DNA from: a gamma proteobacterium HIMB30
GTDB taxonomy: Bacteria; Pseudomonadota; Gammaproteobacteria; Pseudomonadales; Litorivicinaceae
DNA length: 44,165 bases
Assembly: GCA_000227525.2 (NCBI GenBank)
Contig: AGIG01000014.1
Coordinates: forward strand, 1 to 44,165
Direction of reading: 5' to 3'
Every line of letters begins with the position of its first letter. Position 1 is the first letter of the stretch. Below, piece by piece: positions 1 through 44,165 of the stretch. The notes beneath the pieces were generated by a model that was given only the letters and a program-made list of their open reading frames with translations, was not told the origin of the DNA and searched no databases. The position numbers were made by a program, and so were the translations under genes.

Positions 1-369
1 GAAAAAGGGCCGGTTGCGATGAAACCAATGGTGCTTGCTGATATCGCAGAACGCGTCGAAATGCACGAATCCACGATTTCCCGGGTCACGACGCAGAAAT
101 ACATGCACACCCCTCGTGGAACACTCGAACTTAAATACTTCTTCTCAAGTCACGTAGGTACCGATGGGGGTGGTGAAGCATCATCCACCGCGATCAAAGA
201 ACACCTGAAAGAGTTGATTGGTGCAGAGAATCCAAAGAAACCGCTGTCTGATAATAAATTGAGTGAACTCCTGGCAACTCGTGGATTCAAGGTGGCGCGA
301 CGGACCGTTGCCAAATATCGAGAAATGCTGGGCATTGGTGGATCGAGCGAACGAAAACAGGTGTTTTAG
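1..369 (+). CDS. rpoN: RNA polymerase sigma-54 factor, C-terminal part (5' truncated by window)
   Basis: The reading frame is open from base 1, so this is the 3' end of a longer gene; about 122 residues are visible. Sigma-54 directs RNA polymerase to -24/-12 promoters, which need an enhancer-binding activator ATPase. The diagnostic RpoN box, [10 protein letters not shown], is at bases 295-324. Upstream of it is the conserved helix-turn-helix segment with [13 protein letters not shown] and TPRG, followed by [10 protein letters not shown], all typical of the DNA-binding domain. The tail SSERKQVF is a normal C terminus. The next genes (hpf, ptsN, rapZ, ptsO) are the usual companions of rpoN in Gammaproteobacteria. 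The identification is secure; only the missing N-terminal part is unknown. Confidence 0.97.
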
Positions 370-449
370 ACTTTTCGTCTGGGATGAAAAAGCGCATAGT
401 GAGAGTGAGGTAAGGACATACTTCGATGCACTAGAAAAAGGAGAAAGGT

Positions 450-749
450 ATGCAAATCAGCATAAGCGGTCATCAGCTTGACGTGACGGACGCGCTGAAA
501 TCTTATGTGACAGAAAAACTCGATCGAATCGAACGTCACGCTGAACACATTACCAAGGTCGAAATCACTCTGACTGTTGAAAAACTTCGCCAGAAAGCGG
601 AAGGAAACGTGCATGTTGCCGGCGCCGACGTTCATGCGTCCGCGGAGCACGATGATATGTACGCAGCAATTGACGCAATGGCTGACAAACTCGATCGCCA
701 ATTGGTCAAACATCGCGAAAAAACCATCAGTCGGATGCACGGACACTAA
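450..749 (+). CDS. hpf: Ribosome hibernation promoting factor, short form
   Basis: This 99-residue protein matches the short HPF/YfiA family. These proteins bind the 30S decoding region in stationary phase and help inactivate ribosomes or dimerise them into 100S particles. The sequence MQISISGHQLDVTDAL at the start, the repeated basic and acidic helices, and the segment ADVHASAEHDDMYAAID are characteristic. It lacks the C-terminal dimerisation domain of long HPF. A strong ribosome binding site (AAAGGAGAAAGG) ends just before the ATG. It lies 80 nt downstream of rpoN and is followed by a stem-loop terminator. The family is certain; the choice of hpf over raiA rests on the rpoN neighbourhood. 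Confidence 0.95.
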   Translation: MQISISGHQLDVTDALKSYVTEKLDRIERHAEHITKVEITLTVEKLRQKAEGNVHVAGADVHASAEHDDMYAAIDAMADKLDRQLVKHREKTISRMHGH

Positions 750-769
750 AAGCATCATACAATTACCGA

Positions 770-792
770 GGGCGACATCAGGTCGCCCTTTT
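770..792 (+). terminator. Rho-independent-type terminator after hpf
   Basis: A 7-bp GC-rich perfect stem (GGGCGAC / GTCGCCC, 770-776 with 782-788) with a 5-nt loop is followed directly by TTTT. It lies 20 nt after the hpf stop and 23 nt before ptsN. It probably ends part of the rpoN-hpf transcription, or attenuates readthrough into ptsN-rapZ-ptsO. The U-run is short, so termination may be partial. Confidence 0.7.
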
Positions 793-815
793 AATCACAA
801 CAAGATATCAACTGC

Positions 816-1286
816 ATGCAACTTTCTGACATCATTACTCCAGAACGTGTCGTCTCGAGCCTCGAGGGTGCGAGCAAAAAACGAGTACTGGAATTGACCG
901 CTGAATTCATTGCCGAAGAGAGCCAAATGGATTCTGAGGACATCTACCAAGGCCTGATCGATCGAGAGCGTCTGGGATCCACTGGTATTGGCTATGGAGT
1001 CGCTATCCCCCATTGCCGCATGGCTTCTTTGAGTACTGATGAAACGCGGGGATATCTCATCCAGCTGAACCAGGGCGTCGACTTTGATTCCATTGACGGA
1101 CAGCCGGTGGAATTGTTGTTCGTGTTACTGGTTCCTGAATCAACGAATCAAATGCATTTGAATCTATTGGCTCAACTCGCTGAGTGTTTTTCCAACGATC
1201 AGTTTCGTCATGAATTACAAATGGGAACTGATGCGAGTGAATTGTTTGAAATCGCCTCCAGGGCGTTTAAGACGGCTGCAGCGTAA
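816..1286 (+). CDS. ptsN: Nitrogen-PTS EIIA component (EIIA-Ntr)
   Basis: This 156-residue protein is a PTS EIIA type-2 domain of the PtsN family. It accepts phosphate from NPr, and in its relatives its phosphorylation state controls potassium transport, stress responses and nitrogen metabolism rather than sugar uptake. The phosphorylatable histidine is His66 in the motif GYGVAIPHCR. The segment GLIDRERLGSTGIG before it and the LLFVLLVPE core strand are typical. The gene sits in the standard rpoN cluster, and its partners RapZ and NPr follow. Its TAA stop shares one base with the ATG of rapZ, so the two are translationally coupled. Confidence 0.96.
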   Translation: MQLSDIITPERVVSSLEGASKKRVLELTAEFIAEESQMDSEDIYQGLIDRERLGSTGIGYGVAIPHCRMASLSTDETRGYLIQLNQGVDFDSIDGQPVELLFVLLVPESTNQMHLNLLAQLAECFSNDQFRHELQMGTDASELFEIASRAFKTAAA

Positions 1287-2149
1287 TGCATTTTCTGATC
1301 GTCTCAGGTCGATCAGGAGCAGGGAAATCCTCGGCTCTTGGCGCCCTAGAGGATCTTGATTTTTACTGTATCGACAATCTCCCAGTCGCGCTTTTGAGAG
1401 AGACGGTCACCACACTGTCAACCGTATCACCAGGACGCAATCTGGCAGTATCCATTGATATTCGGACACTCGGGCATCCTGCTGACGTCCCTGCTCTCGT
1501 CAACGCCTTAACCGAACATGTCGGTCGCTTGGACGTGGTTTTCATTGACGCGATTGACGAATCGTTAGCACGACGGTTCAGTGAAACCAGACGGCTTCAC
1601 CCACTCTCCACGGGTATTGAAAGAACGCATTTATCGGATGCACTGAAACGAGAAAGTGAGCGGCTTGAACCGATTCAACAGATCGCAACATACAAGATTG
1701 ACAGCTCAGGACTGTCGATTCATGCGCTGAGAAGCCAGATCCGGGAACTGGTCGCCGGCGATAAAGCGACGCAATTAATCCTGAAACTCCAATCATTCGG
1801 CTTTAAGCGCGGTGTCCCAATGGACTCCGATACCGTATTTGACGCCCGCTCTCTCCCGAATCCCCACTGGGAGCAGGAACTGCGTCCATTGACAGGACAA
1901 GATCAGCCAATCAAAGACTATCTCTCTCAATTTCCGGAGACCTTTGAACTTCTTGATGAAATCGAGGCGCATGTTAGGCGATGGGTACCTCGTCATGCCG
2001 AATCAGGCCGCCAATACTTCACGCTGTCGATCGGATGCACTGGCGGCCAACATCGCAGCGTATTTCTCACCGAGGCACTCACACAACGTCTCGCTGATCT
2101 CGATCTCGATAGGCAGGTTGTTCATCGCGAGCTATCATCAGGCCAATAG
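1286..2149 (+). CDS. rapZ: RNase adapter protein RapZ (nucleotide-binding)
   Basis: This 287-residue protein is of normal family length. The N-terminal P-loop reads GRSGAGKSS (residues 8-16), and the C-terminal domain carries the conserved GCTGGQHRSV stretch. In Enterobacteria RapZ presents the small RNA GlmZ to RNase E and so controls glucosamine-6-phosphate synthase; in most other bacteria (YvcJ family) it is a nucleotide-binding protein of less certain role. The ATG overlaps the ptsN stop by one base, and ptsO follows after 14 nt, the usual arrangement. The family call is firm, but the GlmZ link cannot be inferred from this sequence alone. Confidence 0.96.
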   Translation: MHFLIVSGRSGAGKSSALGALEDLDFYCIDNLPVALLRETVTTLSTVSPGRNLAVSIDIRTLGHPADVPALVNALTEHVGRLDVVFIDAIDESLARRFSETRRLHPLSTGIERTHLSDALKRESERLEPIQQIATYKIDSSGLSIHALRSQIRELVAGDKATQLILKLQSFGFKRGVPMDSDTVFDARSLPNPHWEQELRPLTGQDQPIKDYLSQFPETFELLDEIEAHVRRWVPRHAESGRQYFTLSIGCTGGQHRSVFLTEALTQRLADLDLDRQVVHRELSSGQ

Positions 2150-2163
2150 AGGAAGCCTCACCG

Positions 2164-2442
2164 ATGATTACTACGCCTGTCACCGTCAGAAATTTATTGG
2201 GTCTGCATGCAAGAGCAGCCAATGTTCTTGCGCAACAGGCGTCATTGTTTTCATCCGTGGTTGAGCTTGAGGATCCGACCACTGGCCGCAGAGTTGATGC
2301 GAAAAGCATCATGCAACTACTGATGATGGCGGCAGGCCAGGGTAGCGAACTGGTTTTACACATTGCAGGTGATGATCAAGTTGAGGCAACTGACGCGTTA
2401 ACAACGCTGTTTGAAGATGGATTTGGAGAACCTTGCGCATGA
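2164..2442 (+). CDS. ptsO: Phosphocarrier protein NPr (HPr-like, nitrogen PTS)
   Basis: This 92-residue HPr-fold protein has the active-site histidine at His15 in the motif LGLHARAA. The second conserved segment, DAKSIMQLLMMAA, surrounds Ser48, which corresponds to the regulatory serine of Gram-positive HPr. NPr relays phosphate from the EI-Ntr enzyme (PtsP, not in this window) to PtsN. It lies directly after rapZ, as expected. Its stop codon overlaps the preferred ATG of mgtE in an ATGA arrangement. The position in the rpoN cluster supports NPr rather than the sugar-PTS HPr. Confidence 0.94.
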   Translation: MITTPVTVRNLLGLHARAANVLAQQASLFSSVVELEDPTTGRRVDAKSIMQLLMMAAGQGSELVLHIAGDDQVEATDALTTLFEDGFGEPCA

Positions 2443-3812
2443 ATGAGCAAGTCACAGATCCGATTTTAGAATCCAACCAAGCCAATCTTGAACGCATCAA
2501 TCTCGCACTATCGCAAGGTGCGATGGCCCGCGCCAGACAACTCATTAATGAAGATTTGGCAGCCCCAGATATTGCGCATCTTCTCTCCTCTGTACCACCC
2601 AAGCAGCGAACCATTCTTTGGAATTTAGTCGAAGCCGAAGAGTTAGCCGCTGATGTGTTGGCGTATCTCGGTGAGGAAGAACGCTCGGAAATTGTTGCCC
2701 GACTTGAGCCAGACGAACTCGCTAGTCTGATCGAGAGCTTTGAGTTCGACGACAAAGTCGACCTTTTACAGGAATTACCAGAATCGGTCATTGAAGAAGT
2801 TCTCTTGTCGATGGACTCTCAAGACCGTCAACGGGTTGAGGATGTTCTCTCATACGACGAGGATTCTGCCGGTGGCTTGATGAACACTGACGTGGTGACT
2901 GTTCGTCCAGATATCACGATTGATGTTGTGCTCCGATATATTCGTCGATATCGCGAGCTCCCGCCCATGACCGATAATCTTTGGGTGGTCAACCGTCGCG
3001 ATGAGTTCATTGGACAGGCGCCCATTTCGAAGGTTTTGATTTCCGACCCAACGACGACGATCCGTGAAATCATGGAAACCGAGGTCGAACCTTTACTTGT
3101 CTCGACGCACGAAGATGAAGTCGCCCAGCGTTTTGAGCGACTCGATCTTGTGAGCGCGCCTGTGGTGAACGAGAACGGTCGGTTATTGGGTCGTATCACC
3201 ATCGATGACGTGGTTGACGTGATTCGGGCGTCAGCCGATCACAGTTTGATGAGTCAGGCGGGCTTGGATGAGGATGAGGATATCTTTGCGCCACTGGTAC
3301 GAACCGTCCGTCGACGCGCAATTTGGCTTGGAATCAATCTATTAACTGCTTTCGTCGCAGCAGCGGTCATCGGCATGTTCGAGGCCACAATTGAGCAAGT
3401 CGTTGCCTTGGCGATCTTGATGCCTGTGGTTGCATCCATGGGTGGGATCGCTGGCACTCAAGCGCTCACAATTGTGATTCGAGGCATGGCGCTTGGGCGA
3501 GTTGGCTCCGCAAACATCCGTGCACTTGTCGCCCGCGAAGTGTTAATTGGCGTTGCCAATGGTCTGTTCTGGTCACTGATCGTTGGATTGGCTGCTTTTG
3601 TGTGGTTTGGTGATGACACACTCGGATTCGTGATCGCTGTTGCGATCATCGTCAACCTTCTGGTTGCTGCCTTGGTTGGCACCTTACTCCCGGGCTATTT
3701 GAAATCCATGCGCATCGATCCTGCGCTGGCCGGTGGCGTTGTGTTGACCACCGTGACTGATGTTGTTGGCTTTTTTTGCTTTTTAGGCGTCGCTACGCTT
3801 GTTTATGCCTAA
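2439..3812 (+). CDS. mgtE: Magnesium transporter MgtE
   Basis: MgtE is a dimeric Mg2+ channel gated by cytoplasmic Mg2+ sensing. The sequence has the family's three parts: an acidic N domain (roughly residues 20-130), a paired CBS domain (about 130-260) and a C-terminal membrane domain with five hydrophobic helices (about 285-457). MPVVASMGGIAGTQ in the membrane part and TDVVGFF near the end, which holds the pore-lining aspartate, are conserved features. I chose the ATG at 2439 because it forms an ATGA overlap with ptsO and has GGAG about 10 nt upstream. A TTG two codons earlier (2433) is possible. The gene ends 1 nt from the convergent pmbA, with no terminator visible. Confidence 0.95.
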   Translation: MNEQVTDPILESNQANLERINLALSQGAMARARQLINEDLAAPDIAHLLSSVPPKQRTILWNLVEAEELAADVLAYLGEEERSEIVARLEPDELASLIESFEFDDKVDLLQELPESVIEEVLLSMDSQDRQRVEDVLSYDEDSAGGLMNTDVVTVRPDITIDVVLRYIRRYRELPPMTDNLWVVNRRDEFIGQAPISKVLISDPTTTIREIMETEVEPLLVSTHEDEVAQRFERLDLVSAPVVNENGRLLGRITIDDVVDVIRASADHSLMSQAGLDEDEDIFAPLVRTVRRRAIWLGINLLTAFVAAAVIGMFEATIEQVVALAILMPVVASMGGIAGTQALTIVIRGMALGRVGSANIRALVAREVLIGVANGLFWSLIVGLAAFVWFGDDTLGFVIAVAIIVNLLVAALVGTLLPGYLKSMRIDPALAGGVVLTTVTDVVGFFCFLGVATLVYA

Positions 3813-3813
3813 C

Positions 3814-5157
3814 TTAACTGCCTGCAACCATCATTTTTTCGAACAGCATCGAGCCCGTAGTAATTGAGCGGCGTAAATCGATGTCGGAACCGACAGCAAC
3901 AAGATCCTGTTTCAACATCCGATCCAAGTTTGATGCGACCGTCACCTCATGGACAGGATACGCAATCTCGCCATTCTCGACCCAGAATCCAGAGGCCCCA
4001 CGTGAATAATCGCCATTCACGAGATTCACACCCTGTCCCATCAGTTCAGTGACAACCAATCCTTGTCCCATCTCTGAAACCAGGGTCTGAAAATCATTGT
4101 TGCCTTTTAGAAAGAGATTACGGACCCCCCCAGCATTATGCGTGGATTCCAGACCAAGCCGATTTGCTGAATACAGGGACAACACATAACTCGATAAGAC
4201 GCCGTCGGTGACAAATGCTTGCTCGCGTGTAGCCAGCCCATCGCCATCATACGCTGATGAACCCATTGCACCGGGAATGAGGGGGTTTTCAGACAGTGAG
4301 ACCCAACTAGGAAATACCTCCGTACCGAGGCGGTCCAGAAGATAACTGGATTGCCGATACAGTGATCCACCACTAATGGCACTGATAAAGCTCGACAGTA
4401 GGCCTGAGGCGGTCTCGGGAATAAATAATACGGGTACTTCAGCTGTCTGGCACTTACGAGGATTTAATCGAGCCACCGTTTTCTCTGCCGCTTCGCGTCC
4501 CACCACCTCGGGCGACCACAGTTGCTCAGGACGCCGTGATTGCGTGTACGCATAGGATCGTTCTCGGCTCTCTCCGTCCTCGGCCAACAACACACAACTC
4601 ATCCCATGAATACTCGTTGGCTGACTAACCAACAGTCCTTCGGTCGTACCGTGGACCGAAATACCACGGGTTGAGGACACAGATCCGCCCTCAGAATTCG
4701 TGATTCGAGCGTCAGCTTGCCGCCCAAATGATTCAACTTCAATGGCCAGATCGAGTGCCTCTTTTGCGTCGATGTCCCACGGGTGGTCGAGTTCAAGATC
4801 CGGAACAGATTGAATAATTTGATCTCGCGATGCGAGTACAGCCGCAGGATCAGGGGCCGTCACCTTCGCGATTGCAAGGGCGGCTTCAAGCGTCCGCTGT
4901 AACGCACCATCTGATAAGTCAGTGGTTGATGCTGAGCCGCGCGATTCACCAAGAAATACGGTGATCGACAGTGATTGGTCCCGAGTCATTTCTAATTTCT
5001 CGGGTTGACCCAGTCGTGCCTGCACATCAAGCCCCACAGATGCACTCGCGGCAACTTCACAAGCATCCGCTCCGACCTGTTTGGATTGTTCCAGTATCCG
5101 AGTTGTTAATCCTTCGAGGCGGTTTTTTTCTTGTTGTGAGTTAAACTTCGCGGACAT
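3814..5157 (-). CDS. pmbA: Metalloprotease TldD/E complex subunit PmbA (TldE)
   Basis: This protein of about 447 residues belongs to the TldD/PmbA family. PmbA/TldE pairs with TldD to form a barrel-shaped protease that processes microcin B17 and degrades the CcdA antitoxin in E. coli. As expected for the TldE half, it lacks the HExxxH zinc motif that TldD carries. Family landmarks include GSSAYDGDGLAT, HNAGGVRNLFLKGN and SRGASGFWVENGE near the C terminus. The start is ambiguous: an ATG at 5157 or a TTG three codons upstream at 5166, with an AAGGGAG element nearby on the minus strand. The ATG overlaps the divergent darP start. The tldD gene is on the same strand beyond darP. Confidence 0.93.
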   Translation of the reverse strand: MSAKFNSQQEKNRLEGLTTRILEQSKQVGADACEVAASASVGLDVQARLGQPEKLEMTRDQSLSITVFLGESRGSASTTDLSDGALQRTLEAALAIAKVTAPDPAAVLASRDQIIQSVPDLELDHPWDIDAKEALDLAIEVESFGRQADARITNSEGGSVSSTRGISVHGTTEGLLVSQPTSIHGMSCVLLAEDGESRERSYAYTQSRRPEQLWSPEVVGREAAEKTVARLNPRKCQTAEVPVLFIPETASGLLSSFISAISGGSLYRQSSYLLDRLGTEVFPSWVSLSENPLIPGAMGSSAYDGDGLATREQAFVTDGVLSSYVLSLYSANRLGLESTHNAGGVRNLFLKGNNDFQTLVSEMGQGLVVTELMGQGVNLVNGDYSRGASGFWVENGEIAYPVHEVTVASNLDRMLKQDLVAVGSDIDLRRSITTGSMLFEKMMVAGS

Positions 5158-5689
5158 GGATGACAAACGCTCCCTTCAAAATGATGAACTGATCGACGAT
5201 GAACGCCTGGAGGCGCCGTCGAAAAGTGCAAAAAAACGTGAAATGCTGGCGCTTCAGGCGCTCGGCCAAGAACTTGCGACCTTGTCTGAAAAGCAATTTC
5301 AGAAAATTCAATTTCCCGAAGATACGCTGCGCGAGGCGCTCGAATTCTACAGAAGTATCCCAGATAAAAAGCATGAAGCGCGCCGTCGGCAGATGCAGTT
5401 TATCGGTAAGGTGATGCGCGGCGTTGAGCCTGAATCGCTTCAATCGCAGTTGGACGCAATGAAAACCACTGCCAACGAAGAGAAGCGTCAGCATCATCAA
5501 GCCGAACAGTGGCGTGACCGCCTGCTGGATGATCCGAAACAAGCAACCGATTTTCTGAACGAATTCTCCACCGATGCGCAACGACTGAACCAGTTGATTC
5601 GCGCAGCAAAAAAGGCACGCGCACTGAACAAAGACAAAGGTGAGGCACGTAGTCTGTATCGCGCGCTCTACGAGGCGATCGCCCATTAA
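5156..5689 (+). CDS. darP: Ribosome biogenesis factor DarP (YjgA, DUF615)
   Basis: This 177-residue protein of the YjgA family associates with pre-50S particles and promotes late large-subunit assembly. It is strongly charged and helical, with the conserved beginnings SKSAKKREMLALQALGQEL and RRQMQFIGKVMR. An upstream in-frame ATG at 5081 would add 25 unrelated-looking residues lying inside pmbA, so I place the start at 5156. The start codon shares the CATG palindrome (5155-5158) with the pmbA ATG on the other strand, and the 3' end overlaps tldD by 4 nt. The darP-pmbA divergent pair also occurs in E. coli. No clear Shine-Dalgarno sequence precedes this start. Confidence 0.92.
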   Translation: MDDKRSLQNDELIDDERLEAPSKSAKKREMLALQALGQELATLSEKQFQKIQFPEDTLREALEFYRSIPDKKHEARRRQMQFIGKVMRGVEPESLQSQLDAMKTTANEEKRQHHQAEQWRDRLLDDPKQATDFLNEFSTDAQRLNQLIRAAKKARALNKDKGEARSLYRALYEAIAH

Positions 5690-7125
5690 GCCGTTCCGCC
5701 AACCGTCAGACGATCGATCTTGAGACTCGGCTGACCGACCCCGACGGGGACGCTCTGGCCATTTTTACCGCACACACCGATCCCTGGATCGAGTGCAAGA
5801 TCATCACCAATCATCGAGATTGCACTCATGACCTCTGGGCCGTGACCAATCAGCGTTGCGCCTTTGACAGGTGCTGTGACCTTGCCTTTCTCAATTAAGT
5901 AAGCCTCGCTGGCGGCAAACACGAACTGCCCAGATGTAATATCTACCTGGCCGCCTCCAAAGTTCACAGCAAAAATTCCGCGATCGACAGAACGGATCAT
6001 ATCCTCCTGAGTCGCATCACCAGGCTCCATGAAGGTGTTGGTCATGCGAGGCATGGGAAGATGGGCGTAACTCTCACGACGACCATTGCCGGTTGGTGCC
6101 ACATCCATCAGACGCGCATTCAGCTTATCTTGCATGTAACCCACCAAAATACCGTCTTCGATCAGAACGTTACGCTGGCTCACATGTCCCTCATCATCGA
6201 TATTCAATGACCCACGACGATCGGATATCGTTCCATCATCGACAACAGTTACGCCCTTTGATGCCACCTGTTGACCGACTTTACCTGAGTAAAAACTCGA
6301 GCCTTTACGATTGAAATCACCTTCAAGTCCGTGACCGACGGCTTCGTGAAGTAGGACCCCTGGCCAACCTGAAGCGAGAACGACCGGCATTTCGCCTGCA
6401 GGACAGTCAACCGAGTCCAAATTCACAAGCGCTTGATCGACTGACTCAGAGACCAACCGATTGGCATGTTCGACGGTCAGCAGACGATCTAAATCATAGC
6501 GACCACCGAGACCCGAACCGCCCCGCTCCCTGCGACCATCCTTCTCAGCCAACACCGAAACCGAGAGACGCACCAGAGGACGGACATCGGCTCCAAGCGT
6601 GCCGTCTGTTGCGGCAATCAAGATCTCGCGATACGAGATCGATAAGGTCGCCTGCACCTGTTGCACCAGTGGGCTTTTAGCACGCGCTTTGGCGTCAATA
6701 TCCAGCAAGAATGCGATTTTTTCTGTAGCACCCTTTTCAGGTATCGGATTTTTCGCCACGTATAATTTGGGTGTCGAGACCTGATCAAGGTTAACCCCAC
6801 CTCGCGACTGACGGCCGTCTTGGATCGCTATCGCAACATCACGCGCTTCACGAATCCGGGCCGCTGTGATTTCCGAACTGTATGCAAAACCTTGTTTATC
6901 GCCGGCACAGGTTCGAACACCAACGCCCGCATCTTGATAGTAACTGGCATCTTTCACTTCACCGTCTTCAAGGGAGTAGGTCTCCGCCTCAGCTTTTTCA
7001 AAAAACAAATCTGCGAAATCGACTTCACCGACGGACAATTCACTGACCAAAGGCTCCAGATCGTCCAGAATCAGCCCGCCTGGTCCTAAGATCGATTCAC
7101 TGACTGTTTGCAGTAGTGTCGGCAT
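5686..7125 (-). CDS. tldD: Zinc metalloprotease TldD
   Basis: This 479-residue protein is the catalytic half of the TldD/TldE protease. The zinc-binding HExxxH motif is HEAVGH at residues 260-265, followed by GLEGDFNRKGSSFY as in the family. The conserved C-terminal cysteine of the metal site lies in GIGVCGKNGQ. It is the last gene of the minus-strand run that starts at mreB; its 5' end overlaps yhdP by 29 nt and its 3' end overlaps darP by 4 nt. Having both tldD and pmbA within 4 kb means the heterodimer is encoded almost as a unit, interrupted only by the opposite-strand darP. Confidence 0.97.
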   Translation of the reverse strand: MPTLLQTVSESILGPGGLILDDLEPLVSELSVGEVDFADLFFEKAEAETYSLEDGEVKDASYYQDAGVGVRTCAGDKQGFAYSSEITAARIREARDVAIAIQDGRQSRGGVNLDQVSTPKLYVAKNPIPEKGATEKIAFLLDIDAKARAKSPLVQQVQATLSISYREILIAATDGTLGADVRPLVRLSVSVLAEKDGRRERGGSGLGGRYDLDRLLTVEHANRLVSESVDQALVNLDSVDCPAGEMPVVLASGWPGVLLHEAVGHGLEGDFNRKGSSFYSGKVGQQVASKGVTVVDDGTISDRRGSLNIDDEGHVSQRNVLIEDGILVGYMQDKLNARLMDVAPTGNGRRESYAHLPMPRMTNTFMEPGDATQEDMIRSVDRGIFAVNFGGGQVDITSGQFVFAASEAYLIEKGKVTAPVKGATLIGHGPEVMSAISMIGDDLALDPGIGVCGKNGQSVPVGVGQPSLKIDRLTVGGTA

Positions 7126-10100
7126 TCACGTTGTCCTTTTTCTTTGAAAACGGTGGTATCAAGGAGACTTGGGGGTCATCAAAGGATCCTTCAATCCTGT
7201 AACTCGTCTTACCCACCTTAATCAGCTTTGTCCCCAGCGCCTTCTCGACGAGATAAATAGCACCTCCGACCTGCGGGGCACCGAGAAGCACAGATGCCAG
7301 CGGCAAATTATTGGTGAGCGGGATATCGACTTCGAGCTCTTGATTCAACTGTTGATTCACAAGATCAGCGACTCCAGTCATCCGAAAACTTGAGGAGGGT
7401 CCTTGCATCTGGAACTCGGGGTCAAATCGAAGTGAACCATTCGCAATCTTCGCCTTCGCACTTACGCGATCAAAGGCGACACCGGGTTGAACCAAATCAA
7501 GAAAATCGAGACGCAGCCGACGGGTAATGGTTTCAATATTCAAAATGCCAAACAGCCGAAGGACTTCAGCTGAATTACCAAGATCGACAAAGCGTCCATC
7601 TTCGAGAGACAGTTCCACCAGACCTTCACTGGTGAGCACGGAGAAACCAAGTGGTGATCCCTCCCAGCTGAGGTTCGAGACAAATCGTCCGGAAGCCGCC
7701 TCAAGCAGTGGCTCGTCTTCGTTCACACGGAGAATGTGTCCAAGCTCAGCTCCTTGTGCCCGAAGTAACAAAGCGCTTTTTGCCTGTCCATTTTCGAAAA
7801 CCCACGCCAACTCGCCTTGGTATTTCTGACCATCACGGGTGAATTCGAGCGTTGTCGCATCCAAACGCGAGTCACCGGACACTAAGACGATATTCATGTC
7901 TTGATACTCTGTCTCACCGCGCTTCAATTGATTCACCTGGATGTTGGCAGAAGGCAGTTGTCCCGGATCATAGTCAAACAGCGGATCGTCATCTGGTGGA
8001 TCCAGTAGATCACCACCTTCTGGTAACACCAGATGGGTCAGATCAATGAATAACGACCCTTTGCCGATCCGCCACACACGTCCGGACATCTCTGAACCAT
8101 CAAAGGACACGTCAAATTCATCAGGTTTCAAGATGATTGCCGTCTCATCAACCTGTAACGGCGTGTCGCCGAGGACCAACCGCTCTGTCTTCAACAATAT
8201 CGATAAATTTGGACCGCCTCCATCGCGCGCAGGGATAGTCGCCCAATCAATGATTCCAACCTCAGGCGTGATAATTTCGAGCACTAACGGGTTTGTTCCA
8301 AGATCGCCACGGATTTCAGTCTCATCGAAGAACCTGGCATTGAAACTCTTCAGTTCAGGTGAGCTGGTGAGGCTAACTTGAATGTCACCCACTTGATCTG
8401 TCTCTTTGGATAAAGGAGGCGGTAAACGACTCCCCAAACCCTGCCCGTCGGTCTCGAGTGATAGTTGGAAGCCTTGATCGTTACCACGACCACGGATCGA
8501 CCATTCGGCCTCTCCAAATAGCTGACCTTCATCAAACCCGAGGGAAATCAGATCCGACAGATTGGTTGTCTTTAAGCGAGCCTGGCCGACAAAGTCAGCC
8601 TGACCAGCGGATACGGTGACCGTGGCTTCGACAGGATCCCCCAGTAAGTTGCCACTTAAGCGCTCTGTGTATAAACCATCATCTAAACGATACGTCGCTC
8701 GACCATTGACTTGAGTGAACGGCTCGCTCAGTTCCGAGAGTGCAACTGTCAAATCATCGGCTTCGATGACCACTTGACCTTCAGGGCGGTCACCGATGGG
8801 GACTGTTAAATTCACGTCACCGCGAAGCCTTCCATCGAGGATCACCTCAGAGCCCAGGGTGTCGGGTTTGATCTGCGCTTTATCCAAGATGGCGAGCGCG
8901 TCGTTCGCTTCACCTGACAATTGGCCCGTTATATGAATTCGACGTCCATTCTCGCGATCCTGTACTGCGACAACACGACTGACATTCAGACCACCAAAAT
9001 CTGGGCCAATGAATTCAACTCGAGCGCGCTTGCTCACAAAATCAACGACCCCTTGGCTACCAATAAAAGGCGGCCAAAGAGATAACGGCTGAAAACGATA
9101 TGTGGTCATTGGAAAGTGCATGCTGAGCTCACGACGTGACCGATCAACCTCGGCACCCAGCGGGCCAGAATAAGAGATGCGACCCTCGCTGACTTTGACA
9201 TCATCAATCGACTGGATCAGAAAGTCATGCACCTCCCCATCCAAATCATTTGGCAGTAAATCAGCCAACGCATCTGTCGACGCATCGACTGTCAATTCAA
9301 GCTGAATCGACTGCTCCGTCGCGCGTGGTAGATCGAGTAGTATTGCACCGCGCACATCTTGAAACTCACTCTGGACGCGAAGATTCTGCCCGCGGAGCAA
9401 GAGCCCATCATCACTTCGATCAAAACCAAGGCGGCCCGACAGCGTCTGCTGCTCCCATGGATTCGGAAAGATTTCGGGAAGCGAGAATGTGGCTGATTCG
9501 GCTTCAAAATCGAACCAACCCCGAGCTCCGTCAATGAAGAGATCTCCCGCCACCGGACCAACGTGCGGAATTGAACGTCCAGCTTGGATCTCAAACGAAC
9601 GAATGTCCGCCATGATTGAAGGCGCTTGATCCAATGTCCAATCCAGTTTGACGTTCTGCGCCATCATGGTCGGCTGGTTGGTCGTCAGTATTCGGATCAG
9701 TTTTGAATCGGGCAGATGTGGTTTCAACACTTCGCCCAAAGCAAGACCGTCAACTTCGATCGAAGGAAGGTAAGAAATCACCCGCGATCCGTCAAATTGA
9801 AGCCCACCACCTGAACCCGTGATCGTCAGACCGGGTAGTCGCATTTGAAGCGATGTCAACGAAGTTGAGATGGTATTCAATCCAGGAAGTGCGAACTGCG
9901 CAGTCAAGTCGCCGCTTAAACCCAGTCCTGTCTCTGATAATCCACTGATGCGAGCAATTCCCTCGACCGGGTCTCCATCTTTCACAGTCAACCACGCCGT
10001 GGCATCGAAACCGATCAGCAGATCCTCGAGTCCAAGGTCGGATACCGGAGCTTCTCGAAGTCTTGTTTGTAAACGGAGGTCATGCGCATCACCGCTCTCT

Positions 10101-10681
10101 GAGGGAAAGCGCCAGTCAATATCCAGGGGAACAGAAATATCCTCTGTCACTAATCGGGTTTGTGCGATTACTCCAATCTCAGGATCGATCGCCACGGAAA
10201 GGCGCTTGAATGAAAGATCACCCAATAAAACATCGATATTATGCAGTTGGATTTCGCCCATTGGCCGCACGATCTCGTGGAGTTGATCCAAAAGTAGAGC
10301 CCATGCTTGAGGATCTGGAAATGCGCCTCTAGCGGATCCACGTTGAATAATCTCTCCCTCATCGAGGACCAATTGATCAATCACAGGTTGAGACGACTCA
10401 AGCGATGCAGGCAGATCGAGTAACATTTGTACCCGACGGATCTCAATCGAACCCTGTTCTTTCTCGATCACAATATTCAGTGCTTCCAGATAAGGCCCGG
10501 TCCAGGAAGCTCGAGCACCGATCTCAGAAATCGTGACCTTCGCATCAAGACGCTCTGATAGAAGAGCCTCGATGTCCGATCGCCAATAATTGACCATTGG
10601 AAACGCAGCCAAAACCAAGCCTTGAAGTGCTGCAAGTATCACCACGATGATGGCTTTTGTTGTCAGCAACCCACGAATCAT
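7097..10681 (-). CDS. yhdP: YhdP, AsmA-like intermembrane phospholipid transport protein
   Basis: This 1194-residue protein has one N-terminal membrane anchor (about residues 7-28), then a very long beta-rich periplasmic region, ending in an AsmA-like segment (about 1010-1150). This is the layout of YhdP (DUF3971/AsmA-2). In E. coli YhdP, with TamB and YdbH, bridges the inner and outer membranes and moves phospholipids outward through a hydrophobic groove. It is slightly shorter than E. coli YhdP (about 1266 residues). It overlaps rng by 4 nt and tldD by 29 nt, so it is cotranscribed with the shape genes, and the order rng-yhdP-tldD is conserved in Gammaproteobacteria. TamB-like proteins are the alternative, but the context favours YhdP. 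Confidence 0.9.
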   Translation of the reverse strand: MIRGLLTTKAIIVVILAALQGLVLAAFPMVNYWRSDIEALLSERLDAKVTISEIGARASWTGPYLEALNIVIEKEQGSIEIRRVQMLLDLPASLESSQPVIDQLVLDEGEIIQRGSARGAFPDPQAWALLLDQLHEIVRPMGEIQLHNIDVLLGDLSFKRLSVAIDPEIGVIAQTRLVTEDISVPLDIDWRFPSESGDAHDLRLQTRLREAPVSDLGLEDLLIGFDATAWLTVKDGDPVEGIARISGLSETGLGLSGDLTAQFALPGLNTISTSLTSLQMRLPGLTITGSGGGLQFDGSRVISYLPSIEVDGLALGEVLKPHLPDSKLIRILTTNQPTMMAQNVKLDWTLDQAPSIMADIRSFEIQAGRSIPHVGPVAGDLFIDGARGWFDFEAESATFSLPEIFPNPWEQQTLSGRLGFDRSDDGLLLRGQNLRVQSEFQDVRGAILLDLPRATEQSIQLELTVDASTDALADLLPNDLDGEVHDFLIQSIDDVKVSEGRISYSGPLGAEVDRSRRELSMHFPMTTYRFQPLSLWPPFIGSQGVVDFVSKRARVEFIGPDFGGLNVSRVVAVQDRENGRRIHITGQLSGEANDALAILDKAQIKPDTLGSEVILDGRLRGDVNLTVPIGDRPEGQVVIEADDLTVALSELSEPFTQVNGRATYRLDDGLYTERLSGNLLGDPVEATVTVSAGQADFVGQARLKTTNLSDLISLGFDEGQLFGEAEWSIRGRGNDQGFQLSLETDGQGLGSRLPPPLSKETDQVGDIQVSLTSSPELKSFNARFFDETEIRGDLGTNPLVLEIITPEVGIIDWATIPARDGGGPNLSILLKTERLVLGDTPLQVDETAIILKPDEFDVSFDGSEMSGRVWRIGKGSLFIDLTHLVLPEGGDLLDPPDDDPLFDYDPGQLPSANIQVNQLKRGETEYQDMNIVLVSGDSRLDATTLEFTRDGQKYQGELAWVFENGQAKSALLLRAQGAELGHILRVNEDEPLLEAASGRFVSNLSWEGSPLGFSVLTSEGLVELSLEDGRFVDLGNSAEVLRLFGILNIETITRRLRLDFLDLVQPGVAFDRVSAKAKIANGSLRFDPEFQMQGPSSSFRMTGVADLVNQQLNQELEVDIPLTNNLPLASVLLGAPQVGGAIYLVEKALGTKLIKVGKTSYRIEGSFDDPQVSLIPPFSKKKDNVNADTTANSQ

Positions 10682-12129
10682 GAGATCACGACCTCGTATC
10701 GGTCCTGAGCGAAATTGGTGTCGACCTGTAGACGAATTGGACGATGAATAAAGGCCTCAAGATCGGCCAATGCGTCTGATTCTTCATCGATTAATCGATC
10801 AATAACCGCGGGCGCTGCGATCACCGTTGTGGTCTCAGCGGAGTAGGCTCGGTACTCGCGCATAATGGCTCGAAATATTTCATAACAGACTGTTTCAGCG
10901 GTTTTGATCTGCCCCGATCCGCGGCAGTGTGGGCACGATTCCTGAAGCAGATCAGACAATCGTTCGCGACTCCGTTTGCGCGTTAACACCACCAAACCGA
11001 GTTCATTGAAATCACTGATTCGTGTTTTGACAGGATCTTCATCCAGTGATCGCTCGAGCGTGCGAAGCACTTGTCGCTTGTGCTCATCATCTTCCATATC
11101 GATGAAATCAACGACGATAATGCCACCAAGATTACGTAACCGGAGCTGGCGACCAATCGCAACCGCGGCTTCGAGATTGGTACGAAACACCGTTTGTTCC
11201 AATGTATGTGCGCCAACGAAACGGCCTGTATTCACGTCGATCGTGGTCATCGCCTCGGTTTGGTCGATTACCAGATATGCTCCGGATTTCAGTTCCACAT
11301 CGCACGCAAGTGCTCGCTCGATTTCGTCTTCAATTTGATACAAATCGAAGATTGGTCGATCGCCCTGGTAATGTTGAATCAAGGGCGCGACCTCGGGCAT
11401 AAATTTGGATGCAAACTCCGATAAATTGCTAAAAGTTTCCTGTGAATCGATCAATACACGCTCGGTGTCACGCCGAATCTGATCGCGGACAAGCCGATGC
11501 GTCAGGGGTAATTCAGCAAACAACAGCGCTGGGGACTTTGCGGTTTTCTGTTCACGACAGATGTTGTCCCAAACGCGCTTTAAGTAGATCAGATCTTCTT
11601 CTAAATCAGCCGATGTGTGCCCGTCCCCAGCCGTGCGAACAATAACACCCCATTCAATACCCTGTGCATCCAATGCCGCTTGCGCGATCGCTTTCAAATG
11701 TTCGCGCGTGCCCTCATCTTCAATCCGTTGACTAATCCCAACATGCGTAGCAAACGGCATGAGCACCAAATGCCGCGCCGGCAGAGAGACTTCAGCCGTC
11801 AATCGTGCGCCCTTACTTCCAATGGGATCTTTGATCACTTGTACCAATAGATCCTGGCCCTCAGTCACGAGTTGCTGAATTGAACGGTCTCGGTCGTTAT
11901 CAGAAGTCGGTAAGTCCTTCGCGTGAAGAAAGGCACTCCGTTCAAGGCCAATATCAACGAAACATGCTTGCATCCCAGGCAACACCCGCACGACCTTGCC
12001 TAGATAGACGTTACCGACAAGGCCTCGATGTGTGGCTCGCTCAATCAAAATTTCCTGCAACATGCCCTGCTCCACCACCGCGACGCGGGTTTCGAGCGGG
12101 GTGAAGTTCAGCAAAATTTCATGACGCAC
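10678..12129 (-). CDS. rng: Ribonuclease G
   Basis: This 483-residue RNase E/G family protein has the length of RNase G and lacks the long RNase E scaffold. An S1 domain lies at about residues 38-120. The catalytic aspartates are Asp298 (in TIDVNTG) and Asp341 (in VVDFIDM), with the 43-residue spacing seen in RNase E. The zinc-link cysteines Cys399 and Cys402 are in CPHCRGSG, which holds the dimer-of-dimers together. RNase G trims the 5' end of 16S rRNA and turns over selected mRNAs. The gene overlaps maf by 11 nt upstream and yhdP by 4 nt downstream. Confidence 0.97.
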   Translation of the reverse strand: MRHEILLNFTPLETRVAVVEQGMLQEILIERATHRGLVGNVYLGKVVRVLPGMQACFVDIGLERSAFLHAKDLPTSDNDRDRSIQQLVTEGQDLLVQVIKDPIGSKGARLTAEVSLPARHLVLMPFATHVGISQRIEDEGTREHLKAIAQAALDAQGIEWGVIVRTAGDGHTSADLEEDLIYLKRVWDNICREQKTAKSPALLFAELPLTHRLVRDQIRRDTERVLIDSQETFSNLSEFASKFMPEVAPLIQHYQGDRPIFDLYQIEDEIERALACDVELKSGAYLVIDQTEAMTTIDVNTGRFVGAHTLEQTVFRTNLEAAVAIGRQLRLRNLGGIIVVDFIDMEDDEHKRQVLRTLERSLDEDPVKTRISDFNELGLVVLTRKRSRERLSDLLQESCPHCRGSGQIKTAETVCYEIFRAIMREYRAYSAETTTVIAAPAVIDRLIDEESDALADLEAFIHRPIRLQVDTNFAQDRYEVVIS

Positions 12130-12670
12130 GATTCAGCATAGCCTCTAGCTCAACCAAGGGTAATCCGACAACGTTGGTATAAGATCCATGGATCGACTCG
12201 ACAAATCGTGCCGCCAATCCCTGAATGCCATATCCACCTGCTTTATCTGCAGGCTCACCGGTTTGCCAGTAGTGTAAACGTTCTTCTGTTGTCAGTTCAC
12301 GAAAGGTCACATCCGTGCGAACGATTTGCACATCAGCATGGTCATCACGTAACACACAAATACCTGAATACACCTGATGTGTTTTGCCCGATAAACGATC
12401 CATCATGCACATAAAATCGGTTTGATCAGTCGGCTTATTCAAGATCAAACCGTCGACTGACACGGTGGTATCCGATCCGATAATGAATTCACCCACATCT
12501 GCAGACGCACTCACTGCGCGTGCTTTCACTTGAGCCAGTCTCGCGACATAGTGATCCGGTGATTCGCCCGCACAGAGCGATTCGTCAACGTCCGCAGGAA
12601 TCACTCGAAAATCAGACGTGATGAGTTGAAGTAAGTCACGCCGCCTTGGCGACTGACTTGCAAGAATCAT
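12119..12670 (-). CDS. maf: Maf-family nucleoside triphosphate pyrophosphatase
   Basis: This 183-residue protein of the Maf/YhdE family hydrolyses non-canonical or modified NTPs (such as dTTP, UTP and methylated nucleotides) to monophosphates, a house-cleaning function also linked to septum control. The N terminus ILASQSPRRRDLL is the family signature. Further conserved parts are IIGSDTTV with the catalytic aspartate region, LSGKTHQVYSG, and DKAGGYGIQG near the C terminus. The mreD-maf-rng order supports YhdE-type Maf (dTTPase). It overlaps mreD by 4 nt and rng by 11 nt. Confidence 0.95.
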   Translation of the reverse strand: MILASQSPRRRDLLQLITSDFRVIPADVDESLCAGESPDHYVARLAQVKARAVSASADVGEFIIGSDTTVSVDGLILNKPTDQTDFMCMMDRLSGKTHQVYSGICVLRDDHADVQIVRTDVTFRELTTEERLHYWQTGEPADKAGGYGIQGLAARFVESIHGSYTNVVGLPLVELEAMLNRAS

Positions 12671-13143
12671 TGGCGTTGGGCCCTCAGTCCCTCAGCATAA
12701 TCGGCCACCACATCATAGAACCAACGGAGTGGTGACCAGAGTAGCGCAGAAACGACTGACTGAAGGACCAGAATCATCAAGTCCGGTGATTGCCCGGTCA
12801 ATGTTCTGGCCCAATAAGAGACTGCTGATGCGATTAACAAAACCACGAATACGACCAGTGACTGGCGAATCCAGTTGACCTGCCGAACGGATGGTCCCAG
12901 TAACGTTAATGCATAAGCAATTAAGGCAAACAACAATCCGTGAAGCCCCAATGTGGTCCCGTATAACACATCAATCGGAAGCGATGCGATCAGTAACAGG
13001 GTCATTGACAACTGATAGTTCCGCATCAATCCCCACCAAGTCACAAACAAAAAACCGAAATGCGGTAACGCAAGCGTCATCCATGCCGGGTAGGGAATCA
13101 CGATCAAAAACAGTGTCGAAAGCCAAGTTACCAAGAAAATCAT
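12667..13143 (-). CDS. mreD: Rod shape-determining protein MreD
   Basis: This 158-residue, very hydrophobic protein has about five membrane helices and ends in a basic tail, as expected for MreD, the membrane component of the elongasome. MreD sequences are poorly conserved, so the call rests on size, the membrane profile and the position between mreC and maf. MreD acts with MreC and the MreB filament to position PBP2-RodA peptidoglycan synthesis along the cell cylinder. Both ends overlap their neighbours by 4 nt, indicating translational coupling in the mreBCD operon. Confidence 0.92.
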   Translation of the reverse strand: MIFLVTWLSTLFLIVIPYPAWMTLALPHFGFLFVTWWGLMRNYQLSMTLLLIASLPIDVLYGTTLGLHGLLFALIAYALTLLGPSVRQVNWIRQSLVVFVVLLIASAVSYWARTLTGQSPDLMILVLQSVVSALLWSPLRWFYDVVADYAEGLRAQRQ

Positions 13144-13967
13144 GACTCACCTTCAGCCAGATCAACCATCACTAACGACAAGCGAGCCATTGGGGTCAGT
13201 GGCGCCGCAATGACCCGCGCAAATGGTTGCCCGGGAGCACGAATCACTTCTTTCACTTCCGCAACTGGAATACCCGATTGAAATCGCTCACCCAAGCCTG
13301 ACGTTTCCAACAGATCACCGGGCACGATATCCACAGTATCTGGCAAGTTCCTCAGCTCAATCCGATCCATGCGACCCACACCAACAGCAATGGCCCGTTC
13401 GCGTGTGCGAGTCACCTGAACCGGCAGATTGTGGGTCGCGTCTGTCATCAAAAGGACGTCTGCCGCGTGCGGATAGGCAACCACAACCTGTCCAACCAGT
13501 CCATCTGCAGAAATCACCGGCCGGCCCTCTGTCACTCCAGCAAGTAGGCCCCGGTTAATGGTCACTCGATGCACAAACGGATCATTCGACAACCGCTCGA
13601 TTTGCGCTTGCAATAACCGCTCGTTCACACGCTCTTTCACACCCAGTAGCCGGCGCAGCTCAGCGTTTTCAGCCCGTAATGTTTGTAATTTCAACTGCTC
13701 AGTACGTAACCGCTCATTCTCGAGCGCGATCACTTCGAGCCGCTCCGTGATGAGATCATAAGAGTGAGCCCAGTCGATCAATTCAGACGACACCCGTCCA
13801 GGGACGTAAGCGGCCTGTTCAAGGGGCCAGAGAACGGTCTTAATGGTTTGACGCACTAGGGTCAACGCGTCAAATCGGGAATCAATAAAGATTGTGGCCA
13901 CAGAGAATGTGACCGCAACCACGAGGCGGACAGATGCGACACTGGTGTCAGAAAACAGCGGCCGCAT
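13140..13967 (-). CDS. mreC: Rod shape-determining protein MreC
   Basis: This 275-residue bitopic inner-membrane protein has a short cytoplasmic N terminus, one membrane helix (about residues 10-27), a coiled coil rich in Leu and Glu (about 70-112) and a beta-rich periplasmic domain. GLVGQVV and VQVTRTRERAIAVG within the periplasmic part are conserved. MreC links MreB filaments to PBP2 and activates elongation-specific wall synthesis. It follows mreB after 11 nt and overlaps mreD by 4 nt. Length and order match gammaproteobacterial mreC. Confidence 0.96.
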   Translation of the reverse strand: MRPLFSDTSVASVRLVVAVTFSVATIFIDSRFDALTLVRQTIKTVLWPLEQAAYVPGRVSSELIDWAHSYDLITERLEVIALENERLRTEQLKLQTLRAENAELRRLLGVKERVNERLLQAQIERLSNDPFVHRVTINRGLLAGVTEGRPVISADGLVGQVVVAYPHAADVLLMTDATHNLPVQVTRTRERAIAVGVGRMDRIELRNLPDTVDIVPGDLLETSGLGERFQSGIPVAEVKEVIRAPGQPFARVIAAPLTPMARLSLVMVDLAEGES

Positions 13968-13978
13968 GCCGTCAACTC

Positions 13979-15138
<1,160 letters not shown>

Positions 15139-15426
15139 ATGTCGCTGACGAGCGATGACGTCAAACGCGTAGCCAAACTCGCCCGATTAGGGCTGACTGA
15201 TGTCGAAACGACAGAAACTCTCGCCCAACTCAATTCAATTCTCGAACTGGTTGATCAAATGCAACAAATTGATACTGATGGTGTTGCACCACTCGCCCAC
15301 CCGCTGGAGTTGAAACAAACCTTGCGTGTTGATGCCGTTGCCGAAACCAATCAGCGCGAAAAGTTTCAGGCCATCGCACCGCAGGCAGATGCGGGCCTCT
15401 ATCTCGTGCCGAGGGTGGTTGAATGA
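15139..15426 (+). CDS. gatC: Asp-tRNA(Asn)/Glu-tRNA(Gln) amidotransferase subunit C
   Basis: This 95-residue subunit of the GatCAB amidotransferase wraps around GatA and stabilises the complex. The sequence [14 protein letters not shown] and the C-terminal YLVPRVVE are typical. I chose the ATG at 15139, giving [10 protein letters not shown], because GGAG lies 6 nt upstream of it. An ATG five codons earlier (15124) would place that ribosome binding site inside the coding region. GatCAB converts misacylated Glu-tRNA(Gln) or Asp-tRNA(Asn) to the correct amidated form. The stop overlaps gatA by 4 nt. Confidence 0.95.
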
Positions 15427-16883
15427 GTCAAATTACCGATCTTTCGTTTTCTGAACTCAAACAGTCCCTCAACGACCGGACTTTATCGAGCGTCGAGATT
15501 ACCAGCGCATTTCTTGATCGGATCGAATCATTGAATCCCACACTGAATGCGTTCATCACCATCACCCGTGATGAAGCGATGCAATCGGCGAAAGACGCTG
15601 ACGCCGCGATCAGTCAAGGATCGGCGACCCCATACACTGGCCTCCCGATTGCGCACAAAGATCTCTTCTGTACCGATGGTACGTTGACCAGCTGTGGCTC
15701 AAAAATCTTGTCAAATTTCGTAGCGCCCTACGATGCGCATGTGGTCAGCCAGTGCAAAACTGCCGGATTAGTCTCGCTTGGGAAACTCAACATGGATGAG
15801 TTTGCGATGGGATCATCCAATGAGAATTCCTATTACGGTCCGGTCAAAAACCCGTGGGATACCACCCGCGTTCCCGGAGGTAGCTCCGGTGGCTCGGCGG
15901 CAGCAGTTGCTGCTCGACTGACCCCGCTTGCAACAGCAACAGATACCGGCGGCTCAATCCGACAGCCGGCTGCCTTCACTGGAACATCCGGACTGAAACC
16001 AACTTATGGTCGGGTGAGCCGATTTGGGATGATCGCCTATGCCTCAAGTCTGGACCAAGGTGGGTTGATTGCGCACACTGCCCAAGACATTGCACATGGC
16101 CTTAGGATGATTGCAGGCCATGATTCACGCGATTCGACATCAGCACGAGAGCCAGTTCCTGATTACACACAAACGCTCGATGAGTCGCTTCAGGGCAAAG
16201 TCATCGGGATTCCCAAGCAATTTTTTGATGACCGACTGGATAGCGCCATGCGTCAAGCAATGGATGAGGTTCTCGAGGTACTGCGATCACTGGGCGCAAC
16301 CACCACTGAAGTGTCACTCGATCACGTGGCTGAGGCCATTCCGGCGTATTATGTGATTGCGCCAGCGGAAGCAAGTTCGAACTTATCTCGGTTTGATGGC
16401 GTTCGGTTTGGTTATCGCGCAGACAGCCCGACAGATCCCATGGATCTCTACGAACGGTCTCGCGGAGAAGGCTTCGGCAGCGAAGTCAAGCGGCGGATTC
16501 TGATTGGCACCTACGCATTGTCGGAAGGGTATTACGACGCCTATTACAAAAAAGCGCAGCAAATCCGACGACTCATTCGTGATGATTTCAATCGCGCGCT
16601 TGGTCACTGTGATTTGTTATTTGGACCCACAACACCATCAACGGCCTTCGTTCTTGGTGAGAAAACAGCAGATCCAGTCGCGATGTATTTGGAGGACATC
16701 TATACAGTCGCGACCAACATGGCAGGCCTTCCTGGTGGATCATTTCAGGCACCACTGATTAATGGCCTACCGACGGGCTATCAGCTCACCGGCCGCGCCT
16801 TCGGTGAAAGTATGATTTTAAACGCTGCGCATCAGGTTCAAATGGTGACCGATTGGCATTTGCAGCGTCCGGAGGGTGTTTGA
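15423..16883 (+). CDS. gatA: Glutamyl/aspartyl-tRNA amidotransferase subunit A (amidase)
   Basis: This 486-residue protein of the amidase-signature family releases ammonia from glutamine or asparagine for the GatB active site. The catalytic Ser-cisSer-Lys triad is represented by Lys in PIAHKDLFC, by the [13 protein letters not shown] stretch, and by the nucleophilic serine in [10 protein letters not shown]. The length is normal. The gene overlaps gatC by 4 nt and ends 1 nt before the gatB ATG, so the three subunits are coupled at near-equal dosage. Its presence predicts indirect Gln-tRNA and/or Asn-tRNA formation in this organism. Confidence 0.98.
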
Positions 16884-16884
16884 T

Positions 16885-18327
16885 ATGTATGAAGCTGTGA
16901 TCGGACTCGAGGTCCACGTACAACTCTCAACAGACTCTAAAATCTTCTCGGGATCGTCGACAAACTTTGGTGCCGAACCGAACACCCAAGCATCACTGAT
17001 TGATCTCGGGATGCCGGGTGTCTTGCCCGTACCAAATGCCAAGGCGTTTGAGATGGCTGTTAAATTCGGTCTCGCAATCGACGCCGAGATTGGTCAAGAA
17101 TCCATCTTCGATCGGAAAAACTACTTCTACCCGGATCTTCCAAAAGGGTATCAAATCAGTCAATTTGACAAACCGATCGTCGGCCCTGGTCGCGTGACGA
17201 TCAGTCTCGAGGATGGAACAACCAAGACCATCAATGTGACACGCGCGCACCTTGAGGAAGATGCTGGTAAAAGCGTTCACGATGCGTTTGATGGTATGAC
17301 TGGCGTCGACTTGAACCGGGCCGGCACACCATTACTCGAAATCGTCTCTGAACCCGAACTTCGTTCGGCGAAAGAGGCAGTTGCTTACCTTAAGGTGATT
17401 CATTCAATCATTCGCTATCTCGATATTTCTGACGGCAACATGGCCGAAGGTTCGATGCGTTGTGACTGCAACGTCTCAATCCGACCAAAAGGGTCTGATA
17501 CGCTCGGTACGCGAACAGAAATTAAAAACGTGAACTCGTTCCGCTTTGTCGAGAAAGCAATCAATACCGAAATCAATCGCCAAATTGAGATCTTGGAAGA
17601 TGCCGGCCGGGTCATCCAGGAAACACGTCTGTATGATCCAGACAAGGACGAAACCCGTTCGATGCGATCAAAAGAAGAAGCCAACGACTATCGTTACTTC
17701 CCGGATCCTGATCTGTTGCCCGTTGTCCTTGACGAAGCCTTCATCAGCACTTGCCGAGATGCACTCCCGGAGCTCCCTGAGGCTCGGAAGACGCGTTATG
17801 TCAGTGAATATGGCATCACTGACTATGATGCGGGCGTCTTGGTTGCTGATCGTGATGTTGCTGATTACTTTGCCGAAGTTGCAGATACATCAGGAGAAGG
17901 CAAGCTAGCCGCCAACTGGGTGATGGGTAGCGTGTTGGCTGACCTCAATCAAACAGGCGGATCCATTACTGACTTTGCAGTGACCGCAAAACAACTATCT
18001 GATCTGATTGCGCGAATCAAAGACAACACGCTCAACTCGAAAACCGCGAAAACTGTGTTTGACGCATTACTCGCAAGTGAAGGCGAGGTCGATGCCATCA
18101 TCGAGTCCAAAGGTCTCGTTCAGATGACAGACACTGGCGCAATTGAAGCGATTGTCGATGAGGTGATTGCCGAGAACCCAGATCAGGTCGCCAACTACCG
18201 CGCTGCACCAGACGAGAAACAGGGCAAGATGCTCGGCTTCTTTGTCGGCCAAGTGATGAAGAAGTCACAGGGGAAAGCCAACCCTCAGGCTGTGAATCAA
18301 ATTTTGAGTGCAAAACTCTCAGGCTGA
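16885..18327 (+). CDS. gatB: Glutamyl/aspartyl-tRNA amidotransferase subunit B
   Basis: This 480-residue protein is the kinase/transamidase subunit that activates the misacylated tRNA and receives ammonia from GatA. Signatures include [13 protein letters not shown] at the N terminus, [17 protein letters not shown], and [13 protein letters not shown] with the metal-binding cysteines. The C-terminal YqeY-like tail domain spans roughly residues 330-480. The ATG at 16885 has GGAGGG 8 nt upstream; an upstream GTG at 16876 would overlap that site and is less likely. The 3' end overlaps the convergent moeB by 9 nt. Confidence 0.98.
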
Positions 18328-19068
18328 TCCACACACCGGGCAGGCAGGGTCCTTTCGGTAACGGAAGGACTTCCACTCCATGGTCTGCGCATTGAATCGG
18401 GTTAATCGTCCAACCAAGCGATCAGACCAGCCCAGTAAAACACCCAATACCTCCACTGCCTGCAGGGTACCCAAGGTCCCCACGACAGGTCCGAGGACTC
18501 CGGTTTCTGCGCACGTCGGTTCCACCTCGGGAACATCAGGGATCAAGCAGGCATAACATGGGTTTTCCGCATCACGTGGATCAATTGTTGTGAGCTGTCC
18601 CTCGACCCCAAGAGCGGCTGCAGAGACGGTGGGTACCTGATGCTTCAACGCCAATCGATTAGCCAAAAATCGGGTTGCAAATCGATCCGTGCAATCTGCA
18701 ACACATTGCGCACTCGAGATTGCTTGATCGACATTTTGATCGTCTGCATGCGCTGCGATCACATCAATCTCAATCCACGGATTAATGCCCAGGATCCGCT
18801 CTCTTGCGGATTCGACCTTCAATTGGTTCAAACTATTCTGACTGTGGATCACCTGTCGATGAAGATTGGTTTCATCCACCGTATCACCATCAACCAGCGT
18901 TAATCGCCCGATTCCAGCGGCACCAAGATACAACGCAAGCGGACTGCCAAGACCACCCAGTCCTAAAATCACAACATGCGATTGTTTCAGTCGCTCCTGG
19001 CCATCCACATCGACATCAGAGAGGAGAATCTGTCTTGCATAATGCAGGAGTTCTGAATCTGTCATCAT
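18319..19068 (-). CDS. moeB: MoeB/ThiF-family adenylyltransferase (molybdopterin-synthase activating type)
   Basis: This 249-residue E1-like enzyme adenylates the C-terminal glycine of a small sulfur carrier such as MoaD or ThiS. The nucleotide-binding motif [16 protein letters not shown], the ETNLHRQ segment with the arginine finger, and two zinc-binding pairs (CYAC in the middle and CPVC at the C-terminal end) are visible. The length equals that of E. coli MoeB. I chose the start at 19068, forming an ATGA overlap with prmC. The reading frame extends upstream without homology-like sequence. It follows prfA-prmC as in many Gammaproteobacteria. MoeB and ThiF are hard to separate by sequence alone; no rhodanese domain is present. 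Confidence 0.88.
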
Positions 19069-19883
19069 GGCTTTTGCATCCTCGTCACGCGATCTCTGCC
19101 TGCGAGGTCTTGGTGTGTCTGAACCGACTTCCAACCCATACTCATCGCAAGTTTCCTCACATCATGGGCCTGACGATGACCATGCTCAAGACACAACACA
19201 CCATTCTCACAGAGATGATTCAAGGCCTCACTTAAAATCCGCTGAATCAAAGACAAGCCATCGTGCTCCGCAAAGAGCGCCATCGCGGGTTCATGCGCGA
19301 CCACATCCGGATCCACTTCCGGATCATCCCAGGCGATATAAGGCGGGTTGGCGGTGATCAGTTGAAACTCAGAAAGCCCCTCAAACAGATCTGTTTGTCG
19401 ACATTCGACGTCTAACAGTAACGCAGATGCGTTGTCAGCAGCACACCGAACCGCATGTTCTGACAGATCACTGGCTGTCACTGTACAGTGAGGATGCCGT
19501 GCTTTAATGGCAAGCGCGATAGCGCCAGAGCCCGTACAGAGGTCGTGAACCGAGTGAATCTTGTGATCTGAAATCAATGCGGAGGCAACCTCGACCAGGG
19601 TTTCAGTATCCGGTCTCGGAACCAACACGGCCGAATCAATCAGGATCTTTAAGCCATCGAAATAGCAGACGCCCAAGATATAAGCCAAAGGCTTACCGGT
19701 AATCGATCGGCGCGCGATGTGAATGACTTGCTCAATTTTGTCATCAGGAAGAGGTGATTCGGCTGCGAGAATTTGTTCAGTCAGGGATAACCCAAGTACT
19801 TCTGAAAAGACCAATTGCTGTTCGCTATGGGTCCAGTTTGCTGCATGAACCGGATCAGAACGCTGTAATTCAGCAAGTGTCAT
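19065..19883 (-). CDS. prmC: Peptide chain release factor N5-glutamine methyltransferase PrmC
   Basis: This 272-residue SAM-dependent methyltransferase modifies the glutamine of the GGQ loop in release factors RF1 and RF2. The catalytic NPPY motif is at residues 179-182 ([11 protein letters not shown]). SAM motif I reads [12 protein letters not shown] (about 114-125), and the N-terminal substrate-recognition helical domain is intact. It lies immediately after its substrate gene prfA (4-nt overlap) and is coupled to moeB by another 4-nt overlap. The hemA-prfA-prmC order is conserved. Confidence 0.96.
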
Positions 19884-20968
19884 GCGCCCGTATCAAGCCC
19901 TGCTAACAGCTCGGCTTGGTACTCCTGCACAAGGGGGTCAATGATCATCTGACAAGCACCATCCATCATCTCGTCTAATCGATATAGAGTGAGGTTTATC
20001 CGGTGATCCGTGACCCGTCCTTGCGGGAAGTTATAGGTACGAATGCGTTCAGAACGATCTCCCGATCCAACCAGCGACTTTCGTTCACTCGCTTCTTTTG
20101 CTTGCTGTTCCTGACGGGCTGCATCTTCCAATCTGGCTTGCAGCAAGCTGAGGGCTCGCGCCTTGTTTTTGTGTTGCGAGCGCTCATCCTGGCACTCAAC
20201 AACAACACCTGTCGGAAGATGAGTGATGCGAATCGCAGAGTCCGTTTTATTGACGTGCTGACCACCGGCTCCACTGGCTCGAAAGGTGTCAATCCGCAAA
20301 TCTTTAGTATCGATCGTGGTCTCAGCCATCGGATCTGCTTCAGCCATGACGGCAACGGTACAGGCTGATGTATGAATGCGTCCTTGTGATTCTGTCGCCG
20401 GAACCCGTTGCACGCGGTGGGCGCCAGATTCAAATTTCAATCGACCGTAAACTCGATCGCCTGCGACTTTCATGACGACTTCCTTGTACCCTCCGAGCTC
20501 AGCCTTTGACTCAGACAATACTTCTGTCTTCCAGCCCTGTGTTTCAGCAAATTTGAGATACATCCGAGACAGATCGCCCGCAAACAGGGCTGCCTCATCG
20601 CCACCGGTTCCTGCACGGATTTCCACAAATGCGCTCCGAGAGTCGGCTGGGTCTTTGGGAATCAGAGCGACTTTTAGTTCGGCGTCCAAAGCCTCGAGTT
20701 GTTGCCGAGTGTCGGGTAACTCACTGTCAGCGAGCTCCCTCATATCCGCATCATCACCGCTGAGATAGCTCTCCAATTCGACCAGATCAGCGCTTAATAC
20801 CCGGTATTTTTGGACCAATTGAACAACCGGCTCAATCTCGCTGTACTCCTGAGAGAAGGCCACAAATTGCGTTTGATTGCCAATTACTTCTGGATCAGCA
20901 AGCAAGGCAGCGAGCTCTTCGTGTCGATCAACCAATTGATCCAAACGACTCAATAACGATGGTTTCAA
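19880..20968 (-). CDS. prfA: Peptide chain release factor 1
   Basis: This 362-residue RF1 terminates translation at UAA and UAG. The peptidyl-tRNA hydrolysis motif GGQ is at residues 235-237 in [14 protein letters not shown]. The codon-recognition tripeptide PAT is at 190-192 in RVPATESQG, which marks RF1 rather than RF2. The length matches E. coli RF1. It is flanked by hemA upstream (4-nt overlap) and prmC, its modifying enzyme, downstream. Confidence 0.98.
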
Positions 20969-22236
20969 TCCGACTCCTCAATATCATCAATCGAAAAGAG
21001 CCGGTTTGTCGCTTCGATGAGCGATAAATCACCTTGCTCTGCAGCGCTTCGCAATGCCACTGTCGGAGCATGCAAAAACTTATTGGTTAGGTTGCGGCTC
21101 AATTGTGCCAGGACCTCATCGGCTGGTTTACCCGATTCTAGCGCCTTGGCCGCACGTGCCAATTCTTGATCAGACAGCATCTGCGTGCTGTCTCTGAGTT
21201 GCTTGATGGTATCGACCGCGCGATATCCCCTGATCTCACGTTGCCAATCATCCAATGCTTCATTGATCAGCGTCTCTGCATGACGCGCCGCCTCTTGACG
21301 CTGCTCAAGCCCCTCGTCAACGACTGCCTGCAAATCATCGACGCTGTAGAGATACACCGAATCAATGTCACTCACTTCAGGCTCAATGTCTCGAGGTACA
21401 GCCAAATCCACCATAAACATGGGTTTTTGACGCCTGACTTTTTGGGCGCGCTCAACCATGCCCTTACCAAGAATCGGAATTGGAGCTCCGGTGGATGCAA
21501 TGACAATATCGGCGTGCTGTATGCGCTCAGCCAGTGAATCCAGTGGCCACGCAAGACCATCGATCGACGCAGCTAAAGTTTCAGCATTGGCAAGCGTCCT
21601 ATTCACCACATCAATCCCTCGGACACCCTGTCCGTTGAGATGCTCAGCGACCAGTTGAATGGTTTCACCTGCACCCACTAACACCACGTGACAGGACGAA
21701 AGATCCGAGAAAATCCGACTGGCTAAATTCACAGATGCGTACGCAACCGACACTGGATTACGACCAATCGCAGTCTCGGTACGAACACGTTTAGCAATTG
21801 ACAGGACTTTTGAAAACGCTTGTTCGAGCTCGGTTCCGCATGTCGATGCGTCTCGCGCTGAGCGGATCGCGTCCTTAAATTGACCGAGAATTTGTGGTTC
21901 ACCGAGAACGAGTGAATCAAGACCCGAAGCAACCCGCATCATATGCTGTGCAGCTTTCAGGTTCTTAAACGCATAGATATGTGGCGCAAGCGCTTTGGAC
22001 TCGACGGCATGGAAGCCAGCAAGCCAATCCACGATATTGGGGTCATCGTCACCATCAATTGCCAGAAATAGCTCGGTTCGATTACAGGTGGACAAAATGG
22101 CACCTTCTCGAACATTGGGAAATTTCTGGGTCAGTTGAGCAAGCGCTTCGGGCAGGCGCGTCACATCAAATGCAACCTGCTCACGCAGTTCCACTGGCGC
22201 CGTGGTATGGTTAAGCCCAAGAGTTAGAAGAGCCAT
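20965..22236 (-). CDS. hemA: Glutamyl-tRNA reductase
   Basis: This 423-residue enzyme performs the first committed step of C5-pathway haem synthesis, reducing Glu-tRNA(Glu) to glutamate-1-semialdehyde. The catalytic cysteine is Cys51 in [11 protein letters not shown]. The NADPH-binding domain contains [16 protein letters not shown], and a helical dimerisation domain forms the C-terminal third. The start lies only 10 nt from the divergent TPR lipoprotein gene, so its promoter must overlap coding sequence of that gene. No clear ribosome binding site is visible before the ATG. It leads the hemA-prfA-prmC-moeB operon. Confidence 0.97.
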
Positions 22237-22246
22237 TTAGAAACAG

Positions 22247-23965
22247 ATGAAACCCAAATCAAAACAGTGGCCGGATTGTAGCAGAGCTTGCGCGCTCTTG
22301 GTCTGTCTTACGCTTGCCGGATGCCAACCACCAGGAACCTTGATCACTGAAGCACCGGATTCTGAATCAACCAGCACCGCTGTTGTTGAACCCAAGCGAT
22401 CCATTCAAACGCCTGCCGGACTGATCTTACTTGCAGAAGCAGAACTTGCGCTCGGTAATGCCGATGCTGCACTGACCCTATATCTCAAGGCCTCGCAACA
22501 GAGCATGAATACTGAAGTATCCGAACGAGCCGCGTTCTTGGCAAGACAAGTCGGATCTGATCAACAGATCGAAGAGGCACTCGAACGCTGGAGCCTGGTG
22601 GATCCACAATCACGCGGAGCCCTCGAGGCTTCGCTTATCTTTGCGGCTGAAAAGAGTCGCTTGGAGATCCTCGAAACATCGCTGACGCGGCTACTCACAT
22701 TGGAACCTGACTATCGTGCGCATTGGTTTGCAAGTTTTTGGGCTGGCCTACCGGCAGATCAACAGAATGACTTTTTGAATGTACTCACACGCGTTGCAAA
22801 TCAATTCAATAATGGCTCTCTCGCAATGGTCGTGTCTGAAGCAAAGAATCGGATGGACGCACCATCAGGTACTGACTGGTTAGACCTGTGGTTAGCAGCT
22901 AATGAGCCGTCTGCGAATGTCGTGTTGTTCAGAGCCCGTCTGGAACTTCCAGATCGGGGTGCAGCGATTCAGTTTGTCGATCAATTTCCTGATGTCGCGA
23001 GTGATCTGAACATCCGCGCGCAACTTGCGCGCTGGCATGGTCTTGAAGGGAACGATGAACAAGCGCTTCGGTTACTTAGTGGGGTAATCGATGACGACCC
23101 AAGCCGTTATCAGGATCTACTGACGCTTGGTCTTCTTGAAATGCAGAGCGATAACTACGACGCCGCTGAATCCCGACTCAAATCGCTACTCGCATCAGAA
23201 CAATATCGCTCCAATGCCTACTATCACCTGGGCGAAGTTGCTGTGCAAAAAGAACAAATCGATCTGGCGATCGATCGGTTTTTGCGAGTCGAACGCGGCG
23301 AACTCGTGATCGAGGCGAGAAAGCAACTCGCCAACCTTGCGGTTCAGAAAAACAACCCCGAGCAGGCTCAGCGCTGGTTCGCAGAGGCTCGACTGTTATT
23401 TCCTGACTTCAAGCACCAGTTGTACTTAGCTGAAGCGCAATTCCAGACCGCGAATAATATGGCCAGTAGTGCGATCCCCGTCTTAACAGAAGCGCTATCG
23501 AAAGAACCCGAGAGTGTTGAAATACTCTACACCCGTGCACTGGCATTCGAACAACTCGGCAACATTGATGGCGCCGAAACCGATCTTCGAAAGATTCTCG
23601 ATCTCAAACCAAATGATCCCGATGCGATGAACGCGCTCGGGTATACCTTGGCTGATCGAACCGATCGATATCAGGAAGCATACGTTTTGATTGAGAAAGC
23701 GCTCGAACAAAAGCCAGTGTCGGCAGCCATTCTCGATTCCATGGGCTGGGTATTACTGAAGCTCGGTCGACTGGACGAAGCAGTACCCCACTTTGAAAAA
23801 GCGTGGGAACGGAGCAAAGATCACGAAATTGCCGCTCACTACGGTGAACTCCTTTGGCTTCTCGGTCGACAACAAGATGCGCGTGAAATTTGGGATCTGG
23901 GCTATGAATCCAACCCAGAAAGTGACAAGATTCGCGACACAATACAACGGTTAACGAACTCGTGA
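22247..23965 (+). CDS. Tetratricopeptide-repeat lipoprotein
   Basis: This 572-residue exported protein has a basic N terminus, a short hydrophobic segment and a lipobox, LTLAGC, with the lipidated cysteine at residue 26. It is therefore a predicted lipoprotein, probably outer-membrane anchored because no Asp follows the Cys. The rest is helical with multiple TPR motifs, clearest in the C-terminal half (about residues 290-560), for example DPDAMNALGYTLADRTDRY and DSMGWVLLKLGRLDEAVPHF. TPR lipoproteins usually scaffold protein complexes. Its stop overlaps the GTG start of lolB, and this TPR-lolB-ispE arrangement recurs in Gammaproteobacteria such as Pseudomonas. The exact role is unknown. Confidence 0.85.
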   Translation: MKPKSKQWPDCSRACALLVCLTLAGCQPPGTLITEAPDSESTSTAVVEPKRSIQTPAGLILLAEAELALGNADAALTLYLKASQQSMNTEVSERAAFLARQVGSDQQIEEALERWSLVDPQSRGALEASLIFAAEKSRLEILETSLTRLLTLEPDYRAHWFASFWAGLPADQQNDFLNVLTRVANQFNNGSLAMVVSEAKNRMDAPSGTDWLDLWLAANEPSANVVLFRARLELPDRGAAIQFVDQFPDVASDLNIRAQLARWHGLEGNDEQALRLLSGVIDDDPSRYQDLLTLGLLEMQSDNYDAAESRLKSLLASEQYRSNAYYHLGEVAVQKEQIDLAIDRFLRVERGELVIEARKQLANLAVQKNNPEQAQRWFAEARLLFPDFKHQLYLAEAQFQTANNMASSAIPVLTEALSKEPESVEILYTRALAFEQLGNIDGAETDLRKILDLKPNDPDAMNALGYTLADRTDRYQEAYVLIEKALEQKPVSAAILDSMGWVLLKLGRLDEAVPHFEKAWERSKDHEIAAHYGELLWLLGRQQDAREIWDLGYESNPESDKIRDTIQRLTNS

Positions 23966-24564
23966 AGCATTTCATTGTCACTTTATTGGTAGGCCTGTCG
24001 TTGACAGGTTGTTCATTGATGCCCTGGTCATCGGATGATGATTCAGAGGTTTTGACGTTTTTACCTGCCGATCAACTCAATCAATGGGATTTGACAGCAA
24101 AGTTCTCAGTTTCGACCAAAGAGGGTACAGAATCGGGAAGTATCCGCTGGATATTGAATCCAGACGAAGAACGATTGGATGTTTTGTCGCCAACCGGGTC
24201 AGTTGTCGCCCAACTCACCATGACAGCCTCCGAAGCTCGACTGAAAACCGACGATCGTGAAACCGTCGCCAAGGATGCGGAGACGCTATTTCGGGAAGTC
24301 ATGGATCTTTCCTTGCCCGTGGCCGCGCTTCGATACTGGGTCCGAGGTCTTGATGCACCGGACCTTCCACTCGAGTCAGTCGAAAAAGATGGTGAAGGCC
24401 GGATTACCGATTTGACCCAAGATGGATGGCAACTGGCCTACAACGGAAACGTGTCGATTGAGTCCGGATCACATCGTTTTGAGGTACCACGCAGGCTAAC
24501 AGCGACTCGGGGTGATATTGAAATTCGCTGGGCCAGTACGGAATGGCAGGCAATCACTCAGTAG
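23962..24564 (+). CDS. lolB: Outer-membrane lipoprotein receptor LolB
   Basis: LolB accepts lipoproteins from the periplasmic carrier LolA and inserts them into the outer membrane. The 200-residue product has a signal sequence ending in the lipobox SLTGC (Cys17) and the beta-sheet pattern of LolB, including WDLTAKFSV and a conserved RYWVRGL segment. The GTG start at 23962 overlaps the preceding stop (GTGA), and the 3' end overlaps ispE by 22 nt. The lolB-ispE-prs order is standard in Gammaproteobacteria and supports the call for this fast-evolving family. Confidence 0.92.
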   Translation: MKHFIVTLLVGLSLTGCSLMPWSSDDDSEVLTFLPADQLNQWDLTAKFSVSTKEGTESGSIRWILNPDEERLDVLSPTGSVVAQLTMTASEARLKTDDRETVAKDAETLFREVMDLSLPVAALRYWVRGLDAPDLPLESVEKDGEGRITDLTQDGWQLAYNGNVSIESGSHRFEVPRRLTATRGDIEIRWASTEWQAITQ

Positions 24565-25412
24565 TCCAACCCTCGGCAATCCTCGAAGGCGGCTTTCAGG
24601 CCGCAGCACCCGCGAAGATCAATCGCTTTCTACACATCGTCGGTCAACGTGATGATGGCTATCACTTACTGGAAACAGGCTTTCAGTTCGTCGACTGGTG
24701 CGACTGGATTCACTATCGCATCACTCAAACACCTGGCGTACAAATCCTAAGTGATCCCATGGCGCTGGGTACCGAGAATTTGGTTTATAAGGCGGCGTCT
24801 GTACTGCTTGATGGCACTCAGTATGGTGTTGAGATTCTGATTGAAAAACATCTGCCTTCGGGTGGTGGTCTCGGTGGCGGCTCCTCAGACGCGGCCACAA
24901 CATTGGTGGCACTCAATCAAATGTTTAGATTGGGTCATACCGATGAGCAGTTGCAAACGCTCGGCTTAACACTCGGTGCCGATGTTCCTGTGTTCATTTT
25001 TGGCCAGAGTTGTTTCGCATCAGGAGTTGGTGACCAGTTTGAGCAAATGCATTGGCCTGGTAGACAGGTTTTAATCGCAAATCCTGGAGTTCATGTCTCG
25101 ACCCAAGGGATTTTCCAGAACCCAAAGTTGACAAGAGATACCCCCTCTTGCAGAATCCGCGCCTCGCAGTTGGATACAACCCACAACGATTGCGAAATGC
25201 TTGTTCGTGAGATTTACCCGACAATCGATCGGCTCATCAATCGAATGCAAGCATTTGGAGAGCCGAGAATGACCGGAACAGGCGGATGTGTGTTCGTGGT
25301 CGATCCGGTCAACAGTGACTCAGCCAGCGAAGTCGTAGGGCATTTGGCTGAGGTGAAAGTTAGCCTCCTGAGCAATCGATCAATGTTGTATACTTGCGGC
25401 GCTAACGCGTAA
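24543..25412 (+). CDS. ispE: 4-diphosphocytidyl-2-C-methyl-D-erythritol kinase
   Basis: This 289-residue GHMP kinase carries out the ATP-dependent phosphorylation step of the MEP isoprenoid pathway. The substrate-binding PAKINRFLHIVG and the glycine-rich ATP loop LPSGGGLGGGSSDAATTL are intact, as is the C-terminal MTGTGGCVFV motif. The ATG lies 22 nt inside lolB, so the N terminus has about 20 residues before the conserved PAKIN block, slightly longer than usual. The stop is 1 nt before the tRNA-Gln gene. Confidence 0.96.
   Translation: MAGNHSVVQPSAILEGGFQAAAPAKINRFLHIVGQRDDGYHLLETGFQFVDWCDWIHYRITQTPGVQILSDPMALGTENLVYKAASVLLDGTQYGVEILIEKHLPSGGGLGGGSSDAATTLVALNQMFRLGHTDEQLQTLGLTLGADVPVFIFGQSCFASGVGDQFEQMHWPGRQVLIANPGVHVSTQGIFQNPKLTRDTPSCRIRASQLDTTHNDCEMLVREIYPTIDRLINRMQAFGEPRMTGTGGCVFVVDPVNSDSASEVVGHLAEVKVSLLSNRSMLYTCGANA
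25389..25394 (+). promoter_or_regulatory. Possible -10 element for tRNA-Gln
   Basis: TATACT, followed by a GC-rich stretch (GCGGCGC), sits about 20 nt before the tRNA, inside the end of ispE. This resembles a stable-RNA promoter with a GC discriminator. The -35 region is poor, so cotranscription with ispE is an alternative. Confidence 0.3.
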
Positions 25413-25413
25413 C

Positions 25414-25489
25414 TGGGGTGTGGCCAAGTGGTTAAGGCAGCGGGTTTTGATCCCGCCATTCGTAGGTTCGAATCCTACCACCCCAGCCA
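25414..25489 (+). tRNA. tRNA-Gln (anticodon TTG)
   Basis: This 76-nt tRNA has an encoded CCA end. The acceptor stem TGGGGTG pairs with CACCCCA, the anticodon loop is TTTTGAT with anticodon TTG, and the T arm GTAGGTTCGAATCCTAC is canonical. It lies between ispE and prs, a conserved position in Gammaproteobacteria. A cognate tRNA-Gln coexists here with gatCAB, so Gln-tRNA may be made directly, indirectly, or both. Confidence 0.97.
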
Positions 25490-25522
25490 TTTTGAAACCG
25501 CTCGACGCTCAAGGAGTCACCT

Positions 25523-26464
25523 GTGGCCCAACTGATGTTGTTCTCCGGTAACGCCACACCAGAGTTATCTCAAAAAGTTTCCGATTATTTGTCTGTCCCG
25601 CTAGGTAATGCCAGCATCGGCCGTTTTTCTGACGGCGAAATTGCTGTCGAAATTGTTGAAAACGTGCGTGGAGAAGACGTGTTCGTCTTGCAGTCGACCT
25701 GCGCACCGACCAATGACAACTTGATGGAAATGGTCGTGATGTGTGATGCATTACGTCGCGCATCCGCATCTCGAATTACCGCTGTCGTTCCCTATTTCGG
25801 ATATGCCCGCCAGGATCGGCGGCCGCGGTCTGCGCGTGTCCCGATCACGGCGAAAGTGGTCGCTGATATCATGGTTGGTGTCGGCATCGATCGCGTCCTG
25901 ACTGTTGATTTGCACGCAGATCAAATCCAGGGGTTTTTTGATGTGGCCGTCGATAACATCTACGCCACCCCGGTAATGCTGAACGATATCCAGCGAAATC
26001 AACCCAAAGACGCGGTTGTTGTGTCCCCAGACATCGGAGGCGTCGTTCGTGCCAGAGCAATGGCGAAGCAGATGGATAGCGATCTTGCGATTATCGACAA
26101 ACGTCGTCCGGCTGCAAACCAGGCTGAAGTGATGAATATTATTGGCGAGGTCAGTGGTCGCACCTGTCTGATCGTTGACGACATTGTTGATACTGCAGGT
26201 ACGCTGTGTAATGCCGCCAAAGCGCTCAAAGAACAGGGCGCGAAAGCAGTGGTTGCATACTGCACGCACCCTGTCCTATCAGGGCGCGCTCTTGACAATT
26301 TGAAGGATAGCGCGCTTGACGAATTGGTAGTTACTGATAGTATCCCGGTCCCCGCTGCAATCATGGAAACTGGACGCGTCCGGATCATCACCATTGCGGA
26401 GCTACTTGGCGAGGCAGTACGCCGCGTCAGTAATGAAGAATCCATCAGTGCGATGTTTCGCTAG
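25523..26464 (+). CDS. prs: Ribose-phosphate pyrophosphokinase (PRPP synthetase)
   Basis: This 313-residue enzyme makes PRPP from ribose-5-phosphate and ATP for nucleotide, His, Trp and NAD synthesis. The catalytic flexible-loop region [16 protein letters not shown], the [11 protein letters not shown] segment and the PRPP-binding loop [12 protein letters not shown] are all present. The start is GTG at 25523 with AAGGAG six nt upstream; a later ATG would remove the conserved first strand. The gene follows tRNA-Gln and precedes rplY as usual. Confidence 0.98.
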
Positions 26465-26479
26465 CTGAGGGTTAAAGAA

Positions 26480-26503
26480 CGTTTTACTGGTCGAAGTAAA
26501 ACG
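26480..26503 (+). promoter_or_regulatory. Perfect 8-bp hairpin in the prs-rplY intergenic leader
   Basis: CGTTTTAC (26480-26487) and GTAAAACG (26496-26503) form a perfect inverted repeat with an 8-nt loop. No T-run follows, so it is not a standard terminator. It lies 22 nt before the rplY start and 9 nt before the AAGGAG, where it could act in mRNA processing or control of bL25 translation. Confidence 0.4.
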
Positions 26504-26524
26504 AAGACATTGAAGGAGAATAAA

Positions 26525-27157
26525 ATGTCTGATTATCGCTTGTCCGCGCAATCGCGCGAAGAAGCAGGGAAAGGTTCGAGCCGCCGCCTGCGTCGACTAG
26601 AAGGTCTGGTTCCTGCCATCGTTTACGGTGGAAAGAATAAGCCGAAGTCGATTCAATTGGCTCATAAAGATCTAAAGCGTGCACTGGAAGAAGAGTCTTT
26701 CTACTCTTCAGTGATCACCCTTGAGATTGATGGAAAAGATGAGCCTGTGATTCTGAAGGCACTGCAACGCCATCCAGCGAAACCGCTTGTCTTGCATGCT
26801 GATTTCCAGCGTGCATCTGCAGGTACTGTATTGAAAGTCAACGTTCCTGTGCATTTCTTGAATGAAACAAGCTGTAAGGGTGTCAAGATGCAGGGTGGTG
26901 TAATCCATCACGATGCCGTTGAAATCGAAGTGTCTTGTTCACCAAAAGACCTCCCTGAATTCATCGAAGTCGACCTGGCTGAGGTGGAACTGGATCAGGT
27001 CATTCACCTGTCAGATCTGAAAGCACCGAAGGGCGTGACGTTTGTTGCTTTGGCACATGATTCCGACCTTCCAGTTGTGAGCATTCACAAAGCGAAAGGC
27101 GCATCAGCAGAGCCTGCGGCTGACGCAGCAGAAGGTGAGTCTGAAGGCGACGAGTGA
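26525..27157 (+). CDS. rplY: Large ribosomal subunit protein bL25, CTC/TL5 type
   Basis: This 210-residue two-domain bL25 binds 5S rRNA. The N-terminal domain (about residues 1-92) carries GKGSSRRLRRLEGLVPAIVYG. The C-terminal TL5/CTC domain (about 97-185) contains PVHFLNE and HLSDLKAPKGV. An acidic, Ala- and Glu-rich tail closes the protein. I placed the start at 26525 because AAGGAG ends 6 nt upstream; an upstream TTG would put the ribosome binding site inside the gene. The end overlaps pth by 4 nt (GTGA). The prs-rplY-pth-ychF order is conserved. Confidence 0.96.
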   Translation: MSDYRLSAQSREEAGKGSSRRLRRLEGLVPAIVYGGKNKPKSIQLAHKDLKRALEEESFYSSVITLEIDGKDEPVILKALQRHPAKPLVLHADFQRASAGTVLKVNVPVHFLNETSCKGVKMQGGVIHHDAVEIEVSCSPKDLPEFIEVDLAEVELDQVIHLSDLKAPKGVTFVALAHDSDLPVVSIHKAKGASAEPAADAAEGESEGDE

Positions 27158-27726
27158 GCGCCTACAAGCTCATCATCGGCCTCGGGAATCCTGGGGCTGA
27201 ATATGCAGAAACCCGGCATAATGCCGGGTTTTGGCTTTTGGATACTCTGGCGAATCAGCTGTCGACTCCACTATCAACCGAATCCAAATTCTTTGGCCTC
27301 GCTGGGAAGGCATTGGTTGGTTCCCATGCAGTGCATCTGTTGAAACCGATGACCTTCATGAATCGCTCAGGCCAGAGTGCATTGGCACTCGCTCAATTCT
27401 ATAAAATTGAACCGCATGAAATTCTCATCATTCATGATGAGCTCGATATTGAGCCGGGACAAATCCGACTGAAAACTGGCGGCGGTCATGGTGGACACAA
27501 CGGACTCAGGGATTTACACCGTGTCTTTGGATCGGACTATGGGAGAATCCGGGTCGGTATTGGTCACCCTGGTCACAAATCCAAAGTTCACGGGTATGTT
27601 TTGGGCAGAGCAACAAGCGAACAACGTGAACGCATTGATGATGCCATTCACCATACACTCAAATTTATGACAGACATCGTTCAGGGCAACTGGGATCAAG
27701 CCATGAATGCCCTGCATCAACGGTAG
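27154..27726 (+). CDS. pth: Peptidyl-tRNA hydrolase
   Basis: This 190-residue enzyme releases peptides from peptidyl-tRNAs that drop off the ribosome. The catalytic His is in [11 protein letters not shown] (His22), with the other conserved parts [20 protein letters not shown] and [11 protein letters not shown]. The start is GTG at 27154, overlapping the rplY stop. The ychF gene follows 10 nt later. All key residues are intact. Confidence 0.97.
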
Positions 27727-27736
27727 AGGAGATACC

Positions 27737-28828
27737 ATGGGTTTCAAATGCGGTATTGTTGGGTTACCCAACGTTGGTAAATCAACACTTTTCAATGCGC
27801 TCACAAAAGCAGGCATTGAGGCACAGAACTTCCCGTTCTGCACGATTGAACCCAATGCCGGAGTTGTTCCGATTCCAGATCCTCGTCAAGATCAATTGGC
27901 AGACATCGTCAAACCAGAACGTGTTGTACCCACAGCGATGGAATTTGTAGATATTGCAGGACTTGTTGCTGGAGCCTCCAAAGGCGAGGGCCTTGGCAAT
28001 CAATTTTTAGCAAACATTCGGGAAACTGATGCGATTGCACATGTGGTGCGTTGTTTCGACGATGAAAATATCGTGCACGTCGCCGGTAAAGTTGATCCTG
28101 AATCGGATATTGAAGTCATCAATACAGAGCTTGCGTTAGCTGATCTCGAATCTGTCGAGAAACAAATGCATAAAGCGCAAAAACAAGCCAAAGGAGGTGA
28201 TAAAGACGCGAAAGCGCTGATGGCTGTCTGTGAAAAAATCCTCCCTGTTTTGAATGAAGGTCGACCTGTCAGATCAGTCGAACTCTCTGATCAAGAGTTG
28301 GCAGTGATCAAGACGCTCCATCTGCTGACGATTAAACCGACGCTCTACATTGCCAACGTTGCTGAAGATGGGTTTGAAGACAATCCTTGGCTTTCCCAGG
28401 TGCGTGAAATCGCTGCGAGTGAAAATGCAGAAGTCGTCCCGATCTGTAACAAGATCGAGGCCGAGATTGCTGAACTGGATGATGATGAAAAAGTTGAGTT
28501 TCTTGAGGAGTTAGGGCTTGCTGAAGCCGGACTCGATCGTGTGATTCGGGCAGGCTATCACTTACTCGGCTTACAGACCTACTTTACGGCTGGCCCCAAA
28601 GAAGTGCGTGCATGGACGATTCCTGTCGATGCAACAGCCCCTCAAGCAGCTGGAAAAATCCATACGGATTTTGAAAAAGGTTTTATCCGTGCTGAGGTTA
28701 TCGCATTTGATGACTTTGTCACATTAGGCGGAGAACAGGCTGCTAAGGATGCTGGTAAATGGCGCCTAGAAGGAAAGGAATACATTGTGAAAGATGGTGA
28801 TGTGGTTCACTTCCGATTCAACGTCTAA
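27737..28828 (+). CDS. ychF: Redox-regulated ATPase YchF (OLA1 family)
   Basis: This 363-residue P-loop protein of the Obg-related YchF/OLA1 family prefers ATP over GTP and associates with ribosomes. The G1 motif GLPNVGKST is near the N terminus, the G3 region [20 protein letters not shown] follows, and the unusual G4 motif NVAE (in place of NKxD) explains the ATP preference. A C-terminal TGS domain starts at about residue 278. The ATG at 27737 has GAGGAG upstream; an earlier in-frame start inside pth is unlikely. It is the last protein gene before the tRNA-Met island site. Confidence 0.97.
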
Positions 28829-28831
28829 ACT

Positions 28832-28860
28832 TTGACAGGGGTGCGAAACTTCAGTATCTT
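28832..28860 (+). promoter_or_regulatory. Sigma-70-type promoter for tRNA-Met
   Basis: A perfect -35 hexamer TTGACA (28832-28837) is separated by 17 nt from TATCTT (28855-28860). A GC-rich discriminator, TCGCGCC, follows, and the tRNA starts 17 nt after the -10. This is the pattern of a stringently controlled stable-RNA promoter. It begins 3 nt after the ychF stop. Confidence 0.75.
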
Positions 28861-28877
28861 TCGCGCCTCTTCTGAAT

Positions 28878-28954
28878 GGCTATGTAGCTCAGCTGGTTAG
28901 AGCACAGCACTCATAATGCTGGGGTCGCAGGTTCAAGTCCCGCCATAGCCACCA
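28878..28954 (+). tRNA. tRNA-Met (anticodon CAT), elongator type
   Basis: This 77-nt tRNA has an encoded CCA. The acceptor stem GGCTATG/CATAGCC is fully paired, so this is not the initiator, which has an unpaired first base. The anticodon loop is CTCATAA with anticodon CAT. The body closely resembles the E. coli elongator tRNA-Met. A CAT-reading Ile tRNA (lysidine-modified) is the alternative but fits less well. Its 3' end is duplicated at 42048-42061, so it is the integration target of the island to its right. Confidence 0.95.
28941..28954 (+). repeat. Left attachment core (tRNA-Met 3' end)
   Basis: The last 14 nt of the tRNA, CGCCATAGCCACCA, recur exactly at 42048-42061. Targeting of tRNA 3' ends is typical of tyrosine-recombinase elements. 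A partial copy (the first seven bases) also occurs at 29150-29156 at the end of the 90-nt repeat. Confidence 0.75.
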
Positions 28955-29203
28955 CTTCTTTGTCTCACACTGTTTCATAAAGTTTCAAACCCCTCATGGT
29001 TATTAACTCTCAGCTCTATTACTTGTCTCCTGTTGTCTCACAGGGAATCAAGGAGACCCATAAATCTGCGGGTATTAGCGAGGGTATCGCGCAGAAGATA
29101 TTTTGAAATAGTGATAAATATCAAGTAGTTGAAATCAGACAATGGTGGTCGCCATATGACAGCATTTTCAAATTGCTGTTTAAGAGTATCCTCACTAGAC
29201 GGG
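28955..29203. other. Island left-end noncoding segment (249 nt)
   Basis: No gene is recognisable. Bases 28955 to about 29110 align without gaps, though diverged, with 42062 to about 42216: blocks such as ACTTGTCT/ACTTATCT, GGAATCAA and GCGAGGGTATCGC/GCGCAGGTATCGC occur at the same offsets from the CCA end. The 90-nt direct repeat occupies 29067-29156. The segment therefore looks like a short remnant unit of an earlier insertion at the same tRNA. Confidence 0.6.
29067..29156 (+). repeat. 90-nt direct repeat, copy 1
   Basis: This matches 41965-42054 base for base with no gaps and 80 of 90 identities. It starts TGCGGGTA, contains GGGTATCGCGCAGAA and AATGGTGGTCGCCATA, and ends in the first seven bases of the tRNA-end core before diverging. 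It is probably an integrase arm-binding or end sequence of the element. Confidence 0.8.
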
Positions 29204-30541
29204 TTACCTCGCTTTAAGCGCAGCACGCCAAGCATGCCAGCTCTGCTTTGGTGTACGGACCATACTGGCGTAATCAACATGCACGATCCCAAAACGCTTA
29301 CTGTAGCCGAAGGCCCATTCATAATTATCGAGTAGCGACCAAGCGAAATAGCCTTTCAGAGGTACATCTTCGTCGACCAGCGCGGCAAGTGCCGCGAGAT
29401 GGCTCTCAAAATACGCGACCCGCTCGGGATCATGCACCTCACCGGCGGCATTAAGATTGTCTGCATTCGCCATCCCATTTTCGGTGACATAGAGCGGCAG
29501 TCCCGGCGCATAGTATCGCGCCATACGGCGTAGGAAAAAGGCAAGACCTTCGGGATCAATTTCCCATCCCATATCAGTCTTCGGTAGATCGCCGCGAATG
29601 CATCTGAAACCGAGATGCGGCTCACTAGCATCGGGCGCAATCACCGAGCGAGTGTAGTAGTTACAGCCGGCCCAGTCGAGTGGCGCACTGATCAGTCCGA
29701 GATCATTCTCATAGCCGTCCGGCATATGTTGGCCAAACAGCGCAAGAACCTCTTCAGGATAGCATCCCCTAAATGTCGACTCCTCGAACCAACGATTGTA
29801 GATGCCGTCAAACAGATATGTTTTTTTTTCTGCCAGCTCCGATCCGTCGACCGGAACGGCAAACTCCTTATTCAGCACACATCCAAGATTCTGCTGACCA
29901 TGGCCCCGCATAACCTCGATAGACCGGCCATGCGCCAGCTGCACGTGATGCATCGACCGGGCGGTGGCGGCAAGATCGCACAGGCCCGGGGCATGATGGC
30001 CCCAATAATGGCTTAGGAAGGAAACGCACCAGGGCTCATTGATCGGGGCGACGCTGGCAAGCCTGTCGCCAAAATGTCGGATTACAAGATCAGTATAGTC
30101 GGCGAACCAGCCGGTCACATCACGATTCTGCCAGCCGCCGTTATTGGCGTGGCGCTGCGGCAAGTCCCAGTGATAGAGCGTAGCAAAAGGTTGCAGACTG
30201 CGCTCGAGCATCGCATCTAGAAGCCGGTCATAGAAAGCCAGGCCGTCGGCGTTCACTTCTTTGTCCGATTGCGGTAGAAGGCGTGGCCAGGAAAAGGAAA
30301 AACGATAGGCATCGAAGCCGCCATCCGCGACAAGGTCAAGATCCTCTGCATAATGGTTGTAATGATCACAGGCGACCGAACCGTCACTGCTGTCTGTAAT
30401 GGCTTCAGGTTGTCTAGCAAAACTGTCCCAGTGGGAGGCACCGCACCCCCCTTGGGCAGTGCCTTCAATCTGATAGCTCGAGGTTGCGACCCCGAAGATC
30501 ACGTCGGACGGGAAGCGGCGTATGATTTCTGTCAGGCTCAC
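29204..30541 (-). CDS. Glycoside hydrolase family 1 beta-glucosidase
   Basis: This 445-residue GH1 enzyme has the length of bacterial BglA-type beta-glucosidases/beta-galactosidases. The acid/base glutamate is Glu169 in APINEPW and the nucleophile is Glu354 in YVTENGM. The N-terminal GVATSSYQIEG and the glycone-binding WSLLDNYEWAFGY near the C terminus are intact. Residues for a phosphate pocket are not evident, which suits free disaccharides imported by an ABC system rather than PTS products. No signal peptide is seen, so it acts in the cytoplasm. The start is GTG at 30541, and the gene is the last of the leftward operon, 28 nt after the ATPase gene. Exact substrate unknown. Confidence 0.92.
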   Translation of the reverse strand: MSLTEIIRRFPSDVIFGVATSSYQIEGTAQGGCGASHWDSFARQPEAITDSSDGSVACDHYNHYAEDLDLVADGGFDAYRFSFSWPRLLPQSDKEVNADGLAFYDRLLDAMLERSLQPFATLYHWDLPQRHANNGGWQNRDVTGWFADYTDLVIRHFGDRLASVAPINEPWCVSFLSHYWGHHAPGLCDLAATARSMHHVQLAHGRSIEVMRGHGQQNLGCVLNKEFAVPVDGSELAEKKTYLFDGIYNRWFEESTFRGCYPEEVLALFGQHMPDGYENDLGLISAPLDWAGCNYYTRSVIAPDASEPHLGFRCIRGDLPKTDMGWEIDPEGLAFFLRRMARYYAPGLPLYVTENGMANADNLNAAGEVHDPERVAYFESHLAALAALVDEDVPLKGYFAWSLLDNYEWAFGYSKRFGIVHVDYASMVRTPKQSWHAWRAALKAR

Positions 30542-30569
30542 TTCGGCACCCTACCCCTCCACATAGCTT

Positions 30570-31628
30570 CTAGAACAAATGCGCGCGCACCGAATCAAAA
30601 CTGAAACGCACCTCATCGCCAACCGCAAGGTCGGTGGCCTCGCCGGAGGCGAAGCGGAACAATGTCTCGTTGGCCGACATAAGCTCGACAATGGTTTCAG
30701 TACCCAGACGTTCAACCAGAGTAACCCGTCCGACAAGTTTACCGTTTGCATTAAGCTCCAGATGCTGAGGGCGAATGCCAAGCCTTGCCGTATCGCCGAT
30801 TACCTTGCCCCTGCTTACAAGCCGCACACCACTGGCATCCAGCCCATCACCGCTGAATCCTGCTTTGGTGCCACCATCGTCAAGCTCGGTGACCTTGCCA
30901 TCAAAGAAATTCATCTGCGGCGATCCGAGAAAGCTGGCGACGAATTCATTGGCCGGTTTGTTGAACAGATCCATCGGCGCGCCAACCTGCATAACTTCAC
31001 CTTCCTTCAGCACAACGATTTTATCAGCGAGGGTCATCGCTTCGACCTGATCGTGTGTCACATAAATGGTTGTGGCGTCGAGCTGGCTGTGGAGTTTGGC
31101 TATCTCGACACGAGTATCATGACGCAGTGCTGCATCTAGGTTTGACAGAGGTTCGTCAAACAGGAATACGTCAGGGTTGCGGACAATGGCACGACCAATG
31201 GCGACGCGCTGGCGTTGGCCGCCTGAGAGCGCTGCCGGGCGACGGTCTAGTAAATGTTCCATCTGCAGGATTTTCGCAGCTGCTTCGACGCGGTCCTTGA
31301 TCTCGAGCTTTGACACACCCTGAAGCTCTAACGAGAAGGCCATATTGTGGAACACCGACATATGCGGATACAGCGCATAGGACTGGAACACCATCGCGAT
31401 GCCTCGCTTTGACGGCGGCAGGTCCATGACCGCGCGATCGGCAATCACGATTTCGCCACTGGTCAGGGACTCAAGGCCCGCAATCAGGCGAAGGAGGGTG
31501 GATTTTCCGCAACCCGAAGGACCGACAAAAACCACGAATTCACCCTTGCTGATTTCGAGATCAACGCTGCGAATGACCTCAGTCTTACCAAAGGCCTTGT
31601 TGACATTCCTCAATTCGACCTGAGCCAT
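30570..31628 (-). CDS. aglK: Sugar ABC transporter ATPase (AglK/UgpC/MalK type)
   Basis: This 352-residue ATPase has an N-terminal nucleotide-binding domain and a C-terminal TOBE domain (about residues 240-350), the MalK/UgpC architecture. Walker A is GPSGCGKST (36-44), the signature LSGGQ is at 134-138, and Walker B is FLFDEP (155-160). It would energise the AglFG permease pair. The gene begins directly after the alpha-glucosidase stop, so the two are coupled. MalK-type ATPases sometimes serve several importers, so it could also support other solute-binding proteins. Confidence 0.92.
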   Translation of the reverse strand: MAQVELRNVNKAFGKTEVIRSVDLEISKGEFVVFVGPSGCGKSTLLRLIAGLESLTSGEIVIADRAVMDLPPSKRGIAMVFQSYALYPHMSVFHNMAFSLELQGVSKLEIKDRVEAAAKILQMEHLLDRRPAALSGGQRQRVAIGRAIVRNPDVFLFDEPLSNLDAALRHDTRVEIAKLHSQLDATTIYVTHDQVEAMTLADKIVVLKEGEVMQVGAPMDLFNKPANEFVASFLGSPQMNFFDGKVTELDDGGTKAGFSGDGLDASGVRLVSRGKVIGDTARLGIRPQHLELNANGKLVGRVTLVERLGTETIVELMSANETLFRFASGEATDLAVGDEVRFSFDSVRAHLF

Positions 31629-33179
31629 CTAAATCTCCTCGAATGATGCTGTCAGCGTGTCAAAGTCAAAACAGCAGCGAATAGTCTGACTGTCCGACTC
31701 GCGATCAAACATAATCTGCCGCGGTCCACCTGTCAGCTCAGACATACGGTTCGACTCCATCATAGCAGGCTGTGCCTTACGCCATTTGAGGAAAGCGGCG
31801 AATTCATCATAAATCGAGCCGCTGCGTGATGCCTCATCGAGCGCGGCACGTTTCATATGCTGGTCGCTGATTGGCAGCCATGTCTGATTACCGATAGAAA
31901 ACCCGCCATTCGGTTCCGACTGGCGCCACACCATCGGTGTACGGCAGCTATCACGACCCGGGAAGGTCGGAGCAAACTCGATGCCCCAAGGATCCTGTAT
32001 CGCCTCACGAGGAATATCACGAGCATCCTCGAAACCGAGTTCCTCACCCTGATACACGCAGGTCGATCCAATCAGACAAGTCTCGAGCTTCAGCAGCAGG
32101 AGTTGCATCGCATCCCCCTGATCGGGAGACAAGCCAAGCGCCGCAAGCTGGCGCGTCGCCGATCTCGGCACATCATGATTTGAAAAGGCAAAAGACAGGC
32201 GGCCACTATCATTGAACTCGGCGATGGCACCAGAAATCGCGTCCTTCATCGCATCGACGCTCAGGCCGGCCCATTTCAGCAGATCGAAATTATAGGTGGC
32301 ATGAAGCCTGCCAGGCATTGTGAAGGTCGAGCTAACCTTGATCGCGTTGTCGTTATCACCGTCACATTCACCCATCAGGAACCTGTCATCATAACTGTCT
32401 GCAACCTCGCGAATCGCCCTGCTAAACAGTTGAATGGAACTCTGGTTCAACTGCGCCTCGTCATGCAGCTGTCGAAAGAAGGGTTGCTGGTCCTGCGGTA
32501 GCGGGCCCACCTCGAATTCGGGGTTTGGCGGATTATCGCGATAGGGCGCGTTGTCGCCGTTGATAGTGTGCACCGCATCAAGCCGAAACCCGTCCACACC
32601 ACGGTCAAACCAGAAACGTGCAACATCCATCATCGCCTCACGCACAGCTGGGTTGGCATGGTTCAGATTCGGCTGGCTCGGCAAAAAATTGTGCAGGTAA
32701 TACTGCTGGCGGCGCGGCTCCCAGCTCCAAGCGCGGCCACCGAAAAATGATAGCCAGTTGGTAGGAGCGGAGCCGTCTGGCTTCGGGTCAACCCAGTGGA
32801 ACCAGTCGGCCTTATCATTGTTGCGCGACGTCCGACTTTCCATGAACCATCGATGCTGGTCGGAACAATGCGCCGGCACGATGTCGATCATCAGTTTCAT
32901 ACCGAGATCATGGACATGTTCAATAAGCTCATCGAAATCATCCAGCGTCCCGTATTCCGGATTGATTGCGCAGTAGTCAGACACGTCGTAGCCGAAATCC
33001 TTCTGCGGCGAGGCGAAGAACGGACTGATCCAGATTGCGTCAACACCAAGGTCGGCAATGTAGGACAGTCGCGAGGTTATACCCAGTAGATCACCGATAC
33101 CGTCTCCGTTGGAATCCTGGAAAGACCGAGGATAAATCTGATAAATCACGGCGGTTTCCCACCATTTCAGACTAGACAA
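31629..33179 (-). CDS. aglA: Alpha-glucosidase, GH13 family (AglA type)
   Basis: This cytoplasmic GH13 enzyme of about 517 residues hydrolyses alpha-glucosides such as sucrose, maltose or trehalose. The nucleophile is Asp201 in GFRLDAVHT, the acid/base is Glu271 in LMGECDGDND and the third acid is Asp336 in FSNHDVPRS, numbered from a TTG start at 33179. That start places MSSLKWWETAVIYQ at the N terminus, has an AGGGGGG element a few bases upstream, and lies 2 nt after the permease stop. The frame stays open 76 codons further upstream inside the permease gene, but that extension has no GH13 character. Start codon and exact substrate are uncertain. Confidence 0.9.
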   Translation of the reverse strand: MSSLKWWETAVIYQIYPRSFQDSNGDGIGDLLGITSRLSYIADLGVDAIWISPFFASPQKDFGYDVSDYCAINPEYGTLDDFDELIEHVHDLGMKLMIDIVPAHCSDQHRWFMESRTSRNNDKADWFHWVDPKPDGSAPTNWLSFFGGRAWSWEPRRQQYYLHNFLPSQPNLNHANPAVREAMMDVARFWFDRGVDGFRLDAVHTINGDNAPYRDNPPNPEFEVGPLPQDQQPFFRQLHDEAQLNQSSIQLFSRAIREVADSYDDRFLMGECDGDNDNAIKVSSTFTMPGRLHATYNFDLLKWAGLSVDAMKDAISGAIAEFNDSGRLSFAFSNHDVPRSATRQLAALGLSPDQGDAMQLLLLKLETCLIGSTCVYQGEELGFEDARDIPREAIQDPWGIEFAPTFPGRDSCRTPMVWRQSEPNGGFSIGNQTWLPISDQHMKRAALDEASRSGSIYDEFAAFLKWRKAQPAMMESNRMSELTGGPRQIMFDRESDSQTIRCCFDFDTLTASFEEI

Positions 33180-33181
33180 AC

Positions 33182-34408
33182 CTAGCCCCCCTTCACTGAA
33201 CCGGCGAGCAGCCCACGGATAAAATAGCGCTGCATGGCAAGAAAAACGATGACCGGTACAATCATAGAAATCACTGCGGAGGCATTCAGCAGGTGAAGCT
33301 GGTCCTTGAAGGTTCCGAGCTGTTTTTCCAGCCTGATCGGAAAGACCAGATCGGTTCCTTCGTTCGGCCCGATGTAGAGGGCCACGATTAGATCGTTCCA
33401 CACCCACAAGAACTGGAAAATGCCGAAGCTGGCCAGCGCCGGCACCGACAGTGGTACAATCAGGCGGATAAAGATCTGGATATGGTTAGCACCATCGATC
33501 CGCGCGCTCTCCAGCAACTCGCGCGGCAGGCCGACGATATAATTACGGAGAAGATAAATCGCTAGCGGCAGTCCGAATGCCGTGTGCGTGATCCAGAGGC
33601 TAGCGAAGGTCTTTGACGGATAGGCGCAGCTCTGCGTCGCCCCACAATCCGTGACCATGGCCTTTAGCGCAGCAGCCCATGACGCAATCCCACTGAAGCC
33701 CTGCAAGATAGGAAGGAAAGCAAGCTGCGTCGGCACCACCATTAGCGACACCACAATCACAAACAACCAGTCGCGCCCGGGGAACCTCATCCAGGCAAAG
33801 GCATAAGCGGCAAAAGCAGCTATGGTAATCGGAATTATGGTCGCCGGTATTGTCACGATGAATGAAGATATCAGTGCATTCGGCACATCTTTATTCTCGA
33901 ACAACACTTCGACATACGCCTCACTTCCAAACACCGGGTCCTGGTCGATAATAGCCTCTAGATTCTTCGGTTTTGGCATGGTCGGCTCGGCAAAAGTCCA
34001 GGTGAAGTCACCATTCGCCTCGAATACGAAGACACCCTTACGGACCGCCATCTCCTCGCCAGGCGGCACCAACTTGCGAATCAGCTCAGTCTTACCAGGC
34101 TTTTCAGGATCCGGCACTCGGCCCTTGAACAGGATTGAGCGCACCTCGCCAGAAATTGGGAAGGACTGTTCGTCCTTGTTCAGTCGTTCGAAGATGTTGC
34201 CAGTGAGCTCGGTGACCTCGGCCGTCCCACCCTTGTCGTTAGTACTGAAACGGTGGCCGAGCTCGGTCGGCGTGTAAGACGTCCAAAAGCCGGAGGTCTG
34301 TGACGCGAGCTCGGAGCGCAAAGAGGTTGTGAGCAGCGCCACAAACGGGACCACCCAAATAAAGACTATCAGTCCGAGAACAACATGGCGAAGCGTACGG
34401 CCGATCAT
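33182..34408 (-). CDS. aglG: Alpha-glucoside ABC transporter permease AglG (MalG-like)
   Basis: This 408-residue inner-membrane permease has a TM helix near residues 8-28, then a long periplasmic loop of about 145 residues (roughly 30-175), then five further helices. The cytoplasmic EAA motif that contacts the ATPase is ESARIDGANHIQIFIRLIVP. The long first loop is longer than in MalG but fits AglG-type permeases. The 5' end shares one base with the aglF stop (TGATG), and aglA follows. It pairs with AglF to form the channel. Confidence 0.9.
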   Translation of the reverse strand: MIGRTLRHVVLGLIVFIWVVPFVALLTTSLRSELASQTSGFWTSYTPTELGHRFSTNDKGGTAEVTELTGNIFERLNKDEQSFPISGEVRSILFKGRVPDPEKPGKTELIRKLVPPGEEMAVRKGVFVFEANGDFTWTFAEPTMPKPKNLEAIIDQDPVFGSEAYVEVLFENKDVPNALISSFIVTIPATIIPITIAAFAAYAFAWMRFPGRDWLFVIVVSLMVVPTQLAFLPILQGFSGIASWAAALKAMVTDCGATQSCAYPSKTFASLWITHTAFGLPLAIYLLRNYIVGLPRELLESARIDGANHIQIFIRLIVPLSVPALASFGIFQFLWVWNDLIVALYIGPNEGTDLVFPIRLEKQLGTFKDQLHLLNASAVISMIVPVIVFLAMQRYFIRGLLAGSVKGG

Positions 34409-35658
34409 CAGTTGAACCCCTTCTGCTCACGCCTGATACGCCAGGCATTGAAGATCATGTTTGGAATGACTGTCAGCATCAACATAATCGCAATGGCGGC
34501 AAACAGATTATCTACATTGTCGCCACCAATGGACCAGTTGTTGCGGGCATTTTCCATCATCGTCGCCAGTAGTAGCTTGTCGTCGTCATTCGCCGACAGT
34601 GCATAGGGAATGTCGAAGACCTTCAGGACAAGAATGACGAGAGTGGTCCAGACCACCACCACGGTCGAATAAATCTGTGGCAGCTTCACCCGGAAGAACA
34701 TTTGGAACGGATTGGCACCATCGATCGTCGCAGCCTCGATGGTGTCTTGCGGCACACCGCGCAGGGCCGCTGAGAAGATCACCATAGCAAATCCCGTCTG
34801 TACCCAAACAAGAATCCACATAAGGAAGAAATTCCCCCAGAATTTCAGATTGTACAGAGGCTCATTATATTCGGCCCCATGCCCTAGCAGCGCCTTCAGT
34901 AATCCAATCTGATAAGAGGGTGTCGGGCCGTTCATCGTCATCAGGGGCTCGATGCCACCACCTGCGAAAATATTACGCCAGATCACCGCCGCGCCGACGA
35001 ACGAAATGGCAAGCGGTACAAATATAAAGGTCTTCGCAATGACGCCCCACCGAACCGAATCTGCAAGCACAGCAATCAGTAAACCAAGCGAGATACAGGC
35101 GGAAGGCACCAACACCAGCCACATCAGACTATTGCGCATGGCCAACCTGAACTGTGAATATCCGAGCGCCGCAGGATCCCACAAGAATGCGTAATTGCGT
35201 GTCGTAAGTTCGCCGCTTGCCTCCTGAAAGGATAAACTGAGCGTAGTAAAGGCTGGCACCACCAGAAACAGTAGCAACAGCAGTAGCGTCGGACCGACGA
35301 AAATCCAGGGCTGGATAGCCTCTATGATAAGTGACTCTCGCCCCAGAGCATTGCGCGATTGGATCCGCGCCAGCCCGAGATTGAGCCAGTTGGTGATCCA
35401 GAAATAAAGAAATGAAATTCCGACCGCAATCACCACGGCACGAATCGCAAAGCCGATTTTGGCGAAACGTTCTTCGGTATCGAAACGCGGGAATGTCCAT
35501 GCATACCTGTCGTGGAGCCACAGGCCCAGCGAAGCTGTCGCATCATCGAGCGGCGTCGTTACCGAAAAGGCGAAAAGCGCCGTGATCGGTAGAACACAGA
35601 CGACTGTCAGCAAGATGGCCAGGCTGTTGCCGGCGATTACGTTGTGAATAGAACGCAT
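34408..35658 (-). CDS. aglF: Alpha-glucoside ABC transporter permease AglF (MalF-like)
   Basis: This 416-residue permease has about eight hydrophobic helices. Two lie in the N-terminal third (about residues 10-30 and 70-90) and the rest after residue 115. The EAA loop is EAATIDGANPFQMFFRVKLP. Together with AglG it forms the membrane channel of the importer. It lies 112 nt after the binding-protein gene, separated by a strong hairpin, which probably lowers permease expression relative to the binding protein. The start ATG at 35658 has a modest GGAT ribosome site. Confidence 0.9.
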   Translation of the reverse strand: MRSIHNVIAGNSLAILLTVVCVLPITALFAFSVTTPLDDATASLGLWLHDRYAWTFPRFDTEERFAKIGFAIRAVVIAVGISFLYFWITNWLNLGLARIQSRNALGRESLIIEAIQPWIFVGPTLLLLLLFLVVPAFTTLSLSFQEASGELTTRNYAFLWDPAALGYSQFRLAMRNSLMWLVLVPSACISLGLLIAVLADSVRWGVIAKTFIFVPLAISFVGAAVIWRNIFAGGGIEPLMTMNGPTPSYQIGLLKALLGHGAEYNEPLYNLKFWGNFFLMWILVWVQTGFAMVIFSAALRGVPQDTIEAATIDGANPFQMFFRVKLPQIYSTVVVVWTTLVILVLKVFDIPYALSANDDDKLLLATMMENARNNWSIGGDNVDNLFAAIAIMLMLTVIPNMIFNAWRIRREQKGFN

Positions 35659-35716
35659 ATCAAATCCGACTAGCAGGACCTGTCATGACCGGGTGTCGCA
35701 CAGGTTCACATAAAGA

Positions 35717-35746
35717 GAAGAGCGCGGGGGTGAATCCGTGCTCTTC
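35717..35746 (-). terminator. Stem-loop between binding-protein and permease genes
   Basis: GAAGAGCGCGG (35717-35727) pairs with CCGTGCTCTTC (35736-35746) in an 11-bp stem with one G-U pair and an 8-nt loop. On the minus strand it is followed by TCTTTATG. Such structures after solute-binding-protein genes partly terminate transcription or protect the upstream mRNA, giving excess binding protein. It is probably an attenuator rather than a full stop. Confidence 0.6.
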
Positions 35747-35770
35747 CTCGCTAGTCAAGCAAGCCGTAAC

Positions 35771-37114
35771 TTACTTAATGGCGTCCCATGCCGCCTGAAT
35801 GTTATCGCCAGTGGTTTTAGCGTCCTGACCGTTAGCGAAGGCAGTCATCTCACTCCAGAAGGCGCCTGCGCCGATGGCACCGGGCATCAAGTCGGAAGCG
35901 TCAAACCGAAAGGTCGTTGCATTCACGAGAATTTGACCCTGCTTGCGAAGTGCCGGTGAAGAGTAGGCCGAAGGATCGGCACCCTTATGCGCAGTCAGGA
36001 ATTGACCTTGTGACATCCATACCTCATGTGCAGAAGCCTCGGTCAGATACTGGAAGAATGCGCGGGTAGCTGGCGATTCTTTGGTCATAGTGTAGATCGT
36101 ACCCGCTCCAAGAACTGGGGTGCCGAGATCAGCCGACTCGTAAGTCGGGAAGTAAAAGAAGTCGGCAATACCGTCCTCGACCTCCTTTCCTTTTTCTGGG
36201 AAAAAAGCTGGAATGAAGGATGCTTGGCGGTGCATCATGCACTTCGGTGGTGACGAGAACAAGCCCTTTGGCGCGTCACCGAAGAAGGTTGTTGCGACAG
36301 CGGCGGAACCACCAGCGACGTAATCGTCATTACGCGAGAACTGACCATATACCTCCATCGCATTCAGCACTTCAGGACTGTTGAACGGAAGCTCGTTCGA
36401 CACCCACTGGTCGTACTTCTCTGGTGATACGGTGCGGAGCATCAAGTCTTCCATCCAATCGGTAGCAGTCCAGCCGGTAGCATTGCCCGACTCCACGCCG
36501 ATGCACCACGGAGTATTGCCGTCGGCGACCATCTGATCGGAAAGTGCAATCAGCTCTTCCATACTCTGCGGAATCTCGTAACCATTGTCCTCGAACTGCT
36601 CAGGCAGGTACCAGACAAGCGACTTCAGGTCTTGCTTGAATGGGAACCCGTAGAACTTGCTCTTACCCGCTGAATCGCCATAGGTACCAAGAGCGACCCA
36701 CGAGGCCCCGGCACCATAATTGTTTGTCATCCAATTAGCCAGATCGTCGCCAAGCGGGGTCAGATGACCTTCCTTGGCCATGTCGCCTGCAAGGCCCGGC
36801 TGTGGGAAAATGGCGATGTTCGGTGCGTTGTTAGACCGCAGATCGGCAACGATCAAAGCTGCAAAGTCACGTGACCCGGAATATTTGACCACGGCACCAG
36901 TTGCCTTCTCAAAGCAGCTGGCGGTCGCCAACAGATTCTCTTCGTCCTTACCCTGCATAGAGCCAGCAATAGTGATAACTTCACCTTCGTACTTGCCAAA
37001 CTCGCCAAGCTTTGACGGCGTGTCACAGACATCAGCGGCCGCGACGCCGACGTAACCAATTGATGCCATTGCAGCCGCAGCGGCCATGCCAAAAATTTTT
37101 TTATAAATTATCAT
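35771..37114 (-). CDS. aglE: Alpha-glucoside ABC transporter substrate-binding protein AglE
   Basis: This 447-residue periplasmic protein belongs to the extracellular solute-binding family 1 (MalE-like). The N terminus has basic residues, a hydrophobic run rich in Ala and an AAA-D type cleavage site near residue 28. I placed the start at the ATG 37114, where GGGAGAA lies a few bases upstream; the frame runs further upstream without signal-peptide logic. It is the first gene of the aglE-F-G-A-K-GH1 operon. The match to AglE rests on the operon order and length; trehalose, sucrose, maltose or glucosylglycerol are all plausible ligands. Confidence 0.88.
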   Translation of the reverse strand: MIIYKKIFGMAAAAAMASIGYVGVAAADVCDTPSKLGEFGKYEGEVITIAGSMQGKDEENLLATASCFEKATGAVVKYSGSRDFAALIVADLRSNNAPNIAIFPQPGLAGDMAKEGHLTPLGDDLANWMTNNYGAGASWVALGTYGDSAGKSKFYGFPFKQDLKSLVWYLPEQFEDNGYEIPQSMEELIALSDQMVADGNTPWCIGVESGNATGWTATDWMEDLMLRTVSPEKYDQWVSNELPFNSPEVLNAMEVYGQFSRNDDYVAGGSAAVATTFFGDAPKGLFSSPPKCMMHRQASFIPAFFPEKGKEVEDGIADFFYFPTYESADLGTPVLGAGTIYTMTKESPATRAFFQYLTEASAHEVWMSQGQFLTAHKGADPSAYSSPALRKQGQILVNATTFRFDASDLMPGAIGAGAFWSEMTAFANGQDAKTTGDNIQAAWDAIK

Positions 37115-37391
37115 TTGTTTCTCCCGAGCACACAAACTGACTTGAAGAGCGTATCGCATATTGATTCCAAAAAAAAACAATCCGCACACAGTCGAATAGA
37201 AAATATCAAGAAATTTAAACAATTCTCAAGCGGACACTGCATTTATTGGATTACTAAATAATTTTTGTGAAAACCCATCCTGCAACAGACCGTTGAACCA
37301 TAGATATCTAGACATCGCGGAACGGGTGTCGAGAATCGCGTCACCGTTTAATACTACCTTTTAGGACAAGCTTTATGCCTGGCATCATTCC
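37115..37391. other. Noncoding gap upstream of aglE (277 nt)
   Basis: This AT-rich gap separates the agl operon from the monooxygenase cassette and holds no recognisable gene. On the minus strand a candidate promoter lies at 37200-37229. A perfect 10-bp palindrome, TAGATATCTA, is at 37301-37310, but alone it is weak evidence for an operator. No LacI-type regulator gene such as aglR is near. Confidence 0.5.
37200..37229 (-). promoter_or_regulatory. Candidate promoter for the agl operon
   Basis: On the minus strand, TTGAGA (complement of 37224-37229) is followed 18 nt later by TATTTT (complement of 37200-37205), about 86 nt upstream of the aglE ATG. Five of six and four of six bases match consensus. 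The region is AT-rich, so chance matches are likely. Confidence 0.35.
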
Positions 37392-37889
37392 CTATGACTT
37401 TACCGTCATCATTTGCCCTTTAAAAAATCCTAAACCGTCACCTTCAAAGGTTCGCAATGTCTTCACCTCGCCGAGGATGATGTCGTGGTCGCCACCTCGG
37501 TAAACCTCAGTTTGCTGGCATTCGAATACAGCTAAACATTGGGGAATAATAGGCACGCCATATTCACCTCCAACCAAGTCCCAATCGCCAAAATCTCTAG
37601 CATTTTTTACGATTTTGAACGCGAGATCGCCTTGCTGGGCTCGGAGAACATGAATTGCATAATGTTCTGCATACCGAAACATGTCATACCGTGAACCGTT
37701 TCGATCGATTGACCAGAGAACTAACGCTGGATCTAATGACACTGAGGCAAAACTATTGACAGTAATACCTACGGGACCCTGCTCCGTTTGCGCTGTAACG
37801 ATAGTTACCCCAGTCGCGAAGTGTCCAAGCGAGTTCCTAAGAACCTTGGGATCGATCCCTATCGACTCATCAAGCATACATTGCATCAT
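37392..37889 (-). CDS. Flavin reductase domain protein (candidate SmoA-type FMN reductase)
   Basis: This 165-residue protein of the flavin-reductase-like (HpaC/RutF-type) family shows GHFATGVTIVTAQ and GITVNSFASVSLDPALVLWSI, the FMN-binding core. Such enzymes supply FMNH2 to a partner monooxygenase using NAD(P)H. I chose the ATG at 37889, which overlaps the aldo/keto reductase stop as ATGA; a second ATG follows directly, and the upstream in-frame extension is inside the reductase gene. It is the last gene of a three-gene leftward operon whose first gene encodes an FMNH2-dependent monooxygenase, so they are very likely partners. In the sulfoquinovose monooxygenase pathway this role is filled by SmoA. 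Confidence 0.88.
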   Translation of the reverse strand: MMQCMLDESIGIDPKVLRNSLGHFATGVTIVTAQTEQGPVGITVNSFASVSLDPALVLWSIDRNGSRYDMFRYAEHYAIHVLRAQQGDLAFKIVKNARDFGDWDLVGGEYGVPIIPQCLAVFECQQTEVYRGGDHDIILGEVKTLRTFEGDGLGFFKGQMMTVKS

Positions 37890-38773
37890 GCGACTTCTCG
37901 GCCGAGGGCGGCTGTGTAAAGCTCGAACCAAGTTTCGCGATCCATCGAAATTTGGGTGGCCGCATGGAGCTTACGGATCCGTTCTATATTGTTGGTGCCC
38001 AACACAGGAACAATTTTGGCGGGGTGCGCCAATAACCAAGCAATTGCAACAGCATCAGCTATCGAACCTAGACGCGTTGCCACGGTCTCTAAGGCTGCGT
38101 TAAGGGAATGATTCTCAAATAATTCACCTCCAGCTAGTGGCGACCAAGCCATAATTGGACAACGATGACGTTGAAGATGGGCCACGTCACCCTCAACCAG
38201 CGGATGGTGATTAGCCAGACTTAACTCGATTTGATTGGTCACTAAACGGTGGCTCATTGCGCTCTGCAGGAGCTCTATATCCCAGGGCCTAAAGTTCGAT
38301 ACTCCTGCTCCCTTAATTTTGCCCTGGTCTATCAGCGCATCTAGGGTAGAACCCGTTTCCTCTTGATCCATAAGCGGATCAGGCCGATGAATTAACAATA
38401 GATCGATGTAGTCGGTACCGAGATCCCTCAGTGACTGCTCGACACACGCCACAATATGGGCTCGAGAGGTATCATAATGTTTGACTCGATGATCAGCGAA
38501 TCGACCTGCGGGCCAGACAATATCGCATTTGCTGACAATTTCTATTTGCTGTCTTAGACCTGGGGATTCCCTTAAAGCCTTTCCGAACTCTGCCTCAGCA
38601 GTATAGGCACCATAAATGTTTGCCTGATCTATGGTGGTTATCCCCTGCTCGAGACATGCATCTAACTTTGCAATAGTAGCTTCCGTACTATGAGAGGGAT
38701 CATCCGTGAGTCGCCACATTCCGTAGACCAGACGACTAATCTCGATGTCGTCACTTAACTTCACTCGTTCCAC
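37886..38773 (-). CDS. Aldo/keto reductase (candidate SmoB-type 6-oxo-sugar reductase)
   Basis: This 295-residue TIM-barrel oxidoreductase of the aldo/keto reductase superfamily resembles the YdhF branch. The catalytic tetrad is visible: Asp49 and Tyr54 (DQANIYG), Lys82 (VSKCDI) and His129 (LLLIHRPD). The cofactor region near the C terminus includes VPVLGTNNIERI. It lies between the monooxygenase (1-nt overlap) and the flavin reductase (4-nt overlap). In the sulfo-SMO pathway an aldo/keto reductase (SmoB) reduces the 6-oxo-glucose left after desulfonation to glucose; the same role is inferred here from context. Other aldehyde or ketone substrates remain possible. Confidence 0.88.
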   Translation of the reverse strand: MERVKLSDDIEISRLVYGMWRLTDDPSHSTEATIAKLDACLEQGITTIDQANIYGAYTAEAEFGKALRESPGLRQQIEIVSKCDIVWPAGRFADHRVKHYDTSRAHIVACVEQSLRDLGTDYIDLLLIHRPDPLMDQEETGSTLDALIDQGKIKGAGVSNFRPWDIELLQSAMSHRLVTNQIELSLANHHPLVEGDVAHLQRHRCPIMAWSPLAGGELFENHSLNAALETVATRLGSIADAVAIAWLLAHPAKIVPVLGTNNIERIRKLHAATQISMDRETWFELYTAALGREVA

Positions 38774-39942
38774 TATTTTCTCACTCCGCTAGCAAGTGCT
38801 GTTTGAGGACTCTCGCTTGGAACCCGGCCATATTCATGGGGTAACGAACACGTCTTCAATTCGGGCATAACCAGGCGTCCAAAATATTCAGCCTCCTGAA
38901 TGTGGGGATATCCCGAGAAGATAAACGCCCTCATTCCCATCCTTCGGTACTCTTCTATACGCGTGAGTATTTGATCGGCTGACCCTACAAGAGCTGCGCC
39001 ACATCCGGATCGTGCCCTACCAACACCGGTCCATAGACCAGGCTCGACATACCCTGATTGATCTGCGTGATCGCGATTCGCAGACTGATGAGCGACACCT
39101 AGAGACGTTGAATCCAATGCTCGGTTACGAATAGCAGTCCCGTGATCGTCATCGAGTTTCGATACCAGGTAATCTGCGTATTCGCGGGCCTCAGCCTCGG
39201 TATCGCGCACCACCATATGAACTCTCAATCCATAATCGAGCGTTCGACCATACCTCTGTGCTACCTGATGAACAGCCTTCATTCGTTCTGCTAACAGCTC
39301 TTTTGTTTCCGGCCACATCAGATAAACGTCGCAATATTGCCCACAGAGCTCGAGAGCGTCAGGAGAGTAACCGCCGAAATAGAGCAATGGACCACCGTCT
39401 TGGTATGGCTTGGCTGGGTCGCTTGGAACCTCTGATATCTCGTAGATATCCCCACTATACATGATGGAATCTTGCAACCAGGCTTGCCTGAGAATCTCAA
39501 TGACTTCCCGTGATCGCTGATATCGGTAACTACTGTCAGCTTTTTCACCCGGAAAATCAGAGCTAATGATATTGATGGTTAACCGACCTTTTAGCATGTG
39601 ATCTAAGGTTGCGACTGTCCGTGCGAGCATCACTGGCTGCATTTCTCCGCAGCGGACCGCAGCGAGCAGGTTGATTTCCTTAGTTATGGGTGCACAGCCA
39701 GCAACAAAACTTAAAGTATCTTGGCCAACTTGATATGAGGAAGGGCACAAAATATTCCGGAACCCCTGCTCTTCGGCTTTTAAAACAATATTGGAACAAT
39801 GCTCCCAAGAGGACCTTAAATCACCATCAGGAACACCTAAGAATTGAAAATCGTCCGAACAAAGCGCGGAGAACCAGGATACTTCAGAAGATGTGAGTCC
39901 TTCGGAAGTAACCGGAACTACAAGTGTCATCAAATCATCCAT
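38773..39942 (-). CDS. FMNH2-dependent sulfonate monooxygenase, SsuD family (candidate sulfoquinovose monooxygenase)
   Basis: This luciferase-like monooxygenase of about 389 residues is closest in pattern to SsuD alkanesulfonate monooxygenase. Residues that line the SsuD sulfonate site have counterparts: Trp in YLMW (about 210), Arg240 and His242 in LRVHMVV, Arg311 in GVGRARSGCG, and Tyr345 in FSGYPH. The SsuD Cys54 position is not conserved. It leads a coupled operon with an aldo/keto reductase and a flavin reductase, the combination known for SmoC-B-A, which removes sulfite from sulfoquinovose. The start is uncertain: ATG at 39942, a later ATG at 39930 or a TTG at 39951. Substrate is inferred from context only. 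Confidence 0.88.
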   Translation of the reverse strand: MDDLMTLVVPVTSEGLTSSEVSWFSALCSDDFQFLGVPDGDLRSSWEHCSNIVLKAEEQGFRNILCPSSYQVGQDTLSFVAGCAPITKEINLLAAVRCGEMQPVMLARTVATLDHMLKGRLTINIISSDFPGEKADSSYRYQRSREVIEILRQAWLQDSIMYSGDIYEISEVPSDPAKPYQDGGPLLYFGGYSPDALELCGQYCDVYLMWPETKELLAERMKAVHQVAQRYGRTLDYGLRVHMVVRDTEAEAREYADYLVSKLDDDHGTAIRNRALDSTSLGVAHQSANRDHADQSGYVEPGLWTGVGRARSGCGAALVGSADQILTRIEEYRRMGMRAFIFSGYPHIQEAEYFGRLVMPELKTCSLPHEYGRVPSESPQTALASGVRK

Positions 39943-39949
39943 GTGAATC

Positions 39950-39995
39950 AATTGTATATCAATTTAAACACTACCATTTCGTGATATATGTATCA
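39950..39995. promoter_or_regulatory. Candidate operators for the divergent GntR regulator
   Basis: Two inverted repeats lie in the gap between the monooxygenase and gntR genes: AATTG-TATAT-CAATT (39950-39964) and TGATA-TATG-TATCA (39982-39995). Both contain related TGTAT/ATCAA elements, the size and AT-rich style of GntR-family operators. The first overlaps the monooxygenase start region, so binding there could block that arm directly. The flanking sequence is AT-rich, which lowers confidence. Confidence 0.4.
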
Positions 39996-40075
39996 ATAGT
40001 AAATCAATTTATTTATTTTTTTATGGATTTACGTCATCCTTCGTCGCAGAGATTAACTTTCAAGAACAAAGAAAC

Positions 40076-40777
40076 ATGGAAGAACACCACGAATCCCCTG
40101 TCCCGAGATATCAAGAAATCGCCAAGCTGATTGCTTTAGAAATCCAGGATGGAACGCTCGATCATGGGTCGCGCTTGCAACCTGAGAGAGATTTAGCTGT
40201 CCAATTTGGCGTCTCGGTCGGAACGATTCGAAAGGCTCTTTTTAATCTTGAACAAGAAAGTTTAATTAAACGAGTTCATGGATCGGGTAATTATGTAAAC
40301 GCTGATCAACGAGATCCTATCTATGCGATGTTTCGCCTCGAGCTTAAATCTGGTGGTGGCAAACCGACTGCTACGATCCTCGACATTTCAGAAGAAATTA
40401 CGCCACAGAGCCTTAGGACCCTGGGAGCATCCGAAGGGGGCACACGAATCAGGAGACTGCGGTATTTAGATAATAATCCCATAGGTATCGAGGAAATTTG
40501 GTTAGATCAAAGGGCTGGCAGGCTGGATCACAACAACGTCCACGATTCGCTATATGCGACCTATCGCGAACAATTGGATCTTTGGGTGTCACGGGCAGTC
40601 GATCGAGTCAATAGAAAGCCGGTCCCTGAATGGAGTCCAACCGAGTTTAAACTGCCAATTGGAACCATTGCTGGATTCATCGAACGACAAACCTGGGATC
40701 AAAATGATCGTGGCGTCGAAATATCATGGACTTGGTTTGATCCGGCTCAAGTAAATTATGTTCAGCATTTAAGGTGA
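40076..40777 (+). CDS. GntR-family regulator, HutC subfamily (UTRA domain)
   Basis: This 233-residue regulator has an N-terminal winged helix-turn-helix (about residues 8-76, with RYQEIAKLIALEIQDG, LQPERDLAVQFGVSVGTIRKAL and VHGSGNYV) and a C-terminal UTRA ligand-binding domain (about 90-230, with RIRRLRYLDNNPIGIEEIW). HutC-type repressors usually sense a pathway sugar, phosphate sugar or related metabolite and control neighbouring genes. It is divergent from the monooxygenase operon across about 130 nt and lies 4 nt before the Gfo/Idh gene, so it probably controls both arms. The ligand may be sulfoquinovose or a derivative, by inference. The Shine-Dalgarno sequence is weak. Confidence 0.92.
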   Translation: MEEHHESPVPRYQEIAKLIALEIQDGTLDHGSRLQPERDLAVQFGVSVGTIRKALFNLEQESLIKRVHGSGNYVNADQRDPIYAMFRLELKSGGGKPTATILDISEEITPQSLRTLGASEGGTRIRRLRYLDNNPIGIEEIWLDQRAGRLDHNNVHDSLYATYREQLDLWVSRAVDRVNRKPVPEWSPTEFKLPIGTIAGFIERQTWDQNDRGVEISWTWFDPAQVNYVQHLR

Positions 40778-40781
40778 GCGC

Positions 40782-41897
40782 ATGCATTTAAATTATGGAT
40801 TAATTGGTTGCGGCATGATGGGGCACGAGCACCTCCGGAATATAGCGCTAATCGAAGATGCAACCGTCGTCGGAATAGTTGAGCCGGATGACAGTATGGC
40901 TTCTAAGGCCACGCAAATTGCACCAACTACCCAGCGGTATCCGAGTATTCAATCACTCCTCGAAAACCCAGATCTGAATTGCCTTGTGATTGTTTCACCC
41001 AACCATTGTCACGTAGAGCAGTTGAAACTGGTGCAGGAACTTCGTCCGTTACCAATATTGGTCGAAAAACCTTTGTTTACCTCTCCTGACGATCTGGCCG
41101 CGCTTGAATCATTTATTGCGTCATACAGTAAGCCTGTTTGGGTTGCGATGGAGTATCGATACATGCCGCCAATCGCTCTTCTGCGCGAAAAAGTACACGA
41201 GCTTACTGGAGGAATTAAATTACTCACGATTAGAGAGCATCGTTTTCCGTTCCTTCAAAAGGTAAACGACTGGAACCGATTCAATGCACAATCGGGCGGA
41301 ACCCTCGTTGAAAAGTGCTGTCACTTCTTTGATTTGATGCGACTACTTCTGCAATCAGAGCCAGTTCGCATATACGCATCGGGAGACCAAGCGGTAAACC
41401 ATGTCAATGAAGTCTACGACGGCAAGAAATCAGATATTTGGGACAACGCGTATGTCACGATCGATTTCGCAAACGGTGCCAAAGCCATGCTGGAGCTTTG
41501 TATGTTTGCTGAAGGGTCTCGATATCAGGAAGAAATCAGTGCCGTCGGGCATCTAGGAAAAGTCGAAACTTTTATACCTGGCCCTGGAAGATTTTGGCCT
41601 CCTCATCTGGGTGAGCCACCAATAGCTGAAATGATCGCCAGTCCCCGAAATCCAGCAGGTCCAACCTCAGTCCAAATTCCAGTTGAACCAGTCCTTCTTC
41701 AGGCTGGCGATCATAATGGGTCGACTTTCTATCAACATCGTTTCTTTGCCGAAGTTTGCAGAGGACAGCGAGCAAAGCCTGAAGTTACGTTAACCGATGG
41801 ATTGAAGGCGGTTCAGATGGGATTAGCTGCTCAGTACTCTGCCAGGACCGGACAAGCGGTCGAATGGCCTCCTTCCCACGAGCAATTATCAACTTGA
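40782..41897 (+). CDS. Gfo/Idh/MocA-family oxidoreductase (candidate NAD-dependent sulfoglycosidase)
   Basis: This 371-residue protein has an N-terminal Rossmann fold (GCGMMG, residues 9-14, and the EKP motif at 95-97 with the conserved lysine). The C-terminal substrate domain carries GGTLVEKCCHFFD (about 172-184), whose His181 and Asp184 fit the usual catalytic pair. The family mostly oxidises or reduces sugars with NAD(P), but some members (for example GH4-like-mechanism and GH188 enzymes) use NAD to cleave glycosides. In this setting, beside a sulfonate monooxygenase and without any GH31 sulfoquinovosidase, a role in releasing sulfoquinovose from its glycosides is attractive but unproven. 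It is translated 4 nt after gntR with an AGGTGA site. Confidence 0.88.
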   Translation: MHLNYGLIGCGMMGHEHLRNIALIEDATVVGIVEPDDSMASKATQIAPTTQRYPSIQSLLENPDLNCLVIVSPNHCHVEQLKLVQELRPLPILVEKPLFTSPDDLAALESFIASYSKPVWVAMEYRYMPPIALLREKVHELTGGIKLLTIREHRFPFLQKVNDWNRFNAQSGGTLVEKCCHFFDLMRLLLQSEPVRIYASGDQAVNHVNEVYDGKKSDIWDNAYVTIDFANGAKAMLELCMFAEGSRYQEEISAVGHLGKVETFIPGPGRFWPPHLGEPPIAEMIASPRNPAGPTSVQIPVEPVLLQAGDHNGSTFYQHRFFAEVCRGQRAKPEVTLTDGLKAVQMGLAAQYSARTGQAVEWPPSHEQLST

Positions 41898-41964
41898 GCC
41901 TTATTTTCACTTTGAGAGTCTATAAATCAGTTACAAAATGTATGGAAGATCGAAAAAATATTTT

Positions 41965-42054
41965 TGCGGGTACTAGAGCGGGTATCGCGCAGAAAATATT
42001 TTGAAATAAGGATAGATATCAGGTAGTTAAATTCAGACAATGGTGGTCGCCATA
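41965..42054 (+). repeat. 90-nt direct repeat, copy 2
   Basis: This is the partner of 29067-29156 (80 of 90 identities, no gaps). Here it runs directly into a complete copy of the tRNA-Met 3' end, whereas copy 1 stops after the first seven bases of that core. This marks it as the right end of the island. Confidence 0.8.
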
Positions 42055-42061
42055 GCCACCA
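42048..42061 (+). repeat. Right attachment core (tRNA-Met 3' end copy)
   Basis: CGCCATAGCCACCA is identical to the last 14 nt of tRNA-Met at 28941-28954. No tRNA body precedes it, so it is a recombination scar and not a tRNA gene. Confidence 0.75.
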
Positions 42062-42216
42062 ATTCTGCATATCAGTTTGTTTCCTAACGCATCAACAATC
42101 CACAGTTATAGCGTCTTCGCTCTGTCACTTATCTTGCATTACCTCACGAGGAATCAAAGAAACACATGAAGCTTCCCCTACGAGCGCAGGTATCGCTGAA
42201 CGAATATTAGTTATCG
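42062..42216 (+). repeat. Diverged third copy of the tRNA-proximal segment
   Basis: This is collinear with 28955 to about 29110: ACTTATCT lies 66 nt, GGAATCAA 89 nt and the GGTATCGC box about 122 nt past the CCA core, against 67, 90 and 123 nt in the left copy. It suggests another element unit, or the original flank, begins here. Confidence 0.55.
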
Positions 42217-42358
42217 TCATGCAAAAGATGTTACTGACAAGCATGCAACGGTGTTCGCGATCATCGAATCCAATACACGTTGATCAATCACTCAATTCGT
42301 TTACGCCACTTAAAGTTTCCCGCGGCATATCCGATTCTCTGATTACGGAGATGGGGCA

Positions 42359-43861
42359 ATGCGCGTGCAAATACTAAATTACTGGAAACTGAGGCTACTG
42401 GCCCTCGCCGTTTTTGGTGTCGGCTCACCCAGTAATCCTCTTCACGCAAATGTGGAAATGGATGGCATTGTTCGTCATTTAAACCTATCCGTTTCTGATC
42501 GAATTATTTCGTCCCAAACACATCAATTGAGTCCTCAATTCAGTCAACTATTTCTCACAACTGCGGAGCTTAATCGGCATACCGTCATGCAATATTTCTC
42601 CAAGCACCCTACTGAGGTGATGGCGTTTAGAGCCTACATGCAACAGCTGGTCGACCTTGGTGTACTTTCCGGAGACAGTGCAGAGGGTCTGGTGATCTCT
42701 GCGTTTAAGGCTCTGGAAATGGCCACGCAGAAAGAGACGCTCAAACAACGAGAAATTGCTGAATCAACGCAGCCACATAAGCACTCTGATCTCAATCTCT
42801 CGATCCTCAATAATCCGCCAGACGCATCAGATAAGTCTGTAGCACCATTGCCGTTACTTGACTCTTCGCAATCTGAAATGCTGGATTTCGGGGACAATCT
42901 TGAACAGGAGCAAAAAGCCTCACTAGCAGCTGACGAACTCGAGAACGCGCTTGAGGAACAACAACGTCTCGAACGCAATACAAAGCTTGCGCGTGCGCTG
43001 ATCGACGAATTTTCGCAAGGTAATCCAACCCCCGAGTCTCTCGGAAAACGAGTTGAAAGGGTGGTCACTGAGTTTGCAGAAGTTGAATCAAAAAAGCAGG
43101 CGGAAACGTTACTAGACAATGTCGAAGTCTCAATTACCTCCTTGCGAAATGGTCCAGAGTATTCGGTCCGTGGACTGAAAGCGTTTGATAATTTAAACCC
43201 CAATTATTTTTCCTTCACGGAATTTGGCCTAACTGTCAATGACGATGACTCAACAGTCAATATCGGAATCGGAATCCGCAAACTCTCTGATGATCAAACG
43301 GTCATGGGTGGTGTCAACGCGTTCTATGACCAAGAAATCGATACTAATCATAAGAGGGGATCGATTGGTATCGAATTAATTAGCGCCCCGTTTCGGTTCA
43401 ACGCCAATCGCTACTATGCGCTGAGTGATGGCTACCAATTAACAGCGCTTCAAACCGAAAAACCACTATCAGGGCATGACGTAGATGTCGAGGTGGCCAT
43501 TCCCTACTTACCCGGTCTATATGCTGGTTATAATCAATCGAAATGGTACGGAGAAGACAACGCCACAGATATCGAGCGGAAAATTTATCGGCTCGGGGGT
43601 AACCTTTCCCAAAACGTCAGTGTCGAGATTGGTAAAAGGACCTACAGCTCGAATATTGAAGATCAAAATACCGCGAAGCTTAGCTACAACTACGTGTTCG
43701 ATGCGGATACCGATGAGCCCAAGATTCTCAATATCGACACGCAACCCTATCGCCATAGGAAAATCGGACCACGAGAGCGGTATCGCATGGTGGAACGTCA
43801 AAACAAGATCGTAACCCAGGTCTCTCAATCTGGATTAACGGTCACCTTTACGGCGCTATAA
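42359..43861 (+). CDS. Inverse autotransporter beta-barrel protein (intimin/invasin type), without passenger
   Basis: This 500-residue exported protein has a signal peptide of about 30 residues ending near PLHA. A helical region of unknown role follows, with a Glu/Gln-rich coiled coil (about 175-215). The inverse-autotransporter beta domain spans about residues 284-455 (FSFTEFGLTVND, VMGGVNAFYDQEID, LSYNYVFDAD). The conserved segment after the barrel, RYRMVERQNKIV, is present, but the protein ends 15 residues later. In intimin and invasin this point leads into extracellular Ig-like domains, which are absent here. The next gene starts 3 nt downstream and may supply them. The ATG has GGAG upstream. 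Confidence 0.85.
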   Translation: MRVQILNYWKLRLLALAVFGVGSPSNPLHANVEMDGIVRHLNLSVSDRIISSQTHQLSPQFSQLFLTTAELNRHTVMQYFSKHPTEVMAFRAYMQQLVDLGVLSGDSAEGLVISAFKALEMATQKETLKQREIAESTQPHKHSDLNLSILNNPPDASDKSVAPLPLLDSSQSEMLDFGDNLEQEQKASLAADELENALEEQQRLERNTKLARALIDEFSQGNPTPESLGKRVERVVTEFAEVESKKQAETLLDNVEVSITSLRNGPEYSVRGLKAFDNLNPNYFSFTEFGLTVNDDDSTVNIGIGIRKLSDDQTVMGGVNAFYDQEIDTNHKRGSIGIELISAPFRFNANRYYALSDGYQLTALQTEKPLSGHDVDVEVAIPYLPGLYAGYNQSKWYGEDNATDIERKIYRLGGNLSQNVSVEIGKRTYSSNIEDQNTAKLSYNYVFDADTDEPKILNIDTQPYRHRKIGPRERYRMVERQNKIVTQVSQSGLTVTFTAL

Positions 43862-43864
43862 CCG

Positions 43865-44165
43865 ATGATCGCGAACTCAAAAAAATACTTGGCGATCGCA
43901 ATAGCGTCTTTCTTAAATCTATTGCTTACCTCGCCGGTATTGGCTGCCACATCAGTTGCCGAGGGTTCGGGGCCTACCACACTCAATATAACCCTCGGTT
44001 CTGGGATCACATTCACAGCCGTTAGTTATACCGGAGCGGGCTCCGTGGGTTTCACATCAACGGCGATCACATATACCCCTCCCGATGACTTTACAGGTCA
44101 ATCCGACATTACGACCGGCGAGGATGTGACTTATACGTTATCTGACGGTACACAAGTGACAGAGT
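43865..44165 (+). CDS. Secreted repeat protein, N-terminal part (3' truncated by window)
   Basis: A frame opens with ATG at 43865 and is still open at the window end; 100 residues are visible. The first 28 residues form a signal peptide (NSKKY, a hydrophobic core, then SPVLA-AT). The mature part is rich in Thr, Ser and Gly, and includes ITYTPPDDFTGQSD and VTYTLSDGT. These resemble cadherin-like or bacterial Ig-like tandem repeats of large surface adhesins. It lies 3 nt after the barrel gene, so the two are surely cotranscribed. It may be a separately encoded passenger or partner of the inverse autotransporter. The full size and C-terminal domains are out of view. Confidence 0.75.
   Translation, partial: MIANSKKYLAIAIASFLNLLLTSPVLAATSVAEGSGPTTLNITLGSGITFTAVSYTGAGSVGFTSTAITYTPPDDFTGQSDITTGEDVTYTLSDGTQVTE

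Follow-up and report, generated by a model that had tools for sequence, protein, structure and literature searches.

A predicted Roseobacter-type sulfoquinovose monooxygenase cassette with a GH188 sulfoquinovosidase and a downstream Agl-type importer in a probable OM252 bacterium

In this study, we analysed a stretch of DNA of 44,165 nucleotides (the window) from a probable OM252 bacterium and propose, with a probability of about 0.92, that it carries a sulfolytic sulfoquinovose (SQ) monooxygenase (sulfo-SMO) cassette of the marine Roseobacter type, complete with a predicted GH188 sulfoquinovosidase (Table 1). By analogy with characterised relatives, SqgA, with bound NAD+, would free SQ from sulfoquinovosyl glycerol, SmoA would make FMNH2, SmoC would use FMNH2 and O2 to form sulfite and 6-oxo-glucose, and SmoB would reduce 6-oxo-glucose to glucose. 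The GntR/UTRA protein, encoded divergently, is the probable regulator of both sides. The core cassette is a known gene set, and the importer that follows it is the less expected part.

Table 1. Coordinates in the window of the cassette genes, the downstream block and the island ends
Feature	Position	Strand	Basis
tRNA-Met, left end of island	28878..28954	+	ARAGORN; congener similarity ends at or shortly after tRNA
Direct repeat R1	29067..29156	.	80/90 identical to R2
GH1 glycosidase	29204..30541	-	Glyco_hydro_1 1.5e-129
UgpC/MalK-type ATPase	30570..31628	-	NF008653 451 bits, above cut-off 432
GH13 alpha-glucosidase-like (long ORF; true start placed by eye near 33185)	31629..33407	-	Alpha-amylase 3.5e-117
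aglG-like permease	33182..34408	-	NCBIfam sugar permease matches; 83% to HIMB11
aglF-like permease	34408..35658	-	BPD_transp_1; 84% to HIMB11
aglE-like ABC sugar-binding protein (ORF to 37222)	35771..37114	-	SBP_bac_1 8.4e-17; 83% to HIMB11
smoA-like flavin reductase	37392..37931	-	Flavin_Reduct 1e-31; in SmoA place
smoB-like aldo/keto reductase, predicted 6-oxo-glucose to glucose	37886..38773	-	Aldo_ket_red 3.7e-52; 7bby 6.3e-118
smoC-like flavin-dependent SQ monooxygenase (predicted)	38773..39951	-	Bac_luciferase 5e-49; 7olf, 7oh2 matches; tree
GntR/UTRA regulator	40076..40777	+	UTRA 9.1e-17, GntR 7.3e-15 (Pfam); divergent
sqgA, GH188 NAD+-dependent sulfoquinovosidase (predicted)	40782..41897	+	GFO_IDH_MocA; 8zn9, 8qc2, 8qc3 matches; contact residues
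Direct repeat R2	41965..42054	.	80/90 identical to R1
Exact 14-bp copy of tRNA-Met 3' end (att-like)	42048..42061	+	2 sites in window, 0.01 expected

The core cassette and its predicted enzymes

The original prediction had described a monooxygenase, an aldo/keto reductase and a flavin reductase in an overlapping operon, divergent from a GntR regulator, and had read the set as a sulfo-SMO cassette. All five genes of 37392-41897 are open, the Pfam domains were confirmed, and the three minus-strand genes (37392-39951) overlap or abut, with the regulator divergent; the sulfo-SMO reading is in turn supported by matches to solved structures, by the SmoC tree and by the SmoB match. Promoter and terminator scans of the region gave signals not above those of shuffles. 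An arrangement in which sqgA-gntR is divergent from smoC-smoB is the usual Roseobacter order, being present in 73 of 80 fetched loci (of the others, four run off a contig end, two are without a visible SqgA and one is arranged differently), and because so many loci keep it the association of these genes is more than chance.

The monooxygenase is the sole Bac_luciferase match in the 2.17-Mb genome. Its product matches 7olf at 1e-199 (75% identity) and 7oh2 at 1.8e-193 (72%), both of which we take to be the SQ monooxygenase SmoC, and matches MsuD/SsuD structures at 2.2e-57 to 5.8e-53. The PDB table labels 7olf, 7oh2 and 7bby as methanesulfonate sulfonatase, alkanesulfonate monooxygenase and aryl-alcohol dehydrogenase, and a literature search on these three codes found nothing. 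In a 92-row tree, the phylogenetic comparison with SmoC, SsuD and MsuD that had been suggested originally, the protein groups in the SMO clade, which is split from SsuD/MsuD at SH-aLRT 100. That the enzyme is instead an SsuD/MsuD-type protein of the same luciferase-like family, serving alkanesulfonates for sulfur supply, is therefore most improbable: NCBIfam, which is without an SMO model, does give alkanesulfonate monooxygenase as the best name, but the score of 240 bits is below the cut-off of 518, the structure-match scores and the tree place the protein elsewhere, and SmoB and SqgA, its neighbours from a sugar pathway, would be left without a role.

The aldo/keto reductase matches 7bby, presumably SmoB, far ahead of the next family (1.4e-68). 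The flavin reductase, which is 31-52% identical to its positional counterparts in named loci, may be regarded as SmoA-like by family and place; its real start is probably near 37889, judged by eye.

The Gfo/Idh protein matches 8zn9 at 4.5e-146 and the characterised GH188 members 8qc2 at 1.8e-108 and 8qc3 at 1.9e-107, with the next Gfo/Idh protein at 8.4e-14. An identity as inositol dehydrogenase, for which the score was 110 bits and the cut-off 355, was rejected once the GH188 match was seen. PMC10755693 gives, in its own numbering, R166, L170 and K172 as the GH188 sulfonate site and K107, Y136, E163, E189, H193 and H321 as catalytic contacts. In the best-fit register, eight of these nine contact residues are identical in the window protein (R154, L158, K160, K96, Y125, E177, H181 and H311), and the ninth, E163, had no fitting position in that register for the chain used. 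The protein is predicted to be the sulfoquinovosidase SqgA, and with 8/9 contacts kept no GH31 enzyme would therefore be needed. The original prediction had listed the Gfo/Idh protein as an addition and a GH31 sulfoquinovosidase as lacking; the first of these has to be given up, and a sulfoquinovosidase, of family GH188, is predicted to be present.

Ends of the island and origin of the cassette

The region 37392-41897 had first been delimited as a unit, which holds for the core, but the unit extends further, to the island ends and to the block 29204-37222 on the same strand. The whole stretch, cassette included, is flanked by the tRNA-Met 3' end and the 14-bp copy, 13.1 kb apart; as in tRNA-borne islands, the tRNA 3' end is copied at the far end and congeners carry other cargo. 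A scan of all 11 protein genes in 29204-41897 found no integrase; the congener G014 has one beside the same tRNA. Among viral contigs, none of 50 pattern matches was an SmoC relative, and 23 of 72,556 plasmid records held one, 11 at 60-80% and 12 below.

The window SmoC nests among alphaproteobacterial sequences, so that a transfer is likely, and the cassette was apparently acquired from Roseobacter-like bacteria. Vertical descent together with the SmoC of the sister genus, with the four SmoC rows of the host family as one clade, was rejected (AU p 0.0115). Neither the tree nor the AU test singled out a donor branch within the alphaproteobacterial part. A clade of the window and HIMB11 SmoC proteins was not rejected (AU p 0.158), and a shared source of both halves of the island therefore stays compatible with SmoC. 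Of the initial description as a gammaproteobacterial version, the probable gammaproteobacterial host can be kept, but the SmoC tree and AU test indicate that the cassette itself is of Roseobacter type.

The Agl-type importer downstream of smoA

A TRAP importer follows smoA in 51 of the 80 loci and, beside the same tRNA, in a congener with a 98% identical SmoC. Compared with this congener, the TRAP stretch in the window is replaced by an AglEFGAK-type ABC importer and a GH1 enzyme. The original prediction saw no dedicated SmoEFGH-type transporter inside the cassette, but an ABC sugar importer stands directly downstream on the same strand. The same SMO and Agl arrangement occurs in three of four HIMB11-genus genomes searched. 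The HIMB11-genus loci (L028, L029 and L157) have an order of ten genes identical to that of the window and Agl proteins 74-84% identical to its own, and their SMO proteins are no closer than those of other Roseobacters (SmoC 75-76%); unlike in the window, glpD adjoins sqgA in these loci, and L028 has no GH1 after the ATPase.

A somewhat better than even chance can be given to the reading that the block is an ordinary alpha-glucoside importer which landed beside the cassette, with SQ either taken up by some other importer that went unrecognised or not taken up at all. In G024 the same binding protein, loop included, stands beside a tRNA-Lys and no SMO was found (genome 78% complete), G428 has the block without SmoC, and in eight of the 80 loci TRAP occurs alongside another Agl block. 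In addition, G+C is 53.7% in the Agl part and 47.2% in the smo part, and the window's genome has several distant TRAP systems. It is less easily explained in this way that the replacement lies exactly at the TRAP place within the genus and that another lineage without the SQ-type TRAP shares the arrangement.

We consider it possible, though on balance doubtful, that the SQ gate was instead exchanged in place, so that the AglEFGAK-type importer, whose binding protein has a basic residue in a conserved loop, imports SQ-glycerol or SQ in place of TRAP, a solution that HIMB11 and the probable OM252 bacterium would share. The block's position directly after smoA would agree with this, as would the fact that SQ-glycerol is itself an alpha-glucoside. 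The SQ-type DctP, present in four of ten genomes searched, did not turn up in the window's genome, where the best match reached 31%, nor in HIMB11 or MOX_bin107 (27%), and the SQ-type DctM was likewise not found in the window's genome and four HIMB11-genus genomes (best 33-39% each, apart from one 42% partial piece). A LacI gene is missing between smoA and the block in HIMB11, G427 and the window, although MOX_bin107 has one. The loop reads GS-R-D-F in the window, HIMB11, MOX_bin107 and G024, as against GS-D/N-S/D-F in 14/14 others. However, the absence of TRAP is not specific, because G116 has SMO with neither the SQ-type TRAP nor the ABC type of G023, whose binding protein occurred in one of the ten genomes (G023 only). 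The loci and genomes cited above for an ordinary importer also speak against an exchange, and a GH13 enzyme for neutral alpha-glucosides is part of the block. Contact of the loop with the ligand is inferred, and the model of the binding protein was poor (mean pLDDT 60.3, long stretches below 50). Searching the PDB with the binding protein, at E up to 10, gave no match to an entry named SmoF, a weak test because PDB entries carry their depositors' names.

Relation to known systems

The Agrobacterium sulfo-SMO system (reviews PMC12890257 and PMC9594981) has a GH31 sulfoquinovosidase and a SmoF-type ABC importer, in contrast to the predicted GH188 enzyme of the window. SmoC-like and SmoB-like enzymes and a flavin reductase are common to both. 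The Roseobacter-type cassette with GH188 SqgA, as described in PMC10755693, shares with the window the genes and order of sqgA-gntR and divergent smoC-smoB-smoA, but the window has AglEFGAK and GH1 for TRAP and a host that probably lies outside the alphaproteobacteria. In the same paper, GH188 is reported in sulfo-SMO clusters and is near-universal in Roseobacter. Sulfo-SMO has been placed mainly in alpha- and betaproteobacteria (PMC12890257; PMC9594981, in the parts available), and also in Actinomycetota, Spirochaetota and a single Vibrio (PMC13372026, likewise). In a literature search that took in no statements of the Roseobacter SQ paper PMC9938184 on transport, we noticed no account of SQ use by OM252 or of an Agl importer in an SMO cassette.

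PMC10755693 puts the yearly production of SQ at about ten billion tons. If small-genome marine plankton outside the alphaproteobacteria can convert SQ glycosides all the way to glucose and sulfite, the range of organisms that return SQ sulfur would widen, and through an importer exchange the way in which uptake evolved would become open to direct test. Genomes of this type can be misread by surveys that look for GH31 or for the SQ importers already known.

Gene content of the cassette

All five genes of the cassette have open reading frames at the predicted positions and on the predicted strands, and their Pfam families agree with the prediction. The monooxygenase is the sole Bac_luciferase match in the genome (E up to 0.001; 2,168,870 bases in 36 contigs). 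Its best PDB matches are 7olf (1e-199, 75% identity) and 7oh2 (1.8e-193, 72%), both of which we take to be SmoC, while the PDB table names them otherwise; MsuD and SsuD match more weakly (2.2e-57 to 5.8e-53). In a 92-row tree it falls within the sulfoquinovose (SQ) monooxygenase (SMO) clade, which is separated from SsuD/MsuD at SH-aLRT 100, and all four residues that presumably form the SmoC active site (W206, R236, H238 and H343) are present. The original prediction of a sulfo-SMO cassette was correct in its core. The aldo/keto reductase matches 7bby, presumably SmoB, at 6.3e-118, with the following family at only 1.4e-68, and the flavin reductase was assigned as a putative SmoA-like protein from its family and position. 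The genome encodes a single sulfite-oxidase-type Mo-co dimer protein, which would take up the sulfite.

The Gfo/Idh protein had been regarded as an addition to a cassette lacking a GH31 sulfoquinovosidase (SQase); it is instead a GH188 SQase, SqgA. It matches PDB entry 8zn9 (4.5e-146) and two characterised NAD+-dependent sulfoquinovosidases, 8qc2 (1.8e-108) and 8qc3 (1.9e-107), and the following Gfo/Idh match is much weaker (8.4e-14). The contacts described for ArSqgA are Lys107, Tyr136, Glu163, Arg166, Leu170, Lys172, Glu189, His193 and His321 (PMC10755693), with R166, L170 and K172 given as the sulfonate site (PMC11465081). A best-fit placement of this numbering on the 8qc2 chain reproduced eight of the nine contacts, Glu163 lying outside the register, and the window protein has the identical residue at each of the eight (K96, Y125, R154, L158, K160, E177, H181 and H311). 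Roseobacter sulfo-SMO clusters are described as having near-universal GH188 without GH31 (PMC10755693). The window's cassette thus includes its own SQase. One sister-genus SqgA gene (locus L093, G022:C219) contains an in-frame TGA and is broken or misassembled. In three genomes of the Roseobacter genus that includes HIMB11, a DAO (glycerol-3-phosphate-dehydrogenase-like) gene adjoins sqgA (loci L028 6489-8054, L029 and L157), which fits release of glycerol from SQ-glycerol.

Features of the cassette and its surroundings in the window
Feature	Position	Strand	Remark
tRNA-Met	28878-28954		block begins after it
Direct repeats	29067-29156 and 41965-42054		80 of 90 bases alike
Agl block	29204-37222	-	AglEFGAK-type ABC importer and GH1
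smoA-like	37392-37931	-
smoB-like	37886-38773	-
smoC-like	38773-39951	-
gntR	40076-40777	+
sqgA	40782-41897	+
Exact 14-bp copy of tRNA-Met end	42048-42061		two such sites, 0.01 expected
Inverse autotransporter beta-domain gene	42359-43861		right outside the island's right end

Distribution, probable transfer and the tRNA island

A scan of a GTDB-based collection returned at least 585 stretches with a SmoC relative, the best 80 of which were analysed. These best 80 belong almost entirely to Rhodobacterales or Roseibium, the exceptions by title being one Granulosicoccaceae MAG and one MAG called Acidobacteria, and in 73 of them sqgA-gntR is divergent from smoC-smoB. SmoC was found at E up to 1e-100 in 5/369 sampled genomes of the window's class, and 4/57 genomes of relatives have it (own genome included in both). 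Within the window's genus two of 22 genomes (G000 and G015) carry it, 98% identical, and in the sister genus two of three do (68-69%); of the 25 genomes of the family, these same four also have SqgA. In two trees the window SmoC is placed amid alphaproteobacterial sequences, with that of the sister genus outside them, and the trees disagree on its branch point within the alphaproteobacterial part. Forcing the family's four SmoC rows into one clade was 75.2 log units worse (AU p 0.0115). Our reading of these sequences is that the cassette was probably acquired horizontally.

In ten congener stretches, similarity running in from the ychF side stops between 28954 and 29074, where some of the contigs themselves end, and the tRNA-Met of congeners bears different cargo. 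In congener G001, about 10.6 kb extends from the tRNA-Met to a 51-nt copy of its end (locus L142 5375-15988), and in G014 a tyrosine integrase adjoins the tRNA. This tRNA-Met is an insertion hotspot. Family scans of the island's 11 protein genes found no integrase. The G001 cargo includes genes for TRAP, an FAD oxidoreductase and LamB/YcsF. About 10 kb from the tRNA-Met of G014, a Cas9 gene precedes a Cas1 gene (Pfam) and a third, short ORF at the position usual for Cas2 (L151 2548-7028).

HIMB30 is an OM252 clade strain of about 2.17 Mb from Kaneohe Bay (PMC8269220), also the origin of HIMB11; the words 'sulfoquinovose' and 'sulfonate' occur zero times each in the main text of that paper.

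The importer stretch

Among the best 80 of at least 585 loci, 51 have DctM or DctP of the usual SQ importer, TRAP, within 6 kb after smoA. The other 29 of this best 80 comprise two with a HIMB11-type Agl block, two with another Agl block only, two with a G023-like ABC binding protein, 18 with none of these types and five with DNA too short to judge. The alternative ABC sugar-binding protein in the same place (L100 758-2032 in G023; L049; L060) is, in G023, 71-72% alike to that of two Roseobacters.

In the window, smoA is followed by genes for a binding protein, two permeases, GH13, an ATPase and GH1. Contig C407 of the congener G015 holds the smoA end, an ORF at the position of dctQ, the dctM and dctP genes, a gene for a di-haem peroxidase (CCP_MauG), tRNA-Met and ychF. 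The two ends of this contig align to window 37375-37631 (77%) and 27681-29027 (84%), and therefore about 4.5 kb in G015 equates to 8.35 kb in the window. The sqgA-gntR-smoC-smoB genes of G015 are on contig C57, and since this breaks inside smoB we only infer its linkage to C407. The dctM match of G015 is split in two, with some 67 residues absent in between, reflecting either decay or an assembly fault. In G015 as in many Roseobacter SMO loci, a CCP_MauG-like gene comes after the SQ TRAP genes (L119 3081-4796; L003 15643-17352).

SQ-type DctP was present in four of ten genomes tried (G426 100%, G015 84%, G107 78%, G022 71%) and was not found in the other six, which gave distant paralogues only and include the window's genome (31%), HIMB11 and MOX_bin107 (27%). 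SQ-type DctM was likewise not found in five genomes, the window's and four of the HIMB11 genus (best 33-39% each); one of these, G428, also gave a 42% partial piece.

In HIMB11, MOX_bin107 and G427, smoA is likewise followed by this Agl block (74-84% identical to that of the window); a LacI gene lies between the two in MOX_bin107, and none does in HIMB11, G427 or the window. The Agl binding protein occurs in all four genomes of the HIMB11 genus and SmoC in three. The window SmoC is no closer to this genus (75-76%) than to other named loci (73-79%), whereas the binding protein is closer (80-83% versus 49-57% in other lineages), and the smo and Agl halves of the island therefore seem to have different histories. 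The G+C difference (Agl part 53.7%, smo part 47.2%; window overall 51%) is consistent with this.

That the Agl importer carries SQ is possible, but we consider it rather doubtful. The block occupies the place of the usual importer, which is missing from this genome, and the same SMO and Agl arrangement recurs in a second lineage; however, G428 has the block without SmoC, and in eight of the best 80 loci (of at least 585) TRAP co-occurs with another Agl block. Within a conserved loop, the binding protein has R82 in 4/4 of the window's group and in 0/14 elsewhere, yet G024 has the same protein and loop beside tRNA-Lys with no SMO found in its 78% complete genome. The absence of a repressor gene beside the block would suit SQ transport, and its GH13 enzyme speaks against it, as does G116, in which SMO is present and neither importer type searched for (SQ-type TRAP, G023-type ABC) was found. 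The predicted structure of the binding protein was of too poor quality to inform.

The kind of system and its gene order are already known; new here are the GH188 identity, the probable transfer, the tRNA island and the swap of the importer stretch.
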